Translations under genes and position numbers: made by a program
In this document: piece by piece, positions 1 through 63,450 of the stretch
Position numbering within the stretch: position 1 is the stretch's first letter
Layout: each line of letters opens with the position of its first letter
Notes under the pieces: model-generated
Told to the model about the DNA's origin: nothing
The model's input: the letters and a program-made list of their open reading frames with translations, nothing else
Databases searched by the model: none
Assembly (NCBI GenBank): GCA_021158465.1
Contig: JAGGUN010000047.1
Location: forward strand, 1 to 63,450
DNA: 63,450 bases
Direction: 5' to 3'
Source: a bacterium
GTDB lineage: Bacteria > UBP14 > UBA6098 > 4484-93

Positions 1-232
1 AACCATAACCAAGATAACTGTATCCTTCTTCTGTCGTGTCCACAACGCCGTCGTCATTATAAAGCTCCACCGTGTCACCAGGCGGAGGCGGTGCAAGAGG
101 CGGTAACCAAGAAAGCTCTATCCTGTCCAAATGACTGGTTGTTGCAGTAAGTGCTCTCGGCGGAAGAAGTTCCTGCGAGAGAAGAAGCACAGGAACAAAC
201 ATCAAAACCAGAACAAACATAACCTTTCTCAT
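1..232 (-). CDS. Secreted protein with Fn3-like N-terminus, partial (C-terminus beyond window)
   Basis: The ATG at 230-232 follows a strong ribosome-binding site (GGAGGAAAG) and opens a reading frame that runs off the left edge of the window. About 20 hydrophobic residues ending in LLLSQ look like a signal peptide. The next residues (PPRALTAT, then IELSWLPP and APPPPGDT) resemble the Fn3-like strand pattern inside the neighbouring gene (PPRNVSAS ... IVVSWEPP ... APPPGIID), so this is probably a third paralogue of the two genes to its right. It starts only 29 bases after the stop at 262, with no terminator between, so it is probably co-transcribed with that gene. Function beyond 'secreted, Fn3-containing' cannot be told. 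Confidence 0.8.
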   Translation of the reverse strand, partial: MRKVMFVLVLMFVPVLLLSQELLPPRALTATTSHLDRIELSWLPPLAPPPPGDTVELYNDDGVVDTTEEGYSYLGYG

Positions 233-261
233 CTTTCCTCCTTAAAAATGGATTTAATCCT

Positions 262-3200
262 TTATTTCAGAAGCATCATCTTCTTCGTTATCGACTCATT
301 CCCTATCCTCAGCCTGTAAAGATATACCCCAGAAGGAGCATCCTTGCCGTCCCACACGAAAGAATGGGTCCCCTCAGAAAGATTGCCAGAAACGAGGGTG
401 CAAACCTTCTCACCCCTGATGTTATAAACAGAAAGCTCCACAGAACCAGCTTCCGGTAGATAGAACTTTATCCCGGTCGCAGGATTGAACGGATTCGGAT
501 AGTTCTGGAATAGAACTACCCTATCAGGAGCGGAAACCTCCCTGCCAGCGTAGCTATTGGGAATGCCCAACGCATTCAGCACAGACCCCAGAACCCTCGT
601 CCTGAGATTGGGATACTCATCATCCTGCATAGCACCAAGATAGACAGAAGAAAGTACTGTAACATAAGTTTCGTTCGCGTAACAAATAACTCGCCCACTG
701 GTGACAGAAGGAGCAGGACCTGTTTCCTGAGAAGTCATTATGACAGTTGCATCTTCAGAGGCAGACAACTCGTCCACATAATGGTCAGCCAACTCCTGGA
801 AATCATAGTTCAGGTGAAGCGGCATCCCGAAGAAATCCTCGGTTCCATCGAGATAAACGACATTACCATCCTCCGCGGACTCACCATCATATTCCCAGAC
901 AGCACCCAGCATATCGAAGAAATTGAGAGCCACATCGCTCGATGCGTCCGGGTCACCATAGCAGTACCCAACATCAACTCCCTCGATATAAAGCCTTCCG
1001 CCACCATCCAGAAACTCCATAAGCGATGTCAACTCCTCATCGGAGAAGGTAGACTGCGGATAAGCTCCGGTGACAATGAAAACTACCTGATAATTCGATA
1101 AATCGAAGTGGTCCAGAGGCTCCCCCTCCTCCGAGAGGAGGATACTGTCAGCAGGAATACTAACCTCCAGAAGTGCGTTGTATATAAAGTCCGCTTCATC
1201 CTCCTCACCACCGCATGCAAGCATATCGCCGTCGTCAAAATCGTATATAAGTATCTGAGCAGGCGGCTCAAGCGGAGCTACCATGCCAGAATCCACATCG
1301 GACAGGAAAGACTCACCCTCGTCATACACACAGGTAACCCCATAGTAGTACCAGACACCCATCTCGAGGCTGGGGTCGGTATCCTCAAAACGGTAAGTCC
1401 CAGAAGGAACACTACCAACCAGCTCCGCCTCGGATGTGTCTGTAAAGTATGTCTCAGCGCGATATATATTGTACCCAAGGATGGTTGCATCAACCGAAAG
1501 CGCCTTCGATAGCCCAAAGGATGGAGCACCCCTTCTCCTCACTGCAAGCGGTTTCTTAGTTCCTCTTATTGAGGCAACGCTGGCAGAGTATGTACCACGG
1601 TCAACCTCGGAGGGGGAAAGCTTGAGAACGCTATCATCAGGCGTGACTATAATCGCACGCATCATAAGATGAACATCCTCAAATCCAGTGAAATCCTCAT
1701 TTAGGCTGAACCACATACCATAATCAGGATGATACACAAAGGAGACATGCTCATCACAGTAGGATGTGTCCATTCCGACAGCAGGGAAAGGAACATCAGG
1801 CGGTATCTCAATCCAGCCAACATAGAAGTTATACCCTGTAAGCGGGATATTGGGCAGTTCAACGGTCAGCCATTCACCTGTCGTGTCGAAATCAGTCGGA
1901 ATGCTGGTTACAAACGGGGCAAACATATCATCACCAGGCACTCCACCACCATCATCCCAGGCATGCACCTCAAACGAGGCTCCAGCCGACGGCGTGAAAT
2001 ACTGAATTCCAATGAGATAACAGCTATCCGAAGGTGGCGTAAACCGAACAGCAAGCCCGCCACCAGCTCCACCGAATCCAAGAAAGCTATCCCCGGACAC
2101 ATCGTCAGGGGTGCCATCATCCCACAAAAGCGTATCTATTATCCCCGGAGGAGGCGCCATATGAGGCGGCTCCCAGGAGACCACTATTCTGTCGATATAC
2201 TCCTCTGAGGCAGAAACATTCCTCGGAGGGAAGAGCGTCTCCGAAACAGTCGATACAAGCTCGGTTGTTATCTCATACGCAGAATCAGCAGGGGTAACCG
2301 AAACCGGTATCGTATATATCTCAAAGCCAGGATGGTTAGCGGTTAATGTATAATCGCCGGCGAATATCCCTGTTAACTCAAACCAACCATCCGATCCTGT
2401 GGTGTCAGCCCCGACAAGCCCAACACCAGGCGCCTCGAGATAAACACCTGTTCCTGAATGGTCCGTTTCACCCTCAAGAGTGACATGACCATAGATCCTG
2501 TAGTAATAGGAGAGCATCATATCGAGCGTGACATCCGCCGTCACAGCGAAAGTGCTCTCAGCAGGAGCATAACCAGGATGGGCAAAGGCTACCACATGCC
2601 AGCCATCGGAGACATCGGAGATACTGTAGGAACCGTCTATCTCGGTCGTGCCAACCTCCTCACCATCCAACATAACTGTTGTCCCACCATAGGAGGAAAC
2701 CCAATCCCCCTCAAGAAGCACAATACCCGATATCCTGTAGGTCTCAACCTCCCTGTAAAGGGTAAAATTAACCGTAATATCCTCATCCACCATAGCAAAA
2801 TCTGTGCTATCCCTATACCCAGGATGGGTAGCCACAATAGCATACAGCACCCCCGTTGGAATATCCGGGATGGAGTAGGAACCGTCTGCATCGGTAGTAT
2901 CGGAACCGATAAGCTCGGTCATCCCAGTATTCCAGACAGAAACCACAGAGCCCGACAAATCAGACGGGGAATCCTCAAGATAAACCGTCCCCGAAACCGT
3001 CGCCGTCTCCTCAATCCTCGTTAGCTCGATATTTATCGTTGTGTCCCGTGTAACCGTTATGCTCCTGATATCTGTATTAAACCCCTCATGGATGCAGGTC
3101 ATCATATGCGTTCCAGCAGGAACCCCCTCTATCCTGTAGCTACCATCAACCTCTGTGGTGTCAACGCCACCACCCTCTATAAGAACCTGCGTTCCAGAGA

Positions 3201-4074
3201 AATCCGTCTCACCCTCAAGCGTAACAACACCAAATACGGTATATCCTGTGAGCCTCTCGGTGGTGAAACTGATTGTATCCGACATCGAGTTGCCATCAAG
3301 GTCGGAAGCATACACAATAACCTCAATCGTCATACCACCAGGTAGCTCAACAGGAGAATCGATCAGATAATGATACCCAAAAGGTATCGGCGTGGCTGTT
3401 ATAAGCATACTCGGTACCTCGTAATCCATCACAACAAACCGAACGGTCGACGGGTCAACCCCGCTGCCAGAATCGATTATGTCTACCTCAAGGTCCGTCG
3501 TAACAGGAACATCAACCGCCCCATCCTCGGGGTCCCAGTTAATCGCAATAGGCGGAACCGTGTCCTCAGGGGTAGCCGAATACTCATACCTTATCTTGGC
3601 ATAACAAAGCCCACCAAAAACCACTAAAGGAGAAGACCTCATATCCACCCATTCCTCCACCTCCGAACCTATCTCTGCATACCCGATCTCAAGCGTTCCT
3701 TCAGGCGGAAGCGAATCGACATCCCAGCTAAGGCGAATACTCTCGGGCATCGGACTCATCCCAAATCGAATCTCCCATTCCTCGGTGTCTGAGGTGTCTC
3801 GATAATCACACTGGAGCATCGTTATATACGGATTCTCCGGGTCAGATATCGGAAAATAACCGAACATCGTCATAGGCGGTGCTATCACAATGATGCAGTC
3901 AAGGGTATCCAGGAGGTCAGAAGCAAGAGGATGCTTGGCAAAAACAAGACTCCACCAGCTCGTTGTGTCCCCGTTGAATATCGCCGTAATCGGAACCTCC
4001 CAACCGGGAGAAGCAAAAGATGCCACAGCAAAAACGGTCATAACAAGAACCACCGACAAAACTACACTCCTCAT
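262..4074 (-). CDS. Giant secreted protein: Ig-like, four carboxypeptidase-regulatory-like domains, GATase-like fold, C-terminal sorting domain
   Basis: 1270 residues. Residues 1-22 are a signal peptide (ending ASFAS). Residues ~23-165 carry the recurring unnamed module seen in the neighbours (PPMTMFGYFP, CDYRDT, EEWVDMRSS). Then come a Big_5-like Ig domain (~171-272), four CarboxypepD_reg-like repeats (~276-605, each with a G(T/I)V.LEG start and a DGSY(R/S)I core), an Fn3-like region (~614 on) and an alpha/beta domain (~940-1170, starting ILIYDFDDGD) that resembles glutamine-amidotransferase-like folds found in secreted proteins. The last ~89 residues form a sorting domain (FQNYPNPFNP ... 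SGVYLYRL ... KKMMLLK) matching the T9SS type A / FlgD-Ig style. In related phyla such domains direct export through the outer membrane. It has its own promoter upstream and is followed at 29 bases by a paralogue fragment. No catalytic motif was recognised, so an adhesive or structural role is inferred. Confidence 0.85.
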   Translation of the reverse strand: MRSVVLSVVLVMTVFAVASFASPGWEVPITAIFNGDTTSWWSLVFAKHPLASDLLDTLDCIIVIAPPMTMFGYFPISDPENPYITMLQCDYRDTSDTEEWEIRFGMSPMPESIRLSWDVDSLPPEGTLEIGYAEIGSEVEEWVDMRSSPLVVFGGLCYAKIRYEYSATPEDTVPPIAINWDPEDGAVDVPVTTDLEVDIIDSGSGVDPSTVRFVVMDYEVPSMLITATPIPFGYHYLIDSPVELPGGMTIEVIVYASDLDGNSMSDTISFTTERLTGYTVFGVVTLEGETDFSGTQVLIEGGGVDTTEVDGSYRIEGVPAGTHMMTCIHEGFNTDIRSITVTRDTTINIELTRIEETATVSGTVYLEDSPSDLSGSVVSVWNTGMTELIGSDTTDADGSYSIPDIPTGVLYAIVATHPGYRDSTDFAMVDEDITVNFTLYREVETYRISGIVLLEGDWVSSYGGTTVMLDGEEVGTTEIDGSYSISDVSDGWHVVAFAHPGYAPAESTFAVTADVTLDMMLSYYYRIYGHVTLEGETDHSGTGVYLEAPGVGLVGADTTGSDGWFELTGIFAGDYTLTANHPGFEIYTIPVSVTPADSAYEITTELVSTVSETLFPPRNVSASEEYIDRIVVSWEPPHMAPPPGIIDTLLWDDGTPDDVSGDSFLGFGGAGGGLAVRFTPPSDSCYLIGIQYFTPSAGASFEVHAWDDGGGVPGDDMFAPFVTSIPTDFDTTGEWLTVELPNIPLTGYNFYVGWIEIPPDVPFPAVGMDTSYCDEHVSFVYHPDYGMWFSLNEDFTGFEDVHLMMRAIIVTPDDSVLKLSPSEVDRGTYSASVASIRGTKKPLAVRRRGAPSFGLSKALSVDATILGYNIYRAETYFTDTSEAELVGSVPSGTYRFEDTDPSLEMGVWYYYGVTCVYDEGESFLSDVDSGMVAPLEPPAQILIYDFDDGDMLACGGEEDEADFIYNALLEVSIPADSILLSEEGEPLDHFDLSNYQVVFIVTGAYPQSTFSDEELTSLMEFLDGGGRLYIEGVDVGYCYGDPDASSDVALNFFDMLGAVWEYDGESAEDGNVVYLDGTEDFFGMPLHLNYDFQELADHYVDELSASEDATVIMTSQETGPAPSVTSGRVICYANETYVTVLSSVYLGAMQDDEYPNLRTRVLGSVLNALGIPNSYAGREVSAPDRVVLFQNYPNPFNPATGIKFYLPEAGSVELSVYNIRGEKVCTLVSGNLSEGTHSFVWDGKDAPSGVYLYRLRIGNESITKKMMLLK

Positions 4075-4117
4075 CTCTTATCCTCCTTTATTCATATATT
4101 CCAGTCTAAATAGTTAT

Positions 4118-4146
4118 AAAATACTACAAGCATAATCGAAAGTCAA
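4118..4146 (-). promoter_or_regulatory. Sigma-70-like promoter for the 1270-residue secreted protein
   Basis: On the minus strand: TTGACT (4141-4146), a 17-base spacer, then TATTTT (4118-4123), about 44 bases upstream of the start codon at 4074. The AGGAGG-type ribosome-binding site lies at 4081-4087. The same architecture precedes several other genes in the window, which raises confidence. Confidence 0.6.
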
Positions 4147-4213
4147 GTCAATTTTTACATTTCCCTTTACCTAATCGGCATAAGCCGTTGAATTTCATCG
4201 GTATTTCCCGCTA

Positions 4214-4245
4214 TAACAAAAAGCCCCCACATAAAAGTGGGGGCT
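4214..4245 (-). terminator. Rho-independent terminator of the 1579-residue secreted protein
   Basis: A perfect 9-bp stem (arms 4222-4230 and 4237-4245, AGCCCCCAC/GTGGGGGCT) with a 6-base loop is followed on the minus strand by TTTTTGTT. It sits 27 bases past the stop codon at 4272, so transcription of that gene ends before the promoter at 4118-4146. Confidence 0.9.
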
Positions 4246-4271
4246 ATAGAGCTACCGGCAAAAACGGTTTT

Positions 4272-7200
4272 CTACTTCAGCAGTATCACCTTGCCGCAAC
4301 CGGTGAACTCATCCGCTGTAAGCCTGTAGAAGTAGACACCGGACGGTGAGTCCCCGGCGTCCCAGGTAACGGTATGAACACCAGCAGAAAAATGCCCAGA
4401 GACAACCGTCGCAACTTTCTTACCTGTTACATCGAACACATCGAGCGTAACATCGGTATCCTCTGGAAGCTCGAACCTTATATCAGTCACCGGGTTGAAC
4501 GGGTTCGGGAACGCAGGACCAACACTATACGCCACCGGAACAGCAAGCCTCTCATCGTCAACGCCTGCGCAAGTGATGCCAAAATCGCAGAGAACCTGCC
4601 CAAGTATCCTCGTCTTAACATTCGGGTAGTCTGCATCAACGAGCGCTCCAACATAGATCGATGAGTAGTAAGCCTTGTATCCAGAGACCTTTTTACTACC
4701 ACGGATGTTGGAAACATTCGGTGCAGGAGCAGAATCCTGCGAGCAGTACATTAGGTTGGTGCCAGGGTTTAGACTGAACTCATCGACAAACCTGTCAGCA
4801 ATCGTCCCAAAGGAATAATCCATATGGACAGAAGGGATGCCAAAATACCCTTCATCTCCCACTATGTAGCGCACATTCCCTGTCCCCTCATCGTTACCAT
4901 CGTGGTCATAGTGGATTCCGAACAGGTTGAAGAAATCACGCTGAATGGTGGTCCCATCAGAGAAATAGTCCTTACCGAAGTCTGGACCCTCAACATACAC
5001 CTGTCCATTCTCATCCTCAAGGTAGGATATAAGCATGCCCATCGACAGGTCATCTATCCTGGCATCGTCGGCATCATGGACACCAAGACAGATAATTACA
5101 GCATCATAATCGGTCAGTTCATACCCCTCAAGAGTAGCGTCCTGAGCCGAAACCGTGTAGGAAACATCAAGCTCATCAAGAATAGCCGTTATGGTAGCCT
5201 CAACTCCCAAACCGCCGATCGGTGTTGCACCGTTGTCGAAGTCGTAGACAAGAACATCTGCATCGTCAGGAAGAACCACCGTCGCTGCAACCACAGGACC
5301 AGTCATCCTCGAATCCCCCTCATCGTAGCCGGCGACAACTGCATAGTAGTAGGTCTCCTCGAGCACGATATCGTAGTCCTCATACCGGTACAGGCTATCC
5401 TCCTCATCAAACAGGCTCTCAGCAGGAACAGAACCAAGAAGAATGTCCGCCGATGGCTCGGTAAACGGCTCCTCACTGCGGTATATGTCGAAATGGTCAA
5501 GTGTGATACCCGCAACAAACGGCATCCACCAGGTAAGCGTTATCTTCCCTTCCTCTGTTATCGGGCGTTCAAGCGTATCGCCCACAGCCACAAGGTATGC
5601 TGGCGGCTCAAGATAGATAAGGGCAAAATCAACCGTCGTATCGGAATTGACGGTCAGCGTCGTCTCAAACGGAGCATAATATTCCCTCGTCGCAGAGATA
5701 GTCCATTCTCCCCAAGGAACATCAGTGAACTCATAGTATCCTTCACTGTTGGTAAGCGTGGGCATAAACCCTGGAGCGGTTATGGATACCTCTGTGCCAG
5801 CGGGTGAATCCGGACCGGACGAGACATCCACCGTGCCAGAAACAGTAACATTGGCAGGAGTGAGTGTCACATCGATAACCATATCATCCGTCAGGTTGAT
5901 GGTCGTGTCAAACATCTCATACCCAGCATGTGTATACCTTATCGTGTGAAGTCCCGGCTCGATATCCTCAAACAGATATGCGCCATCTGTTTCCGTGGTA
6001 TACGAAACACCAAGGTCAACAATCTCGATAACCGTGCCAGAGAAGTCATCTGTCCCCTCGAGCGTGACCGTACCCGATATGTCAAACCCCGGCGGAAGCG
6101 GCAACTCGTAGTTAAACTCGGTGTCACCCTCTACCGTGAGCGTCGTATCGAATGTCGCATAGCCCTCATGCGAGATAACGACATCATACTCACCTGCAAG
6201 AACACCGGTTATCTCATACGACCCATCATCGTTGGTGTAAGTAGAATATGTTCCGATGACGACATGTGTCCCCCCGTATTCACCAGCAGATGCACCCTCA
6301 AGCGTTATGATACCAGATACGGTGTACCTCGGCAGATACAAGGTTACCTCGACATAGACATCCGCCGTATCGATGATAACGACCACCGTCGTGTCGATAT
6401 AACCCTCCCTGTGGAGAAACACATTATATGTGCCAGGCAAAAGATCATCGAACCGGAACTGCCCAGAGGCAGAAACATTGAATGTATCGGGCTCAGCGCC
6501 CAGAAGAACAGCTATCGTTCCCAGGAGAGTGTCTTCCGGATTCTCAAGCTCTACCGTCCCTATTATACTATACCTCGGAATCACCTCCCTGCGATAATAA
6601 TGTATAACCGCCTTCTCACCTGTCTCTATCTCAATGTCGGTTTCTGCCCTCATATCAAGCCAGGTATCAGGCGTACCGGCAATCGGGGCAACCCCTATCT
6701 CCACTGCATACATCGTGTCCTCAGGCAGATCCTCCTGCGACCAAGCAAACCATGAGACACTTCCCTCGCTGTCCCAGAGACGGTCAACATAAATATTCCA
6801 GAATATCCCAGGATCACCAGGAGCACAGGCATTCCTTATATCGGTCGAGAGCATCGTATAGTGCGGGTAAGTCGGGTCAGAAAGCGGGAACCAAGCATAA
6901 GGACCAGTCGGCGGCGGCATCACATAAACTACATCAAGGTCAGGATCATACATATCGCTACCAGCTTCATCCGTCCCAAACACCAGCTCCCTTGTGGTCG
7001 TATCCCCTGTCATCCCGTTCACACTGAAAAACACAACCCCCGTCGTCCACTCATAGCAGGCAGCACCCGTTGTGTAAAACACCAGCGTGTCAGTCATACA
7101 GTTGGACGGTATCGCCTCATCGCAGGCGGTAACTATCGTCTGATACTCCCTGTCCATCTCAAGATAGCTCAGCGGAACATAGAGAACAGAATACCCTCCT

Positions 7201-9011
7201 TCAAGCGGTGTGATAATACAGGAGGAAGTAACATCCTCACCATCGAATACAATGTTCAGACTCGAACGATCGACACCCGAGGCATCGACTATCTCGAAGT
7301 AGATATCGGTCGCCACAGATACACCTCTCGCACCATCAGCAGGGGCAGCATTGACAATCTGCGGCGGATGAACATCACCCTCTCCTGAGCGGAACTTGAT
7401 ATACACAAGATAATCAGCAGGAAACTCAATATGAGTGGTAAGCCTCATATCCGAATAGGTCGGGTCAACACCCTCAGGAGCAGCACCTATCATATAGGTA
7501 TATCCGGGACCAGGGAGCAGCTCAGCTGGATCCCATCTAACACCCAGAAGAGCTCCTGGCCTCCCAAAATGCATAACCCAAAGCTTCTCACCACCTGTCG
7601 CATCCCTTATGTCCGTCTGGAGCATAGTATATTCCGGATAACCAGGATCAGTAAGCGGGAAATAAGCATAAAATCCGAGCGGTGGCACAGGAATGGGTAT
7701 GTCAATACCCGGGTCAAACAGCTCGGTCGCACCAGCCATCATACCAAGATAGACAGAGGAGAAGCTCGTATCGGGCGAGGTATAGCTCCAAGCCGTTAGA
7801 CCAACAGTCCAATCGGGAACCTCACCCGCTTCTCCAACAGTAAAAGCAATGGTCGTATCAAGCGCGTTCCCATTGAAATCCTCTACATGAAGCTGAACAC
7901 CTACAAGACCCGACGGAAGGTCCGAAAGCGGGTCGTATATGACAGCATAATCATGGGTAGCTGCACCAATCTCTGTCATCTCCAACACAGAATGGGAAAT
8001 AGTAGCACCATTCACAATCAAAACAATGGTCGATGTATCAACTCCAACACCCCCATCGTGTATCTGGAAGGTTATATTGGTGGAAGGAGAAACATCCTCG
8101 GCACCGTTCTCCGGTGTCCAGTGGTCAGAGTAAGGCGGGATAAGGTCCGGCGGGACAATCCCCTCGGTGTAGAAACGCCAGCTATAAGGCTCCATCTCAC
8201 GAGGAGGCTCAGAAAGGTCACTCGCAGAAACCGTAACATAAACGGTATCAGCATACTCAAACCCACCAACAGGAGTATAGATTATATGGTACCCCCCGAC
8301 GATCGGAAGGGTTGTATACCCAGTCACATCCTCACCGTTGATATTGAGAACAAGCGTCGATAGATCCACTCCGTTAACATCGTCGGTGATGTCGAACTCA
8401 ATCGATGCGTCCAACGCCACGCCGTACTCCCCATCACCAGGCTGGATATCCGACACCTCGGGAGGATAACGGTCCTCAGCACCCGCGGCAACAAACCTGA
8501 ACTGCACCTCCTCAGTCGCACCAAAGGTAGCAGAATCCACCTCTGACATATCAGTCCAGCTGGTCACAACCCCACCGATAGATGTCACACCAACATACAT
8601 ATACCCGTAAGCAGCAGCAGACTTCTCTGGAAGAGGAAGACTGCCAATATCCCAGGTAACAAGCCGATCCCCATCGGAAAAGTCATTCAGAACCTGTAAT
8701 CTCCAGATAACCTCACTATCATCTGAACTCCTAATATCAGTGGAAAGCCCCGCAATCGTCCCATAGTATGGGTCATCCGGAAGAAGCGGAAAAACAGCAT
8801 ACGCACCAGACGGCGGAGGAATGAATGGACTATCAAAATCCGTATCATAGTAATCCGTTGCCCCAGCATGAACTCCAAAGGTTCTGACGAAGCTCGCCGT
8901 CCTATCACCAGTCCAGGCAATAACATCCATCGTCCAGTCCTGAGCAAAAACAGGAAAACTCACAGCGAGCAAAACCAGACAGACGATAACAAGCATTCCC
9001 TTCGTTCTCAT
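4272..9011 (-). CDS. Giant secreted protein with three copies of an unnamed module, Ig-like and carboxypeptidase-regulatory-like domains, C-terminal sorting domain
   Basis: 1579 residues from the ATG at 9009-9011, chosen because AAGGGGGG lies just upstream and the protein then starts with a clean signal peptide (MRTKGMLVIV ... FPVFAQ). An in-frame start 39 bases upstream has no signal-peptide advantage. The recurring module appears three times (~26-175, ~397-545, ~650-805; FG..AGA..YD, then PPP.G.Y.(V/Y/W)FPL, then TDIR), separated by Big_5-like Ig domains. Four CarboxypepD_reg-like repeats follow (~814-1137), then a GATase-like alpha/beta domain (~1254-1480, starting VLVYDFDNG, closely like the neighbour's). 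The end (~1490-1579) is a sorting domain (AFPNPFNPVTD ... SGVYFYRL ... VILLK). Clearly paralogous to the gene at 262-4074. Adhesive or structural role inferred; no catalytic motif seen. Confidence 0.85.
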   Translation of the reverse strand: MRTKGMLVIVCLVLLAVSFPVFAQDWTMDVIAWTGDRTASFVRTFGVHAGATDYYDTDFDSPFIPPPSGAYAVFPLLPDDPYYGTIAGLSTDIRSSDDSEVIWRLQVLNDFSDGDRLVTWDIGSLPLPEKSAAAYGYMYVGVTSIGGVVTSWTDMSEVDSATFGATEEVQFRFVAAGAEDRYPPEVSDIQPGDGEYGVALDASIEFDITDDVNGVDLSTLVLNINGEDVTGYTTLPIVGGYHIIYTPVGGFEYADTVYVTVSASDLSEPPREMEPYSWRFYTEGIVPPDLIPPYSDHWTPENGAEDVSPSTNITFQIHDGGVGVDTSTIVLIVNGATISHSVLEMTEIGAATHDYAVIYDPLSDLPSGLVGVQLHVEDFNGNALDTTIAFTVGEAGEVPDWTVGLTAWSYTSPDTSFSSVYLGMMAGATELFDPGIDIPIPVPPLGFYAYFPLTDPGYPEYTMLQTDIRDATGGEKLWVMHFGRPGALLGVRWDPAELLPGPGYTYMIGAAPEGVDPTYSDMRLTTHIEFPADYLVYIKFRSGEGDVHPPQIVNAAPADGARGVSVATDIYFEIVDASGVDRSSLNIVFDGEDVTSSCIITPLEGGYSVLYVPLSYLEMDREYQTIVTACDEAIPSNCMTDTLVFYTTGAACYEWTTGVVFFSVNGMTGDTTTRELVFGTDEAGSDMYDPDLDVVYVMPPPTGPYAWFPLSDPTYPHYTMLSTDIRNACAPGDPGIFWNIYVDRLWDSEGSVSWFAWSQEDLPEDTMYAVEIGVAPIAGTPDTWLDMRAETDIEIETGEKAVIHYYRREVIPRYSIIGTVELENPEDTLLGTIAVLLGAEPDTFNVSASGQFRFDDLLPGTYNVFLHREGYIDTTVVVIIDTADVYVEVTLYLPRYTVSGIITLEGASAGEYGGTHVVIGTYSTYTNDDGSYEITGVLAGEYDVVISHEGYATFDTTLTVEGDTEFNYELPLPPGFDISGTVTLEGTDDFSGTVIEIVDLGVSYTTETDGAYLFEDIEPGLHTIRYTHAGYEMFDTTINLTDDMVIDVTLTPANVTVSGTVDVSSGPDSPAGTEVSITAPGFMPTLTNSEGYYEFTDVPWGEWTISATREYYAPFETTLTVNSDTTVDFALIYLEPPAYLVAVGDTLERPITEEGKITLTWWMPFVAGITLDHFDIYRSEEPFTEPSADILLGSVPAESLFDEEDSLYRYEDYDIVLEETYYYAVVAGYDEGDSRMTGPVVAATVVLPDDADVLVYDFDNGATPIGGLGVEATITAILDELDVSYTVSAQDATLEGYELTDYDAVIICLGVHDADDARIDDLSMGMLISYLEDENGQVYVEGPDFGKDYFSDGTTIQRDFFNLFGIHYDHDGNDEGTGNVRYIVGDEGYFGIPSVHMDYSFGTIADRFVDEFSLNPGTNLMYCSQDSAPAPNVSNIRGSKKVSGYKAYYSSIYVGALVDADYPNVKTRILGQVLCDFGITCAGVDDERLAVPVAYSVGPAFPNPFNPVTDIRFELPEDTDVTLDVFDVTGKKVATVVSGHFSAGVHTVTWDAGDSPSGVYFYRLTADEFTGCGKVILLK

Positions 9012-9104
9012 TGAACCCCCCTTATTTTGGTTTACACTCAACCTCGACATTGTTCCCTCTTATACTAAATTTAATTAATATATCTCTTTTTCCATCCTGC
9101 GCAA

Positions 9105-9147
9105 TAAAAAAGTGTGGGTCCAAGGAATTTTCCTCAAACCCACACTT
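9105..9147 (-). terminator. Rho-independent terminator of the 3030-residue secreted protein
   Basis: Arms AAGTGTGGGT (9110-9119) and ACCCACACTT (9138-9147) form a perfect 10-bp stem, with a small inner stem (AGGAA/TTCCT) in the loop. On the minus strand it is followed by a run of T. It starts 22 bases beyond the stop at 9170. Confidence 0.9.
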
Positions 9148-9169
9148 ATTTACATAGAGGAGTTCCCAA

Positions 9170-12100
9170 CTACTTCAGCAGTATCATCTTCATCGTGGAG
9201 GAGAACCCATCCGCAGTCATCTTGTAGAAGTATACACCCGACGGGAGACTCTCACCCTTGGAGTCCTTACCATCCCAGACAACACTGTAGTAGCCAGGCT
9301 TCTTCGCCTCATTGGCAAGCGTTCTCACCTTCTGCCCAAGAACATTGTAAACCGAAAGCTCAACATTCGTCTCAACAGGAACCGCAAAGGAGATCTTGGT
9401 CACCGGATTGAACGGGTTAGGATAGTTCTGCGAAAGTTCGAACACCACAGGGACAGACAGCTTCGTGGCTACCAGCTTATAGATACCACTGGCTAACTCA
9501 ATTGCTCCATCGATGGAAACCTCATCCTCGCCGCAGAAGAGTGCGACTTCCCAGTCCTCAGGGACACCAGAAAGGTCGAAGGAGACAAGCGAAGCAGTCT
9601 CAAGCGTCAGTGTCCACTCTATTCTGTTCTCCACACCCTTGAGGTCAACCACGAGATTCCTGTCAAGGTAAGCATCTCCTCCATCGATGGCAGGCGGATA
9701 AGCACGGTCGAACGGCGTATCGAACAATTCGGTAGCCTCCTTGGCAACACCAAATATCAACTCCTTACCGTCGACCGTAACCTTCCCTGTCCACTCAGGC
9801 GTCAGCTCAGCCCTATCCTTGAGTATGCCGATGATTATCTTCCTAGAACCTGGCACATACAAGCTACCCGCCTCCGTCGCAAATGTCAGATAACCCCTGC
9901 CAGCAACAAGCTCATCAGCTCTTATATAACCGTTCACCTCGCACTCATCATACCAGTATGTATGACCAGGCGGGATAATCCCTGCCGGAACAGTTGTCGG
10001 GTCGAGGAAGGATACCGGGTCACCCCAGACACTACCTATCAGATTCCAACCAGGCTGAAGCTCTATCGCATAGCTCTCAAGAGCCTCACCACAGACAGTA
10101 TCCCAAGCCTCCGTTGTAACGAATACCAGATACCCAGGACCAGACTCAAGATCACCGGTGACAAGAACATACTCACCAGTCGCCGGGTCAATCGTATAGA
10201 CACCCTCTGCCGAAGGCCAGACATCCTCCTGAGCATAGGAGTCAAGCAGAAGCGGTATAGAGACCATATTCCAGCCTGGGCAGAAGTGATACACAATGCA
10301 GTCGGGAAGCTCTATTACCGGCACGGTGCAGGTCGCCCTGTTGCCAGCGATGTCGTAACCGTTGATAATCAATGTAGCCCCAGCATGGAGTACCTCAGCA
10401 GCATAATCGAACCTGCCTTCCTCGTCGAGCCAGATAGTATCGACAAAGTTGGTCACAGGGGTTACCTCAGGCACCCAGACCGTATCCACATACATCGTCG
10501 TGTCACCCGTCTCATAGCAGTCCCAGGTCGTGTCGATGGAGACAATTATCGTGTCCTCCCAGGTCGTATCAATAGCGGTGATGGTGCACGCAGTGTCAGG
10601 AACGAAGGTCGTATCGACATGGTCAACAAGCCAGCTCGTATCCTCTGTCTCTTCAAATACCTCAAGGAAGAGGTACGATTCCTCGCCGGTCTCCTCGTAA
10701 TGAGCGGCATCGAAGAACCCTTCACCAAGCATATTATCCTCAGCAACCACACCCGTGGCTGTTATACCATCCGGACTGGCTGTCAAGTTCTCACAGTGAA
10801 GAACAGGTGCCTCCGTGTCGATGAGGAAGAATCTACCATGCCCGTGGGAGGTCTCACGAGCCTCATCATAGGTAAGGATATTGCCAGCAGCATCCCTACC
10901 CTGAATCATTATCACACCAAGACCGTTACCAGCAGGATCAGCAGCGACCGGCCACTGATAGTTGTAGATATTGTTGTCAAAGATATCAGTCCAGCAAGCT
11001 TCCTCTGCTCCGTCGGTGTAAGAGGTATTCCATATCCTCACCTGATAGACATCGTTCGGGTCGCTCACATGGACACCGGACGGCTGTCCATCTATCGTCA
11101 TCCTCAGGAAGTCCCAGTATCTCGTCTGGAAGATAGCATCATCATAGGTGATGTAATCCTCTGCTGTCTCGCTCTCATCGTGAATCGTCTGAAGCCACTT
11201 CACACGGATATTAAATGTATCCGCATTGACAACCCAGATCTCCTCACCAACAAGGGAATCGACATCGGAATAAACCACCCTGCCAACCTCGTCAGCCGTC
11301 CCTCGCTCACGAAGAAGGGTAACTTCATAGTCAGGGTCATCGGTATCGAGAATGAGGAACGAGTAAGAGGTCGTTACCCTTATCGAGTCGCTGGCATCCG
11401 TCTGATACACTGTGGTGACTATCTTCACCGGACCATCGTAGCGGTTATCCTGGTCCTCAACATTCCAATAGTAAACGAAGTAATCGCTACCATCATAACT
11501 CCTCAGGAACTCAGCAGGAGTGAGCCAGAGGTCTCTGCGGAAGTTGGAACCGGAGATGTTCCCGCCATCCTCATCCTCAATGATGAGATGAACAGAGTCA
11601 ATAGATGGAGCAGCACCGAGGTTGAAGATAAGATACAGGGAATCACCCATATAACCACCCTGCTCCAGATAATCAGGCTCGAATGGGTTATCCCCAAGCT
11701 CTCTATCCCAGTCGTTGAAGGTGGTCACCTGAAGCCTGACAATGGTAGAATCTACATCAATCGGTCCCATACCATCCGCAAACCTCACCCATGCAGGATA
11801 GAGCGGCGAATCGTTCAGACCCCATTCATCAGGATAAGGAGGTCCACACTCAGAACGAGCAGCCATCGCAGACTCGAAATCAGCCCCACGAACGAATGTC
11901 ACATGGAACGGTATCTGGACGAAACGAGTCGTATCCAGCTCATCCGAGTTCAGACAGAACGGATGGATAAACAGATGCCTCGATACAATGGTAAAGTCGG
12001 AAGCAGATGTCTCATAACTCGTCTCAAACGGACCACCAGGATAAGGAACATCAACATACACATCAACGGGATCACCGGTGTGAGCAATATCGATTCTCGT

Positions 12101-15100
12101 CGCCTCATTATTAACAAGGATATAGGCAAAGGTGTCAGCATCCACTCCTTCCATATTCACAACATCCTCGATCACCGTTATCCTGTCGAAGCCTCTGATA
12201 TGGATGCTGTAAAGCCCAGGCTCGAATGTGTCCGGAACAGTCCAGACATACTGTATCGATGTGTCGGTATAGACAAGCCCCGGAGTAAGACCGATGTAGG
12301 CGAAACCTGAATCTGGGAATATCTGGAGGGAATCCCCTGTCACCTCGTTGACAACCATATACCTGATAGCATCGATGTCCCTTACCGCAGGTCCGGTCAC
12401 CTCAATCGTCAGGTCGGTTGCGCCAAGCCCAAAGGACGGAATCCGAATGAGTGTTCCTGTCTCATCCCTCATACCACCAGTGACGAACATCCTAACAGCA
12501 CCGTTAACCTCCCTGTTCGTGATGAGGTAGTTCATCATACTGTCGGCGAACACCTCATCGGTGTAGAAACGAGAATGTATCTCGAATATCACATGCATAT
12601 ACTTGCTCTCGTTACACTCGATAGTATCCCTCACGCCGGAGTGGTAATACTCTCTGGTGAAGTCAAGCAGCTCTCTCGGGACAGTCACCCAATCGATTGT
12701 CTTGCCCTCAGGGAGCGAATCAAGCGGGTCATCAAGTGTATATGTGAAGTCAGGCGGACCAGAGTAAGCTGTCGAAGGACCCTCCGCATACTCATCCGTC
12801 CACCAGAACTTCCAGGTTACATCATCGGTGATAGCCCAATCAACCTGATAGCTCCAGAAGGCGATAGCGGAGGAATCAACATAAGAGCAAACCACTCCGC
12901 ATTCCTTGAGAGAATCGCCACGCCAAGAAGTCACAGAAGAAGCTACCCATCTATCCTGGTCCCTGGCACCAGCCCATGCAGAAGGAACAGGTTCAGAAGG
13001 TGTGAGTGTCGTGTCAACCCTCGCTGACCAGATAGCAGGCTCATAAGGTCTCGTGACTATCCTAATAGGCATCTCATAAGGTATCATAAGATTGCCAGCA
13101 TTATCGTCGAACCCCTGAATCCTCAAGATCCCAACTCCGTCCATAATGCTGTCAGCAATCATAGTATACCCTATCCACTCTCTATCCGTATTCCAGCCAG
13201 GATAACCAGACATAGAACTCTCCTCAGCAATACCACTTAAGGTGAAGCCATCTCCTGGGACATGCTTGTAGCTACCAAGGTAGTAGTCATAAGCTACCTG
13301 ATCAGCCGCAAGAGGATAAGGTACGAACCTACCTGTTCCCATCTCCTCAAAGTCAACAGGAATAACAGGTAGCCAGGATGTCCAACCCTCGGGTCTGAAC
13401 CTGACCATATAACCCGTCGTCGGGTCAGGGTCCCTCATATCCATATTATCATCGAACCAGATCCTGAAGTAAACCTTCCAACCATAAACCACTTCCTCAG
13501 TGTCGGAGCGAGCATAAGGAAGGTTGTAGATGGCAACAAGCGATTCCTGACTCGTCGTCCAAGGCTGCAGGAAAACGGTATTATCCCAATCGATGAAGGA
13601 GTCGATCTCCGCATCGTAGGTAGAGAGCGCAACTCCCTTCACCCTCGGACTACCGTTGTCAAGGGCTATCTTCCTGGATGCGACCTCGGTCACATTGCCA
13701 AGCTTGTCCTGAACCCGAACCACAGCATACAGAGAATCAGCCACAAACACCGTGTCAACAGTATACTCATTGACCCCAGCTGGCATCTCCCTGCAATCGG
13801 TGTAAACCCTCGTCAACCTTATAGGCATCATCTGACCAGGTTGCTCAGGCTCAGCACAGTTCTCTATGTAAAGCTCTTCATTGCTGTAAGCATAGTGCGT
13901 ATGAGGTTCATACTCAAGCAGAGCCGGCTGCGGATCACCTGTACCATAATAGTACATTATATAGTCGCTGTTTGGAACGACCGCACGAGCAGGCCACTCA
14001 GTCGCCCAACCATCAGGCACAGAGGGGTCGCCCTCAATACCAACGCCACCATCACGAATAGCCTCAAGACGAAGCCTTACCGCATTGTTGAACTCATGGT
14101 CAACACAGTTCACCTCTTCATAACCCGTCAGCGTCGGCACAGCAGTGAACCTTGCAGTCGGCGGCTGATAGTCGAACTTATACCACCATCTGTAGTCGTG
14201 CCTGTAAACAGTGCTATCCGTCTGGAGCTCATGGATGGAGAACATAACTACAAGGCTATCACCATCCTGCCAGCCCTGATAGGTGGTATCGACAACGAGA
14301 GGCTCGACAGATGTGGTATCGATGATGGTATCGGCGTGAGCTCTGTATTCACCCAGCTGGTCCATAGGACCAATCACCCAGTGTCCAATCTCCTCACAGC
14401 CATTACGATCAGGTGTATAGGTAATCCACCAGGAGGCGAATGGGTCCCACCATTCCTCGTGAGACCAGAGCTCACTACCATCACGATAAAGCGTAACCTT
14501 CGCATAAGGCGTAAGCCCAACCGTCCAGTCCTCGCATTCATAGTATAGGAATGTTCCAAGACAGCTCACAACATCAGCGGAGACGAAGTTGAGGTCCTTT
14601 GCCCAGCTACCAACAAACTCGTCATAAGCACCAACCTCAGAAAGAGCATCTTCATCCGTCGTGTCAACCTCGCCAATCATAGTGTATTCACCGTGCAGGT
14701 CGGTGGGCCAGACAAAATCGTAGCCGTAGTGCATCATAGCAGAATCGTTGAACCACTCCGCCTTGGAAACACGAACCTTCCTCTCAACGGTGAAGTAGTA
14801 TCCGAGTGTATCGAGGGAACCAGGACCGAGTATCTTCGTCCAGTTCGGGTTCTCGTAATCTGCCCAAGGAACCGAATGCCCATACATCCTGTCATCATCG
14901 GCGACATATGTATGGTTTCCATGCCTCCAGACAGGGCAGACCGTTGACCAGAAGCTCTCGGACGAATGGTTCCAGAGATAACCCGTCCAGTCCCAGAGAG
15001 GAGAATGGTCCGTTCCAACGGAAGCAGCATAGTAAGGAACATTAACAGCATCTCCTGCCCATATCTCTACCTCAACACTGTCACCCTCGAGATAGAAACG

Positions 15101-18100
15101 ACACCCTCCACCATCCGGAGAGATCAAAAGCTTTGCAACCCTGTAAGGATTGAGCGAATCAACCTCCGGCTGAGGAATGAGGATAGCATATAACTCCTGC
15201 CCCCTGAGAGCGTGGGTACCTACTACCGGAGTAGCATACCCCACATCCTCGAAGTCGACCTCGGTCGGGGTTCCGGTCTCTGCATCCCAGACGGTCAGTC
15301 TCACATCGACGGCAAGCACTCCAGGTATCCAGGGGCTACTCCACTCGGGAACAACACCGTCGTTTATATCCTCGATATCAAACCAGAGGGTGTCGTTGCA
15401 GGAGCCTTCCCTCATCTCGGGGATGTTGGAACCAGCAACAACCGGCGGGTCTATATCGACAAAGAAGTTCCACCTCGCAATCGTATCGCACACCTCAGGA
15501 TACGGATTACCAGCATGGTTCCTTATCCAGTCGATATGCGGGACCGCGCTACCATCACAAAGGGTATCAAAATCTGCATCCCCAGGATAGGAGTTGTCCC
15601 AGACAAACACAGTGATACTCACCTTGTCCCCAGCATGGAAGTGGTAACTACCGCCAGAAACATGCTCAGGGCTAAATGTTATCCTAACTCCAGGGATATC
15701 AGGGTCAGGTGACTCATCGAGGAAGATAGGTCCAACACCAGCGGTATACGGGAAGTTCCTACCATCATCATCACCCCAGATTCCACCATAGAAGTGCCCA
15801 TCAGCAGCCTGAACCTTGATATTGATGTAGAGAGCAGAATCGCCAGTTGTCATCGCATAGATGCCGGCGGCATGGTCCGCAAGAGCGGTAAGGCTGGTGT
15901 CATAAGCGTAGCAACCCGACCTATCATACACATCGAGCGTGATAATCTGGAAGGTATCGGATGTAATACCCTTCAGAGGCGGATAGAGTGAATACGGCGT
16001 GAAAGTCGGACCGACATAGTCGATCCTGACAATACCGAGCGTATCAGGAGCAAAATCGGTACCCATACAGGCGGTATAATGGTCGTTGAGAGGGATATGC
16101 CCATTAGCAAGTCCGCTCCTCGTTCCGTAGTTACCATCGGCTCCTCCAATGGCACACTCACTACCTGTCGGGATGGTATCGCAAACCCCGCCATCCTGTG
16201 CACCCATACCGTAATCCGGGTCATCGTAAAGCTCGGTTAGAATGACATACACCTTGTCGCCAGAATCCAGGAACCAGTCCGGAGCAGAAACAGGGTCATA
16301 CAGGTCAGCAAAGTTGATATACATATACCCCCACTCGCCCGTAGCATCATCCTCATCTATGTATACACCAGAACCGATGTCCGCCTCGGTGACATAGAGA
16401 GTATCAACCATTCCAACGCATCTCTCGATGATGAATGTAACCTCAAAATCTCTCCAATTTATACCTGAGCCAAGATCAGCACCAGAGCTATACCTCGTGC
16501 CGTGATTGTATGTATCGTGAACTGTGAGATACCCATCATCCAACCTTAACCTGAATACAGGCAGGGAGTCGGGCATAAAACGATACCTGACATTTACCCC
16601 CTCGATATTATCATACCTAACAGAGCTATACTCACGTGTATCCTCATCCCTCACCTCTTCCGGAAAATCGAGAACAGCAGTAGGTCCGGAGAGGTCAACG
16701 ATGAAGTCCCAGGTGGTGTCAACATAACTTCCGCTTCTGTTGAAAGCCCTGGCTAAGATTTGAACATGAGCACCATCATCGAACGGGGGCAGGTAATCAT
16801 CCGTAGTGGGAGCACCAACCTCAATGGTGAACTCATAACCACCACAGATGGTATCAACTGCGACACTCGCCTCAGGATAGATGTCAAGCGATGGTGTCGC
16901 ATTCCTCGTCCAGGTAACAGACGGCGGAATTCTGTGCCTATGAATGAGAAAACTCTTCCAGCCTGTGCCCGGTCCTCCGTTCATGGTATCGCACCTGCCA
17001 TAGGTGAGCGGATTGACAAATATCACCGTGTCTATCCTGCGGATGAATGTCCCCGTGTTGAGATATCTCATCTCAACCATAACAGAATCAACACAGGTAA
17101 GTGTATCGAAAGCCTTGAACACCACAGGCTGAACGGAATCGGCTGTGAAGACCGGCTCCTCGTTTATCATATCACACCAGGGGTCAGTATTAGGACCGTT
17201 GGTGGATACCTCATTAACAGGATAGATGTCATATATTGTCGGGTCACCATCGACACCGTATATCTTTTCACTGCGAGCCCAACGCCCCTGGTTCTCGTAA
17301 CCAGGAATCCAGCCGGGAACATCGAGCCAGGCAGGGTCGTACCCGGGTGCAGCACCAGGGATGTCAAAATCCCTGTTGTGATACACATCAGTGTTCTGGT
17401 CATCCATATTCAGCTGAACAAATACCCCAGCAGACACCTCCTGGAAGACCTGAACATCATTCTTGTCAAGTATCTCAAGATAGAACTCATCCTCATTGGA
17501 GATACCCTCGATGGAGTTCTCACCACAGTTGTGGCACCGATTTGCACGGAGAACTACCCAGAATCTGTGAAAAGGAAGCCCTGTCCCCTCAGGCTCCCTG
17601 TCAATCATATGATTTATCTCAAACACAAATGTAGCTTCCCATCTCTTCCAGCCACCAGACTCATAAACCATGCTCCACCTGCTGCTCGGAACGAGAGTGT
17701 CGCCACCAAGGATCACAGTATCGGAAGCAAGCACCTCAGGGTGAGCATAGAGGTCAATGTTGTCGAACATATTCGGGTCGGAACCGGAGACTACCCCCTC
17801 CTCATTGTAGAACTGGACACCATAGAACATATTAGTGTCAGAAACATACGGGACACCCTGCTCGGCAAGCCAGCTCCTCACCGCATCCCTGTCGATAGGT
17901 AGCAGGTCCTCGTTTGGGTCAAAACAGGAGTTACCCCAGATGGTAAGCTTGATCGCCTTCACAAATGTCTGACTACCATCCGGTGCCTTAAGATCTAACC
18001 TCAAAAAGGCGCTTTCATTGTCTATCACATCCGAATAACCGAACCTGTTATCCGAACGAATACCAGCACCTGGATACCCCCATGAACCCACGGTGGAGTA

Positions 18101-18262
18101 ATCCGAAGAGTAATAACCTGGTATGGAATCACCATACGAGGAACCAGACTCTGGAGGAACCAGGTTAAACGCATTCGAATACTGCCAAGAGGCAAAAAGT
18201 GCGCTGCCAGCGAAAACAAATGCAAGCATAAGCACTACCGCGAAAATGCACCTTCCTCTCAT
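9170..18262 (-). CDS. Giant (about 3030 residues) secreted beta-rich surface protein with C-terminal sorting domain
   Basis: From the ATG at 18260-18262 (AAAGGTGAT upstream) the protein begins with a signal peptide (MRGRCIFAVV ... ALFAS). An in-frame TTG at 18340 also has a good AGGAGG, so a 26-residue longer form is possible. Most of the length is beta-rich, Asp/Tyr/Trp-rich sequence without a recognised enzyme motif; strings such as DLSGPTA, DIDPPVV and DTEAPVL mark edges of Ig-like or bacterial cadherin-like repeats. Near residue 2657 is a secreted-protein motif (CPGWNMVSIP, later QPGWNLIGS). Residues ~2820-2935 carry the unnamed module shared with the neighbours (LIFGVAKEATELFD). The last ~90 residues are a sorting domain (LSQNYPNPFNPVTK ... 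SGVYFYKM ... KMILLK). It is a monocistronic unit with its own promoter and terminator. Role inferred: very large adhesin or S-layer-like surface protein. Confidence 0.85.
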   Translation of the reverse strand: MRGRCIFAVVLMLAFVFAGSALFASWQYSNAFNLVPPESGSSYGDSIPGYYSSDYSTVGSWGYPGAGIRSDNRFGYSDVIDNESAFLRLDLKAPDGSQTFVKAIKLTIWGNSCFDPNEDLLPIDRDAVRSWLAEQGVPYVSDTNMFYGVQFYNEEGVVSGSDPNMFDNIDLYAHPEVLASDTVILGGDTLVPSSRWSMVYESGGWKRWEATFVFEINHMIDREPEGTGLPFHRFWVVLRANRCHNCGENSIEGISNEDEFYLEILDKNDVQVFQEVSAGVFVQLNMDDQNTDVYHNRDFDIPGAAPGYDPAWLDVPGWIPGYENQGRWARSEKIYGVDGDPTIYDIYPVNEVSTNGPNTDPWCDMINEEPVFTADSVQPVVFKAFDTLTCVDSVMVEMRYLNTGTFIRRIDTVIFVNPLTYGRCDTMNGGPGTGWKSFLIHRHRIPPSVTWTRNATPSLDIYPEASVAVDTICGGYEFTIEVGAPTTDDYLPPFDDGAHVQILARAFNRSGSYVDTTWDFIVDLSGPTAVLDFPEEVRDEDTREYSSVRYDNIEGVNVRYRFMPDSLPVFRLRLDDGYLTVHDTYNHGTRYSSGADLGSGINWRDFEVTFIIERCVGMVDTLYVTEADIGSGVYIDEDDATGEWGYMYINFADLYDPVSAPDWFLDSGDKVYVILTELYDDPDYGMGAQDGGVCDTIPTGSECAIGGADGNYGTRSGLANGHIPLNDHYTACMGTDFAPDTLGIVRIDYVGPTFTPYSLYPPLKGITSDTFQIITLDVYDRSGCYAYDTSLTALADHAAGIYAMTTGDSALYINIKVQAADGHFYGGIWGDDDGRNFPYTAGVGPIFLDESPDPDIPGVRITFSPEHVSGGSYHFHAGDKVSITVFVWDNSYPGDADFDTLCDGSAVPHIDWIRNHAGNPYPEVCDTIARWNFFVDIDPPVVAGSNIPEMREGSCNDTLWFDIEDINDGVVPEWSSPWIPGVLAVDVRLTVWDAETGTPTEVDFEDVGYATPVVGTHALRGQELYAILIPQPEVDSLNPYRVAKLLISPDGGGCRFYLEGDSVEVEIWAGDAVNVPYYAASVGTDHSPLWDWTGYLWNHSSESFWSTVCPVWRHGNHTYVADDDRMYGHSVPWADYENPNWTKILGPGSLDTLGYYFTVERKVRVSKAEWFNDSAMMHYGYDFVWPTDLHGEYTMIGEVDTTDEDALSEVGAYDEFVGSWAKDLNFVSADVVSCLGTFLYYECEDWTVGLTPYAKVTLYRDGSELWSHEEWWDPFASWWITYTPDRNGCEEIGHWVIGPMDQLGEYRAHADTIIDTTSVEPLVVDTTYQGWQDGDSLVVMFSIHELQTDSTVYRHDYRWWYKFDYQPPTARFTAVPTLTGYEEVNCVDHEFNNAVRLRLEAIRDGGVGIEGDPSVPDGWATEWPARAVVPNSDYIMYYYGTGDPQPALLEYEPHTHYAYSNEELYIENCAEPEQPGQMMPIRLTRVYTDCREMPAGVNEYTVDTVFVADSLYAVVRVQDKLGNVTEVASRKIALDNGSPRVKGVALSTYDAEIDSFIDWDNTVFLQPWTTSQESLVAIYNLPYARSDTEEVVYGWKVYFRIWFDDNMDMRDPDPTTGYMVRFRPEGWTSWLPVIPVDFEEMGTGRFVPYPLAADQVAYDYYLGSYKHVPGDGFTLSGIAEESSMSGYPGWNTDREWIGYTMIADSIMDGVGILRIQGFDDNAGNLMIPYEMPIRIVTRPYEPAIWSARVDTTLTPSEPVPSAWAGARDQDRWVASSVTSWRGDSLKECGVVCSYVDSSAIAFWSYQVDWAITDDVTWKFWWTDEYAEGPSTAYSGPPDFTYTLDDPLDSLPEGKTIDWVTVPRELLDFTREYYHSGVRDTIECNESKYMHVIFEIHSRFYTDEVFADSMMNYLITNREVNGAVRMFVTGGMRDETGTLIRIPSFGLGATDLTIEVTGPAVRDIDAIRYMVVNEVTGDSLQIFPDSGFAYIGLTPGLVYTDTSIQYVWTVPDTFEPGLYSIHIRGFDRITVIEDVVNMEGVDADTFAYILVNNEATRIDIAHTGDPVDVYVDVPYPGGPFETSYETSASDFTIVSRHLFIHPFCLNSDELDTTRFVQIPFHVTFVRGADFESAMAARSECGPPYPDEWGLNDSPLYPAWVRFADGMGPIDVDSTIVRLQVTTFNDWDRELGDNPFEPDYLEQGGYMGDSLYLIFNLGAAPSIDSVHLIIEDEDGGNISGSNFRRDLWLTPAEFLRSYDGSDYFVYYWNVEDQDNRYDGPVKIVTTVYQTDASDSIRVTTSYSFLILDTDDPDYEVTLLRERGTADEVGRVVYSDVDSLVGEEIWVVNADTFNIRVKWLQTIHDESETAEDYITYDDAIFQTRYWDFLRMTIDGQPSGVHVSDPNDVYQVRIWNTSYTDGAEEACWTDIFDNNIYNYQWPVAADPAGNGLGVIMIQGRDAAGNILTYDEARETSHGHGRFFLIDTEAPVLHCENLTASPDGITATGVVAEDNMLGEGFFDAAHYEETGEESYLFLEVFEETEDTSWLVDHVDTTFVPDTACTITAIDTTWEDTIIVSIDTTWDCYETGDTTMYVDTVWVPEVTPVTNFVDTIWLDEEGRFDYAAEVLHAGATLIINGYDIAGNRATCTVPVIELPDCIVYHFCPGWNMVSIPLLLDSYAQEDVWPSAEGVYTIDPATGEYVLVTGDLESGPGYLVFVTTEAWDTVCGEALESYAIELQPGWNLIGSVWGDPVSFLDPTTVPAGIIPPGHTYWYDECEVNGYIRADELVAGRGYLTFATEAGSLYVPGSRKIIIGILKDRAELTPEWTGKVTVDGKELIFGVAKEATELFDTPFDRAYPPAIDGGDAYLDRNLVVDLKGVENRIEWTLTLETASLVSFDLSGVPEDWEVALFCGEDEVSIDGAIELASGIYKLVATKLSVPVVFELSQNYPNPFNPVTKISFAVPVETNVELSVYNVLGQKVRTLANEAKKPGYYSVVWDGKDSKGESLPSGVYFYKMTADGFSSTMKMILLK

Positions 18263-18644
18263 ATCACCTTTCTCCTTTCTATTGTGGTTAATTTCTACTA
18301 ACCTTCCTAATCTCCTAAAAACCGTTCCTACCGCTTCCAAGGATATACCTCCTGAAATAGGTTCACAATCTCCTTTATATGATAAAGGCTTTCTTTTTCA
18401 AAGTCAAGAACTTTTTGCAACTATATTACTCCTCACCAGAAAAAATACCGTTCAAATATATTTTTCCCTCTCCAGAAGTCAAGAGAAAAATCACGCATCT
18501 TCCTCTTCTTTTTATTAAGCCAATTTAGGGTGTAAGTTCCAAATGTCAACAACTTTTTTTATTTTCGCCATAAAAATTTTGTCAAAAGCTAACCTAACAT
18601 CCATAAATTGTGCTCCTTTTGCTTTCATACTCAATATATTGTGG
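18263..18644. other. 382-base intergenic region: leader and promoter of the giant surface protein
   Basis: This gap between the Wzi-like gene and the giant secreted protein holds the promoter at 18379-18407 and a leader of about 110 bases with two possible ribosome-binding sites (AGGAGG before an in-frame TTG at 18340, and AAAGGTGAT before the ATG at 18262). The upstream half (18410-18644) is AT-rich. No gene, tRNA or convincing terminator was seen for the capsule operon that ends at 18645. Confidence 0.6.
18379..18407 (-). promoter_or_regulatory. Sigma-70-like promoter for the giant surface protein
   Basis: Minus-strand TTGACT (18402-18407), 17-base spacer, TATCAT (18379-18384), about 115 bases upstream of the ATG at 18262. 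Confidence 0.7.
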
Positions 18645-20141
18645 TTAAAACAAAAAGGCTTTTTGAGGCATCCAGAGAAACTCAAGCCGTGCTGCCCAAT
18701 TCCCCTTGTTGTTACCTTTCTGATTCTCTCTGTTTCTATATTTCATATAATATAATCCTGCCTTCATATAAAGGTATGGTGTTGCTTCCCCCTCAGCCTC
18801 CAGTTTGACTATTGTCTTGTATTCCACCACCCCTGTCGGGAACTTCTCGTGATACTCTCCCGACACATCCATCCACGGTTCTGTCCAAGGGGAATCAATC
18901 CTCCCTTCCCCTTTTCGCTGGTATTCCGCTCCACAGGAAAGATAAAGGGCGGGGCTCAGCCAGAGCTTAGCATCTGCTGTTACCCTATCGAAGTCGCATC
19001 CTGCCGAATCGGAGAGGGGGAAACCCTTATACAGAAATCTATTCCATGGATAGAGCTGGTTGAATGTCCAGTTTGCTACCCTGCGATATTCGATGCTAAA
19101 ATCCACTGGAAAGACTGCATCGAGGGAGTGAGTAGCACCGATTGCCGCGGCATACTCTGTCGGTTCGTAGTCCGATTGGACATTCTTGTCTATCTGGAAA
19201 TCGTCGAGTGTGAACTCTGCTTCTACAAGCGTTTTAAGGAAATTTGCTCTGAACTCTGCACCGAGGAATGTATTGTCGTTCTCGTGGCTCTCCAGTTGCT
19301 CGATATGGAAAAGGTAGATGGGAAGGATATAGTATATCTCGGGTGTTCTCCCTGGTCCACCGAAAAGAAGTACCTCATATAGCGAGAATTCGATATTATT
19401 CATCGGGAGCACACTCAACCGATGGAACGAGAGATACCGCCTTGCATAGCTCTGATGATATATCTCCTGAAGGCTATCCGAGAGACGACAATCATCCAAG
19501 AAGAGGAGCCCGGAGAAGAACCTGAGCCTCCCGTGGAATGTTTGAAAAAGGAGTCCATCTGTCGGGCTATTCCCGGCAAAGAGTGTCCCTTTGCCCCATC
19601 GGATATATCCTCTTCCTGCGGAGAACTCACCCAGAGAAGAATTATACGCCAACACAGCCTTCGTTGTCCTCCAGGCGAGATTTTCCCACTTTTTACCCGT
19701 GAAGTGCGGGTTGTCGAAAAGCGAGTTATCTATCTCGAAGTTCGTGTAGAAAAAGCCTTTGTCCCAGAAATTCATCCCGACCGCAGGCTGGATGTATATT
19801 CTTGTCCTCCCTTTCGAGAGCGGCTTGCCCTCGAACGAGTAAGATTTAATCCCCATCGGCATCTCGGCGAAAAACCACCTTTTATCTGTCGATGTGCGGG
19901 AGAGATAGTATTCTCTCAAGACAGCAGGCAGTCTATCGGACAAGACACTGTGAATCCTCTGGCGGCTGATATAGTCCGTCATAAACACCACACCTTCGGG
20001 AACAACCCCTTCCCTTATAAAGAAACTTCTCTCAACCTCGGGGATGGATGAGTGCCTAAGATTTGGGACCCAGGCGTGCATATTTACGGGAAAACAAACA
20101 AGAAGCAATGCGAGGAGGAATTTCGAGAAGCTATTTCCCAT
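18645..20141 (-). CDS. Capsule assembly Wzi-like outer-membrane protein
   Basis: About 498 residues from the ATG at 20139-20141, chosen because GAGGAAG lies 7 bases upstream and the protein then opens with a signal peptide (MGNSFSKFLL ... VNMHAW). An in-frame ATG 27 bases upstream lacks a ribosome-binding site. The body is a beta-barrel pattern of alternating aromatic strands. Features typical of the Wzi family (E. coli Wzi is about 480 residues) are RGYIRWGKGTLFAGNSPTDG, then YLSFHRLSVLP and LFGGPGRTPEIYYILP. Wzi is an outer-membrane lectin-like barrel that anchors capsule to the cell surface. The gene overlaps the glycosyltransferase upstream by 11 bases, so it is the last gene of the polysaccharide operon. 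Family assignment by recognition, not by search. Confidence 0.75.
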   Translation of the reverse strand: MGNSFSKFLLALLLVCFPVNMHAWVPNLRHSSIPEVERSFFIREGVVPEGVVFMTDYISRQRIHSVLSDRLPAVLREYYLSRTSTDKRWFFAEMPMGIKSYSFEGKPLSKGRTRIYIQPAVGMNFWDKGFFYTNFEIDNSLFDNPHFTGKKWENLAWRTTKAVLAYNSSLGEFSAGRGYIRWGKGTLFAGNSPTDGLLFQTFHGRLRFFSGLLFLDDCRLSDSLQEIYHQSYARRYLSFHRLSVLPMNNIEFSLYEVLLFGGPGRTPEIYYILPIYLFHIEQLESHENDNTFLGAEFRANFLKTLVEAEFTLDDFQIDKNVQSDYEPTEYAAAIGATHSLDAVFPVDFSIEYRRVANWTFNQLYPWNRFLYKGFPLSDSAGCDFDRVTADAKLWLSPALYLSCGAEYQRKGEGRIDSPWTEPWMDVSGEYHEKFPTGVVEYKTIVKLEAEGEATPYLYMKAGLYYMKYRNRENQKGNNKGNWAARLEFLWMPQKAFLF

Positions 20142-21240
20142 ATACCACTTCCTCGAGTATCTGCTCATATCTGTCGATGACGGCGTCCCAGGAGTATGCT
20201 TCCTTCACCCTTTTCACTGCTTTCTCCGAATACTGCCTCTGAAGTTCAGGATTATCGATGACCAGCTTCATCTTCCTCACCATATCGCCCATATCGTTTG
20301 TCCTAAAGAAGAGTCCGGCATCCGCTATTACCTCACGATTTTCATCTATCCCGTTAACAAGAACGCAGCAGCCCGCGGAAAGTGCCTCGAGTATTGACAC
20401 TGATGTTCCCTCGAGTTCCGACGGCGAGACATACAGGTATGCGTTCGAGAAGAGCTGTTTCACCTTATCACCAAAAACACTCCCTGTCAGGATGACCCTT
20501 TTGTCACCGCTCGCAAGTTCGCGGAGCTTGCGCTCGTATTCTGGCATATACTTGTTCCCGCCGACAATAACGAGCTTATAGTCTGTGTCCAATCTCCTGA
20601 ACCCCTCAATCAGGAATTCTATTTTCTTTTCGGGGACAAGTCTCCCGACGAACAGCAAGTATCTTTTCGGCTTGATACCCAGTTCCTTTAAGAAATCTTG
20701 TGAATTAGAGCTTATCGGTTCAACGCCGGATGGGAGATAAATATGGTCTTTTATACCGTATCTCTGGTTGTAGTATTCCCAGACGGCACGGGAATCAACT
20801 ATCAGCCTGTTGGAAAACCTAACTGCAAAACGCTCATTGAAACGCATATACCATCTCGAAAACCCGCTGAACTTCTTCCTTTTCCACTCGATACCGTCCA
20901 CCGATATAACAACCTTCTTCCCGAAGAGTTTCAGAATTGGCAGGAGTATCCCGTTGCCCACATTATATATATGGATAATATCGAAGTCTTTTAATAATAT
21001 ACTATGTATAACAGAGAGGGCTGTGTGGAAGATGGTAGATGTATACTTCGTGTCGATGGTCGGCAACTGTATGAGGCTTACCCCTTCGTACTCCTTGAGC
21101 AATTCGACCTTCCCCAGCCGGCAGTAAACGGTGACAGAATGTCCTCGTTTGGTCATCTGCCTCGCTGTGACATCAGCTATAAGCTCGAACCCACCATAGT
21201 TGGCAGGTATCCCTCTCGTTCCCAGAATTCCTATCTTCAA
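20131..21240 (-). CDS. Glycosyltransferase family 4, DUF1972/rhamnosyltransferase-like
   Basis: 369 residues from a TTG at 21238-21240 whose last bases overlap the TGA of the upstream gene (TTGA). This start puts the first beta strand (LKIGILGTRGIP) at the N-terminus as usual for the family, and GAGGA lies upstream. A longer frame with an ATG 45 bases upstream exists but would overlap the previous gene. The N-terminal half (TRGIPANYGGFE) is the DUF1972 type found in rhamnosyl- and related transferases. The C-terminal half has the GT-B nucleotide-sugar site (VGRLVPEKKIEFLIEG, then an EX7E motif in ELEGTSVSILEALSAG). It is a retaining, cytoplasmic glycosyltransferase for polysaccharide repeat-unit assembly; donor and acceptor are unknown. 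Confidence 0.88.
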   Translation of the reverse strand: MKIGILGTRGIPANYGGFELIADVTARQMTKRGHSVTVYCRLGKVELLKEYEGVSLIQLPTIDTKYTSTIFHTALSVIHSILLKDFDIIHIYNVGNGILLPILKLFGKKVVISVDGIEWKRKKFSGFSRWYMRFNERFAVRFSNRLIVDSRAVWEYYNQRYGIKDHIYLPSGVEPISSNSQDFLKELGIKPKRYLLFVGRLVPEKKIEFLIEGFRRLDTDYKLVIVGGNKYMPEYERKLRELASGDKRVILTGSVFGDKVKQLFSNAYLYVSPSELEGTSVSILEALSAGCCVLVNGIDENREVIADAGLFFRTNDMGDMVRKMKLVIDNPELQRQYSEKAVKRVKEAYSWDAVIDRYEQILEEVVYGK

Positions 21241-22082
21241 TTTTCTTGCATCCTCTTCGCAAAATCCTCGATAGCCTTCTGCCAATGGGGAAGCACAACA
21301 GGCGGCGTAATAGCAAGCACACCGTACCCTTGCCTTCTTGCAGGGAAGCTTAAGCTGTTCAGCCTCACCTTCTCCACAGGGTAGTTACCATACCCCATCC
21401 GAGAGAGGAGGAACTTCACAAGTTCGTAACTTGTCACCTCTCCCTGATTGACAAGATGAAATATCCCCGTAAGCCCTTTTTCTATTATAACCCTAATTCC
21501 TTCCGCAATATCAGGCGCATACGATATCGACTGGAGATTATCATCCGCAAGCTTAAGCGGCTTTCTCTCTCTCACAATATCCGGGAGCCTGTTTATCAGC
21601 TTAACCGAGCGTTTGCTCTTCCAGATACCCCAGCCAAGCCTCGCTATAATGAAGTTTTCTCCCAATATCTCTTTCCCCCTAACCTCGGCAAGATACTTTG
21701 TATACCCGTAGTAGTTGACCGGACAGGGCGGGTCACACGGTTTGTAAGGTGAATCCCCCTTACCATCAAATATGTAGTTTGTGCTAGCAAAGAGAAGCTT
21801 TGCACCGACACTCTTTGCCGCCTCAGCAAGATTCTCTGTTCCTGTGATGTTGACAAATCTTGCCTTCTCCTTTTCAGCCTCCGCTCTGTCCATATCGGTG
21901 AACGCCGCAAGATGAACAATCCATTCAGGAGAAAACTCCCTCACCAGCCTGCTCACAGCGGCTGCATCTGTTATATCCATCCTGTCCCTCGATGGAGCAA
22001 GCAGCTCAAATTCTCCCTCGAGTCGCTGAAGGATACAGCTTCCCAAAAGACCGCTCGAGCCTGTCAAAAGCAACCTTTTCAT
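21237..22082 (-). CDS. rmlD: dTDP-4-dehydrorhamnose reductase-like NAD(P)-dependent SDR (RmlD family)
   Basis: 281 residues. The N-terminal Rossmann motif is LTGSSGLLGS, followed by SPEWIVHLAAFTDMDRAE, the STNYIFDG strand (STDYVFDG in classic RmlD) and the catalytic tyrosine/lysine pair in NYYGYTKYLAE. Size and layout fit RmlD, which reduces dTDP-4-dehydro-L-rhamnose with NAD(P)H. RmlB and RmlC homologues lie about 20 kb away in the same window. The D to N change in STNY is unusual but not catalytic, so a related deoxysugar reductase is possible. It overlaps its upstream neighbour by 4 bases (ATGA), implying translational coupling. Confidence 0.75.
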   Translation of the reverse strand: MKRLLLTGSSGLLGSCILQRLEGEFELLAPSRDRMDITDAAAVSRLVREFSPEWIVHLAAFTDMDRAEAEKEKARFVNITGTENLAEAAKSVGAKLLFASTNYIFDGKGDSPYKPCDPPCPVNYYGYTKYLAEVRGKEILGENFIIARLGWGIWKSKRSVKLINRLPDIVRERKPLKLADDNLQSISYAPDIAEGIRVIIEKGLTGIFHLVNQGEVTSYELVKFLLSRMGYGNYPVEKVRLNSLSFPARRQGYGVLAITPPVVLPHWQKAIEDFAKRMQEN

Positions 22083-23293
22083 ACTGAATTATAAACCTCC
22101 ATAACTCTCTGATAATGTGTTTCCCTGTCGAAATTCTCGAGGACGAAATCCCTTGCTTTCCTCCCCATCTCCTCAAGCCGTGAGGTATCGTTCATAAGTG
22201 TGATTATCTTCTCTTTTGCTTCATCGAGTCGCTGTGGAGAGAAGAGAACGCCTGTCTCATTATCCTTGACAATCTCCCTTGCTGCTCCAACATCCGACGC
22301 CACAACCGGCGTTTTGAGCATCATCGACTCGAGAACAGAGTACGGCAAGTTCTCCAGCCATATAGATGGAAACAGAGTAACAGCAGCCCTATTTAACCTA
22401 TCAAACAGCTCCTCCTTTGTAAGATATCCCAAAAGGTGGATATTGGCAAGCCTATTTTCCAGAAGTTGCTTCTCGAGCTGCCCTGTTCCAGCGAGCTCGA
22501 AATCGATCTCGGGGAGCCTGCTTGCAAGCTCGAGCAGAATCTTTATCCCTTTCTCGGGTGAGAGCCTGCCGGAAAAGATAATCTTTTTCTCTCTCGGAAG
22601 ATCCTTGGGTGAGACCTCATCGACGAAGTTCGGCAGGTAGACAAGCTTTTCCTCAGGGAATCCGCCTTTTTTGTAGTATTCCATAAGCGTTCTCGACGGG
22701 CAGATGAACCTATCGACCTTGTCCCAGACGCTAAGCAGTTTATAGAGGATCATCTCGAGGGCTGCGATGGTAGATGCAGAAATAGAATTCTTCTTGCAAC
22801 GCTCAAAGATTGCCCACAGCGGAGTTCTACCAAGGCATCTGGTGCAGATAGATTCACGACGCTCGGAGAAGAAAAGCCCGTTTGCACAGAGAAGTGAGTA
22901 GTCGTGCAGGGTCCAGACCACAGGTATCCCACGCCTCTTTATAGGATACAGGATGGATGGCGTTATATAATGGAGAAGCGACTGAATGTGAACAATATCT
23001 GGTCTCTTGTCATCGAGCAGATAAGAGATATTCCTCGCCGCCTGCGGGAAAAAGAAGGTTCTTCTCAGGGTATCAACCCCGCCTCTTATAATACCTTTTT
23101 CTTCTGCGATTGTCGGATAGTCGATATATTCGACGAAGTATCTCTCATCATCGGACAGGATATTCTCAGGATGCTTCATCGAGAAAAAGGATACATTATT
23201 CCCCTTTTCTCTCAAAAGCTCTGCGAGCGAGAAAGCGTATCTTTCCAACCCTCCTCTTATATAATGGTATATACTAACGATGAGTATATTCAT
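22079..23293 (-). CDS. Glycosyltransferase family 4
   Basis: About 404 residues from the ATG at 23291-23293. This start has AAGG six bases upstream and begins with the expected strand MNILIVSIYHYIRGGLERY; an in-frame ATG 27 bases upstream looks like read-through. The N-terminal GT-B domain binds the acceptor. A small cysteine cluster (ICTRCLGR, then ERCKKN) sits near residues 130-150, as in a subset of GT4 enzymes. The donor site shows GRLSPEKGIKILLE, and the EX7E motif is in WLENLPYSVLESM. It overlaps the upstream glycosyltransferase by 20 bases and the downstream reductase by 4, so it belongs to one operon. Sugar specificity cannot be read from the sequence. Confidence 0.88.
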   Translation of the reverse strand: MNILIVSIYHYIRGGLERYAFSLAELLREKGNNVSFFSMKHPENILSDDERYFVEYIDYPTIAEEKGIIRGGVDTLRRTFFFPQAARNISYLLDDKRPDIVHIQSLLHYITPSILYPIKRRGIPVVWTLHDYSLLCANGLFFSERRESICTRCLGRTPLWAIFERCKKNSISASTIAALEMILYKLLSVWDKVDRFICPSRTLMEYYKKGGFPEEKLVYLPNFVDEVSPKDLPREKKIIFSGRLSPEKGIKILLELASRLPEIDFELAGTGQLEKQLLENRLANIHLLGYLTKEELFDRLNRAAVTLFPSIWLENLPYSVLESMMLKTPVVASDVGAAREIVKDNETGVLFSPQRLDEAKEKIITLMNDTSRLEEMGRKARDFVLENFDRETHYQRVMEVYNSV

Positions 23294-24614
23294 CCGAAAC
23301 CTTATCGAGAAGTTGAGCAAGCCGTCTTGTTACCTTCTTGTGTTCAAAGCTGTAAATATAGTCCCAATTCGGCGTTCTATCAAGCTTTTCCTCCTCCCAT
23401 AGTGAATAAAGCTCCTTTATGCTTCTTTTGATAGCCTCTGGTTCTTCAGGTGGAGCAAATATACCGAGGTTTGCTTTTTTCAGTATCCGGGCGGTTTCGC
23501 ATTCATCGGGCATAAGGGCGAGCACAGGTTTTCCTGCTCTCATATATTCAAACAGTTTGCCCGGCAGTTGCCTCGGGCTGCCAGTAGAGGAGAAATACAG
23601 GAGGAGGAGCGAAGAAGCGGACATAAGCTCCCTTGGGATATACCTGTGTGGTAAATATCCTGGCGTCTCGACAAATCTCTCCAGATTGAGCCTTGCTATT
23701 TTTTCCCTATGAAAATCGGGGAAGTGCCCAACAAATCTGAGAACTATCCTCGCGTCGGGTCTCTCCTTGAGAAAGAGGGATAGCCCTTCCAGCAGGTATT
23801 TGGGTGTCATAGCAAACCCCTTTGGCTCATCATACGGTTCAAGGCTCCCTGTGTAAAGAAGAACAAACCTATCGCTCGGAGATGTCGATTTCACCCCTGA
23901 AAAAATCCTCTCGTTGAAACCAAGCGGAAGCGTAACAAATCGGCTTTTTGGCTTCTCCGGATACCGTCTCATAAGATGCTCCGTAACCGCCTCACCAGAG
24001 CCGATGACGAAATCGGAAAACAGGACCATATGCCGCTCAAGCGAAATCTCAACCCTTTGTCTTATCCTCGGACGGAGGTAGAAATCCTTTGCCGTCACCC
24101 ACTCATCAGAGAAATCAAGTATAAGCGGCTTGCCCGTGAGCATCTTGAGAGCGTAGCCAACCAGAGAAGCTGAGAACTGGGGAACCCTCGCGTAGATACA
24201 GGAAATATCGTTTTTCCTTACAAGCTCCAGTCCAGCTGGCACAGCAAACGGTAGCCAGCCTATCTGCCCATCAGGGATAAGAAGATACTTTCTTATTAGA
24301 AACTCAAGAGCCTTCACACCTTCTGGAAAGGTATCTTGCGGTCTCCAGCGACGGTCAGCAATTATCCTATCCTCTGATTTCCCCAATAGCTTGATGTGGG
24401 CATAATCAAGGGCAGGCGTCCTCTTAACAAAGACATCCTTTGGTATCTCGTCGAGAAGCGAATCATCGAATGCAAAATATGAATTCTTCTTGAGTGTCAG
24501 CACATACGGCTTCCAGCCAAATTCTGGCAGGTAGCTTATGTACCGGAGAACATACTGCACGGGCGGACCACCGACAGGCGGGAAATACCCAAGCACCATA
24601 AGCAAACTCCTCAC
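23274..24614 (-). CDS. Glycosyltransferase, GT4-like (GT-B fold)
   Basis: 446 residues from a GTG at 24612-24614 that overlaps the upstream TGA (GTGA) and has AGGAGG about 8 bases upstream. An ATG 15 bases further in also has GGAG, but starting there would cut the first beta strand (RSLLMVLGYFPPVGGPPVQY). The YFPPVGG start is typical of GT4 enzymes of lipopolysaccharide and capsule loci. The C-terminal half keeps the PGKLFEYMRAGKPVLAL segment of the donor site but lacks a clear EX7E motif, as in some divergent members. Middle gene of a run of three adjacent glycosyltransferases. Confidence 0.82.
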   Translation of the reverse strand: MRSLLMVLGYFPPVGGPPVQYVLRYISYLPEFGWKPYVLTLKKNSYFAFDDSLLDEIPKDVFVKRTPALDYAHIKLLGKSEDRIIADRRWRPQDTFPEGVKALEFLIRKYLLIPDGQIGWLPFAVPAGLELVRKNDISCIYARVPQFSASLVGYALKMLTGKPLILDFSDEWVTAKDFYLRPRIRQRVEISLERHMVLFSDFVIGSGEAVTEHLMRRYPEKPKSRFVTLPLGFNERIFSGVKSTSPSDRFVLLYTGSLEPYDEPKGFAMTPKYLLEGLSLFLKERPDARIVLRFVGHFPDFHREKIARLNLERFVETPGYLPHRYIPRELMSASSLLLLYFSSTGSPRQLPGKLFEYMRAGKPVLALMPDECETARILKKANLGIFAPPEEPEAIKRSIKELYSLWEEEKLDRTPNWDYIYSFEHKKVTRRLAQLLDKVSDEYTHR

Positions 24615-25768
24615 ACACCAAACCTCCTCCTGATGAAATCTTGCACCGCAGATGTCAAACTCTTTCTACCACGAATGAAACGCTCCCTCAGGAGCTTCTG
24701 GTTCTCAAGGATCCGTTCCCTTTCATTTCGGGAGGAACAAACCCTTCTTATCGCCTCCGCAAACGCATCCGCATCCCCAGCCGGAACAAGAATACCCCCC
24801 TTTCCAGCATCGAGCAGAAACGAAATCGGCTCAATATCACTCGCCACAATCGGGATACCACAAAGCACACCCTCAAGGGCTACCTTCGCTATCCCTTCGG
24901 TAACAGAAGGAACAACAAGTAGGTCACAGGAGTTGAGGTACGAACATAACATATCCGGCGGTCGTGCACCAAGCAGCCTCACCCTATCCCCGAGCCCATA
25001 TCTATCAACAAACCTCTCCAGCCTACTCCTCATTCTCCCTTCACCTATTATATATAGAACAAACCTTTCCCCATCCATCTGCCTCATAATCTCGGGAAGA
25101 AGAAGCACCCCCTTTTCCGCAGATAGTCTTCCAACAAAGAGGAGCTTGTTCCGTTTCTCATCGAGGATAAACTTTTCCACCGGCTTCTTGATGAAAAACG
25201 ACTGCGGATAGACCGGATATATATCCTGAATCTTCTCCCTTGGCACGCCCAAACGGGCAAGCTGGACCCCCGGGATATGCCCACGGGAGAGGATAAGCTT
25301 AACGGCATCGGAGCTGAGAAAATGTATGTAGCTATCAAAGAACCTACCTTTCAGTCCGGTCGGTCTCACAATCTCCCCCGTCTCAACCGGCAGGAACTCC
25401 GCAGCGGTCGCCTTGGCATACCTTGCCACAGGTATCTTGTTCATCCAGTATCCGAGTGCAACTATAAGCTCAGGCTTAAATAGCCTGAGGGCAGAGAGCA
25501 TCCTCCTGATCGCAAGAAGGTAGCCAGGATAGTTCTTGTGCGCACGAAGCATATCCAGAGGAAGCGTAAGAAACTCTATATTATCCCTTCTACCACCTTC
25601 CCACTCCTGCCCATACGAGATGATAAGAGCTTTTCTTCCTCTTGCAAGCTCAGCAAACTCCTCAATATATGAAACGATGCTGTCATGGAGAACAGGTCTC
25701 CCTGAGACAAGATTATCGAACTCACGCAAAGCGTTCCCATGCTTCAGCAGGGCAATTCTTTCAAGCAT
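24611..25768 (-). CDS. Glycosyltransferase family 4
   Basis: 385 residues. The start at 25768 is supported by AAGGA seven bases upstream; it overlaps the polymerase gene by 25 bases. The C-terminal donor-binding half is clear: FVGRLSAEKGVLLLPEIM, VRLLGARPPDMLCSYL, and the EX7E motif in VTEGIAKVALEGVL, followed by GIPIVASDIEPI. The N-terminal half is divergent, and its first ~45 residues contain no obvious nucleotide-fold strand until KALIISYG. It is the first of three consecutive glycosyltransferases after the polymerase. Cytoplasmic, repeat-unit assembly; specificity unknown. Confidence 0.87.
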   Translation of the reverse strand: MLERIALLKHGNALREFDNLVSGRPVLHDSIVSYIEEFAELARGRKALIISYGQEWEGGRRDNIEFLTLPLDMLRAHKNYPGYLLAIRRMLSALRLFKPELIVALGYWMNKIPVARYAKATAAEFLPVETGEIVRPTGLKGRFFDSYIHFLSSDAVKLILSRGHIPGVQLARLGVPREKIQDIYPVYPQSFFIKKPVEKFILDEKRNKLLFVGRLSAEKGVLLLPEIMRQMDGERFVLYIIGEGRMRSRLERFVDRYGLGDRVRLLGARPPDMLCSYLNSCDLLVVPSVTEGIAKVALEGVLCGIPIVASDIEPISFLLDAGKGGILVPAGDADAFAEAIRRVCSSRNERERILENQKLLRERFIRGRKSLTSAVQDFIRRRFGV

Positions 25769-27183
25769 TCCGGATCCTTGTGTACTATTGCTCTATCGTA
25801 TAGATACTCCGTTATAGCTATTAAAACAAGGTATCCAACGATAGTTATCGGTGAATCAAATAGATGCGAATTCACATACCCCATAGCAAATGTTGCAGGG
25901 ATAGTTGCAAATTGAACCTCAACGAACCTCCTCGCAAAAAGGGTTTTCAGCCTTTTCCGGATGCGAAAAAGCCGAAAAAGGATGTATGAGTAGTAGAGAT
26001 AAACAGAGAGCAGGAGAGAAAGCCCTATTATACCTGTCTTCGCAAGCGTGGTCCAGTAGAAATCATCACAAAAAGAGTATTCCTCCCCCATAATTGCCCA
26101 GCTTGTGCCAAATCCCCTCCCTATCCAGATATTATCCCGCCACATCGCCCTTGCGTCCATCCGTTCTATCTTCCTTATAGCAAGAGCAAGGTCAGTCCCT
26201 ATCCTACCTAATGTCGCGAACCTCTCAGTAAGAAAATAGGAGATATAGTCGTATAAATCCCTTGCTAAAAGATAAAGCCCAGCATTCAGTAGAACCACCA
26301 TCACGACCAGGATCAAGACCACCTTCCCAACGGTTACAAGGACAGCGGTGGACCTCTTCTCCGAAATATTAAAAATCAAAAGTAAAAGAACCGTTCCAAG
26401 CACCCCGAGCCACATCGTCCTCGTCTGGGTGAGAAGAAGCCCAAGAAGCAAAATGGTAAAAATAACTGCCCTCGCAACCTTCCCTTCGTTTTTGAAAAAC
26501 GGTTTCGAATCCAAAACATAGAGCTGGAAGAGGAAAGGATATGTTATAAGCATTATATTATTGTTCCGTTGCCCGAAGCGGATAGTTCCATGCAAATAGG
26601 AATACAGCGGAGAAAGATGCCCAATAACGAAAGGTGAGATTATAAGGAGCGAAAAGCCCAGCATACCTAGGGCAAGCCACTTATATGCCCTCTCTGCATC
26701 CTTGAGATCTGAAATGTAGGTAACTATTGGGAAGTAAGCAAGATAGAAAAAAGAATGCCTTATATCATTCCTCCAGGCAAACCCAAGGTGCGGTTTTGAT
26801 AAGCCAACAAAGATCGGAACGAGAAGGTATAGAACTGTTATCGATATAAGGATTGCCTCTCTGCTCCTGAAACTGGACTGAACCCTGCCAGAAACAAGCT
26901 CCAAAAACCAAACTGCAAGGAGTAAGCCGAAGAGGATCTCGTGGAAGGAAACATCAAACCCGAAAAGAGCAAAGTTGTCAAGCGCCGTTTCAACAGGGAC
27001 CCCCGTCATATAGATAACAAGCAGAGGGAGGATCGCCCTATACGGGATAAAAAGAGAAAACAGCCCGAGAAGAGCAAATGCAGCAAGCTTGACATATATG
27101 CTCGGGAAAACGAAAAAGACCCCTATGAACAGGATAAAGAGAAAGATAAACAGAACAACATATTTTTCCCCCCTATCGGGCAA
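25744..27183 (-). CDS. O-antigen ligase / polymerase family membrane protein (Wzy/WaaL-like)
   Basis: 479 residues with about ten to twelve hydrophobic segments, beginning within the first 15 residues (YVVLFIFLFILFIGVFFVF). A large polar loop lies in the second half (about 300-370, with RMDARAMWRDN and GRGFGTSWA). The RTMWLGVLGTVLLLL segment matches the Wzy_C/WaaL signature, where an RT(M/R).W(L) motif precedes a membrane helix. Such proteins polymerise lipid-linked repeat units or ligate them at the periplasmic face. The start is uncertain: the frame opens with TTG at 27181-27183, four bases after the previous stop, with only a distant GGAG; no in-frame ATG occurs before the first membrane segment. 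The position between Wzz-like and glycosyltransferase genes supports a polymerase. Confidence 0.8.
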   Translation of the reverse strand: MPDRGEKYVVLFIFLFILFIGVFFVFPSIYVKLAAFALLGLFSLFIPYRAILPLLVIYMTGVPVETALDNFALFGFDVSFHEILFGLLLAVWFLELVSGRVQSSFRSREAILISITVLYLLVPIFVGLSKPHLGFAWRNDIRHSFFYLAYFPIVTYISDLKDAERAYKWLALGMLGFSLLIISPFVIGHLSPLYSYLHGTIRFGQRNNNIMLITYPFLFQLYVLDSKPFFKNEGKVARAVIFTILLLGLLLTQTRTMWLGVLGTVLLLLIFNISEKRSTAVLVTVGKVVLILVVMVVLLNAGLYLLARDLYDYISYFLTERFATLGRIGTDLALAIRKIERMDARAMWRDNIWIGRGFGTSWAIMGEEYSFCDDFYWTTLAKTGIIGLSLLLSVYLYYSYILFRLFRIRKRLKTLFARRFVEVQFATIPATFAMGYVNSHLFDSPITIVGYLVLIAITEYLYDRAIVHKDPECLKELPC

Positions 27184-27186
27184 AAT

Positions 27187-28218
27187 CTACTTTCTCCTCT
27201 TGAAGAAGCGAGCGAGCGAGGCAATATCCTCCTTTACGCAGGAGACAATGTTCAACCGTGAAGAGGCAGGAGGTCCAGTTCTCCCAGTCGATTCTCGGTA
27301 GAATATAACAACAGTACCAACAGCAAGCGATACAAGGAGGATAGAAAGCGTCAAGAGCCTCTTACGCGGGAACGATGGCTTCGTTGGAGGAGATGCCCTG
27401 TCGAGGATAGAAACTATCGGGGTATCCCTGCGGTACCTGAGATTCTCCTGCTCCAACTGCTGGGCAAGCATAGTATACGCAGAGCTCTTTATCTGGTACT
27501 CCCGCTGGAGCGACTCTATCTCCATCTTGATTCTGGGAGAACCCCGGGTCTGGTAGTTCCTATTCTGCTCCAGAGCCTTTGTTAGGGTATCCTCTATCTG
27601 GGCAAGCTCCTTCCTCACATCCTCGAGCCTCCCCTTGATGTATTCGATGTTTTCCTTCGCCTTGAACTTGCGCTTGGTTCTATTGAACTCATCGAGCTTA
27701 TCCACAAGGAGATTTACCACCCCAGCAGCAAACTCAGGGTTCTTGTCAGTAAATTTGACTGTTATAAGCCCTGTCCTAAGACTCGACTCTATCTTTATCC
27801 TTTTTCTGAACCTCAAGATCGTAGCATCGTCCATCTTACCATTAAAATACTCAAGAGGAGTAAGCCTGACAAGCTGCCCGCCGTTATGGAACTCAAGCGG
27901 GGTGGTAAGCACCTCAACCAACACCTCCCTGCTCCTTATTATATCGGGGAAAAGGAACGAGGACGACTCTATCATCCCCTCATTCAGAAAATCCACCGGC
28001 ATATACCCTGCGACCTTAGCAAGCATGCCTATATCAGATACCTGCCCCGTAGGAAAGATTGTAGATGTGGCAGTGTACTTCTTCTTTGCAAGATTGACAA
28101 ATAGTAGCCCGCACAAAACCGATGTTACAACAATGAGATAGTAGGTTCTTCTGTACTTGAGGATTACAGAAAAATAGCTTGCAAACTTGTTGTCTATTTC
28201 CTCGGCAATGGGTGCCAT
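27187..28218 (-). CDS. Wzz-family chain-length determinant protein
   Basis: 343 residues with the classic layout of polysaccharide co-polymerases: a cytoplasmic N-terminus, a first membrane helix (~27-43, LIVVTSVLCGLLFVNLA), the KKYTATSTIFP strand of the Wzz domain, a periplasmic region with a long coiled coil (~165-255, KAKENIEYIKGRLEDVRKEL onwards), a PSFPRKR motif and a second membrane helix (~289-308). No Walker motifs or C-terminal tyrosine-kinase domain follow, so this is the kinase-free type. The family sets polymer chain length at the inner membrane. It sits between the SLBB export protein (10 bases upstream) and the polymerase (3 bases downstream). Confidence 0.9.
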   Translation of the reverse strand: MAPIAEEIDNKFASYFSVILKYRRTYYLIVVTSVLCGLLFVNLAKKKYTATSTIFPTGQVSDIGMLAKVAGYMPVDFLNEGMIESSSFLFPDIIRSREVLVEVLTTPLEFHNGGQLVRLTPLEYFNGKMDDATILRFRKRIKIESSLRTGLITVKFTDKNPEFAAGVVNLLVDKLDEFNRTKRKFKAKENIEYIKGRLEDVRKELAQIEDTLTKALEQNRNYQTRGSPRIKMEIESLQREYQIKSSAYTMLAQQLEQENLRYRRDTPIVSILDRASPPTKPSFPRKRLLTLSILLVSLAVGTVVIFYRESTGRTGPPASSRLNIVSCVKEDIASLARFFKRRK

Positions 28219-28228
28219 ATCTTTGCTT

Positions 28229-30559
28229 TTATAGTCTAAGGATTATGTAGAGAGTTGTTGCCAACCCTGACATTATCGTAATGGAGTCCTGAAGGATCTT
28301 CCCCCAGTCGGTCTTCTTCTTTACCGTCTGAGGAACGACAATCACATCACCCGGCTCTATATCCCTGAACCTCAACCCGCACTTTATCACCTTTCCGCTC
28401 GCCTTAACAAGCCTTATCTCCCCCTTGTCAGCATTCCTGGTGAAGCCACCTGCCTTCTCAAGATAATACCCAACATTCTTTCCCTTTATATACTTTATCG
28501 TCCCTGTCGAAGCAACGGAACCCAGAACACTCACACCGCTCGGTTTCTTGGGAATAAATATCGTGTCGCCATCCTGAAGGACAATATCCTCCTCCTTGTC
28601 ACCCTCGAGAATCTTCTCAAGGTTTATTATCACCCTATTCAGATTCTCCTCCCGAAACGTATACAAAAGCGGCGCCCTCTGGATATTTCCCATAGAATCG
28701 ATTATCGCTTCCTGAGTGTTCTCGACAATCCTCCGCAGGTCGCGCCTCACCGCCTCCTCCGTAATTGACGGGCGAATAAATACAGCGCCTCTAATGTAAG
28801 CATCATCCGTGAAACCACCCGCCCTCTCTATAAGCTCGGATAACTTTTCCTCCTTCTTAACGATAGCATAGTTACCTGGGAAGTTCACCTCTCCCAGAAT
28901 AGTAACAATCTCCTGTAGCTTCCACCCAGGAACCTCTCGAATAAACAGATAGTCATCTGGCTGGAGCAAGATATCCTCCTCTGGGTCACCCTCAAGAGCC
29001 TTATCAAGGTCAATGTATATAACCTCAGTGCTATCCTCACCGGGGTATACCCTCGAAAGCTCCGCTCGCTTCGTGTAAGCCTTTTTAAGAAGCCCTCCCG
29101 CCTCAAATATAAGATCAGACACACGCATATTCTCGAACAGCTCAAACTTACCAGGAGAAAATACCATACCATCTATGGCAACATAATCCTTCCGCTGAAC
29201 ATCCCAAACAGAATAAATGATAAGTCTGTCATCCTCCTGTAAGAGCAGATTCTCCTTCTCGTCCCCGGCAAGCACAGCCTCAAGGTCAACAGCAATGAGC
29301 TCTCTCTTCTGGCTCGGCAAGATACGAATAAGGTCCGCTCGCTTTAGGTAAGTATCCTTGAGCAGAAACTCACCATTCCCTATCAAATCGGAAACCCGCA
29401 TCCTCTCCTTCAACTCGAAGCACCCAGAGATGCTGACATTCCCCTCGAGGAAAACCAGCCTCCTCCTTGTGTAGTCTATGGGAAAAACCGATATATCATC
29501 ACCAAAAAGCACCGCACCTGTGTCGGATGAGTCAACCGTTATTATCCTATGCTCACCTCTCTCTACCCTGTCAATCATAATGTGGTGGATATCCGCATCG
29601 GGAAGAGTTCCGCCAGCAAGCGAGAGTATATCTGATATCCTCTCCGTTCCCGTTATCTCGTATATAGCAGGTCGCTTGACCCTTCCTCTCACAGAGACCC
29701 AACCCGTTGCCGGAGGGACATAGATAATATCATTCGGTAAGAGAAATATCTCCTCCTCAAGCTTTCCCTCCTGGATGAGCATATAAAGGTCAAGCCTGTG
29801 ACGGACCTTTCCTGCCTGAATGATACGGATATCCCTCAGCGACCCATGTTCCCTTACTCCTCCAGCCATCTCCAGTGCATTGACCACATTTGCCAGCCCG
29901 TTAAGTGTATACCCCCCAGGGTACTTCACATCGCCTATCACATAAACCCGTATCGCCTTGACCTTCCCCAAGGTCACATCCAGCTGGAAATCGGAATAGA
30001 TCTTCCTCAGATGCGAGGCTATCTTACTCCTTGCCGTCCCAAGGGTGAGTCCTGCCATAGAGAGAGCGCCCACCTGGGGAATAACTATCTTCCCTTCCCT
30101 GTCAACGGTGAGAGAATAAGAGGCGGATACCCCACCCCACAGGTTGATGATAATCTCATCCCCTGGTCCAAGCCTGTAGTTCTGCGGAGCAGGAGAATCG
30201 CCCATATAGACAGCCCCCTCCTGCTTCCGCTCAAAGAAGCTTGAACCATACAGTGTAAGCTCCTTGGGTGTCGCCTTCCTTATGGTCTGCACCGTATCAC
30301 CGTTTATTACTATATACTCATCAAAGTAAGGGAGCTTCTCCTCTTCAACCTTCGCCTTCTTTGTCTCCTCAGCCTTTTTCGCCTCAAAGCGAAGTGTATC
30401 AGAAAAGACGGGCTGTTTCCCTGCTGGAATGGTCTCCTCTGCCTCAGCCTCTTCCTTCCCCATACGCTCGAGATACTGCTTCAACAGCTCATAATCCTGA
30501 CAGAGAACAGGGGATACCAGCACAAAAAGAAGGGGTATCGCAGGAAGAAAATTTCTCAC
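28229..30559 (-). CDS. Polysaccharide export protein with about six SLBB domains (Wza-like)
   Basis: About 776 residues from a GTG at 30557-30559, chosen because the protein then begins with a signal peptide (VRNFLPAIPLLFVLVSPVLCQ) and clears the end of rplY; the longer open frame would overlap rplY by 80 bases. A polysaccharide-export domain (YRLGPGDEIIINLWG, then REGKIVIPQVGAL) is followed by six SLBB-like units marked by G.V..PG.Y and (L/I)..AGG. Two of these are followed by EGD.EE(D)I.LQ.(D/G)D linkers. A C-terminal hydrophobic stretch (IMSGLATTLYIILRL) could be a membrane anchor. E. coli Wza has far fewer SLBB units in about 380 residues, so this is an extended form that may span more of the periplasm. 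First polysaccharide gene after rplY. Confidence 0.85.
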   Translation of the reverse strand: MRNFLPAIPLLFVLVSPVLCQDYELLKQYLERMGKEEAEAEETIPAGKQPVFSDTLRFEAKKAEETKKAKVEEEKLPYFDEYIVINGDTVQTIRKATPKELTLYGSSFFERKQEGAVYMGDSPAPQNYRLGPGDEIIINLWGGVSASYSLTVDREGKIVIPQVGALSMAGLTLGTARSKIASHLRKIYSDFQLDVTLGKVKAIRVYVIGDVKYPGGYTLNGLANVVNALEMAGGVREHGSLRDIRIIQAGKVRHRLDLYMLIQEGKLEEEIFLLPNDIIYVPPATGWVSVRGRVKRPAIYEITGTERISDILSLAGGTLPDADIHHIMIDRVERGEHRIITVDSSDTGAVLFGDDISVFPIDYTRRRLVFLEGNVSISGCFELKERMRVSDLIGNGEFLLKDTYLKRADLIRILPSQKRELIAVDLEAVLAGDEKENLLLQEDDRLIIYSVWDVQRKDYVAIDGMVFSPGKFELFENMRVSDLIFEAGGLLKKAYTKRAELSRVYPGEDSTEVIYIDLDKALEGDPEEDILLQPDDYLFIREVPGWKLQEIVTILGEVNFPGNYAIVKKEEKLSELIERAGGFTDDAYIRGAVFIRPSITEEAVRRDLRRIVENTQEAIIDSMGNIQRAPLLYTFREENLNRVIINLEKILEGDKEEDIVLQDGDTIFIPKKPSGVSVLGSVASTGTIKYIKGKNVGYYLEKAGGFTRNADKGEIRLVKASGKVIKCGLRFRDIEPGDVIVVPQTVKKKTDWGKILQDSITIMSGLATTLYIILRL

Positions 30560-30569
30560 TATCCTCTTC

Positions 30570-31187
30570 TCACTCCTCTGTTTCCTCAGAAACACCTTCT
30601 TCCTCCCCAGAGGGAACCGCTTCTTTAGCCGCTTTGCCCCTTGGCTCACTCACCAGAGCGATTACCTCATCGGGTGGCTCAAGTATCTCAATATTCTCAA
30701 AAGAAAGCTCCTTTACCTTTATCGCTTCTCCTCTCTTTATCTTGGAGACATCTATCTTGAGCGATTCTGGGATATCACGGGGAAGGCAAGATATCCTAAG
30801 CGACCTCCTCAGCGGCTCAAACAGACCGCCTTCCTTGACCCCCTCAGGAACTCCCTCAAACTCGATATCTATATCAAGGGTAACCTTCCGACCTCCAACA
30901 AGCTCTTCAAAGTCTGCATGGAGTATCCTTTCTGTAACAGGGTGATGCTGGACATCCTTCAAGAATACTTCGATACTCTCACCCTCCATTATAAGCGTCA
31001 AAGCCATATGCTCTCTTCCTCTATGGAGACGAAGGAGGTTCCGAAACTCCCGCTCATCCACAGAGAGCATCACCTCCCTTCCCCCTCCGTAAAGGATAGC
31101 TGGAAACTTCCCATTGGCGCGCAGCTTCCTGGCAAATTCTTTTCCCTTCTTCTCCCTCTTCTCTACATTCAAAACTAACCCTTCCAT
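30570..31187 (-). CDS. rplY: 50S ribosomal protein L25 / general stress protein Ctc
   Basis: 205 residues, the length of the two-domain Ctc/TL5 form of L25, which binds 5S rRNA in the central protuberance. The N-terminal domain shows REKKGKEFARKLRANGKFPAILYG and FLKDVQHHPVTERILHADF, both typical. The C-terminal domain contains GVKEGGLFEPLRRSLRISCLP. It ends in a short acidic tail. A good GGAGCAGG site precedes the ATG. It follows prs by 9 bases; prs-rplY is a conserved bacterial pair. Usually pth follows; here the polysaccharide export gene starts 10 bases later. Confidence 0.95.
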   Translation of the reverse strand: MEGLVLNVEKREKKGKEFARKLRANGKFPAILYGGGREVMLSVDEREFRNLLRLHRGREHMALTLIMEGESIEVFLKDVQHHPVTERILHADFEELVGGRKVTLDIDIEFEGVPEGVKEGGLFEPLRRSLRISCLPRDIPESLKIDVSKIKRGEAIKVKELSFENIEILEPPDEVIALVSEPRGKAAKEAVPSGEEEGVSEETEE

Positions 31188-31196
31188 ATCCTGCTC

Positions 31197-32156
31197 CTAC
31201 TCGTTAAACAGTGTACTTATTGACCTCTCAAAATGTATGCTTTCAATCGCCCGTGCAAACATCTCGGCAACAGAGACCTGTTCCATCTTATCGGTTCTTT
31301 TTTCCGCCGGAACTGGCACAGTATCGGCAACAACAAGCGTATCTATCCCAGATTTTTCTATTCTATCTACAGCGTCATCGGATAGGAGCGCATGCGTTAT
31401 AAAGGCAAGCACCCTCTTCGCCCCTCTTTCTTTGAGAAGGTCCGCCACACGACAGAGTGTTCCCCCGGTATCGACCATATCATCTCGGACAATAGCGGTC
31501 CTCCCTCCGACATCGCCAATAAGCTCCATAGTGTCGATCTTGTTCTCCCTCGAACGCTCCTTATGGACTATAGCAAGTGGTGTTCCAACAGCATTAGCGA
31601 AGTGGCGGCACATCTTGGCTGCTCCAACATCGGGAGAAACCACAACACACTCCGGATTCCCAGCATTCGGACGGATTACCCCTCTCTTCACCAGATACTC
31701 TTTTATGAATATCTTGCTCGCAAATATGTGGTCGAACGGGATGTCAAAGAACCCTTGTATCTGAGGAGCGTGGAGGTCCATTGTAAGTATTCTATCTGCC
31801 CCAGCAACAGTGAGCAAGTTTGCTACAAGCTTCGAGCTTATCGGAACCCTCGGTCGGTCCTTCCTATCCTGACGAGCATAACCGTAGTATGGGATAACAG
31901 CGGTGACCCTCTTTGCTGAAGCCCTCTTTGCTGCATCTATCCCCAGCAGAAGCTCCATCAGATTGTCGGCAGGAGGCTGTGTGCTCTGGATAATGAAGAC
32001 ATCTTTTCCTCGGACATTCTCCTGGATCTGAAAGAATATCTCGCCATCGGCAAAGTTCTTAACCTTCACACTCGTCTCAGGGACACCCAGAATAGCCGAC
32101 ACCTTCTCTCCAAGTGGTCTGTTACCTCTGCCAACTATAAGCTTCAATTCATCCAT
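31197..32156 (-). CDS. prs: Ribose-phosphate pyrophosphokinase (PRPP synthetase)
   Basis: 319 residues, normal length for class I enzymes (about 315). It makes PRPP from ribose-5-phosphate and ATP for nucleotide, His and Trp synthesis. Diagnostic segments are all present: the ATP site region FADGEIFFQIQENVRGKDVF, the DLHAPQIQGFFDIPFDH loop, VVSPDVGAAKMCRHFA and the PRPP-binding loop AIVRDDMVDTGGTL. AGGAGG lies seven bases before the ATG. It is encoded just downstream of a tRNA-Gln gene and ispE and just upstream of rplY, a frequent bacterial gene order. Confidence 0.97.
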   Translation of the reverse strand: MDELKLIVGRGNRPLGEKVSAILGVPETSVKVKNFADGEIFFQIQENVRGKDVFIIQSTQPPADNLMELLLGIDAAKRASAKRVTAVIPYYGYARQDRKDRPRVPISSKLVANLLTVAGADRILTMDLHAPQIQGFFDIPFDHIFASKIFIKEYLVKRGVIRPNAGNPECVVVSPDVGAAKMCRHFANAVGTPLAIVHKERSRENKIDTMELIGDVGGRTAIVRDDMVDTGGTLCRVADLLKERGAKRVLAFITHALLSDDAVDRIEKSGIDTLVVADTVPVPAEKRTDKMEQVSVAEMFARAIESIHFERSISTLFNE

Positions 32157-32172
32157 AAAAACCTCCTCTCAT

Positions 32173-32244
32173 CTGGGGCGGGAGGATTCGAACCTCCGAA
32201 TGCAGGAACCAAAATCCTGTGTCTTACCACTTGACTACGCCCCA
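32173..32244 (-). tRNA. tRNA-Gln (anticodon TTG)
   Basis: 72 bases. The acceptor stem TGGGGCG/CGCCCCA pairs perfectly and is followed by discriminator G. The anticodon stem CAGGA/TCCTG encloses the loop TTTTGGT with TTG at positions 34-36. The T arm is GGAGG-TTCGAAT-CCTCC. CCA is not encoded. It lies between ispE and prs with only a few bases on either side, so it is probably processed out of their shared transcript. Confidence 0.96.
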
Positions 32245-32249
32245 GTGGT

Positions 32250-33116
32250 TCAAAACCTGAACGCAAGTGGATTGCATAAAAACACATCCTTGTAGTATTC
32301 TTTGAACCGCTTCATTATGGAGTAAGCCTGGGACGAGTCACAGCATATTGCAAACACCGCTGAACCGCTACCTGCAAGCCCTGCATGAACTACCCCCACC
32401 TCCTCCAGTCTCTCCTTTATCCTACGAAGCTCAGGATAGCGAGAAAACACAACTGGCTCAAAGCTATTCTTCGCCCCTTCCCGCAAGAACCTGAAGAAAC
32501 TCTCCCTTCCCAAACCTGCAAAATTTATACCTAAGTCTGGTCTTGTCAAGCTGTTTTTGATGTTTTCATACGCCCATTTGGTCGAAATCCCTATATCCGG
32601 CTTGACAATAATGACCGTATATCCGAACGGTAACTTGATATCCTTAACCTTCTCTCCCCTGCCCGAAACCAAAGCACTCCCAGTCGAGAAGAAGAACGGA
32701 ACATCAGAACCGATCCCTGCCCCTATCTCTGCCATCTTCGCATACCCAAGTCCAAGAGATGAAAGTTGGTTAATAGCCATAATCACAGCAGCAGCATCGG
32801 ACGACCCCCCGCCAAGACCAGACTCCGGAGGTATCGTTTTCTCAATGGATATATCAAACCCGTACGGTATATCGAACAGAGACTGCATAACAGCCGCCGC
32901 CTTATACGCTATGTTCTTTTCTCCGGCTGGAACATCCGGACGGGTAGTTTCAACGGTAATATTCTTGTCCACCCTCTTTGCAACACTCACCTCATCGGCA
33001 AGGTCTATCCCCTGCACGATGCTCACTATCTCGTGATATCCGTCCTTTCTTAGCCCAACAACATAAAGAGCAAGGTTTAACTTGGCATACGCAGATAATG
33101 TAATCCTTGCTGTCAA
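32250..33116 (-). CDS. ispE: 4-diphosphocytidyl-2-C-methyl-D-erythritol kinase
   Basis: 288 residues, a GHMP-family kinase of the MEP isoprenoid pathway that phosphorylates CDP-ME with ATP. The opening AYAKLNLALYVVGLRKDGYHEI carries the catalytic lysine region, and the ATP-binding motif is PPESGLGGGSSDAAAVI. The C-terminal segment HAGLAGSGSAVFAI is the third GHMP motif. It starts at a TTG (33114-33116): AAGGAG sits 4-5 bases upstream and no in-frame ATG lies nearby. It heads the ispE-tRNA-prs-rplY group and has a good promoter. Its presence indicates isoprenoid synthesis by the MEP pathway. Confidence 0.95.
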   Translation of the reverse strand: MTARITLSAYAKLNLALYVVGLRKDGYHEIVSIVQGIDLADEVSVAKRVDKNITVETTRPDVPAGEKNIAYKAAAVMQSLFDIPYGFDISIEKTIPPESGLGGGSSDAAAVIMAINQLSSLGLGYAKMAEIGAGIGSDVPFFFSTGSALVSGRGEKVKDIKLPFGYTVIIVKPDIGISTKWAYENIKNSLTRPDLGINFAGLGRESFFRFLREGAKNSFEPVVFSRYPELRRIKERLEEVGVVHAGLAGSGSAVFAICCDSSQAYSIMKRFKEYYKDVFLCNPLAFRF

Positions 33117-33144
33117 TTGTCTCCTTTTGAATATTAGTTTAGTT

Positions 33145-33173
33145 AAAATACCAAATAATTACCTATATGTCAA
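33145..33173 (-). promoter_or_regulatory. Promoter of ispE and probably the whole prs-rplY-polysaccharide operon
   Basis: Minus-strand TTGACA (33168-33173), 17-base spacer, TATTTT (33145-33150), about 30 bases upstream of the TTG start. No later promoter or terminator was seen down to 18645, so it may drive about 14 kb. Confidence 0.7.
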
Positions 33174-33186
33174 GCACAGATTTCTG

Positions 33187-33216
33187 TTGCAATTTTGTTG
33201 AAACGGATTTTAATAT
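33187..33216 (+). promoter_or_regulatory. Possible divergent promoter for the GNAT-like / SDR / permease genes
   Basis: TTGCAA (33187-33192) followed at 17-18 bases by TTAATA/TAATAT. Weak match; supported mainly by its position upstream of the plus-strand unit and its strong AAAAGGAG ribosome-binding site. Confidence 0.35.
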
Positions 33217-33240
33217 TAGACTTAAGCAAAAGGAGAAGCG

Positions 33241-34353
33241 ATGGTTCAGGTAGAGGAGGTAAAGAACAAACGACAGCTGCGGGAGTTTGTTATGCTCCCT
33301 TTCACGGTATACAAGAGGGATTGCTGCTGGGTTCCGCCGCTTATAAGGGAGGAGTATGCGACATTTTCCCCGACAAAGAACCCTTTCTTCAAGCATGCTC
33401 GTGTGAAACTCCTCTTAGCATATAAGGACGGGGTTCCTGTCGGCAGGATATCCTCCCATATCGATTTCAATTTCAACGAGTTTTGGGGGACAAGAACCGC
33501 CCAGTGGGGCTTCTTCGAGTCGATAAACGACCCTGATGTCTCCTCGGCTCTCTTTGAGGCAGCGGTCGACTTCGGTAGGAGAAATGGGATGGAAACACTC
33601 CTTGGTCCCCTCTCCTTCTCGACAAACAACATCACAGGAATGCTCATCGATGCCTTCGATCTTTCGCCTGTTGTTATGATGCCATACAATCCGTCGTACT
33701 ATCCCGAACTTGTGGAACTTTTCGGCTTCACGAAGGCAAAGGATCTGGTCGCTTATACAATCGAGAAACCGGAGGTTCCAGAGAGGCTCACCCGGGCATC
33801 GGAGATACTGAAAAAGCGCGGAAAATTCACCATCCGCAAATTCGATTTCTCCCACTTAGACGATGAAGTAAAGATATTACGGAGCATTTACAACCGTGCT
33901 TGGGAACGGAATTGGGGCTTTGTTCCGATGACCGACGATGAGTTTTCCCATACCGCTCGTCAGCTCAAGCAAATAGCTGATAAGGACCTCGTCTTCATAG
34001 CGGAGGTAAAGGGTGAACCAGTCGGCTTCTCGCTTGCCATCCCGGATATCAACTTTGCCCTCAAGAAGATAAACGGGCGTTTGACGCCCATTGCTCTCTT
34101 CAAGCTCCTCTGGTATTCTCGGAAGATAACGAAGCTTCGCGTTATAACCTTTGGGGTTGTGTCCGGGTTTAGAAATCGGGGCATTGAGGCTGCTCTCATC
34201 CACAAAACATTCGAGGAGGGTATCAGAAAAGGATACCGTTCAGCTGAACTCTCCTGGGTGCTTGAGGACAACCACCCGATGAGAAACGAAATCGAAAAAC
34301 TCGGTGGTAGAGTGTATAAAACCTACCGCCTCTATTCCCTCTCTCTCGTATGA
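33241..34353 (+). CDS. GNAT-fold N-acetyltransferase-like protein
   Basis: 370 residues; the ATG follows AAAAGGAGAAGC. The N-terminal half (RDCCWVPPLIREEYATFSP ... NPFFKHARVKLLLAY ... VGRIS) and the QWGFFESINDPDVSSALFEAA segment match a group of long, duplicated GNAT-like proteins usually annotated only as N-acetyltransferase or YghO-like. The C-terminal half has a second GNAT pattern (DLVFIAEVKGEPVGFSLAIP and VVSGFRNRGIEAALIHKTFEEG, in place of the classic R.xG.G/A acetyl-CoA loop). Substrate is unknown; members often occur near lipid or surface-glycan genes. It overlaps the next gene by 4 bases (ATGA), so they are translationally coupled. Confidence 0.75.
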   Translation: MVQVEEVKNKRQLREFVMLPFTVYKRDCCWVPPLIREEYATFSPTKNPFFKHARVKLLLAYKDGVPVGRISSHIDFNFNEFWGTRTAQWGFFESINDPDVSSALFEAAVDFGRRNGMETLLGPLSFSTNNITGMLIDAFDLSPVVMMPYNPSYYPELVELFGFTKAKDLVAYTIEKPEVPERLTRASEILKKRGKFTIRKFDFSHLDDEVKILRSIYNRAWERNWGFVPMTDDEFSHTARQLKQIADKDLVFIAEVKGEPVGFSLAIPDINFALKKINGRLTPIALFKLLWYSRKITKLRVITFGVVSGFRNRGIEAALIHKTFEEGIRKGYRSAELSWVLEDNHPMRNEIEKLGGRVYKTYRLYSLSLV

Positions 34354-35318
34354 AAAAGGTTCTTGTAACAGGGGCAACCGGTTTCATCGGACACCATCTT
34401 GTTCGTATGCTCGTGGAGAAAGGGTATTATGTCTGCGTTACTGTGAGGGAAAGTTCCGATGTGAGCCGTTTACCTGTGGAAAAGGTCAAACTGCTTCACC
34501 GCGATATCTCCTCATACCACAGAGCGGACGATGCAGACGACTATAACCTCATTTTCCACATAGCTGGGGCAGTTAAAGCTCGCAGGCGACAGGACTTCTT
34601 CTATGTGAACACGGAGGGAACCGCCCGCATCCTTGAATTTGCTAAAAGGCAGAAAAGGCTTATCCGCTTTGTTTTCTTAAGCAGTCTTGCGGCAGCAGGT
34701 AGGTCCCCCCATGGGGTTATCATCGACGAGAAGTTTCCACCACATCCTAAAAGCTGGTATGGGAAGAGCAAAAAGGCAGCGGAAGAGATTGTGAAATCCT
34801 CCGGCGTTCCATACACAATCATCCGTCCTCCCACCGTTTACGGTCCTGGAGACAGGGAACTGCTTCCTCTCTTCAGAGCAGCTTACAAAGGGTATCCTCT
34901 GTGTTTTGGCTCGAAGAAGAAGCGGGTCTCGCTTGTTTATGTGGACGACCTCGTCCGTGGGGTAATGCTCTCTGCTGAACATCCAGACGGTGAGAATGAA
35001 GTCTTCTTTTTGACCGACGGGGAACCGCATTCATACGGTGAGTTCGCCTCCGCTTTTGAGAAGGCAACAGGCAAAACCTCTCATCCGATCGTTGTTCCGA
35101 TGCCGGTTCTCTTCTCGTACGCTGCACTAAATGAACTCATCAAAATCTTCATAGGGAGAGCAATGACACTCGACATTCAGAAATATCCCGAGTTCGTCGG
35201 GGAGTGGCTATGCAGCTCAGATAAAGCTCAAAAGCTTCTCGGATATACACCCCGTGTCCAGCTCGTTGATGGGATTAGGATGACCGTTGATTGGTACAAG
35301 CAGAAAGGTTGGCTATAG
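34350..35318 (+). CDS. NAD-dependent epimerase/dehydratase (extended SDR)
   Basis: 322 residues. The N-terminal cofactor motif is VTGATGFIGHHLV. The catalytic Tyr-Lys pair is in SWYGKSKKAAEE with upstream serines in FLSSLAAAGRS. RPPTVYGPGDRELLPLF is the usual extended-SDR substrate loop, and VYVDDLVRGVM is also typical. The family includes UDP-sugar epimerases, dihydroflavonol-reductase-like and 3-beta-hydroxysteroid-type enzymes; which one this is cannot be decided from motifs. It is coupled to the GNAT-like gene upstream and abuts the permease downstream, so the three form a small operon. Confidence 0.85.
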   Translation: MKKVLVTGATGFIGHHLVRMLVEKGYYVCVTVRESSDVSRLPVEKVKLLHRDISSYHRADDADDYNLIFHIAGAVKARRRQDFFYVNTEGTARILEFAKRQKRLIRFVFLSSLAAAGRSPHGVIIDEKFPPHPKSWYGKSKKAAEEIVKSSGVPYTIIRPPTVYGPGDRELLPLFRAAYKGYPLCFGSKKKRVSLVYVDDLVRGVMLSAEHPDGENEVFFLTDGEPHSYGEFASAFEKATGKTSHPIVVPMPVLFSYAALNELIKIFIGRAMTLDIQKYPEFVGEWLCSSDKAQKLLGYTPRVQLVDGIRMTVDWYKQKGWL

Positions 35319-36575
35319 GTGGATATACATGAGACCCTGAGGACAGCAGGCAAGCAGATACTTGCGAACCCTGTGCGTGGGTTTTTAACCATACTTGGAA
35401 TAGTGATAGGGATAGTTGCGGTAGTTGCGATGATATCCTTTACCGAGAGCCTCCGCCGAGAGCTTATCCGCTCGATAGAGGAGATGGGTTCTACCAGCTT
35501 CTACCTCGAGCGTTTCCCACCCTTTATGCGTGGGGGCATTACGGTCAGGGCAGGCAAGGGTGCTTCAAAGAAGGTTAATTGGAAAGCGATATGGCGTCGT
35601 CCGAGGCTCGAGCTCTACTATGGTAAGCGAATAATAGAGAACTGCCCATCCGTGGCAGATGTTGCCCCAATCCTTCACGACTGGGGAAAGGTAAAAAGCA
35701 GATTCGAGGAGATCCAAGGCGTGCCTATCATCGGGACAAATTACTCCTTTACAGAAGCAGCAAACTTCGAGATGGTATCTGGTCGATTCCTTGTGCCTCA
35801 GGACAACCTGTCCCGCCACTATGTCTGCATTATCGGCGAAGAACTCGCCGACGAGCTCTTCCCAAACCGTGACCCTATCGGGCAATCTGTCAAGATAGGA
35901 GGACGCCGGTTCCAGGTCATCGGAATATACCGCGAACAGTGGTCTGCATTCGGCTATAATAGGAACAAGAGTGTAGTCATTCCTGTGGAAGCAGCAGGGC
36001 GGATCTTCCGCCGGCTCGATCGTGTGAAGTTCCTTATCCACGCATGCTCAAGCAAGCTCCTACCGCAAGCAATAGAGGAGGTTCGCTTCACCGTCCGACT
36101 CCTACGAAAGCTGAGACCAGAAGAGCCTGATAACTTCGAAATAACCACTCAGGAGGATATGCTCTCTATGATGAGCAATATTACCGGGATAATCTTCATA
36201 GTGTTTGTATCTATTGCATCTATCTCGCTTTTGGTCGGTGGCGTAGGTATAATGAATATAATGCTCGTCTCAGTTATCGAACGCACGAGGGAAATAGGTA
36301 TCCGCAAGGCTCTCGGTGCCTCTCCATCCGCCATACTCCTTCAATTCGCTACCGAATCGGTTCTTCTTTCGATGACAGGGGGCATAATCGGCGTGGTGGT
36401 CGTATTTCTTCTGGTATGGATAGCTAACAAACTCGCTCCGTTTCCTATATATACTCCAATCTGGGGAGCAATACTTGGAGTGGGGTTTTCGATACTCGTC
36501 GGTTTTATCTTTGGGATATCCCCTGCGAAGAGGGCTGCAAAGCTCAACCCCGTCGATGCTCTCCGAGCCGATTGA
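35319..36575 (+). CDS. MacB/LolC-type ABC transporter permease (FtsX domain)
   Basis: 418 residues from a GTG that directly follows the TAG of the previous gene, with AAAGG upstream. The N-terminus (TAGKQILANPVRGFLTILGIVIGI) and first membrane helix (~20-42) are typical of MacB-type permeases. A periplasmic domain (~50-275) follows, then three helices of the FtsX domain. The conserved cytoplasmic loop SVIERTREIGIRKALGAS and C-terminal LNPVDALR are both present. Such permeases work with a separate ATPase in efflux or lipoprotein release; no ATPase gene is next to it. Its 3' end overlaps the convergent aldehyde dehydrogenase gene by 32 bases. Confidence 0.9.
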   Translation: MDIHETLRTAGKQILANPVRGFLTILGIVIGIVAVVAMISFTESLRRELIRSIEEMGSTSFYLERFPPFMRGGITVRAGKGASKKVNWKAIWRRPRLELYYGKRIIENCPSVADVAPILHDWGKVKSRFEEIQGVPIIGTNYSFTEAANFEMVSGRFLVPQDNLSRHYVCIIGEELADELFPNRDPIGQSVKIGGRRFQVIGIYREQWSAFGYNRNKSVVIPVEAAGRIFRRLDRVKFLIHACSSKLLPQAIEEVRFTVRLLRKLRPEEPDNFEITTQEDMLSMMSNITGIIFIVFVSIASISLLVGGVGIMNIMLVSVIERTREIGIRKALGASPSAILLQFATESVLLSMTGGIIGVVVVFLLVWIANKLAPFPIYTPIWGAILGVGFSILVGFIFGISPAKRAAKLNPVDALRAD

Positions 36576-37992
36576 CCCCGAAAAGCTTTATCTCTGTCAT
36601 CGCCTCTATAGCATACTCTGGACCTTCGCGGCCGATACCGCTGTCCTTGACACCACCATAAGGCATAAGGTCAGTCCTGAATGTTGGCACCTCGTTAACC
36701 CAAATACCACCTGCTTCAATCCTATCGAAAGCTTCCCTGGCAAGCTCGATATTCTTTGTGAATATCCCTGCCTGCAACCCATAGCGAGAATCGGCAAGCC
36801 GTGATACCCCCTCCTCGAAGCTATCCACAGGGTTGACAACAACGACAGGCGCAAACAGCTCATCCCGGACGATCGGCAAGTCCTCCTTTACATTCGTTAT
36901 TACCGTCGGCTCAAAGAAGTTCCCTCTCGGATGACCACCTGTCACAATTTTCCCCCCAGCCGAGATGGCTTGCTCAACGAGCTTCGTGATGCGGGAAACG
37001 TTCGCCTTGTCAATGATGGGTCCCATCTCGGTCGTCTGCAGCATAGGATTTCCCATCCGAATAGATTCAACCCGCGGGACAAATTCATCGAGGAAGCGCT
37101 GATAAACACCTCTTTGGACATACACCCTCTGAACGGAGATACATACCTGACCAGCAAGAGCAAACGCACCCTTTCTTATCTTCGATACAGCAAGAGGGAT
37201 GTCGGCATCATCCAATATGAGAACACCAGAGTTCGAACCGAGCTCCATTGTAAGTCTCTTCAGCCCAGCAAGCCTCGATATCCTCTTCCCAACAGCAGCA
37301 GAACCTGTAAATGTAATGACCCGAACTCCCTCCGAGCGAACAAGCATCTCTCCGACGGATGAGCCAGGACCGGTAATAACAGATATAACCTCGGGTGGCA
37401 ACCCAGCCTCAAGCAAGCTCTCAGCAAGGATGAAAGCAGAGAAGGGCGTCTTGGATGCAGGCTTTATGATAATAGAGCAACCAGCAGCAATGGCAGGTCC
37501 AACCTTGTGGGCAGCAAGGTTAAGCGGAAAATTAAACGGGACAATCGAAACAACAGGTCCTGCCGGGACACGAGTGAAGAAGCCCCACTTTCGCCTTCCA
37601 GCCTCCGACGCGTCGAACGGCACCTCACGCCCTGCAAGCTTCTTCGCAGCCTCCGAGGAAAGCAAAAGCGTATCAGCACATCTCTTTACCTCACCATGAG
37701 CTTCGTTTATCGTCTTGCCAACCTCGAGGGTTAGAACCTGTGCGATCTCGTTTTCACGAGATAGGATGAACTCGGACGCCTTCCTCAGTACTCGTGCCCT
37801 TTCGTGGCGGGGGAGCGTTTTCGAGAGCTGGAACCCCGAAATAGCCGCAGCGATCGCCTCCTCAACAACACGCTCATCCGACCTACCAACCTCGCCTATG
37901 ATCGTGTCATCATAGGGGTTCAGAACGGGCATAACATCCCTTGTCAGCCTTATCTTCCCACCAACAAGCGGAGCGTTACGCATATACTTCAT
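36544..37992 (-). CDS. NAD(P)-dependent aldehyde dehydrogenase family protein
   Basis: 482 residues, normal length. All four catalytic residues are visible: Asn154 in VPFNFPLNL, Lys177 in IIKPAS, Glu250 in TMELGSNSG and the nucleophile Cys284 in [21 protein letters not shown] is the cofactor loop. The close of the protein ([24 protein letters not shown]) is the usual family ending. Sequence style is like lactaldehyde/non-phosphorylating glyceraldehyde-3-phosphate dehydrogenases, but substrate cannot be fixed. It overlaps the cyclophilin gene by 4 bases (ATGA), so expression is coupled to it, an unexpected pairing of a cytoplasmic dehydrogenase with a secreted isomerase. Confidence 0.92.
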
Positions 37993-38651
37993 TTTTCCTG
38001 AGGCTCTGCCTTCCTTTCGACGGGTTCAATATCCCTCTTGAGATACAGCCTCTCCATTATCACTGGTTTCAGGGGTCTGTTGCCTTTGCCAGTTTTGACC
38101 TTTCCTATCTTGTGCACCACATCCATACCGGACACGACTCGTCCGAATATTGTGTACTCCCCATCCAGATGTGGGGCAGGAGCAAGGCAGATATAGAACT
38201 GGCTTCCGGACGACTCCTTCTTTGGGTTCACCTGGTCGGGCAGGCGAGCCATAGCAACGGTTCCTTCAAGATGCTTCTCCTTGGAAAATTCCGCCGGTAT
38301 GGTATACCCAGGACCACCTGTGCCGTCCCCCTTAGGGTCACCTCCTTGGATAATGAATCCGTCTATTACCCTGTGGAATGTAAGCCCATCATAGAACCCT
38401 TTTCTAACAAGCTTCAGAAAATTCTCACAGGTCTTCGGAGCGATATTGGGGAGAAGCTGTATCTCGAAATTACCCATACTGGTTTCCACCACCACGACAG
38501 GATCCTTCTCCTCCGGTGGCGGTGGCTCGTCAGGAAGTGTTGATTCTTCCTCAGCGGATGATCCTTCAGGCGTTGCCGTCGTGGGGACTGGTGTCCCAAC
38601 AAAGGCAGCGAAAATCAAGAACAGAAGCAACACAGCCAAAAACTCTCTCAT
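37989..38651 (-). CDS. Exported cyclophilin-type peptidyl-prolyl cis-trans isomerase
   Basis: 220 residues. An N-terminal hydrophobic segment ([16 protein letters not shown]) is a signal peptide or anchor, followed by an acidic, proline-rich linker (~25-50). The cyclophilin domain (~52-200) has [15 protein letters not shown] with the catalytic Arg, [33 protein letters not shown] and the usual spacing. It ends in a charged tail. Function: proline isomerisation during folding of exported proteins, plausible in a cell that secretes many huge beta-rich proteins. GGAGAAAG precedes the ATG. Confidence 0.93.
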
Positions 38652-38685
38652 CTCTTTCTCCTTTGTTAGTCTTTATTATGAAATC

Positions 38686-38713
38686 AATTTAAGAAAACAT
38701 ACCTGGTTGTCAA
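38686..38713 (-). promoter_or_regulatory. Possible promoter for the cyclophilin-aldehyde dehydrogenase pair
   Basis: Minus-strand TTGACA (38708-38713), 16-base spacer, TAAATT (38686-38691), in the 74-base gap after the TPR gene and about 35 bases before the cyclophilin ATG. The -35 is perfect, the -10 weak. Confidence 0.5.
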
Positions 38714-38725
38714 CACAAATAACAC

Positions 38726-41197
38726 TTATGGATTAGTTTTGGGGAAGCTTCGGTATATTCGTAGGTTCTTCTCTGCCTCCTGCCTTGTAGAGTCCTCGTT
38801 GGTTATCCTCAAGCAGCTGGAGAAGTAGCTACAGGCTTCGTCAAACCTATCGAGCATAGCAAGAGCCTTCCCTATCTTGAGGTAGAGCTGTCCTGTAACC
38901 TCTTGTGGGAGTTTCCCGCTGGCAAGTGCCATCTGGTATTCTGAGACAGCGCTTTCATACTCCTCCAGCTGCATATAGGTATCGCCTGTAATCTCACACA
39001 AGAGATATAGTTTATCCTGCGGAAACGATGCTTTAGCAGAATCGGCATAGGAGATCGCATCGGACAATCTTCCCTCTTTCAAAAACGAATTTACCTTCCC
39101 CAGCACCGCTTCCTCAAGCGTGGTCAGCTCATTTTCCATAGATCTTCGGGCTATCTCATCGTATATGAGCCTCGCCTCGTCTTCCTTCCCGAGCCTCTCA
39201 TACAGTCTCGCCATCTTCAAAAGCCCCCTCATCCCAGCCTCCTCATCTGGGAAAAACCTGGCAAGCTTTTCTGAATAGAAAAGCAATTTCCCGTCGTTCC
39301 CTTCCTTCTCGAAGTGGTCAGCAAGCATCTCGAGACCATCCGCTGCTCTGGGAGAAGCAGGAAACTCGGACAGAAGCCTGTTTATTACCTGCTCCGCTCT
39401 TTCAACATCTCCTCCCTTTAAAGCGACCCTTCCCAATCGGAAACTCGCCTCGCACCAGATGCTATCTGGAGAAAGGAGGGTCAAAAGGCTCGAATATTCC
39501 TCCGCAGCCTCCGTGTACATCTCCGAGGCTTCATAATACCCTCCAATGTCCAGCACAAGACTGGGGACAAGCGGGCTATCAGGATAGCGAGCAATGAAAC
39601 TCTTCATTGCTTCTATGTAAGACTCGAACTCACCCAGCTTAAACAGCGCGGTATAGACCAGAAGCTCCGTCCTGTCATAGAATTCATCCCTTGTCCCCAT
39701 CCGCTCGAACTCCTTCCCAATATCCACAACCCTCGAGTACACCCCAGCATCGAGGTAGTTCCTTGCTGCCCGGAACATCGATTCCCTCGCAAGCGCACTC
39801 GTCGGGAAGGTGGAAAAAAGCCGTTCATAGCTCTCTCCCGACCTCCTATACTCACCCTCCAAGCTATATATCTCACCAAGGAGAAAAAGGGCATCGTCGC
39901 ACAGGAAGGAGTTGCAGTCCCGCGCGAAATCTTCCAGCTCCTCTGCTGCCTCCTGATACAGACCCTGATTATAGTATGTTTTTGCATGCGCAAACTCCGC
40001 CCTCACAGCAACAGGAGAGTGTGGATACCTCCTCAGAAACTCGGAGAAAAGTTCCCTTGCAATGGAGAACTTCTCCCTGCGATAGTAGCTCCAGGCAAGC
40101 CCATAAAGAGCATCCTCCTTGTAGGTATCCGAATCGGTGTTGTAAGCCTCTGTATAAACCTTCGTTGCCTGTACGAACCTGTGCAACCTGTAAGATACCT
40201 CCCCCGCAAATACAAGCGCCTCCTGCCGAAGCGATGGGTCGGAGGCAAGTTTTCCAGCACCCTTGAAGTACTCCAGAGCCTTTTCCTCCTCCTTTCTGTC
40301 AAGACAGAAATACCCCGCTTCAAGAAGGAGCTCGGAGACGGCATCATCTCCACAAGTCGTATCGACAGGGAGCATATCCTCAAAAGCTACCCCTCCTGAT
40401 TTCATCCGATAGAAACTCCTGATGCGCTCAACCCGTGACGCGTAAGCCGTCCCTGGAGAGATGGAGACAAGCTGTTCAAGTATGGAATCTCCTTTCTCCA
40501 CCTCTCCTTTTTCATAGTGTGCAACAGCCTCAAGAAAGAGCGCATCGTCCACCCACCAGTGCCGGGACTTATCCAGGCTTACCCGATAGAAATCTATTGC
40601 CTCCTCGAGGGTCGCAACAGCGGAGTCATATTCACCCCTCTCAATATCGAACCCTGCCAGCCGGTATAACACCTCACCATACAGGACACTTCCCTTATAA
40701 TCCCGGGTAATCCTCTCCATTACAACAGCAGCGGAATCCAGCATATCTGCCCTCATAAGCGAGAGGGCAAAAATGTATCTTGCGAAGAGCTCTTGCAGGG
40801 AGTAACTTTTCACCTCCTCTGGATGTGCCTCGCGAAAGCAGGTAATAACTGTATCGTAGTTTCCCTCATACAAATTTCCGAGGAGAAAGAAGGTCTCTTC
40901 CCAAGGCGAAAGTCTCTTCTTGAACTCATCTACCAGCGCCGCTGTATCGCCTCTCTCCAGATATATTATCCCGAGCCAGAGAGTTGCCCAGTCGAATATG
41001 TACAGTGATGTCGAGAGCATTCTCACCCTCTTAAACTGAAGAGCGGCAAGGTCCAGATCGCCTCTGTCGAGGAGCTTCTTGCCCATAACAAGTGCCGCCT
41101 CATCGGGAGGAAGATTGACCGGAAAGCTCCCTCCCTCAGCCGCTGAAGATAAGAGAAGCAAAAGGATGGTAAGAAGAAAAACGGCTCTCTTATTCAT
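38726..41197 (-). CDS. Exported tetratricopeptide-repeat protein
   Basis: About 823 residues from the ATG at 41195-41197, where the protein begins with a signal peptide (MNKRAVFLLTILLLLLSSAAEGG). An in-frame GTG 18 bases upstream lacks a better ribosome-binding site. Essentially the whole mature protein (~30-820) is helical TPR repeats, e.g. YGLAWSYYRREKFSIARELFSEFLRRYPHSP and LGEIYSLEGEYRRSGESYERLFSTFPTS. The pattern resembles periplasmic/outer-membrane TPR scaffolds (BamD- or CpoB-like), but far longer. The start overlaps the end of the outer-membrane-like gene by 8 bases, suggesting the two act together. Specific role unknown. Confidence 0.85.
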   Translation of the reverse strand: MNKRAVFLLTILLLLLSSAAEGGSFPVNLPPDEAALVMGKKLLDRGDLDLAALQFKRVRMLSTSLYIFDWATLWLGIIYLERGDTAALVDEFKKRLSPWEETFFLLGNLYEGNYDTVITCFREAHPEEVKSYSLQELFARYIFALSLMRADMLDSAAVVMERITRDYKGSVLYGEVLYRLAGFDIERGEYDSAVATLEEAIDFYRVSLDKSRHWWVDDALFLEAVAHYEKGEVEKGDSILEQLVSISPGTAYASRVERIRSFYRMKSGGVAFEDMLPVDTTCGDDAVSELLLEAGYFCLDRKEEEKALEYFKGAGKLASDPSLRQEALVFAGEVSYRLHRFVQATKVYTEAYNTDSDTYKEDALYGLAWSYYRREKFSIARELFSEFLRRYPHSPVAVRAEFAHAKTYYNQGLYQEAAEELEDFARDCNSFLCDDALFLLGEIYSLEGEYRRSGESYERLFSTFPTSALARESMFRAARNYLDAGVYSRVVDIGKEFERMGTRDEFYDRTELLVYTALFKLGEFESYIEAMKSFIARYPDSPLVPSLVLDIGGYYEASEMYTEAAEEYSSLLTLLSPDSIWCEASFRLGRVALKGGDVERAEQVINRLLSEFPASPRAADGLEMLADHFEKEGNDGKLLFYSEKLARFFPDEEAGMRGLLKMARLYERLGKEDEARLIYDEIARRSMENELTTLEEAVLGKVNSFLKEGRLSDAISYADSAKASFPQDKLYLLCEITGDTYMQLEEYESAVSEYQMALASGKLPQEVTGQLYLKIGKALAMLDRFDEACSYFSSCLRITNEDSTRQEAEKNLRIYRSFPKTNP

Positions 41198-42005
41198 AGT
41201 AGCTCTGACACTCACCGCAGGAGCGCTTCTGTGACTCCCCTATCTGGGAAACACCGATCGTAAAGGATGTCGAGTGCTTGTCCCAGAAGCGAAGTTCAAG
41301 CGAGAGGGTATATCTGTTCGGCAGGATAATATCCAGCCCAACCATAGGTTTCGGATACAATGTCGGGATATAGAAATACCCATCGGACTTTGACATCTGA
41401 GTTGACATAAAGTAACGTTCATAATGTATCTTCCCCTCCACACAGTGCCACTCCCCACCAAAGTAGAACACAAGATAGGTGTACCAAGGGTTTTCATATA
41501 GCCAGTAGATCCCTCCACCAAGCTCGTTCCAGCGGTAGGTAATCTTGTAGTAGGTATCCGCTCCTCTTGTAACCTTCCCCCGAGTAAGGGTTGTAAGGTA
41601 ATCAACGGCAAAATAGCTCCTCAAAACCCCATACTCACCACGGATTCCGAGGCAGAAGTCCCAGTAGTGATTTTTGCTCTCGGCACCAAACGCAAGCTCC
41701 CAGGAGCCGTCATAACGGGATAGACTGCGGGATGAGTAATCAACATCCATATCTGAGCCGCCAAGCAGAAATCCAAGCGACCAACCATCCACAAATGACG
41801 AAGAAAACTTAACAAGCAGTCTGTTGGAATTCATCCTAAACGGAGGGGCGGACTCCTGCTTAATCTCGGTGTTTTCCCTCTGGTACTCTGCAGATACCTG
41901 AAGCCTGCTCTTGAGCGTCTCGTATCCAGGGTTCCCAACAGTGAGAGCAACCACCCGACAGGAGAGCAAGAAGAGTATAAATAAAAAGATAAATATCCGT
42001 CTCAT
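41190..42005 (-). CDS. Hypothetical outer-membrane beta-barrel-like protein
   Basis: 271 residues, family not recognised. The N-terminus is a signal sequence (IFIFLFILFLLSCRVVA); the LLSC could be a weak lipobox, otherwise cleavage is after VVA. The rest is alternating polar/aromatic strands (e.g. WSLGFLLGGSDMDVDYSS, SWELAFGAESKNHYWDFCLGIRGEYG, TYLVFYFGGEWHC) with turns every 10-15 residues, as in a small 10-14-strand barrel. It ends near GVSQIGESQKRSCGECQSYYE, an unusual cysteine-containing tail after the last strand. It lies 3 bases downstream of rmlB and is coupled to the TPR gene. Role unknown. Confidence 0.75.
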   Translation of the reverse strand: MRRIFIFLFILFLLSCRVVALTVGNPGYETLKSRLQVSAEYQRENTEIKQESAPPFRMNSNRLLVKFSSSFVDGWSLGFLLGGSDMDVDYSSRSLSRYDGSWELAFGAESKNHYWDFCLGIRGEYGVLRSYFAVDYLTTLTRGKVTRGADTYYKITYRWNELGGGIYWLYENPWYTYLVFYFGGEWHCVEGKIHYERYFMSTQMSKSDGYFYIPTLYPKPMVGLDIILPNRYTLSLELRFWDKHSTSFTIGVSQIGESQKRSCGECQSYYE

Positions 42006-42008
42006 CTT

Positions 42009-43001
42009 TCATCTCCTCGAAAAGCCCGATGGCTCTATGGTATCAAGATTGCTGGCGAACCAAAGCACAGTCCTTTCAAGCGCCTCATCAAAGCTATACC
42101 TTGGCTCCCAGCCAAGTGTCTCCCTTATCTTGCTCGAATCTATAGCATACCTTACATCGTGCCCGGGTCTGTCTGGAACAAACTTTATCACCGATTCATC
42201 CTTCCCAAGTATTCTCGCTACCCTCCTCGCAAGCTCGATATTCTGTATCCTGACCCCTGTCCCTATGTTATACACCTCCCCTATCCCACCATTGAGTAAA
42301 ACCAGGATAATAGCCTCGACCGCATCCTTAACGAACATCCATTCACGAATCTGTCTTCCATCTCCGTAAACCGGAATCCTGTTTTCCCGAACGGCCCTAC
42401 AGGTAAAAACGGGGATAGCATTGTGCAGATTCTCCCTGGGACCGAAGTTGTTACACATACGGACAATCTTGTAAGGGAACCCAAATGCTCTATCCTCGGC
42501 AAATATCATCCGCTCTGCCGCCGCCTTCGTGACACTGTAAGGGTTCGTCGGGCAAAAAGGTGCATTTTCCTTAGATGGTTCACCAAGATTCTCACCATAT
42601 ACCTCGTCAGTCGATATCTGAAGGAAGAAATCTATACCATGCTTCATCCCGAGCTTAACCATCCGATATACCCCGTCGATGTTCGTCCGTATAAACTGCT
42701 CAGCATCCCGAACCGAGAAATCAACCAAACTCTCCGCAGCAAAATTGACCACCACATCGCAATCCTTCATAACCTCATCCATAAGGGCAACATCGCATAT
42801 ATCACCCTGAATGAAACGGAAGTTATCCATCTCCTGAACAGGTGCAAGGTTTTCAAGCCTCCCAGCATGAGGGGTTAAGATGTCAATGACAACAAAATCT
42901 GTCTCCGGGAAGCGCGACACCGCTTCCTCAACAAAGTGGCTACCGATGAACCCTGCTGCCCCCGTTACAAGAACAGTCTTGCCGGTTATATCATATCCCA
43001 T
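42009..43001 (-). CDS. rmlB: dTDP-glucose 4,6-dehydratase (RmlB) or close relative
   Basis: 330 residues, extended SDR. The NAD motif is VTGAAGFIGSHF. The catalytic Thr-Asp-Glu is in QISTDEVYGE and the Tyr-Lys pair in NPYSVTKAAAE; YGDGRQIREWMFVKDAVEAI and PDRPGHDVRYAID match RmlB well. One departure: the usual AAESHVDRS loop reads AAESLVDFS, and the FPEKLIPL substrate segment reads ENLHNAIPVF, so another NDP-hexose or uronic acid substrate is possible. It makes the 4-keto-6-deoxy intermediate of deoxysugars. Start and the upstream stop overlap by one base (TAATG). Confidence 0.85.
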   Translation of the reverse strand: MGYDITGKTVLVTGAAGFIGSHFVEEAVSRFPETDFVVIDILTPHAGRLENLAPVQEMDNFRFIQGDICDVALMDEVMKDCDVVVNFAAESLVDFSVRDAEQFIRTNIDGVYRMVKLGMKHGIDFFLQISTDEVYGENLGEPSKENAPFCPTNPYSVTKAAAERMIFAEDRAFGFPYKIVRMCNNFGPRENLHNAIPVFTCRAVRENRIPVYGDGRQIREWMFVKDAVEAIILVLLNGGIGEVYNIGTGVRIQNIELARRVARILGKDESVIKFVPDRPGHDVRYAIDSSKIRETLGWEPRYSFDEALERTVLWFASNLDTIEPSGFSRR

Positions 43002-43456
43002 TACCTGTCCTTTCTTGACCAGTCATACGGTATCGGAGACTCATGCGGGTCAAGCCTATCCTCATCCGGGTTCTCATAGTTATAAGGCTCAGTCGGGCAG
43101 TTCAACACCAGTGCAGCCTCTTCTCCAATCCCCTTCCAGCCGTGATACACACCCCTCGGAATCTTCACGATGACAGGTCTCTTATCCCCAATGAATAACT
43201 CGTCCACCTCACCATAAGTAGCTGAATCCTTCCTTGGATCAAACATAACAAGCTTTATCATCCCCTTCAAGCACACCACAAAATCATCCTGCAGCCTATG
43301 CTTGTGCCACCCCTTCACAACCCCGGGGTAGACCGCAGAAACATAAACCTGCCCGAACTTCTCAAATATATCCTCATCACACCTCAGGCATTCCATAAGC
43401 CATCCCCTCTCGTCAGGAATAACCCGCCTATCCTTGACCACCACACCTTCTATCAT
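43001..43456 (-). CDS. rmlC: dTDP-4-dehydrorhamnose 3,5-epimerase-like cupin (RmlC family)
   Basis: 151 residues, shorter than the usual ~180. The cupin core keeps VVKGWHKHRLQDDFVVCLKG (RGLHYQ in classic RmlC), VIVKIPRGVYHGW with the second histidine, and the end motif PTEPYNYENPDEDRLDP, which is characteristic of this family. It would epimerise C3/C5 of the 4-keto sugar made by the RmlB-like enzyme next door. The short form and the WHKH variant resemble archaeal and candidate-phylum RmlC-like proteins, so the true reaction could be a 3- or 5-epimerisation or ketoisomerisation of another dTDP sugar. GGGGGAG precedes the ATG. Confidence 0.75.
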   Translation of the reverse strand: MIEGVVVKDRRVIPDERGWLMECLRCDEDIFEKFGQVYVSAVYPGVVKGWHKHRLQDDFVVCLKGMIKLVMFDPRKDSATYGEVDELFIGDKRPVIVKIPRGVYHGWKGIGEEAALVLNCPTEPYNYENPDEDRLDPHESPIPYDWSRKDR

Positions 43457-43473
43457 CTCTCCCCCTTGAATTT

Positions 43474-44670
43474 TTATCTTTTGCCTTCGTTATACCTTTC
43501 TATCCCTATGGCGAGGGTTCTCATCGCAGATCTTATCTCCTCTTCTCTAAGGACATAAGCAATCCGAGCCTCCTTCTTGCCAAGCGTCTCTGTAGCGTAA
43601 AACCCCGGTCCAGGTGCTATCATCGTGGTCGTCTGATTGTAAGAGAAATCGGTCAGCATCCATCTAGCAAAATCCTCGATGTCATCCACCGGCAGAGTCG
43701 CCATAATATAGAACGCACCTGACGGCTTCCTACAGAACGCACCCGGAATCTTCTCAAGCTCCTCAATGGCGACATCCCTGCGGCGCCTGTATTCGTCCCT
43801 CATCTTACGGTAATATTCATCGCTGATATTGTCGAAAACATTCTTTGCCGCATACTGTTCAACCGATGGCGGACACAACCTCGCCTGCGCAAACTTCAAA
43901 ACAGAACGCATAACTTCGCCGTTCTTGCTCGCAATATTTCCAATCCTTGCACCACAGGCAGAGAACCGCTTAGAGACGGAATCCAGGAGTATCGCCCTGT
44001 CGCGTACCTGCGGAAGATGCATTACGGAGGTGTAATTCCCTTCATATACAAACTCCCTGTAGACCTCATCGGAGATGACAAAAAGCTCGTTCCTCTCCGC
44101 TATATCGGCTATCATCTCCATCTCTTCCCTCGTCAGAACAGTTCCTGTAGGGTTGTTTGGCGTGCAGATAAATATCCCCCTCGTCCGTTCGGTAATCTTC
44201 TCCTCTATAACCTCGGGAGCAGGTAAATGGTACCCGTTCTCCGGGGAGGTCGTTATCGGCACAAGCTTCACACCCGCCATGACGGCGTATCCGTTGTAGT
44301 TCGTATAGAACGGCTCAAATATGATAAACTCATCCCCCGGGTCGGATGTGGCAAGCATAGAAAAGACAATCGCCTCCGAACCACCTACCGTGACAACTAT
44401 ATCCTCAGGCTCAAAATCGATCCCATATCTCCTGTAGTAGCGGATAAGCGAATCGATGTAGTCAAGATCCCCCTGGGAGTTGCCGTACGCAAGCACCTTA
44501 GCACCATAACTCTTTATAGCTTCCCAAAAGAGCGGTGGCGTCTCAATATCCGGCTGTCCGATGTTCAGATGATATACCTTGATGCCCCTTCTCTCGGCAT
44601 CAATCGCAAGCGGTACAAGCTTCCGAATAGGCGAAGCTGGAACCCTTCTCCCCCTAACAGATATATTCAC
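43474..44670 (-). CDS. Class I/II PLP-dependent aminotransferase (aspartate aminotransferase family)
   Basis: About 398 residues from a GTG at 44668-44670, chosen because AAAGGAGG sits 4-5 bases before it; a longer frame would begin inside that ribosome-binding site. The internal aldimine lysine is in LLDSVSKRFSACGARIG (about residue 234). TPNNPTG, ISDEVYREF and the N-terminal HLNIGQPDIETP are all classic for aspartate/aromatic aminotransferases. It is not a sugar (DegT-type) aminotransferase, despite sitting between the C5-epimerase-like and RmlC genes. Substrate unknown. Confidence 0.88.
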   Translation of the reverse strand: MNISVRGRRVPASPIRKLVPLAIDAERRGIKVYHLNIGQPDIETPPLFWEAIKSYGAKVLAYGNSQGDLDYIDSLIRYYRRYGIDFEPEDIVVTVGGSEAIVFSMLATSDPGDEFIIFEPFYTNYNGYAVMAGVKLVPITTSPENGYHLPAPEVIEEKITERTRGIFICTPNNPTGTVLTREEMEMIADIAERNELFVISDEVYREFVYEGNYTSVMHLPQVRDRAILLDSVSKRFSACGARIGNIASKNGEVMRSVLKFAQARLCPPSVEQYAAKNVFDNISDEYYRKMRDEYRRRRDVAIEELEKIPGAFCRKPSGAFYIMATLPVDDIEDFARWMLTDFSYNQTTTMIAPGPGFYATETLGKKEARIAYVLREEEIRSAMRTLAIGIERYNEGKR

Positions 44671-44681
44671 TTTGCCTCCTT

Positions 44682-45530
44682 TCAACTACAAGAAACGCTG
44701 TTCTGCCTCCCTGTCAAGAAAGAAATTTTCTCCCCAAGCTTCCCGAGGGCAAACCTTATCCTATTCTCGGGAGAGTAGAGATACCGCCTCCACTTATCGT
44801 GATAATACTTAAACTCCGCATTCCCAGTAATCTTGTGCATAATCCCCGTCAACTCTATGTGAATTCTGTGGTACCCAACAGAGGCCAGGAGCGGCACAGG
44901 CTTCAGAAGATACAGACTCCAGAAACCTGTATCGTATAGGTGAAGATTAGAAGCAAGGTTTCTCGATACAAGGTCGAAAAGCTGTCTCTCCTTGGTAAGT
45001 CCGGACAGCTCGACCGCGTCGCAAAGCCCAATGAGAGCAAACATCATCCCGTTCAGAACATTCGGGGAGAAACCCGCTGGATACTCCTCGAGCGACACCG
45101 TCCCATCAGGGAACAAACCAGCCACTCCACCATCCTCAACAGAGCTGTGGAACGGAACAAGCGCTCCTTCAACTACCTCCAGAACCTCATTCCCCCCACC
45201 AGCGAGGATGTAGCGCGTAAGGAGCGATATCGCCTCTCCCTGTGCCATCGCAGATACCCACCCCGGCTGAAGCGAAAATCGCCTTTCAGAGAAATCGTAT
45301 TCCCAGACAAACGCCCTTCCCTTCTGTTTTGCATTCTCAAGCAACGCCTCCGAGCATCTGATAAACCCAGCCTCGTTCCCAGTATTGTAGTAAAACAGCC
45401 CTGCCTGTGCAACGGCAACTGGATGGAAAAAAGGAAGCCTCGGAAGACCCTCCTCATCCATCGGTATCCCACCAAAACAGAGCTTCCTGTATCTGAGAAA
45501 ATCAAACGGGTATGGATGGACAGGATGCAT
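44682..45530 (-). CDS. D-glucuronyl C5-epimerase-like protein
   Basis: 282 residues from the ATG at 45528-45530. A longer in-frame TTG (45572) lies at or upstream of the likely transcription start and has no ribosome-binding site, so it was not used. The C5-epim_C signature is clear: FFHPVAVAQAGLFYYN, QPGWVSAMAQGEAISLL, SLEEYPAG..PNVLNGMMFALIGLCD, YDTGFWSLYLL and the YHRIHIELTGIMHKIT segment. Animal and bacterial members convert D-glucuronic to L-iduronic acid in heparosan-type polymers. No signal peptide is seen, so it probably works in the cytoplasm on a sugar chain or nucleotide/lipid-linked unit. First gene of an operon with an aminotransferase, RmlC and RmlB. Confidence 0.85.
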   Translation of the reverse strand: MHPVHPYPFDFLRYRKLCFGGIPMDEEGLPRLPFFHPVAVAQAGLFYYNTGNEAGFIRCSEALLENAKQKGRAFVWEYDFSERRFSLQPGWVSAMAQGEAISLLTRYILAGGGNEVLEVVEGALVPFHSSVEDGGVAGLFPDGTVSLEEYPAGFSPNVLNGMMFALIGLCDAVELSGLTKERQLFDLVSRNLASNLHLYDTGFWSLYLLKPVPLLASVGYHRIHIELTGIMHKITGNAEFKYYHDKWRRYLYSPENRIRFALGKLGEKISFLTGRQNSVSCS

Positions 45531-45575
45531 CAGCTCAATCGTGTTGTTCCTTAGCTTGGGACCGCCAGTCAATCA

Positions 45576-45603
45576 ATTATATCGCTTCTACACAGAAAGT
45601 CAA
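45576..45603 (-). promoter_or_regulatory. Promoter of the C5-epimerase / aminotransferase / rmlCB operon
   Basis: Minus-strand TTGACT (45598-45603), 16-base spacer, perfect TATAAT (45576-45581). Predicted transcription start near 45569 leaves a leader of about 40 bases before the ATG at 45530. The -35 abuts the U-tract of the upstream gene's terminator. Confidence 0.75.
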
Positions 45604-45634
45604 ACAAAAAGGGAGCAGACAAACCTCTGCTCCC
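45604..45634 (-). terminator. Rho-independent terminator of the 3085-residue surface protein
   Basis: Arms GGGAGCAG (45611-45618) and CTGCTCCC (45627-45634) give a perfect 8-bp stem with an 8-base loop, followed on the minus strand by TTTTTGTTTG. It lies 30 bases past the stop at 45664. Confidence 0.9.
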
Positions 45635-45663
45635 ACGGAGGCAATACTCCCTCCTATCCGCTT

Positions 45664-48600
45664 TTATCTGAGGAGGGTCATCTTTCTGCTCTGCTCGAAG
45701 TCGCCAGCCTTGAGCTTGTAGATGTAAACACCAGACGGCAGCTCAATCCCATCATCGTTGGTAGCATCCCAAATAGCCTCATATCTACCGGGCGAGAACT
45801 CATCGTCAACAAGCACCTTCACCCTCTGACCAAGGATATTGAATATCTCCAGCCTCACATTCTGGACCCCCGCATCCTCCGGTATCCCGAAACGGATGTA
45901 GGTCGTCGGGTTGAACGGGTTCGGCTGGTTCTGAGAGAGCTCATAGGTTGTTGGAACCCTTGCCTCTTCCTTCATGTCCTTCAGCACAATCTCACCATCG
46001 GTGTTCACATAGACACAAATAGGATGCAAGACATTCCTCTTCGCAACGAATGTGTATTCCTCCTTTTCCCTCATATCGACGAGGAAGTTGTTGGTACCGT
46101 CCACCAGATAGACCGCCGCCCCGGCAGGAATGTTCTCGAGCTCCCAACTCAGGATAAACTTCTCACTTCCAGGGAACCGCGAATCTATGACGACATCCCA
46201 GCGGTATTTGTGCGTCTCATCGCCGACAAAGTCATAGAGAAGCTCGCCTCCACCAGATGCCGAGTAAATCCTCACAAACTCCTTATCAGGATACATAAAC
46301 GGCTGTGGCGCCTCGGCATCAAACATTGGATCAAGCTCGTATGTAGCATTTCTCCTCCAGCCAAGCTTTGCCTCTGCCCTCCAGTTGGAAGACCTCTCCG
46401 TTCCTGCGAGGTTGAGTGTTATTGTCCATTCGTCGGTGTCAGTCCTCGGCTCGATGGCAGACCTTGCCAGCCTCCTCCTGCCAGGGGCTTGACTATGGAC
46501 ATAGAGGAGCAGGTCAAGGTCACCACTGCTGGGGCTACTATCAGAGACAAGCTGCTTGACCCAGAACCCTTCCCACTCCATAAAGCAGTTGTCAGGGAAG
46601 TCCATCGGATCACTTGCAAGAACAGGCTGATATCCACTTGCTGACCACTTCCATGCTGTATTGGAGATCCAGCCAGAAGTCGCGGCATCCTCAACAGAGA
46701 GCGTCTCAGGCGGTGAGGTAGAATTATTGACTATCTGAGCATCTCCCCAGAAAACAACTGGTGTATCAGCCTCATCTGGCTCAAAGAACGGGTTAGCTAC
46801 TACATTATACCCCGAATCGAGCGGTATAGCAAACGGCTCGGTTGTGTCTGCGAGGAAGCCATAAACATCCAGCTCTGCAGAGGGCATAACATTCTGGATG
46901 AACCAATATCCTACACCGAGTCGGCACGGCGGGAAATTCCCACCTTCAGTCGTGAGACACTCATGCCCCGTGAACCTATCGTAGACGCTACGGGCAGGTC
47001 TGTAATGCGTTATCCTCCACCAACGCTCATATTTGTCAAATCCATACGGTGGCGGAGTACCCCTATATATGTCATCGCCAAATAGTGTATCAGGTGTCCC
47101 ACGAGGCGTTCCCTCAAGAGGACCAACAGGCACACCCATTAGAACGAACTGCTTGTAAATCACATAGCTCGCCGGCGTTCCAACAGTATCACCAGAAACA
47201 TAGGTTATATCATCCCAAACAGTAGGCTCACCAGGGTTCACATTGCCAGCCGAGTCCATCACCCACGCATAGAATGTATAAACTCCATACTCATCACACC
47301 CCAGATGATATGTCGTAGGCTCAGTATCCCACAGGTCGGTGCAGGGAGCCGGAGCGTGGTCCCTATAATACTCCGCAGTCGTTACCACCCATTCCCAAAC
47401 ACCTTCATCGCTCGCAACCTCCACACTGACCACAAAGGAATCGGTATAATCCTCCCAGCCATGCTCAAGGTCACTAACAAGGAGTGTAGGATTGTCAGGC
47501 TGCTCCGTATCGAGGATGATAGTATCCGTCGTATAGTTCCACCTATCAAGCGGGTCCTTCACCCAGAGATAGACAGTATGCGATCCGTCCCCCTCGGACA
47601 GGGTGAAGCTTGTCGGCATCTCCAGAACCCAGCACTCGGCAGTGTCATCAGGGAGCGTTGTATAGGTCTCGCTCAAACACCAGCGGGTGACATTATCACC
47701 ATCGGTTGTGTCGATAGAGACATCAACAGTCCTATCGCTGGTGTACTCCGGATCAGCGCAGCCATCAGGGTCGGAGAGAGTAAGCGTCGGAGGAGCAGGT
47801 CCTTCTGTATCGAGCCGGATGCTATCACAAACCTCATCGGAGATGTTGCCAACATTATCAATCGCCTTCACACACACATAGTGCCAACCTGGGTCAGGCT
47901 CACTGCTGAGCGGGATACTATCCCAGTACCCATCGGTAGACACATAATCGCTCGATGTAGGAGGCGAACCATCTGGCTTTGCCCAGTATTCTTCGATACC
48001 GGCACCTGTTCCATCTGACCAACCAGAAGCTGTAACGGATACATCCGTATCTGGTGTCCAGTCAGCACCGCCATCGATAGCAACCGTTCCGGTTGTTGGC
48101 TTCTGGTTATCCCAGCCAATCTCAGGATAATCCACAGAAACAGCAAAACTCACCGCCTCACCATAGGGGTTATTACCAGTTTCACCATCATATTCTACCT
48201 TGCCAACGGTTACATTGTCACGCCTTACAACCTCTCCAATAGCTGGGTTCTCCTCCACATCCTTCGTGGCGGTCCCTGTGGAGAAATCACCCGACATACC
48301 GTATGTGGTCGGCGCCCCCTCATAGCCGATATAGGCTCCAAACCCGCTCACAGGAGCAGCAGTTCTCTCCCATTCAGCGGATATGCTAACGGTCATCCAG
48401 TCATCCGCCTCATCGTTGTCATCCCAGTATCTGGTGTCGGGACCGGTATCGTAATATTTCTCATTCGAGATGGTCACGGATGTTACCCTTACCCTGTCGG
48501 TAGTGACTGTATTACCTGTCTGAGACACAAGCGTCGCAGAGGTCGGACCGTTGAACATATCGATGTCAAATGTGGAGACCTCGGCATTCGAGCTTGCCTG

Positions 48601-51600
48601 GAATTCTATCTCAAAGTTACCTGCTTCGGTCAGGTCGAGAGCTTCACTCGATACACCCCAAGCAGCGGTAACCTTCACATCCACAACATCCTCAGGCGGA
48701 TTCGGGTCAGAATCATCAGCACCCTGATAATTGATTACTCCAGTCAGTGTTATCATCGAATCCGGGTTCTTGGTACTATCCCACTCGGCGGATGTGACAA
48801 CGAGGTCGTTCTCGATATTCCATGCCTCCGTCCCTGGACCAAACGCGCGCTCCGCCGTGTTCAAAGCTGTATCCCAGATTCTCAAGCTGTCATATAGCCA
48901 GAGCCTGCTACCAGAATACATCGGGCTGTCAGCCTCAGCATATGTCCAGTCGAGCTGAATAACGAAATCTACCGTCCAGATCCCGGTTGATTCTTCATAA
49001 CTACAATTATCCTTGCTATCCTCCACAGTCAGAATGCTTGACTCTGTGGTGAAACTGCTGTCGGGCCATCTCCAGGTGACCACCTGGTCATCTTGGGTGT
49101 ATGCACCATCGGGATCGTTTACCCAGAGATGCAAATCCACCCGGCTCATACCTATCGCACCCTGATTATCCCTAACCCTTGCCCGCCAGGTGAAGTTCTG
49201 CTTTGCGAATATCACAACGGTATCGGTGAAATCACCATTTGCACCGAGGTCAAGCGATACTATCTCAGGCGGTGTGAGGTCGCGCTCGATATAGATACTG
49301 TCAACGGCAGGCTCCGACCAGTTACCAACCCTATCCTTTGCCCTGATGTAATACCTATACCAGTCCGGACCAGTATACTCGTCCACATACGCTATCTCTT
49401 GCAGGTCAAGCCCGATATCCGATGTCGGAGCGGTATTCTCGAAATCACCATAGTAGCTGCAAATACCGCTACCACCACCATCTGGCGGAGAAGCCGTATC
49501 CCACTCCACAAATATCTGGATATCGTTGTCATAGGTGCTGGGATCGTCCCAGCTATCGGCGTTCATAGTAATAGAAGTAGGTGCGGACGGATTAACATAA
49601 TCCTGGTCAACATCGAAGGTAACAGGCGCAAAATTGCCCGCCTTGTCATACACATACACAGTTGCGGTCGCCCTCGGGTCACCATATGTCTCACCACCCG
49701 CATCGAACGAATACACCCAATCAAATTGCCAGTCACCTTCCTCGGGAGGTGAATCATCGCCACCATCGGAGACGGTGTTGGGGAACGTCGCCTTATCCAG
49801 ACCACTCAGGGTATCTGCCGCCTTAACCTTAACGGTAAAGCTCCCCACTCCGTCATCACCGTAGAAGACAAGCCACCCAGATAAGGAATCTATATCGCAG
49901 TAATCGCTTCCCTCGGTGATTGTGTATATCTCTGCTGTAGTCGGAGCGGTGCCATCATACCATATCTCGAATATCGCCTCGTTCGACCACTCACCAGTCG
50001 TCGATTTATACCCCTGGACATGATAGTACTTCTCACCCTCATCAAGGGGATAGTCATTATCGTATGTTGTTGCTCCCGTGTTACCATCAGCGGCACTAGG
50101 GTCAGCATTTATCGTCGGGTCGGAAGAATCGTCGTATCTGTAGTAGAATGTGAGATGCTCGTCAAAGTTCTCACCAGCCCAGACAAACGATACCTCTCCG
50201 TCGTTCTGCCAGGTCGCCTCGGAGATAGGCGTTGTGTGGGTATTCTCCTCATAGCAGTCAAGACTCGTTATCTTTACCGTCGTCTTCTTGAACAGGAAGC
50301 CGCTAGCATCGGCAACATAGTTGTGGAACAGAACATTCCCCGCGCTATCCGCTACCTCGAGGTCAATCTCGTTCGTCCCGGGGTCAAGGTCATCCCAAGC
50401 AACACCCCAGTTGTCGTTGAAATCAGATGTTCTGTCCTCCTCGAATATGCTATGCCAGGCACCGTCGTTTATCCTGTACCTCGCATAGTTGAGCGGAGAG
50501 TAGTCATCTACACGGAGGAAATCAATATCTATAACATTGCCTGGGTCTTCGGCATACCAGTATGTTCCCCCACCCGCCGTTGGGTAGTTGTATGTAATAT
50601 CCGGCATTGTCTCGTCAAAGTAGATATTAAATACCCGCTCCTCACCCCAGGTGCCAGCACCGTTCCTCGGCTTGACATGGAAATACCGGTTGCCTCCCTC
50701 TGAGAGGTTGTAGTCATCAACATAAGCGTCCGTCGTCGTTGGCTCCGTTCCATCGATAGTCGAACCAGGGTCTGTGTTGTACTCGTAGAAGTAGACATCA
50801 CCGGAAGGCGAACCAGCATCCGTCCAGGTGAACGAAACGATACCGTCGTTCTGCCACTCCATCTGATAGATTTCACTCGAGTGGGTATTCTCATGCCAGC
50901 ACTGGATGGCGACGATGTCGGGTATTGTTGCATCCTTGCGATACAAGAACCCCATAGGATTTGCCTGTGTGCTGTCAGCATAAGGCGAATGGACAGTAGA
51001 ATTCCCTGCGACATCGAATACACGAACGCTTATCTCGTTTGCAGCATCGGCAAGCATAGACCAGTTGACAGACCAGTCGGGCGTGTAATCAGACGATTGG
51101 TCAGCATCGAATATGGTCTGCCAGTCGGAGCCATCTATCTTATACTGCGCATAGTCCAGCGGTGAGTTCTCCACCCAGCCGAAATCGATATCAATCACGG
51201 CACCAGGGTCTTCAGCATACCACTCCGTCACTCCACCCTGAACAGGGTATGTGTATGTGATCGTGGGTGGCGTCGTATCCACACGGAAGAGGAAACCTGT
51301 TGAACCCGTGACGAAGTTGTGCGTCAGGACATTCCCAGCAGAATCTGCTACGACAATATTTACAGAATCGAGCCCCTCACGGGTCATAGACCAGTCAATA
51401 GACCAGTTATCAGTGTAATCGGACGCCTGGTTGTCCTCAAATATGCTCTGCCAGTCGCTTCCGTTTATCTGATAGCGTGCATAATCGAGTGGTGAGTTCC
51501 CTCCCCAGCCAAAGTCGATATCGATTACAATCCCCGGATCGGCATTATACCAGTTGCTCGAATCACCTGCAGAAGGATAATTGTAGATTATCGTCGGCAC

Positions 51601-54600
51601 CTCCGTATCCTTCTGGATCATAAAGCCGAAAGAACCTGGAGTGTAGAAATGCTCTGTGTAGTTCCCTGCCTCATCATACACACGGAGCGAGATCTCGTTC
51701 TCTCCCTCGGCGAGGTCTCCCCAAGGGATGGACCAATCGGTTGTATAGTCATCGTAACCGCCGCCGGAGAATATATCCGTCCAGCCAGCCGCGCCTATCT
51801 GATATTGCGCAAAGTCAAGCGGAGACGACGCCGCCTCAGCCGTCGGGTTACGGATAAAGTCGACATCATAGGGCGCAGGGTCGGTATTCGTCCACGGGAT
51901 AGTTGCACCCGCCGTCGGGTCGTTGTATGTGATAGCTGGCGGATGCGTATCCACCTTAATTGTCCAGCTGGCAGAATAATCACTCCAGTGCCCGCCGCCA
52001 TCCTCTGCTCGAACATGCCAGTAGTAAACATTATCGCTCAAAGGAGCTGTTAGGGTATAGGTTGTTTCGGGATAAGAGATGTAAACATCCGTCACAGGCG
52101 ACGAGAAATCGGCATTATCATCCACCTGCAGCTGATACCGGAACATACCATAGCAACCATCATCCGTCGAGCCGTTCCAGACGAACTCGGGCGTGTTATC
52201 ATTCGTCCAGCTATCGTTCGCAGGCGATGCAAGTGTCGGGACAGAAGGCGGCGAAACATCGATGCTGAACTCCCTGTAAGCAGAGAAATCCGACTCAAGG
52301 TCGTTGTTATCCCTCGACGAGACACGCCAGTAGTAAGTCACATTCTCAGAGAGAACACCTGCTCCTACATCATAACTGGTCGTTGGCCCAGAAACATACT
52401 CATCAACCTCACAAGACGAGAATTCATCGTCATCATCGACCTGGATATGATAATCCTTGAGCCCTGCGCAGCCACCATCCTCTACACCGTTCCATATAAG
52501 CGATGGCGTGAGCGTTGCAAGGCAGGCACCGTCAGCAGGCGTATTGAGCGTCGGAACAGGTGGCGCTGAAACATCCGTGGTAAAGCTCCAGGCAACAGTG
52601 AAATCCGACTCATTACCGTTGTTATCCCTCGACGAGACACGCCAGTAGTAAGTCCCGTTATCCACAAGCCCATCAGCATCTGTTACATCATAGCTCGAGC
52701 TGGTTGGATAATAGTCGCTTGCTCCTGTGAAGTCCGGATTATCCGCTATCTGGAGATGATAATCCTGCAGTCCTGCACAGCCACCGTCCGTCACATCCGT
52801 CCAGTCGAGTGTCGGTGTGAGCGTTGCAATACAGGCTTCATTCTCAGGCGACAAAAGCGTAGCAACGGGCGGAGGAGTAACATCAACGGAGAAGCTGCCA
52901 CCTCCTGTTATCGTGCTGTTGCCAACATTATCATAGGTAATCACACGCCAGATATAATCACCATCGGCAAGAGCATCGCCGCTCCAGGCATACTCGGAGG
53001 AGGTAAGCCCTGTGACCTCCTTGACAGGCGTGGAATAATCTCCACCAGATGTATCAACCTGAAGCGTGTAATCCCTAACCCCACTTGCGCCATCGGTTGC
53101 ATCGCTCCAGTCGAAATCCGGTGTATTATCGCCGATACAGCCCGATGGTGAGTTGAGCGTGACCGTCGATGGGCTCTCGTTATCCCAGCCAATATCGCTG
53201 ATATTCCAACCATCCAAATTCACCTCAGGACCATAAACATTATTGCCACCCTCGGTCACATGGTCAACGGTGATATTATCCCTCGTGATATAGTTCCCGG
53301 CAGTCGGGTCTTCCTCCACATTCTTCGTTGCCGAACCAGATGAGAAAGCCCCCGTTCCACCGTAAGCATCCGGGTCACCCTCATAACCGATTACCGCCGT
53401 GCCGCCGGTCAAAGCAGAGCCATCATCCTCAAGCTGAGCATTTATCGTAACGGTCATCCAGTCATCAGTGCCATCGTTGTCATCCCAGAACCTCGACTCT
53501 CCTGCCTCACTGCCGCCTCCTATCTGCTCATATATGTAACCAGAAATGGATATGCCGGTAATAAGAACCCTATCTATGTCGAAGCAGTCGTTGGTCGTTT
53601 CATAACCAGCACCGTCGGGTATGTTAATAGGATACACATTGAAGCACTTTGTGCCGAGAGCCTCCGATGTCCTAATAGTCAACTCGAACAGACCATCTGC
53701 GGTAAGGTCTGTATCCTCGGATGAAGGAGCAGTCCAATCGACAGGCTCGATTTTGACATCGGCACAGTCCTCAGGTGGGTTGGGGTCTTCTACATCCTGA
53801 TAATCGAGATAGCCCGATACCGACACCACAACATCGGGGTTCTGGGTATCATCGAAACTGAGGTTGCTCACACGCAGGTCGTTCTCCAGCTTCCAGCTCT
53901 CATCGGTGAAATCCGTCTCCGTTCTCAATGCTCCACAAGAAGAGACAAGCCTATCATCCGCGTACGTCGCAGGGTCATCGACCGCATCCCAGCTCCAGTT
54001 GAAACTGATTACATAGTCGATTGTCCAGGTGTTGATCCCATCGTTGGAGGAGTTATCCGGGTCATTCTCTACCGTGAAATGTGTGCTATTGGTCGAGAAA
54101 ACCTCACCATCACGAACCCATAACACCGTATCAGGGTTTGTGAAATTATGAGCAAGAATAAGCTTAACCGTGTCCAGATGCTCATAGCCATCCGGGTCTG
54201 TTACCGTTGCCCGCCAGGTGTAGGTTTTGCCGGCATACAATTCAATCTCATCATCGTTGGCAGTATTCTCAACAATGTGCAGATCGTCGTTCTCCGGCGG
54301 AGAAGCGAGCTTGGTGCATTTCTCAGCACCATAATCACCCTCATTACCAACGAGATCCTTTGCCTTCACACGGAAGCAATAGGTTTTCCCGTAGGCAAGA
54401 TGAACAGGGTCATCACCCGCACCGAACTGACCACCGGTATCCGTCGTCCCCCATTTCGATGCCCAGTTCGTCCAACTGCCTGTAGTCTCGACCTTGTACT
54501 GCACATCGTAGGTGTAGATACCCCAACCCTCAAGCTCATGGTCAGGGAAGTTGACATTGTCGTGGCTGCCGTCATCCCATTCGACATCGAAGTAGTCGGA

Positions 54601-54921
54601 ATCGGCAAGCGAGACGGTGATAAGAGACGGGAGGTCATCCGCTTCAGCATAGGGTGCAATGAGGTCGAGGTCTACACCGCGGAAACCCGGCTTCGTCCAC
54701 CAGGACGAAGAACTAACAGAGTCCCCAAAGTCAACCGCCGACGGTTGCCCAACAACCACCGATGTCTTGTAGGATGTGCTGCCGATATTGTCCCCCTCGC
54801 TACCGCCTGAGGATTGAGTCGAGAATATCAACGAGTCAGCGGCAAAGGCAGGAGCAAAGGCGGCGAGTGAGAACAGAACCGCCAGCACAATAACCGACAA
54901 AGTTCGTCTCCGCTTATCCAT
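45664..54921 (-). CDS. Giant (3085-residue) secreted repeat protein with C-terminal sorting domain
   Basis: Residues 1-27 are a signal peptide (MDKRRRTLSV ... PAFAA). An N-terminal ~50-residue segment (STQSSGGSEGDN, SYKTSVVVGQPS, WTKPGFRG) is typical of secreted proteins in candidate phyla. Then come a diverged ~360-residue block present twice (about residues 220-582 and 1895-2280), four Fn3/Ig-like units (P.LNTPADGACLATLTP style), four to five ITYNYPTAGG-type units with PLDYARY(Q/R)I(N) cores, and two QCWHENTH/DCYEENTH units. Near the C-terminus (about 2825-2965) is the unnamed module shared with the other CTD proteins. The last ~93 residues are a sorting domain (LSQNQPNPFNPTTY ... SGVYIYKL ... 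KMTLLR). Single-gene transcription unit with its own promoter and terminator. Adhesin or surface-layer role inferred. Confidence 0.87.
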   Translation of the reverse strand: MDKRRRTLSVIVLAVLFSLAAFAPAFAADSLIFSTQSSGGSEGDNIGSTSYKTSVVVGQPSAVDFGDSVSSSSWWTKPGFRGVDLDLIAPYAEADDLPSLITVSLADSDYFDVEWDDGSHDNVNFPDHELEGWGIYTYDVQYKVETTGSWTNWASKWGTTDTGGQFGAGDDPVHLAYGKTYCFRVKAKDLVGNEGDYGAEKCTKLASPPENDDLHIVENTANDDEIELYAGKTYTWRATVTDPDGYEHLDTVKLILAHNFTNPDTVLWVRDGEVFSTNSTHFTVENDPDNSSNDGINTWTIDYVISFNWSWDAVDDPATYADDRLVSSCGALRTETDFTDESWKLENDLRVSNLSFDDTQNPDVVVSVSGYLDYQDVEDPNPPEDCADVKIEPVDWTAPSSEDTDLTADGLFELTIRTSEALGTKCFNVYPINIPDGAGYETTNDCFDIDRVLITGISISGYIYEQIGGGSEAGESRFWDDNDGTDDWMTVTINAQLEDDGSALTGGTAVIGYEGDPDAYGGTGAFSSGSATKNVEEDPTAGNYITRDNITVDHVTEGGNNVYGPEVNLDGWNISDIGWDNESPSTVTLNSPSGCIGDNTPDFDWSDATDGASGVRDYTLQVDTSGGDYSTPVKEVTGLTSSEYAWSGDALADGDYIWRVITYDNVGNSTITGGGSFSVDVTPPPVATLLSPENEACIATLTPTLDWTDVTDGGCAGLQDYHLQIADNPDFTGASDYYPTSSSYDVTDADGLVDNGTYYWRVSSRDNNGNESDFTVAWSFTTDVSAPPVPTLNTPADGACLATLTPSLIWNGVEDGGCAGLKDYHIQVDDDDEFSSCEVDEYVSGPTTSYDVGAGVLSENVTYYWRVSSRDNNDLESDFSAYREFSIDVSPPSVPTLASPANDSWTNDNTPEFVWNGSTDDGCYGMFRYQLQVDDNADFSSPVTDVYISYPETTYTLTAPLSDNVYYWHVRAEDGGGHWSDYSASWTIKVDTHPPAITYNDPTAGATIPWTNTDPAPYDVDFIRNPTAEAASSPLDFAQYQIGAAGWTDIFSGGGYDDYTTDWSIPWGDLAEGENEISLRVYDEAGNYTEHFYTPGSFGFMIQKDTEVPTIIYNYPSAGDSSNWYNADPGIVIDIDFGWGGNSPLDYARYQINGSDWQSIFEDNQASDYTDNWSIDWSMTREGLDSVNIVVADSAGNVLTHNFVTGSTGFLFRVDTTPPTITYTYPVQGGVTEWYAEDPGAVIDIDFGWVENSPLDYAQYKIDGSDWQTIFDADQSSDYTPDWSVNWSMLADAANEISVRVFDVAGNSTVHSPYADSTQANPMGFLYRKDATIPDIVAIQCWHENTHSSEIYQMEWQNDGIVSFTWTDAGSPSGDVYFYEYNTDPGSTIDGTEPTTTDAYVDDYNLSEGGNRYFHVKPRNGAGTWGEERVFNIYFDETMPDITYNYPTAGGGTYWYAEDPGNVIDIDFLRVDDYSPLNYARYRINDGAWHSIFEEDRTSDFNDNWGVAWDDLDPGTNEIDLEVADSAGNVLFHNYVADASGFLFKKTTVKITSLDCYEENTHTTPISEATWQNDGEVSFVWAGENFDEHLTFYYRYDDSSDPTINADPSAADGNTGATTYDNDYPLDEGEKYYHVQGYKSTTGEWSNEAIFEIWYDGTAPTTAEIYTITEGSDYCDIDSLSGWLVFYGDDGVGSFTVKVKAADTLSGLDKATFPNTVSDGGDDSPPEEGDWQFDWVYSFDAGGETYGDPRATATVYVYDKAGNFAPVTFDVDQDYVNPSAPTSITMNADSWDDPSTYDNDIQIFVEWDTASPPDGGGSGICSYYGDFENTAPTSDIGLDLQEIAYVDEYTGPDWYRYYIRAKDRVGNWSEPAVDSIYIERDLTPPEIVSLDLGANGDFTDTVVIFAKQNFTWRARVRDNQGAIGMSRVDLHLWVNDPDGAYTQDDQVVTWRWPDSSFTTESSILTVEDSKDNCSYEESTGIWTVDFVIQLDWTYAEADSPMYSGSRLWLYDSLRIWDTALNTAERAFGPGTEAWNIENDLVVTSAEWDSTKNPDSMITLTGVINYQGADDSDPNPPEDVVDVKVTAAWGVSSEALDLTEAGNFEIEFQASSNAEVSTFDIDMFNGPTSATLVSQTGNTVTTDRVRVTSVTISNEKYYDTGPDTRYWDDNDEADDWMTVSISAEWERTAAPVSGFGAYIGYEGAPTTYGMSGDFSTGTATKDVEENPAIGEVVRRDNVTVGKVEYDGETGNNPYGEAVSFAVSVDYPEIGWDNQKPTTGTVAIDGGADWTPDTDVSVTASGWSDGTGAGIEEYWAKPDGSPPTSSDYVSTDGYWDSIPLSSEPDPGWHYVCVKAIDNVGNISDEVCDSIRLDTEGPAPPTLTLSDPDGCADPEYTSDRTVDVSIDTTDGDNVTRWCLSETYTTLPDDTAECWVLEMPTSFTLSEGDGSHTVYLWVKDPLDRWNYTTDTIILDTEQPDNPTLLVSDLEHGWEDYTDSFVVSVEVASDEGVWEWVVTTAEYYRDHAPAPCTDLWDTEPTTYHLGCDEYGVYTFYAWVMDSAGNVNPGEPTVWDDITYVSGDTVGTPASYVIYKQFVLMGVPVGPLEGTPRGTPDTLFGDDIYRGTPPPYGFDKYERWWRITHYRPARSVYDRFTGHECLTTEGGNFPPCRLGVGYWFIQNVMPSAELDVYGFLADTTEPFAIPLDSGYNVVANPFFEPDEADTPVVFWGDAQIVNNSTSPPETLSVEDAATSGWISNTAWKWSASGYQPVLASDPMDFPDNCFMEWEGFWVKQLVSDSSPSSGDLDLLLYVHSQAPGRRRLARSAIEPRTDTDEWTITLNLAGTERSSNWRAEAKLGWRRNATYELDPMFDAEAPQPFMYPDKEFVRIYSASGGGELLYDFVGDETHKYRWDVVIDSRFPGSEKFILSWELENIPAGAAVYLVDGTNNFLVDMREKEEYTFVAKRNVLHPICVYVNTDGEIVLKDMKEEARVPTTYELSQNQPNPFNPTTYIRFGIPEDAGVQNVRLEIFNILGQRVKVLVDDEFSPGRYEAIWDATNDDGIELPSGVYIYKLKAGDFEQSRKMTLLR
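48085..49240 (-). repeat. Second copy of a diverged internal duplication in the 3085-residue protein
   Basis: Encodes, in order, FTWRARVRD, NIENDLVVTSAEWDSTKNPDS, YWDDNDEADDWMTVSISA, YIGYEGAPTTYGMSGDFSTG and ATKDVEENP, then IGWDNQKP. Each finds its partner in the same order in the block at 53175-54265. Boundaries are approximate. Confidence 0.8.
49960..51957 (-). repeat. Array of ITYNYP-type and HENTH-type beta repeats inside the 3085-residue protein
   Basis: Four to five units of about 105-115 codons share a T.P.I.YNYP start, DPG.VIDIDF and PL(D/N)YA(R/Q)Y(Q/R/K)I, ending in (G)FL(F/Y)(R/K)(V/K)D. Two different units (IQCWHENTHSS at ~50900 and LDCYEENTHTT at ~50265) are interspersed. Units are diverged, not identical at DNA level. 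Confidence 0.75.
51957..53190 (-). repeat. Four Fn3/Ig-like tandem units inside the 3085-residue protein
   Basis: Units of about 100-105 codons share a P.(V/A)TL.(S/T)P start, (L/F).W....DGG(C)(A)G(L) and (D)Y.(L/I)QV(D)D, then (Y)YWR(V)(S)S(R)D. The pattern is that of domains that recur in large secreted proteins; two units share the ACLATLTP/ACIATLTP string. Confidence 0.75.
53175..54265 (-). repeat. First copy of a diverged internal duplication in the 3085-residue protein
   Basis: Encodes YTWRATVTD, KLENDLRVSNLSFDDTQNPDV, FWDDNDGTDDWMTVTINA, VIGYEGDPDAYGGTGAFSSG and ATKNVEEDP, then IGWDNESP, in the same order as the copy at 48085-49240. Boundaries are approximate. Confidence 0.8.
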
Positions 54922-55005
54922 AATAAACCTCTTCGTTGAAGTTATCCAACCTTAACCTACTTCTTCAATTTTCTTACATATACTTATTATCTGTTCCTTA
55001 ATTAT

Positions 55006-55034
55006 ATTATACCACAAACCGTTCGTGCTTTCAA
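55006..55034 (-). promoter_or_regulatory. Promoter of the 3085-residue surface protein
   Basis: Minus-strand TTGAAA (55029-55034), 17-base spacer, TATAAT (55006-55011) with an upstream TG (extended -10-like TGTGGTATAAT). The leader to the ATG at 54921 is about 75-80 bases. Confidence 0.8.
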
Positions 55035-55091
55035 GTTTCGCAAGGCTCACCTTCGCTTTTGTTTCGTCCATTTGTTCTTCCCGTTTCAGAT

Positions 55092-56522
55092 TCAGGGAGC
55101 GCTAATCCCCATCTTCTTTAAAGCCTCTGCACGGTCGATAATCCGCTGATTCTCCCACAAGAATGTTGGGCTCGCGTTTATTCCAAAACTGTCGCAGATG
55201 GCGGCACTGAGCTTAAGAAGTGAATCACCGTGCTGAGCGATTAAGTCGCTCAACGAGTCAATATCAATTCCCACAGAAGCCAAGCAAGAATCTACTTCTC
55301 GCGACGAGTTAAAACAATATAGATAATCCCAAAATTGAGCATTGGTGTAGAAATCCTGTATTACAGCTTGCCTCCTATCCTCATAAATCTCACTCTCTCC
55401 ATGCAGGCTCTTGAAACTGCTATCAGCTGGATCCCAACTTAGAACATATCGCAACTTAATCTTTCCTGGCGATCTCTTTGCTACCTCGTGAAAATCATTT
55501 TCCGCCATAGTTCCATAAGGGCATTCGCTCATAACGAATATGGTTAATTCACCTGGGGTTCTCGCTCTTCCGAGGAGGAAGGTTGGTCTGACCGTTTTCG
55601 GATCGACGAGATACCACACATCAAGCTCGTCCTGAACAGGTAGCAAATTATTTGACAGCCTATTATAACTTATACTTCCTTTTACATTCTTGTCAAAGAT
55701 ATAAGCCGGTAGTTTTGTCAGCTTGAACAGTTTGATGAACTTTTTCGCTTCTTCGCTCTCGTGAAGAATGTATTTTACCCTAAGGTTTTGGAAATAGGAA
55801 CCGAACACTCCCTCCATATACTCTGCTTCAGGGTCATCTTCGTCGGCTACAATAATCCTCAGCGTTACCTCGACAGGGAGTTCGTCCACACAAGTATATT
55901 CTATACACCTAGATACATATCCCTCCTTTTTGGGGTGGCAATCGTTATCGCTGAAACAGGCTGGTAGATTATAATCTGCCGTGCGTGAATTTAGTATCAT
56001 AAATAGCGAAGCGTAGGTTCCATCCCAGAAAGCCAGCTTTACACCATCTATAAAGAATGTTGGTGAAGCCTCGACATTCAGGCTTTCACAAACGGACAGC
56101 TCTTTCTCCAAAAGCAGTTCACCTTCTGCTTCCACCAGACTATCTATCTCGTCGGTCGCTAAACCTGCAATTGCGGCGTCTTTCTTCCATAAACTATCGC
56201 TGTAGTGGGAATTCCTGCTTATAATATAGTTCCACAGCTTATCAGGGAAATGCTCCCTGATAACGAGCTGCCTTCTGGTTTCCTCCAATTCCGTTTCGCC
56301 CTGAAATGTCGATATTCTCTTCGTTTCCTCGTCACGGTACAATACATAGTAAACCCTCACCTCGAGGTCCGGATTTCTACGCTGGATAGCGTAAACGATA
56401 TTTTCCGCGCGGGTGCCATACGGACACTGAGGGGTAACATAAAGGTCCAGATTTGGGCTTGCAACAGCAACCGCAAGCGGTACTAGTAAGGCAATAATTA
56501 TTGAAGCGGTTAAATCTCTCAT
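55092..56522 (-). CDS. Secreted double thioredoxin-fold protein with CPYG sites
   Basis: About 476 residues from the ATG at 56520-56522, which gives a clean signal peptide (MRDLTASIII ... VAVAS); an in-frame ATG 33 bases upstream would bury it. The N- and C-terminal thirds are homologous DsbA/thioredoxin-like domains. Each has a CPYG active site (QCPYGTRAE at about Cys33, ECPYGTMAE at about Cys334), a second cysteine in VCESLNV / ICDSFGI and a cis-proline motif (EASPTFF, NASPTFL). The resolving Cys of CxxC is replaced by Gly in both. The centre is a cysteine-free Trx-like stretch. Between lies a small four-Cys segment (CFSDNDCHPKKEGYVSRC ... C) like a disulfide knot. It sits just downstream of a cysteine-rich secreted protein, so a role in its disulfide formation is plausible but inferred. 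Confidence 0.75.
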   Translation of the reverse strand: MRDLTASIIIALLVPLAVAVASPNLDLYVTPQCPYGTRAENIVYAIQRRNPDLEVRVYYVLYRDEETKRISTFQGETELEETRRQLVIREHFPDKLWNYIISRNSHYSDSLWKKDAAIAGLATDEIDSLVEAEGELLLEKELSVCESLNVEASPTFFIDGVKLAFWDGTYASLFMILNSRTADYNLPACFSDNDCHPKKEGYVSRCIEYTCVDELPVEVTLRIIVADEDDPEAEYMEGVFGSYFQNLRVKYILHESEEAKKFIKLFKLTKLPAYIFDKNVKGSISYNRLSNNLLPVQDELDVWYLVDPKTVRPTFLLGRARTPGELTIFVMSECPYGTMAENDFHEVAKRSPGKIKLRYVLSWDPADSSFKSLHGESEIYEDRRQAVIQDFYTNAQFWDYLYCFNSSREVDSCLASVGIDIDSLSDLIAQHGDSLLKLSAAICDSFGINASPTFLWENQRIIDRAEALKKMGISAP

Positions 56523-56558
56523 TAACCCGATATTCGACCGTTGCCTCAAGACCATAGC

Positions 56559-58868
56559 TTACGGCTCCATATCTATCTTATATACATCCGGAGACACATT
56601 GATACCGCAGGTGCTACCGGTAACATCGAGTTCACCTTCTACGCCGATATCAGCACCCAGGGTTATCGCTGTGGCTCCGGCATTAGTAATCGTGAGATTA
56701 TAGAAAATAGTAGAGCTAGAACCGCTTATGCTCTGACCACCGCTGCCAGCAAAAACGACAGTGCTGGTTCCACAGGTAAATGTCCCGTTATTCGTCCAGT
56801 TGCCGTAGACATTAAGCGTATGCGAACTTCCAGTCAGTGTGCCGTTAATGGTAATATCTCTGCAGTTCCCATCGACATCCAGCGTGGGCTGGTTTGAGGG
56901 CGTGGAAGGAATAGTAACATCTGTCGTAGTTGTGGGCACGGTGCACTGTCCCCAGTTAATCGGGTCACTCCAATCCGTGCTCTTCAAGCCGCGCCATTCG
57001 CCGAGAGGTCTCCAATCGCCACCATAGTCTTGGGTGCAGTGCCCACTGCCGTCACAGGTCTTCTGGGTCGATTGGCAGGTGTTACCTCCACCACAATCAT
57101 AACAATACCAGTCAACCGTTCCACACGCGCCCGGGCTAAAACTGCCACCAGAGCAGTGCTGTCCCGCCGGGGCATACTCATTGGAGGTCCAAGAGTCAAA
57201 CTGGTTACAGGAACCCGACCCGTTACATTCATACCCTGGCTTCCTTCGAGCGCAAGCTCCGTTGCACTCATAAGATCCCGTCCCACAGTAGCCGCTCGTC
57301 GTCCAGCTGCCACCAGAGCAGTGCTGTCCTGCCGGGGCATACTCATAGCTGTAATAGTCAAATTGACTACACGAACCAGAGCCGTTGCACTCGTATCTCG
57401 GGATTTTCCTCTGGCAAACGCCGTTACAGGAGTAACTACCGCTCCCACAGTAGCCGCTCGTCGTCCAACTGCCACCAGAACAGTGGTATCCTGCCGGAGC
57501 ATACTCATAATGCCAGCTTGCATCGCAAACACCACCAGAGCAACTACCGTCACCAAAGCGCCTTCTCTGACAGCTACCGTAGCAACTCCAGCTGCCTGGA
57601 GTGCAATTCGGTATACTGGCAGAGCAACTTATAGGGTGACTAGTTGTAGACCCGCTACCTTGATAAGCGTAAGCAGTATAACTCCCTGTTCCGTGGAAAG
57701 TACGAGTATATCGGTAGTAAGCCCTCCTTTCATGCCAATAGTCAGTACAATTCCCCCACACATCGGTCGCGCAGCAATCACCTGTCTCGTAACAAGTACC
57801 CCAGCTATAATTCGGAATATTCTGCACATCGCAAGCACCGACACCGGTTATCCTGAACCGGCTATACTCTGTCCCCGACGGGCACTCACCACAGCGGTAC
57901 CACATATATGACCATACGAATGTTCTACTATCACCGTCACACAAATTAGCACAACCAGTATGCCACATACCGAGATCCTTTGTCCCTCTACGTGAAGCAT
58001 TGCCCCGAGACCGGTTTATCCGCTCGTATTCAGAATAGCTCAAGTTCCCAGAACTCCCATATGTTCCTGGTGCGTAGTTTCCTCCGTAAGCCCCTCGCAG
58101 CTCGCCCACGTAAAATGCTAGTGCATTGTCCGGTTCATCGAAAACTATCTTTGGTATAGTAACACTAACACTCATTAAACTGTCTTCTATTTCAATATCA
58201 AACAATAGTTTCCTCTCCTCGCCGTTTAGCTTAACACTGCAGCTATAAAGGTAGAATTCTGGTTCGGCTCCAACCTTATTTTCACCAATGCCGCATGGGC
58301 CCTTCCCGCGATATCGCTTTTCAGGTTTGCTACTTCCATCTCTGAAAATACCGAGAGCGTTCTGTATCGGTTTCTGGATTCTAAAGTCAACAAAGGGGGC
58401 ATCTGGTTTTCCATTGAGCTTGAACTCGACCTTCGCATATCGATCTCCAAGTTCCGTAATATCCGGCTCCTCTTCGACAACCCCACCTTCGCTTTGAATA
58501 ATCGATTCTTTTAGCCCCTCGGTGAAATAATAATACAAGGAACCCTGAGCAGCATCGGAACTTGCGCCGAGAGTTCCGTCGAGGTCGGGTAAATACAAAG
58601 TGTCGTTATCGATTAACGGAATTACGAAAAGCCCGAAGTCCCCGGTTGTAACAGTTCCCGAGGCGTCGTCATCGATGTAGAATTCGAAAGACACCGTATC
58701 ACCCGAGCCGCAATCAGCGAATATAAGTGGAGTTTGCCCCTGACTCATGGTCGTTGCGGATGTATCGCCATCTATTGAAGACTGGACGAGGGGCGTCGCC
58801 GATAACGAGACCGAGAAAAGCAGAATCGCCCACAGGATAGCAAATAAATGATTAACATTACATTTCAT
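56559..58868 (-). CDS. Secreted cysteine-rich repeat protein
   Basis: About 769 residues from the ATG at 58866-58868, giving a signal peptide (MKCNVNHLFA ... VSLSATP); an upstream in-frame ATG at 58970 would read through unrelated bases. Residues ~25-310 contain few cysteines and are beta-rich. The middle (~320-640) has dozens of cysteines, including near-identical 55-residue units (YAPAG(Y/Q)HCSGGSWTTSGYCG, then CNG.C.RK, YECNGSGSC.QFD). The end (~645-769) is one unit of a beta-helix-like repeat (DVTIPSTP, NWTNNGTFTC, GGQSISGSS) that stops abruptly. No sorting domain follows, unlike the other giant proteins here. The function is unknown. It lies between a tail-fibre-like protein and a secreted thioredoxin-fold protein. 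Confidence 0.8.
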   Translation of the reverse strand: MKCNVNHLFAILWAILLFSVSLSATPLVQSSIDGDTSATTMSQGQTPLIFADCGSGDTVSFEFYIDDDASGTVTTGDFGLFVIPLIDNDTLYLPDLDGTLGASSDAAQGSLYYYFTEGLKESIIQSEGGVVEEEPDITELGDRYAKVEFKLNGKPDAPFVDFRIQKPIQNALGIFRDGSSKPEKRYRGKGPCGIGENKVGAEPEFYLYSCSVKLNGEERKLLFDIEIEDSLMSVSVTIPKIVFDEPDNALAFYVGELRGAYGGNYAPGTYGSSGNLSYSEYERINRSRGNASRRGTKDLGMWHTGCANLCDGDSRTFVWSYMWYRCGECPSGTEYSRFRITGVGACDVQNIPNYSWGTCYETGDCCATDVWGNCTDYWHERRAYYRYTRTFHGTGSYTAYAYQGSGSTTSHPISCSASIPNCTPGSWSCYGSCQRRRFGDGSCSGGVCDASWHYEYAPAGYHCSGGSWTTSGYCGSGSYSCNGVCQRKIPRYECNGSGSCSQFDYYSYEYAPAGQHCSGGSWTTSGYCGTGSYECNGACARRKPGYECNGSGSCNQFDSWTSNEYAPAGQHCSGGSFSPGACGTVDWYCYDCGGGNTCQSTQKTCDGSGHCTQDYGGDWRPLGEWRGLKSTDWSDPINWGQCTVPTTTTDVTIPSTPSNQPTLDVDGNCRDITINGTLTGSSHTLNVYGNWTNNGTFTCGTSTVVFAGSGGQSISGSSSTIFYNLTITNAGATAITLGADIGVEGELDVTGSTCGINVSPDVYKIDMEP
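57100..57600 (-). repeat. Tandem 165-bp cysteine-rich units
   Basis: Two full units starting near 57514 and 57349 and a partial third from about 57184 have a 165-base (55-codon) period, with long runs of DNA identity around the YAPAG.HCSGG and TTSGYCG segments. A more diverged unit precedes them. High DNA identity points to recent duplication. Confidence 0.8.
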
Positions 58869-59074
58869 GTTCTCGGCCTCCCATTTTGAAGCTTTTAGAA
58901 CCTCGATTCTCTCCACTCCCACTGGCCTGCACGGGTGATACGGATGCCGGTGCCATACAATCTGCCGCACCGGTATCTATCAGGAAAAAGCCTCATATTT
59001 CTTCTCTGTCATCTGGCTCGCTTTCAGACTCACTCATGAATTAGCCCCATTTTTTACCGCTTCTGTTTCCTGAA
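58869..59074 (-). other. Spacer with three overlapping mini-ORFs
   Basis: Between the tail-fibre-like gene and the Cys-rich gene, minus-strand mini-ORFs of 14 (59034-59078), 14 (58993-59037) and 33 codons (58895-58996) follow one another, each ATG overlapping the previous stop as ATGA. No strong ribosome-binding site precedes any of them. No promoter or terminator is evident. They may be read-through debris or coupled micro-peptides; unproven. Confidence 0.35.
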
Positions 59075-62000
59075 TCATTTCGGGTTGCCGTTTCTGTCAT
59101 ACTTGTCTGTATCGACATAGGTCTCCGCCCTATCCGGGTTGCGGTTCTGCTCCTGCTCGGAGGCAAAGACCTTATCGACTCGCTTGCCGGAGAGACGATA
59201 TGAGAACCTTGCGTTCATATCGCCGGATAGCGCCTTGACGGTGAAAAGCGAGCCATCGACCCTGGCGATGAGATACGCCTCATCCTGAGCGGTGACGAAC
59301 GGGATAATGGTGCTCTCAGCAACGGCGTGATAGAACAGCCAGAGGTCTGAGCCCTCTGGCATCTGAGCGAGTTCTACCTGCCAGATGCCGTTTTCAAGGC
59401 GAGCCTGCCCGACGACATCGGTGCGGAGACCGATTGTCTCACATGCCCAGGTGCGATACTGCTTACCGTTTATCTGTATAATCGGGTCAACCTCGTTGGC
59501 GTAGAGCTTATCCAAATTGGTGATGTCATAACCACCCCAGTTGATATTAGCTGTTGGGCTGTTGCCACCGTCACGCCTGAGGTAACGGTTGTCAGCCTCA
59601 CTTTCCGTATAGTAGCGGTTATCAAGGTTGACGGAAGCCAGCCCGGTTACATGACCGCTCCAATCAAGCGACACATCCTGTATAACCGTCCCTCCGCTGT
59701 TGTTAACACTACCCTGGCTCGACATGTCCTTGTGGGTAATCCTCAGCACATCATCACCAGTGAAATTAACATCGATGCCGGTCCCTTCATCGAATTTCAA
59801 CACATCGTGAGAATCCAGGTGATACTGGGTCCCATCATCATCCTCCGCTATCCAATAGCCGTAGTTATCGCCGGTGGCGTCAGTTGCCGGAGCCCACGCG
59901 CTGCCGTTCCACTTGAGAACCTGACCCGAACTGGGAGCGGTGCTCGCGACGCTTCTTCCCTGAAGGCCATCCACCGTCGGGTTCGGATATGTACCACTAA
60001 GGTCACCACCGGCAGTCTGTCCTTCGTTCACAAAACGGCTGTCGTAGGCAGAACCATCCGCATGGCTTGCGTCGAGCGCAAGACCATCAGTCTCCTGGGT
60101 TAGACCTGTTCCTGCACTAACGAAGAACTGTGTGCCAGAAAGCCCAATACCGTTACCCGCTGTATAGGTCGTATTGTCGTCACCGTCATCCAAACCAGCG
60201 GGGCGATTCGCTATGTCAAGCCAATTGACCGGCGTGGTCGTATTATCATTATCCGAAATCTGGGAAGCTATTGCATACCTACCATCAAGGTCCTCAGTCA
60301 GGTCAGAAAGCCCCACTCGGGTCAGCGTCAGAACACCAGTGCCAGTGTTAAAACTCATCCCGTTTACATAATTGTTACCATCACTAGCACCCGATGCGTC
60401 TATTGTAACCCTATGGTTCCCCGCATCAAAACTAACAGACGCTCCACCCGTGCCAGCAAACTGAAGTTTGTTGTCACCATCCGTTACCTGGAACTGCTCA
60501 GCGTCAGATATGTCCCGAACTGATACAGTCACATAGCTGTTGCTGATGTCAGAACTTGTTATCGTCCCGTCTGTTATCTCACCACTCTCTATCGAATTCC
60601 CCAAAGCATTCGTTATCGTCAACTGATTCCCTGTCCTCGATAGCGTTATCCCTGTTCCCTGAGCAAATGTAACATCGCTGCCATCAGAAATATCCAAGGT
60701 GTAAGGGCTGGCAGAACCTGTAAACGATAAGTTCTGCAACTCGTTGGTCGTGCTGTGGTCGGCATCGTTAACCTCATCCGTTCCCCAATAAATATTTCCA
60801 GAACTATTGACCTTCAGGACCTCGCCCTCAGAACCTGCATCGCCGTCGATATCTATCACCGATGACGAACCAAGGTAAATATCATCCCAACGATACAACC
60901 CACAACCCAAATCCTGAACTCCACCAGACACAGGAACAATATTGTCGTTAAATGCAACCCTGCCATCATAAGAAGAACCCGAATTGAAGATGTAATGGTT
61001 ATTGAGGTCAATGTTATCGCCGAAGTTTATATTCGTGGCAGAACCTTCACCGTATATGTTGTCCACATAAATTGCGTTTCCATCGGAAACCGTGAGATCC
61101 CCGTTCACCCGCAAGGCATCGTCGATATCGACCTCGTTATCTGTATCATCGACAATCGCCAGTCCACCTGTTGAATTGCCCTCGGTTAGCACTTCTTCAA
61201 GCGTCTGGTCATCGGTGCCTGTGCCATCGCCGGTGGAGTGGATTATGATTGTGTTGCCTGAGCGAGTTACTTCCGTAAGTCCCGTCCCATCAAATACCAC
61301 TTCCGTTCCTGAGGTTACAGCTATCGAACCACCACCATCGTGAGCTGTAGCCGTCCAGGAACCATAGTTGTCAAAACTCGTGTTATCGTACGAGCTTGCA
61401 ACAATGGCGCTTCCATTATACCAAAGGAACTTGTAGCTGGTATAACTTGTAGAGCCTGTTCCACCATGACCAACATCCACCGTTCCTGTCAGTGAGATGT
61501 TAGGAGTGGTTCCACCGGAGCTATGCAATGGAGCTGTCGCCGTAACATCTGTCACCACTGCCTCACCGGAAGCAAAGGTATGCCAGTTGCTTCCGTCGTT
61601 TGAATACTGCCATACACCGCCATCGGTATCCTCCAGATACCTTATCTTACCGACATGTCCCGAAGGTTGCTCAGCGATTATATAAACCGTAGCCCTGCTT
61701 GTTGCGTTCTTGTTGAGCGTAAGTGTGTCCCCTTCCACATCCAAGTTATACGGGAAAGTGTATGTTCCAGTCCCGCCGAATGTGCCTGGGGTAATATCGC
61801 CAGCAGGAACAGTTGCAGAGGTTGTAAATGCAGTGTGAGCATCGTTTATCTTCACATACGCCACTCCCGAGCCAGACGAGAGGTCAGCACCTGTTCCACC
61901 GTTGGCAACGGAAACGGGGGTAGTAAGCTTGAGTCCATCAGCCTCCTGGGTTAGACCTGTTCCTGCACTAACGAAGAACTGTGTGCCAGAAAGACCAATA

Positions 62001-63151
62001 CCGTTACCCGCTGTATAGGTCGTATTGTCGTCACCATCGGCAATATCGGCGGGAATATCCGGTATATTGCTCCAGAATGGTGAGCTCCAGAAATCAGTTA
62101 TGTCTGACCTCGTGTGAGTGTGAGTTCCACTGGCATAGTGTGAGTTCGCATATCCGAGGTTCACAGCGTCGTTGTCGTCCGTTGGGTTCGCCAGACCTGT
62201 TATCTTGTGGTCAGTGCCGCCGCCGGACATATTCAAATCACCCCAGAGGTATAACGATGTCCCACCACCACAGAACTGGGCAACATTACTGGCATCCCAA
62301 TCCTGAATGTAAAAGTTATTACCATTGCCCATCCGCAGGATCGTGTTACCGTCCCCATTTATCGGTGTGAAGACATTATGCTCCGTGCCGGTTGGAGATT
62401 TGGAGTAGATAGTCCAGTTATTCTCCGTATAGAGGTTGCCAGTTGAAAAATACATACTACCATGAGACTCTATTGCATTCCCGCTCGAAGGGGTCACGCT
62501 GATTCTACCGGCATCAAGGGTGAGATTGCCCGTCTCCATCCAGATGTTGCCGGAGTTTGAGCCGCCACCAGTCTTGATAGCATTACCACCTGCAGTATTA
62601 GCAAAGTACGCTGCCTCCCTGCTAGCCTGCGAGGATGTTACAACAAGTGGCGTGGTGGCATCGCTATTGCTAATGGAAACGCTACCGTGACCAGAGCTAA
62701 CCGAGATAGAGTTATCCACATTGTAGGCATCCTGCAGTCCGACAGTCACACTTCCCGCAGCCCTCGCGCTATCGGCATACAGCGAGAAGAATGCACCTGT
62801 CAGTTCGACCCTCGGAGAGAGAGCCTCCCAGGAAGAGCCATTATACACCCATATCTGCAGGTAGTAGTTGGACTCGGAGAAATCAATCCCCGTTATTGGA
62901 CCGAGCTTGACCGAGTATAGCCCCTTGGAAACGCTGACACCTGATATCTCCTGTCGCCAGAGATATCCTGAGCCCCAGTTGCCTCCGTCGGTGGAGTTGA
63001 AGATGGCAAACCGCATATCGCGGCTACCGTTTATCGCCTCCCCTGTGGATGAGTCAACCAGCTTCCCCTGGAAACTGATATAGTTCCCCACTGCAAACGC
63101 AGAGGCAACCATCAAAAAAACAACGACGGAAATGATTGCATACCTGCTCAT
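59075..63151 (-). CDS. Phage-tail-fibre-like secreted surface protein
   Basis: 1358 residues. A signal peptide (MSRYAIISVV ... AFAVG) leads into an N-terminal domain (ISFQGKLVDSSTGEAINGSRDMRFAIF ... VSKGLYSVKLG) common to large surface proteins of candidate phyla. Residues ~130-1200 are low-complexity, Gly/Ser/Thr/Asn/Asp-rich, with phage tail-fibre-like strings (VSVANGGTGADL, VDVGHGGTGSTSY, LSGTYPNPTVDGLQG, YYTESEADNRYLRRDGG). The last ~130 residues form a distinct compact region (YRTWACETIGLRTDVVGQ ... SDLWLFYHAVAESTIIPF ... NARFSYRLSGKR) and a hydrophilic tail. No S74-type autoprocessing motif was seen. Probably a trimeric fibrous adhesin. First gene of a unit with the Cys-rich and thioredoxin-fold genes; its stop overlaps a mini-ORF. 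Confidence 0.8.
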   Translation of the reverse strand: MSRYAIISVVVFLMVASAFAVGNYISFQGKLVDSSTGEAINGSRDMRFAIFNSTDGGNWGSGYLWRQEISGVSVSKGLYSVKLGPITGIDFSESNYYLQIWVYNGSSWEALSPRVELTGAFFSLYADSARAAGSVTVGLQDAYNVDNSISVSSGHGSVSISNSDATTPLVVTSSQASREAAYFANTAGGNAIKTGGGSNSGNIWMETGNLTLDAGRISVTPSSGNAIESHGSMYFSTGNLYTENNWTIYSKSPTGTEHNVFTPINGDGNTILRMGNGNNFYIQDWDASNVAQFCGGGTSLYLWGDLNMSGGGTDHKITGLANPTDDNDAVNLGYANSHYASGTHTHTRSDITDFWSSPFWSNIPDIPADIADGDDNTTYTAGNGIGLSGTQFFVSAGTGLTQEADGLKLTTPVSVANGGTGADLSSGSGVAYVKINDAHTAFTTSATVPAGDITPGTFGGTGTYTFPYNLDVEGDTLTLNKNATSRATVYIIAEQPSGHVGKIRYLEDTDGGVWQYSNDGSNWHTFASGEAVVTDVTATAPLHSSGGTTPNISLTGTVDVGHGGTGSTSYTSYKFLWYNGSAIVASSYDNTSFDNYGSWTATAHDGGGSIAVTSGTEVVFDGTGLTEVTRSGNTIIIHSTGDGTGTDDQTLEEVLTEGNSTGGLAIVDDTDNEVDIDDALRVNGDLTVSDGNAIYVDNIYGEGSATNINFGDNIDLNNHYIFNSGSSYDGRVAFNDNIVPVSGGVQDLGCGLYRWDDIYLGSSSVIDIDGDAGSEGEVLKVNSSGNIYWGTDEVNDADHSTTNELQNLSFTGSASPYTLDISDGSDVTFAQGTGITLSRTGNQLTITNALGNSIESGEITDGTITSSDISNSYVTVSVRDISDAEQFQVTDGDNKLQFAGTGGASVSFDAGNHRVTIDASGASDGNNYVNGMSFNTGTGVLTLTRVGLSDLTEDLDGRYAIASQISDNDNTTTPVNWLDIANRPAGLDDGDDNTTYTAGNGIGLSGTQFFVSAGTGLTQETDGLALDASHADGSAYDSRFVNEGQTAGGDLSGTYPNPTVDGLQGRSVASTAPSSGQVLKWNGSAWAPATDATGDNYGYWIAEDDDGTQYHLDSHDVLKFDEGTGIDVNFTGDDVLRITHKDMSSQGSVNNSGGTVIQDVSLDWSGHVTGLASVNLDNRYYTESEADNRYLRRDGGNSPTANINWGGYDITNLDKLYANEVDPIIQINGKQYRTWACETIGLRTDVVGQARLENGIWQVELAQMPEGSDLWLFYHAVAESTIIPFVTAQDEAYLIARVDGSLFTVKALSGDMNARFSYRLSGKRVDKVFASEQEQNRNPDRAETYVDTDKYDRNGNPK
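60092..60184. repeat. 93-bp direct repeat, copy 1, inside the tail-fibre-like gene
   Basis: Matches 61943-62035 with one substitution seen. Encodes TYTAGNGIGLSGTQFFVSAG in the minus-strand protein. Confidence 0.9.
61943..62035. repeat. 93-bp direct repeat, copy 2, inside the tail-fibre-like gene
   Basis: Near-identical partner of 60092-60184, about 1.85 kb away in the same orientation. Confidence 0.9.
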
Positions 63152-63245
63152 AATACCCTCCTTTATATGAGCCGACTATCCTACTTAATCTTTTTCTATC
63201 GCTAAACAAAAACAAACCTAAATCTATCTTTATTCCGCATTTTAA

Positions 63246-63274
63246 ATTATATGATTTTATTAGTAGATTGTCAA
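63246..63274 (-). promoter_or_regulatory. Perfect consensus sigma-70 promoter for the tail-fibre-like operon
   Basis: Minus-strand TTGACA (63269-63274), 17-base spacer, TATAAT (63246-63251): every hexamer position matches the consensus. The leader to the ATG at 63151 is about 90 bases. It implies strong constitutive expression. Confidence 0.9.
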
Positions 63275-63298
63275 GTTTTATCACCTATAAATATAACA

Positions 63299-63450
63299 TT
63301 ATTTTAGGCTCCTTCCCTGCCCGGCGGGTTGTGTCGCTCTTTTCGCTGCTTCCCTCCTCGCTCTTGCCTCATCAAGATACTGCTGTTTCCTCCGCTGCAT
63401 CATCTCCTCGTATGTGAACATCGGCAAACCTGCTTCGCGCAACTCCTCTA
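63299..63450 (-). CDS. C-terminal fragment of an unknown protein (5' part beyond window)
   Basis: The minus-strand frame that ends in TAA at 63299-63301 is open to the right edge and encodes about 49 residues (EELREAGLPMFTYEEMMQRR ... RATQPAGQGRSLK), rich in Arg, Gln, Glu and Ala, probably helical. The only family-neutral clue is its hydrophilic, charged tail. The promoter of the next gene begins 25 bases after this stop. Not recognised. Confidence 0.55.
   Translation of the reverse strand, partial: EELREAGLPMFTYEEMMQRRKQQYLDEARARREAAKRATQPAGQGRSLK

Follow-up and report, generated by a model that had tools for sequence, protein, structure and literature searches.

A short bacterial homologue of glucuronyl C5-epimerase and its gene neighbourhood

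The stretch of bacterial DNA analysed here (63,450 nucleotides, referred to as the window) carries a minus-strand gene for a protein resembling the glucuronyl C5-epimerases of animals, which turn glucuronic acid into iduronic acid in heparin, next to genes of deoxysugar type. The question raised by this locus is whether the encoded protein is an intact uronyl C5-epimerase and, if so, on which glycan and at which stage of glycan assembly it would act. The relevant features are summarized in Table 1.

Table 1. Features of the window discussed in the text, with the matches on which each assignment is based.
Feature	Coordinates	Strand	Basis
C5-epim_C (Glce-family) uronyl C5-epimerase homologue	44682..45530	(-)	PF06662 E 4.6e-36; PDB 6HZZ E 3.5e-26; model Z 25.1 to 6i01
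PLP aminotransferase (PRK07568 subfamily)	43474..44670	(-)	NF005744 580 bits, cut-off 389
RmlC-like cupin, 151 aa	43001..43456	(-)	51.2 bits vs rmlC equivalog cut-off 155.75
RmlB-like SDR, 330 aa	42009..43001	(-)	TIGR01181 342.2 bits, dTDP-glucose 4,6-dehydratase cut-off 365.1
Capsule/exopolysaccharide cluster (Wzi, GT4 x4, RmlD, Wzy, Wzz, Wza)	18645..30649	(-)	family matches
GT4 glycosyltransferase, in capsule cluster	23274..24614	(-)	279 bits, best of 6 genome places at E<=1e-10

The open reading frame starts with an ATG at 45530 and ends with a TGA at 44684-44682, yielding a protein of 282 residues; a mechanical ORF caller took an in-frame TTG upstream, at 45572, which gives a reading of 296 residues, and the residue numbers used here refer to the latter. 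The match to Pfam C5-epim_C was far past chance (124.5 bits, the curated cut-off being 23.3) and covered residues 87-262 and profile positions 4-187 of 188. A sequence-only reading of this DNA had called the signature strong on the basis of four motifs; the frame is present and all four motifs were found, EEYP at 162-165, VLNG at 172-175, YDTGFWS at 213-219 and YHRIHI at 234-239, which together with the Pfam score bears out the claim. A search of NCBIfam returned 0 families at E<=0.001. With phmmer against the sequences of the PDB, three distinct D-glucuronyl C5-epimerase sequences were obtained (E 3.5e-26, 1.2e-25 and 1.1e-21), the sole remaining row being SAKe6BE-L3 at E 0.29; the nearest solved relatives by sequence are the human and zebrafish glucuronyl C5-epimerases. 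The N terminus is not strongly hydrophobic, as judged by a crude window score.

The catalytic residues of GLCE are given as E499, Y500, N510, Y560 and Y578 in the portion of PMC13308652 dealing with the enzyme, and a section of a review (PMC12834895) assigns the roles of base and proton donor in the human protein to Y578 and E499, respectively. In an alignment of 90 rows (the query, the human and zebrafish segments and 87 others) these five positions correspond to E163, Y164, N174, Y221 and Y234 of the bacterial protein, so that all five are kept; loss of active-site residues, named beforehand as grounds for rejecting the assignment, was not what we found. The full set is present in 68 of the 88 non-animal rows (query counted) and at least one residue is missing in the other 20, so the family need not share one function. 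Human R563, which we take to be an active-site arginine, is replaced by lysine (K224); the column is variable across the 88 non-animal rows and an arginine there is thus not family-defining. The proposed check of the active-site Tyr and Arg therefore gave a divided answer: the tyrosines and the other reported catalytic residues are retained, but the arginine is not. Within the 24-row clade to which the query belongs (see below), 19 rows have all five residues and the remaining five carry Phe at the position of human Y500. This substitution was seen in the C5-epim_C proteins of loci L040, L041, L042, L044 and L051, and also in L052, outside the clade; these proteins form a natural test of whether the Y500 position is needed.

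An AlphaFold2 model, built on a 6-row alignment, had a pLDDT of 81.0 and a pTM of 0.83. All eight Foldseek matches in the PDB with E<=0.001 were Glce chains. In VIA-align comparisons the five Glce entries gave Z scores of 24.6-25.1 over 237-240 residues, with an rmsd of 3.0-3.3 and 29-32% identity (6i01_A: Z 25.1, rmsd 3.1, 237 residues), and the next entry, a cellobiose 2-epimerase, followed at Z 13.0, a gap of 11.6 Z units. The helical catalytic domain fold of GLCE is thus predicted to be present. Residues 17-276 of the model correspond to human 169-617, and much of human Glce is left unmatched. Animal GLCE is described, in the domain account of PMC13308652, as having an N-terminal beta-hairpin and a central beta-sandwich; from the lengths and this published description, the absent part would be these beta domains. 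Lyases, hydrolases and 2-epimerases occur among the lower-ranked fold matches, which, together with the 20 aligned rows deviating at catalytic positions, brings up the alternative that the protein degrades polysaccharides or has otherwise been re-purposed, its Glce-type alpha/alpha-barrel then serving a different reaction, such as that of a lyase or hydrolase. We regard this as very improbable, given that the query keeps the complete set of residues, that the Glce entries stand so far above the next fold and that, among the neighbouring genes scored, those for glycan synthesis recur beside members of the family.

According to the sequence-only reading, C5-epimerases of heparosan-type chains are known from animals and from some bacteria only. 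Our sample consisted of 145 genomes, namely that of the window and its nearest available relatives, most of which share only the domain with it; PF06662 was found in 17 of them at E<=0.001, in 15 above the cut-off and in 13 with E<1e-20. Control genomes gave 2 out of 14, one of which was above the cut-off, and in a scan of named genomes the best 80 of 103 relatives came from bacteria and archaea of many phyla. The genome of the window itself holds three copies: besides the gene at 44682-45530 there are two in tandem on contig C31. With clear members in 13 of 145 sampled genomes and two extra copies in the same genome, the idea of a rarity was abandoned; the gene looks like a modest addition to a family found in many bacteria and archaea, and no oddity. 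The tandem pair (L001:1474-3328, at about 86.0-87.9 kb of contig C31 of genome G000) comprises ORFs of 306 and 329 residues with hydrophobic, lipoprotein-like N termini (lipobox judged by eye), and is also present in a genome of the same genus (L033).

The main tree contained 87 rows and 208 columns; the long-branch rows L037, L095 and L111 were left out of it and retained in the 88-row residue count. Loci L039, L045, L046 and L054 repeat others and are excluded from the counts, and L030, L034, L056, L073, L103 and L109, for which the ORF caller gave no C5 protein, fall outside the alignment and the neighbourhood counts. The query falls in a 20-row clade (support 95/86) nested in a larger one of 24 rows (96/90), made up of short forms of 262-314 residues, and shares a fork with L026 and L050 (93/89). 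Its end branch is long, 1.31 changes per column, which makes a shifted substrate possible. Thirteen of the 23 other short-clade rows belong to records whose titles name KSB1, Calditrichota/Caldithrix or WOR-3, and one to a record titled Actinomycetota. A hydrophobic N-terminal window scoring above 2.0 was found in 0 of 24 short-clade rows against 23 of 64 other rows; the screen is a crude window score and not a signal-peptide predictor, and one row of the short clade, L058, comes close to the limit with 1.97. Human and zebrafish GLCE group with proteins from Bacillus pinisoli, Lentibacillus and Pleurocapsa (L087, L114, L118; support 100/98), away from the query. In AU tests, joining the query to the animal group gave p 0.108, and joining it to the paralogues of its own genome gave p 0.095 although the log-likelihood was 362.66 lower; these two values go together oddly, and we draw nothing from them. 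Neither grouping is rejected at 0.05, and the separations are accordingly those of the tree itself. The suggested phylogenetic comparison with animal Glce thus places the query in a separate clade, and the AU test does not reject the joint grouping. As a separate observation, the grouping of animal GLCE with the three bacterial proteins, compared over the C-terminal segment, raises the question whether the gene has passed between bacteria and animals.

The genes surrounding the family were examined in 85 loci, the window's own locus being excluded. In 23 of these a member of one GT4 glycosyltransferase subfamily is located at most 300 bp from the C5 gene, always on the same strand, and 1, 3, 0 and 1 loci have one at distances of 300-1500, 1500-3000, 3000-4500 and 4500-6000 bp, respectively (hmm from alignment A4, E<1e-20; not every locus spans the full distance on both sides). 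When the first distance bin is begun at -200 bp it holds 21 loci, and two more overlap further. The hmm was built from 11 of the 23 adjoining partners; the part of the count that is independent of its building is 12 of 74 other loci. With looser GT4 seeds, the next gene was a GT4 downstream in 17 of 81 loci and upstream in 10 of 78. Twelve of the 23 other short-clade rows have the partner downstream; in a Cloacimonadota/Fidelibacterota group it is upstream in 7 of 9 rows, which points to separate pairings. Loci with an adjoining GT4 include L041, L051, L057-L062, L090, L098, L100 and L101, with both gene orders represented; the proteins of the subfamily begin with a region that contains YYFPP or YYWPP and also have a KFAKYLPEFGW-like stretch. 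Flippase-like genes are present within three genes of the epimerase in five clade members (L027, L047, L048, L049 and L051). Neither a GT4 nor a flippase gene adjoins the epimerase of the window. Apart from three papers listed for such an operon pairing, the open-access literature covered showed no title that names a pairing of C5-epimerase and glycosyltransferase, and we do not claim the pairing as unpublished; the accession PF06662 gave no match, and the Pfam name gave a melanoma paper only.

A connection to the capsule cluster of the window through this GT4 subfamily was considered and dropped: the GT4 at 23274-24614 is the best match in the genome, but in a tree it stands apart from the partners that adjoin epimerases. 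In this quick tree of 61 GT4s, in which many forks are weak and many end branches long, its nearest neighbour is a copy from the same genus, followed by GT4s from genomes scored as epimerase-negative (fork support 89). The subfamily (E<=1e-45) was found in 8 of 13 epimerase-positive and in 32 of 132 other genomes (Fisher one-sided p 0.008, relatedness ignored). Genomes G057, G073, G088 and G144, with borderline C5-epim_C matches, were counted as negative, and the GT4s closest to that of the window in the tree come from two of them, G057 and G073; the co-occurrence across genomes is only suggestive.

We then consider the genes directly downstream. The aminotransferase has a probable GTG start at 44670 behind AAAGGAGG, 11 nt past the epimerase stop (the ORF caller used a TTG at 44685), and the RmlC-like and RmlB-like genes follow in the same direction. 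In NCBIfam neither of the latter reaches the equivalog cut-off of the dTDP-rhamnose pathway; the cupin at 43001-43456 is perhaps a different sugar epimerase or isomerase. Despite its 51 against 156 bits, this cupin is 52-64% identical to its counterparts in the 12 other genomes of the same class that carry it. Among 19 genomes searched (18 relatives and the window's own), 14 had an RmlC-like gene (E<=0.001) and 15 the aminotransferase (E<=1e-80), and the two genes adjoin in G002, G004, G005, G007, G009, G011 and G013, besides the window. Of 15 regions fetched, five (L144-L148, representing two families of the class) have the aminotransferase and RmlB running on into Wza and Wzz matches; in L144-L147 the ORF caller had kept an opposite-strand frame over RmlC, whose position next to the aminotransferase comes from the sequence searches. 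A C5-epimerase was labelled in 0 of the 15 regions (phmmer E<=1e-10; several regions end at contig ends). As these genes recur in relatives in which no epimerase adjoins them, the linkage says little about the pathway of the epimerase. The RmlB/RmlC linkage reported earlier is real as to gene order and direction, but was not upheld as functional evidence.

The same data bear on the possibility that the gene serves the adjoining deoxysugar/capsule pathway (aminotransferase, RmlC and RmlB, followed by Wza and Wzz), a reading that is compatible with an epimerase function and would name the glycan. It is suggested by the close spacing and common direction of the epimerase and aminotransferase genes, and by L144-L148, where Wza and Wzz come after the aminotransferase and RmlB and where RmlC adjoins the aminotransferase. 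However, the gene preceding the aminotransferase in these five loci is a non-epimerase; the two of these genomes that do have a short-clade epimerase, G002 and G005, carry it on a different contig, where it directly follows a KdsD/KpsF-type gene and a TPR gene. In the same-genus genome, which is 80% complete, neither the aminotransferase nor RmlC gave a match, and the capsule GT4 of the window is apart from the epimerase-adjacent GT4s. We consider this pathway assignment rather unlikely. On the other side of the epimerase gene, a 3085-residue protein with a FlgD-like/type IX secretion-type C-terminal domain ends just upstream; very long proteins with such domains were observed at 262-4074 and 45664-54921 of the window.

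The capsule cluster invoked in the sequence-only reading is indeed in the window, but is separated from the epimerase by about 14 kb containing other genes; its Wza-Wzz genes (27187-30649) lie about 11 kb beyond the aminotransferase-RmlC-RmlB genes (42009-44670). It is a possible destination of the epimerised glycan. As to the supply of uronic acid, contig C23 ends in a 127-residue fragment that scores 146 bits for nucleotide-sugar dehydrogenase and 133 bits for TuaD, both below the cut-offs for whole proteins, and a match at the start of contig C7 may be the remainder. From this TuaD-like UDP-glucose 6-dehydrogenase fragment, UDP-GlcA is probably available in the cell. A second nucleotide-sugar dehydrogenase, on C49 (L005), scores 412 bits for NDP-sugDHase, and its best equivalogs, below their cut-offs, are of the UDP-HexNAc type. 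The protein might alternatively be a C5-epimerase acting on another hexuronic acid (N-acetylated or diacetamido uronic acid, mannuronate) and yielding an L-uronate other than iduronate. Consistent with this are the UDP-HexNAc-type dehydrogenase, the long end branch of the query, the loss of human R563 and the genes that come after Wza-Wzz in relatives, which by eye, from N-terminal sequence, resemble a Gfo/Idh oxidoreductase and a hexapeptide acyltransferase (L144 and L145) and a DegT aminotransferase (L146). On the other hand, the five residues reported to be catalytic on GlcA in Glce are all kept and the TuaD-like fragment is present as well, and we think a different hexuronate unlikely.

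On balance, we favour, with some reserve, the interpretation of the gene product as a Glce-family hexuronyl C5-epimerase that consists of one domain, is catalytically intact and would act in the cytoplasm on a glycan precursor. This is based on the Pfam match, on the likeness to Glce in both sequence and fold, and on the five retained residues; on the lack of a hydrophobic N-terminal window throughout the 24-row clade and the UDP-glucose dehydrogenase-like fragment; and on the GT4 that adjoins the family in 23 of 85 loci, with flippase-like genes near five clade members. What counts against it is that no GT4 or flippase gene adjoins this particular gene, that R563 is Lys and that the beta-hairpin and beta-sandwich are absent. 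The enzyme would act in the cytoplasm on GlcA, or a related hexuronic acid, within a lipid-linked oligosaccharide before export. By analogy to the human C5-epimerase, Y234 (human Y578) would take the C5 proton and E163 (human E499) would return a proton from the opposite face; Y164, Y221 and N174 may, in our own proposal, support the intermediate. The resulting surface glycan would contain an L-iduronyl-type residue, and from the membership of the family iduronate is a plausible product in this organism.

Golgi GLCE and the periplasmic alginate epimerases act on the finished polymer. We suggest tentatively, and with appreciably more doubt than for the gene itself, that the short signal-less clade could be a cytosolic one-domain module, often accompanied by one GT4, which would epimerise lipid-linked uronate before flipping and polymerisation, and so would differ from those enzymes in acting before polymerisation. 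The gene at 44682-45530 taken alone is one more family member; the short clade, about half of whose members have a GT4 alongside, is a source of compact one-domain candidates for the production of glycans that contain iduronate, and would allow the idea of pre-export epimerisation to be tested.

Compared with the human and zebrafish Glce structures (PDB 6HZZ, 6I01, 6I02, 4PW2 and 4PXQ), the protein shares the alpha-helical catalytic domain and the catalytic set E499/Y500/N510/Y560/Y578, at the identity and aligned length given above; it differs in being a single domain of 282-296 residues without the beta-hairpin and beta-sandwich, in the lysine at R563 and in falling in another clade of the tree. 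The other short C5-epim_C proteins (23 rows) belong to the same clade (96/90) and resemble it in length and in the absence of a strongly hydrophobic N terminus, but 12 of them have the GT4 partner directly downstream, unlike the query. Agl32 of Halobacterium salinarum, known here by its published description, is a prokaryotic GlcA C5-epimerase with one predicted helical domain and a short glycan as substrate, and according to PMC13308652 it has no GLCE catalytic residue at the corresponding place, whereas the query keeps all five. The Bermanella marisrubri RED65 enzyme (RED65_08024) is likewise a bacterial Glce homologue, set beside the query by description only; in vitro it turns GlcA of desulfated HS into IdoA, as stated in PMC4432689 and PMC13308652, and its natural polysaccharide was not known in 2015 according to the relevant part of PMC4432689. 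Putative prokaryotic epimerases were the subject of a 2011 paper by Raedts et al., listed among the citations of PMC4432689, so that the existence of homologues in prokaryotes is in itself no new finding. In the corresponding passage of the 2026 paper (PMC13308652) one bacterial glucuronyl C5-epimerase is counted as identified, yet the relatives found here come from many phyla, and 68 of the 88 that were aligned have their catalytic residues intact.
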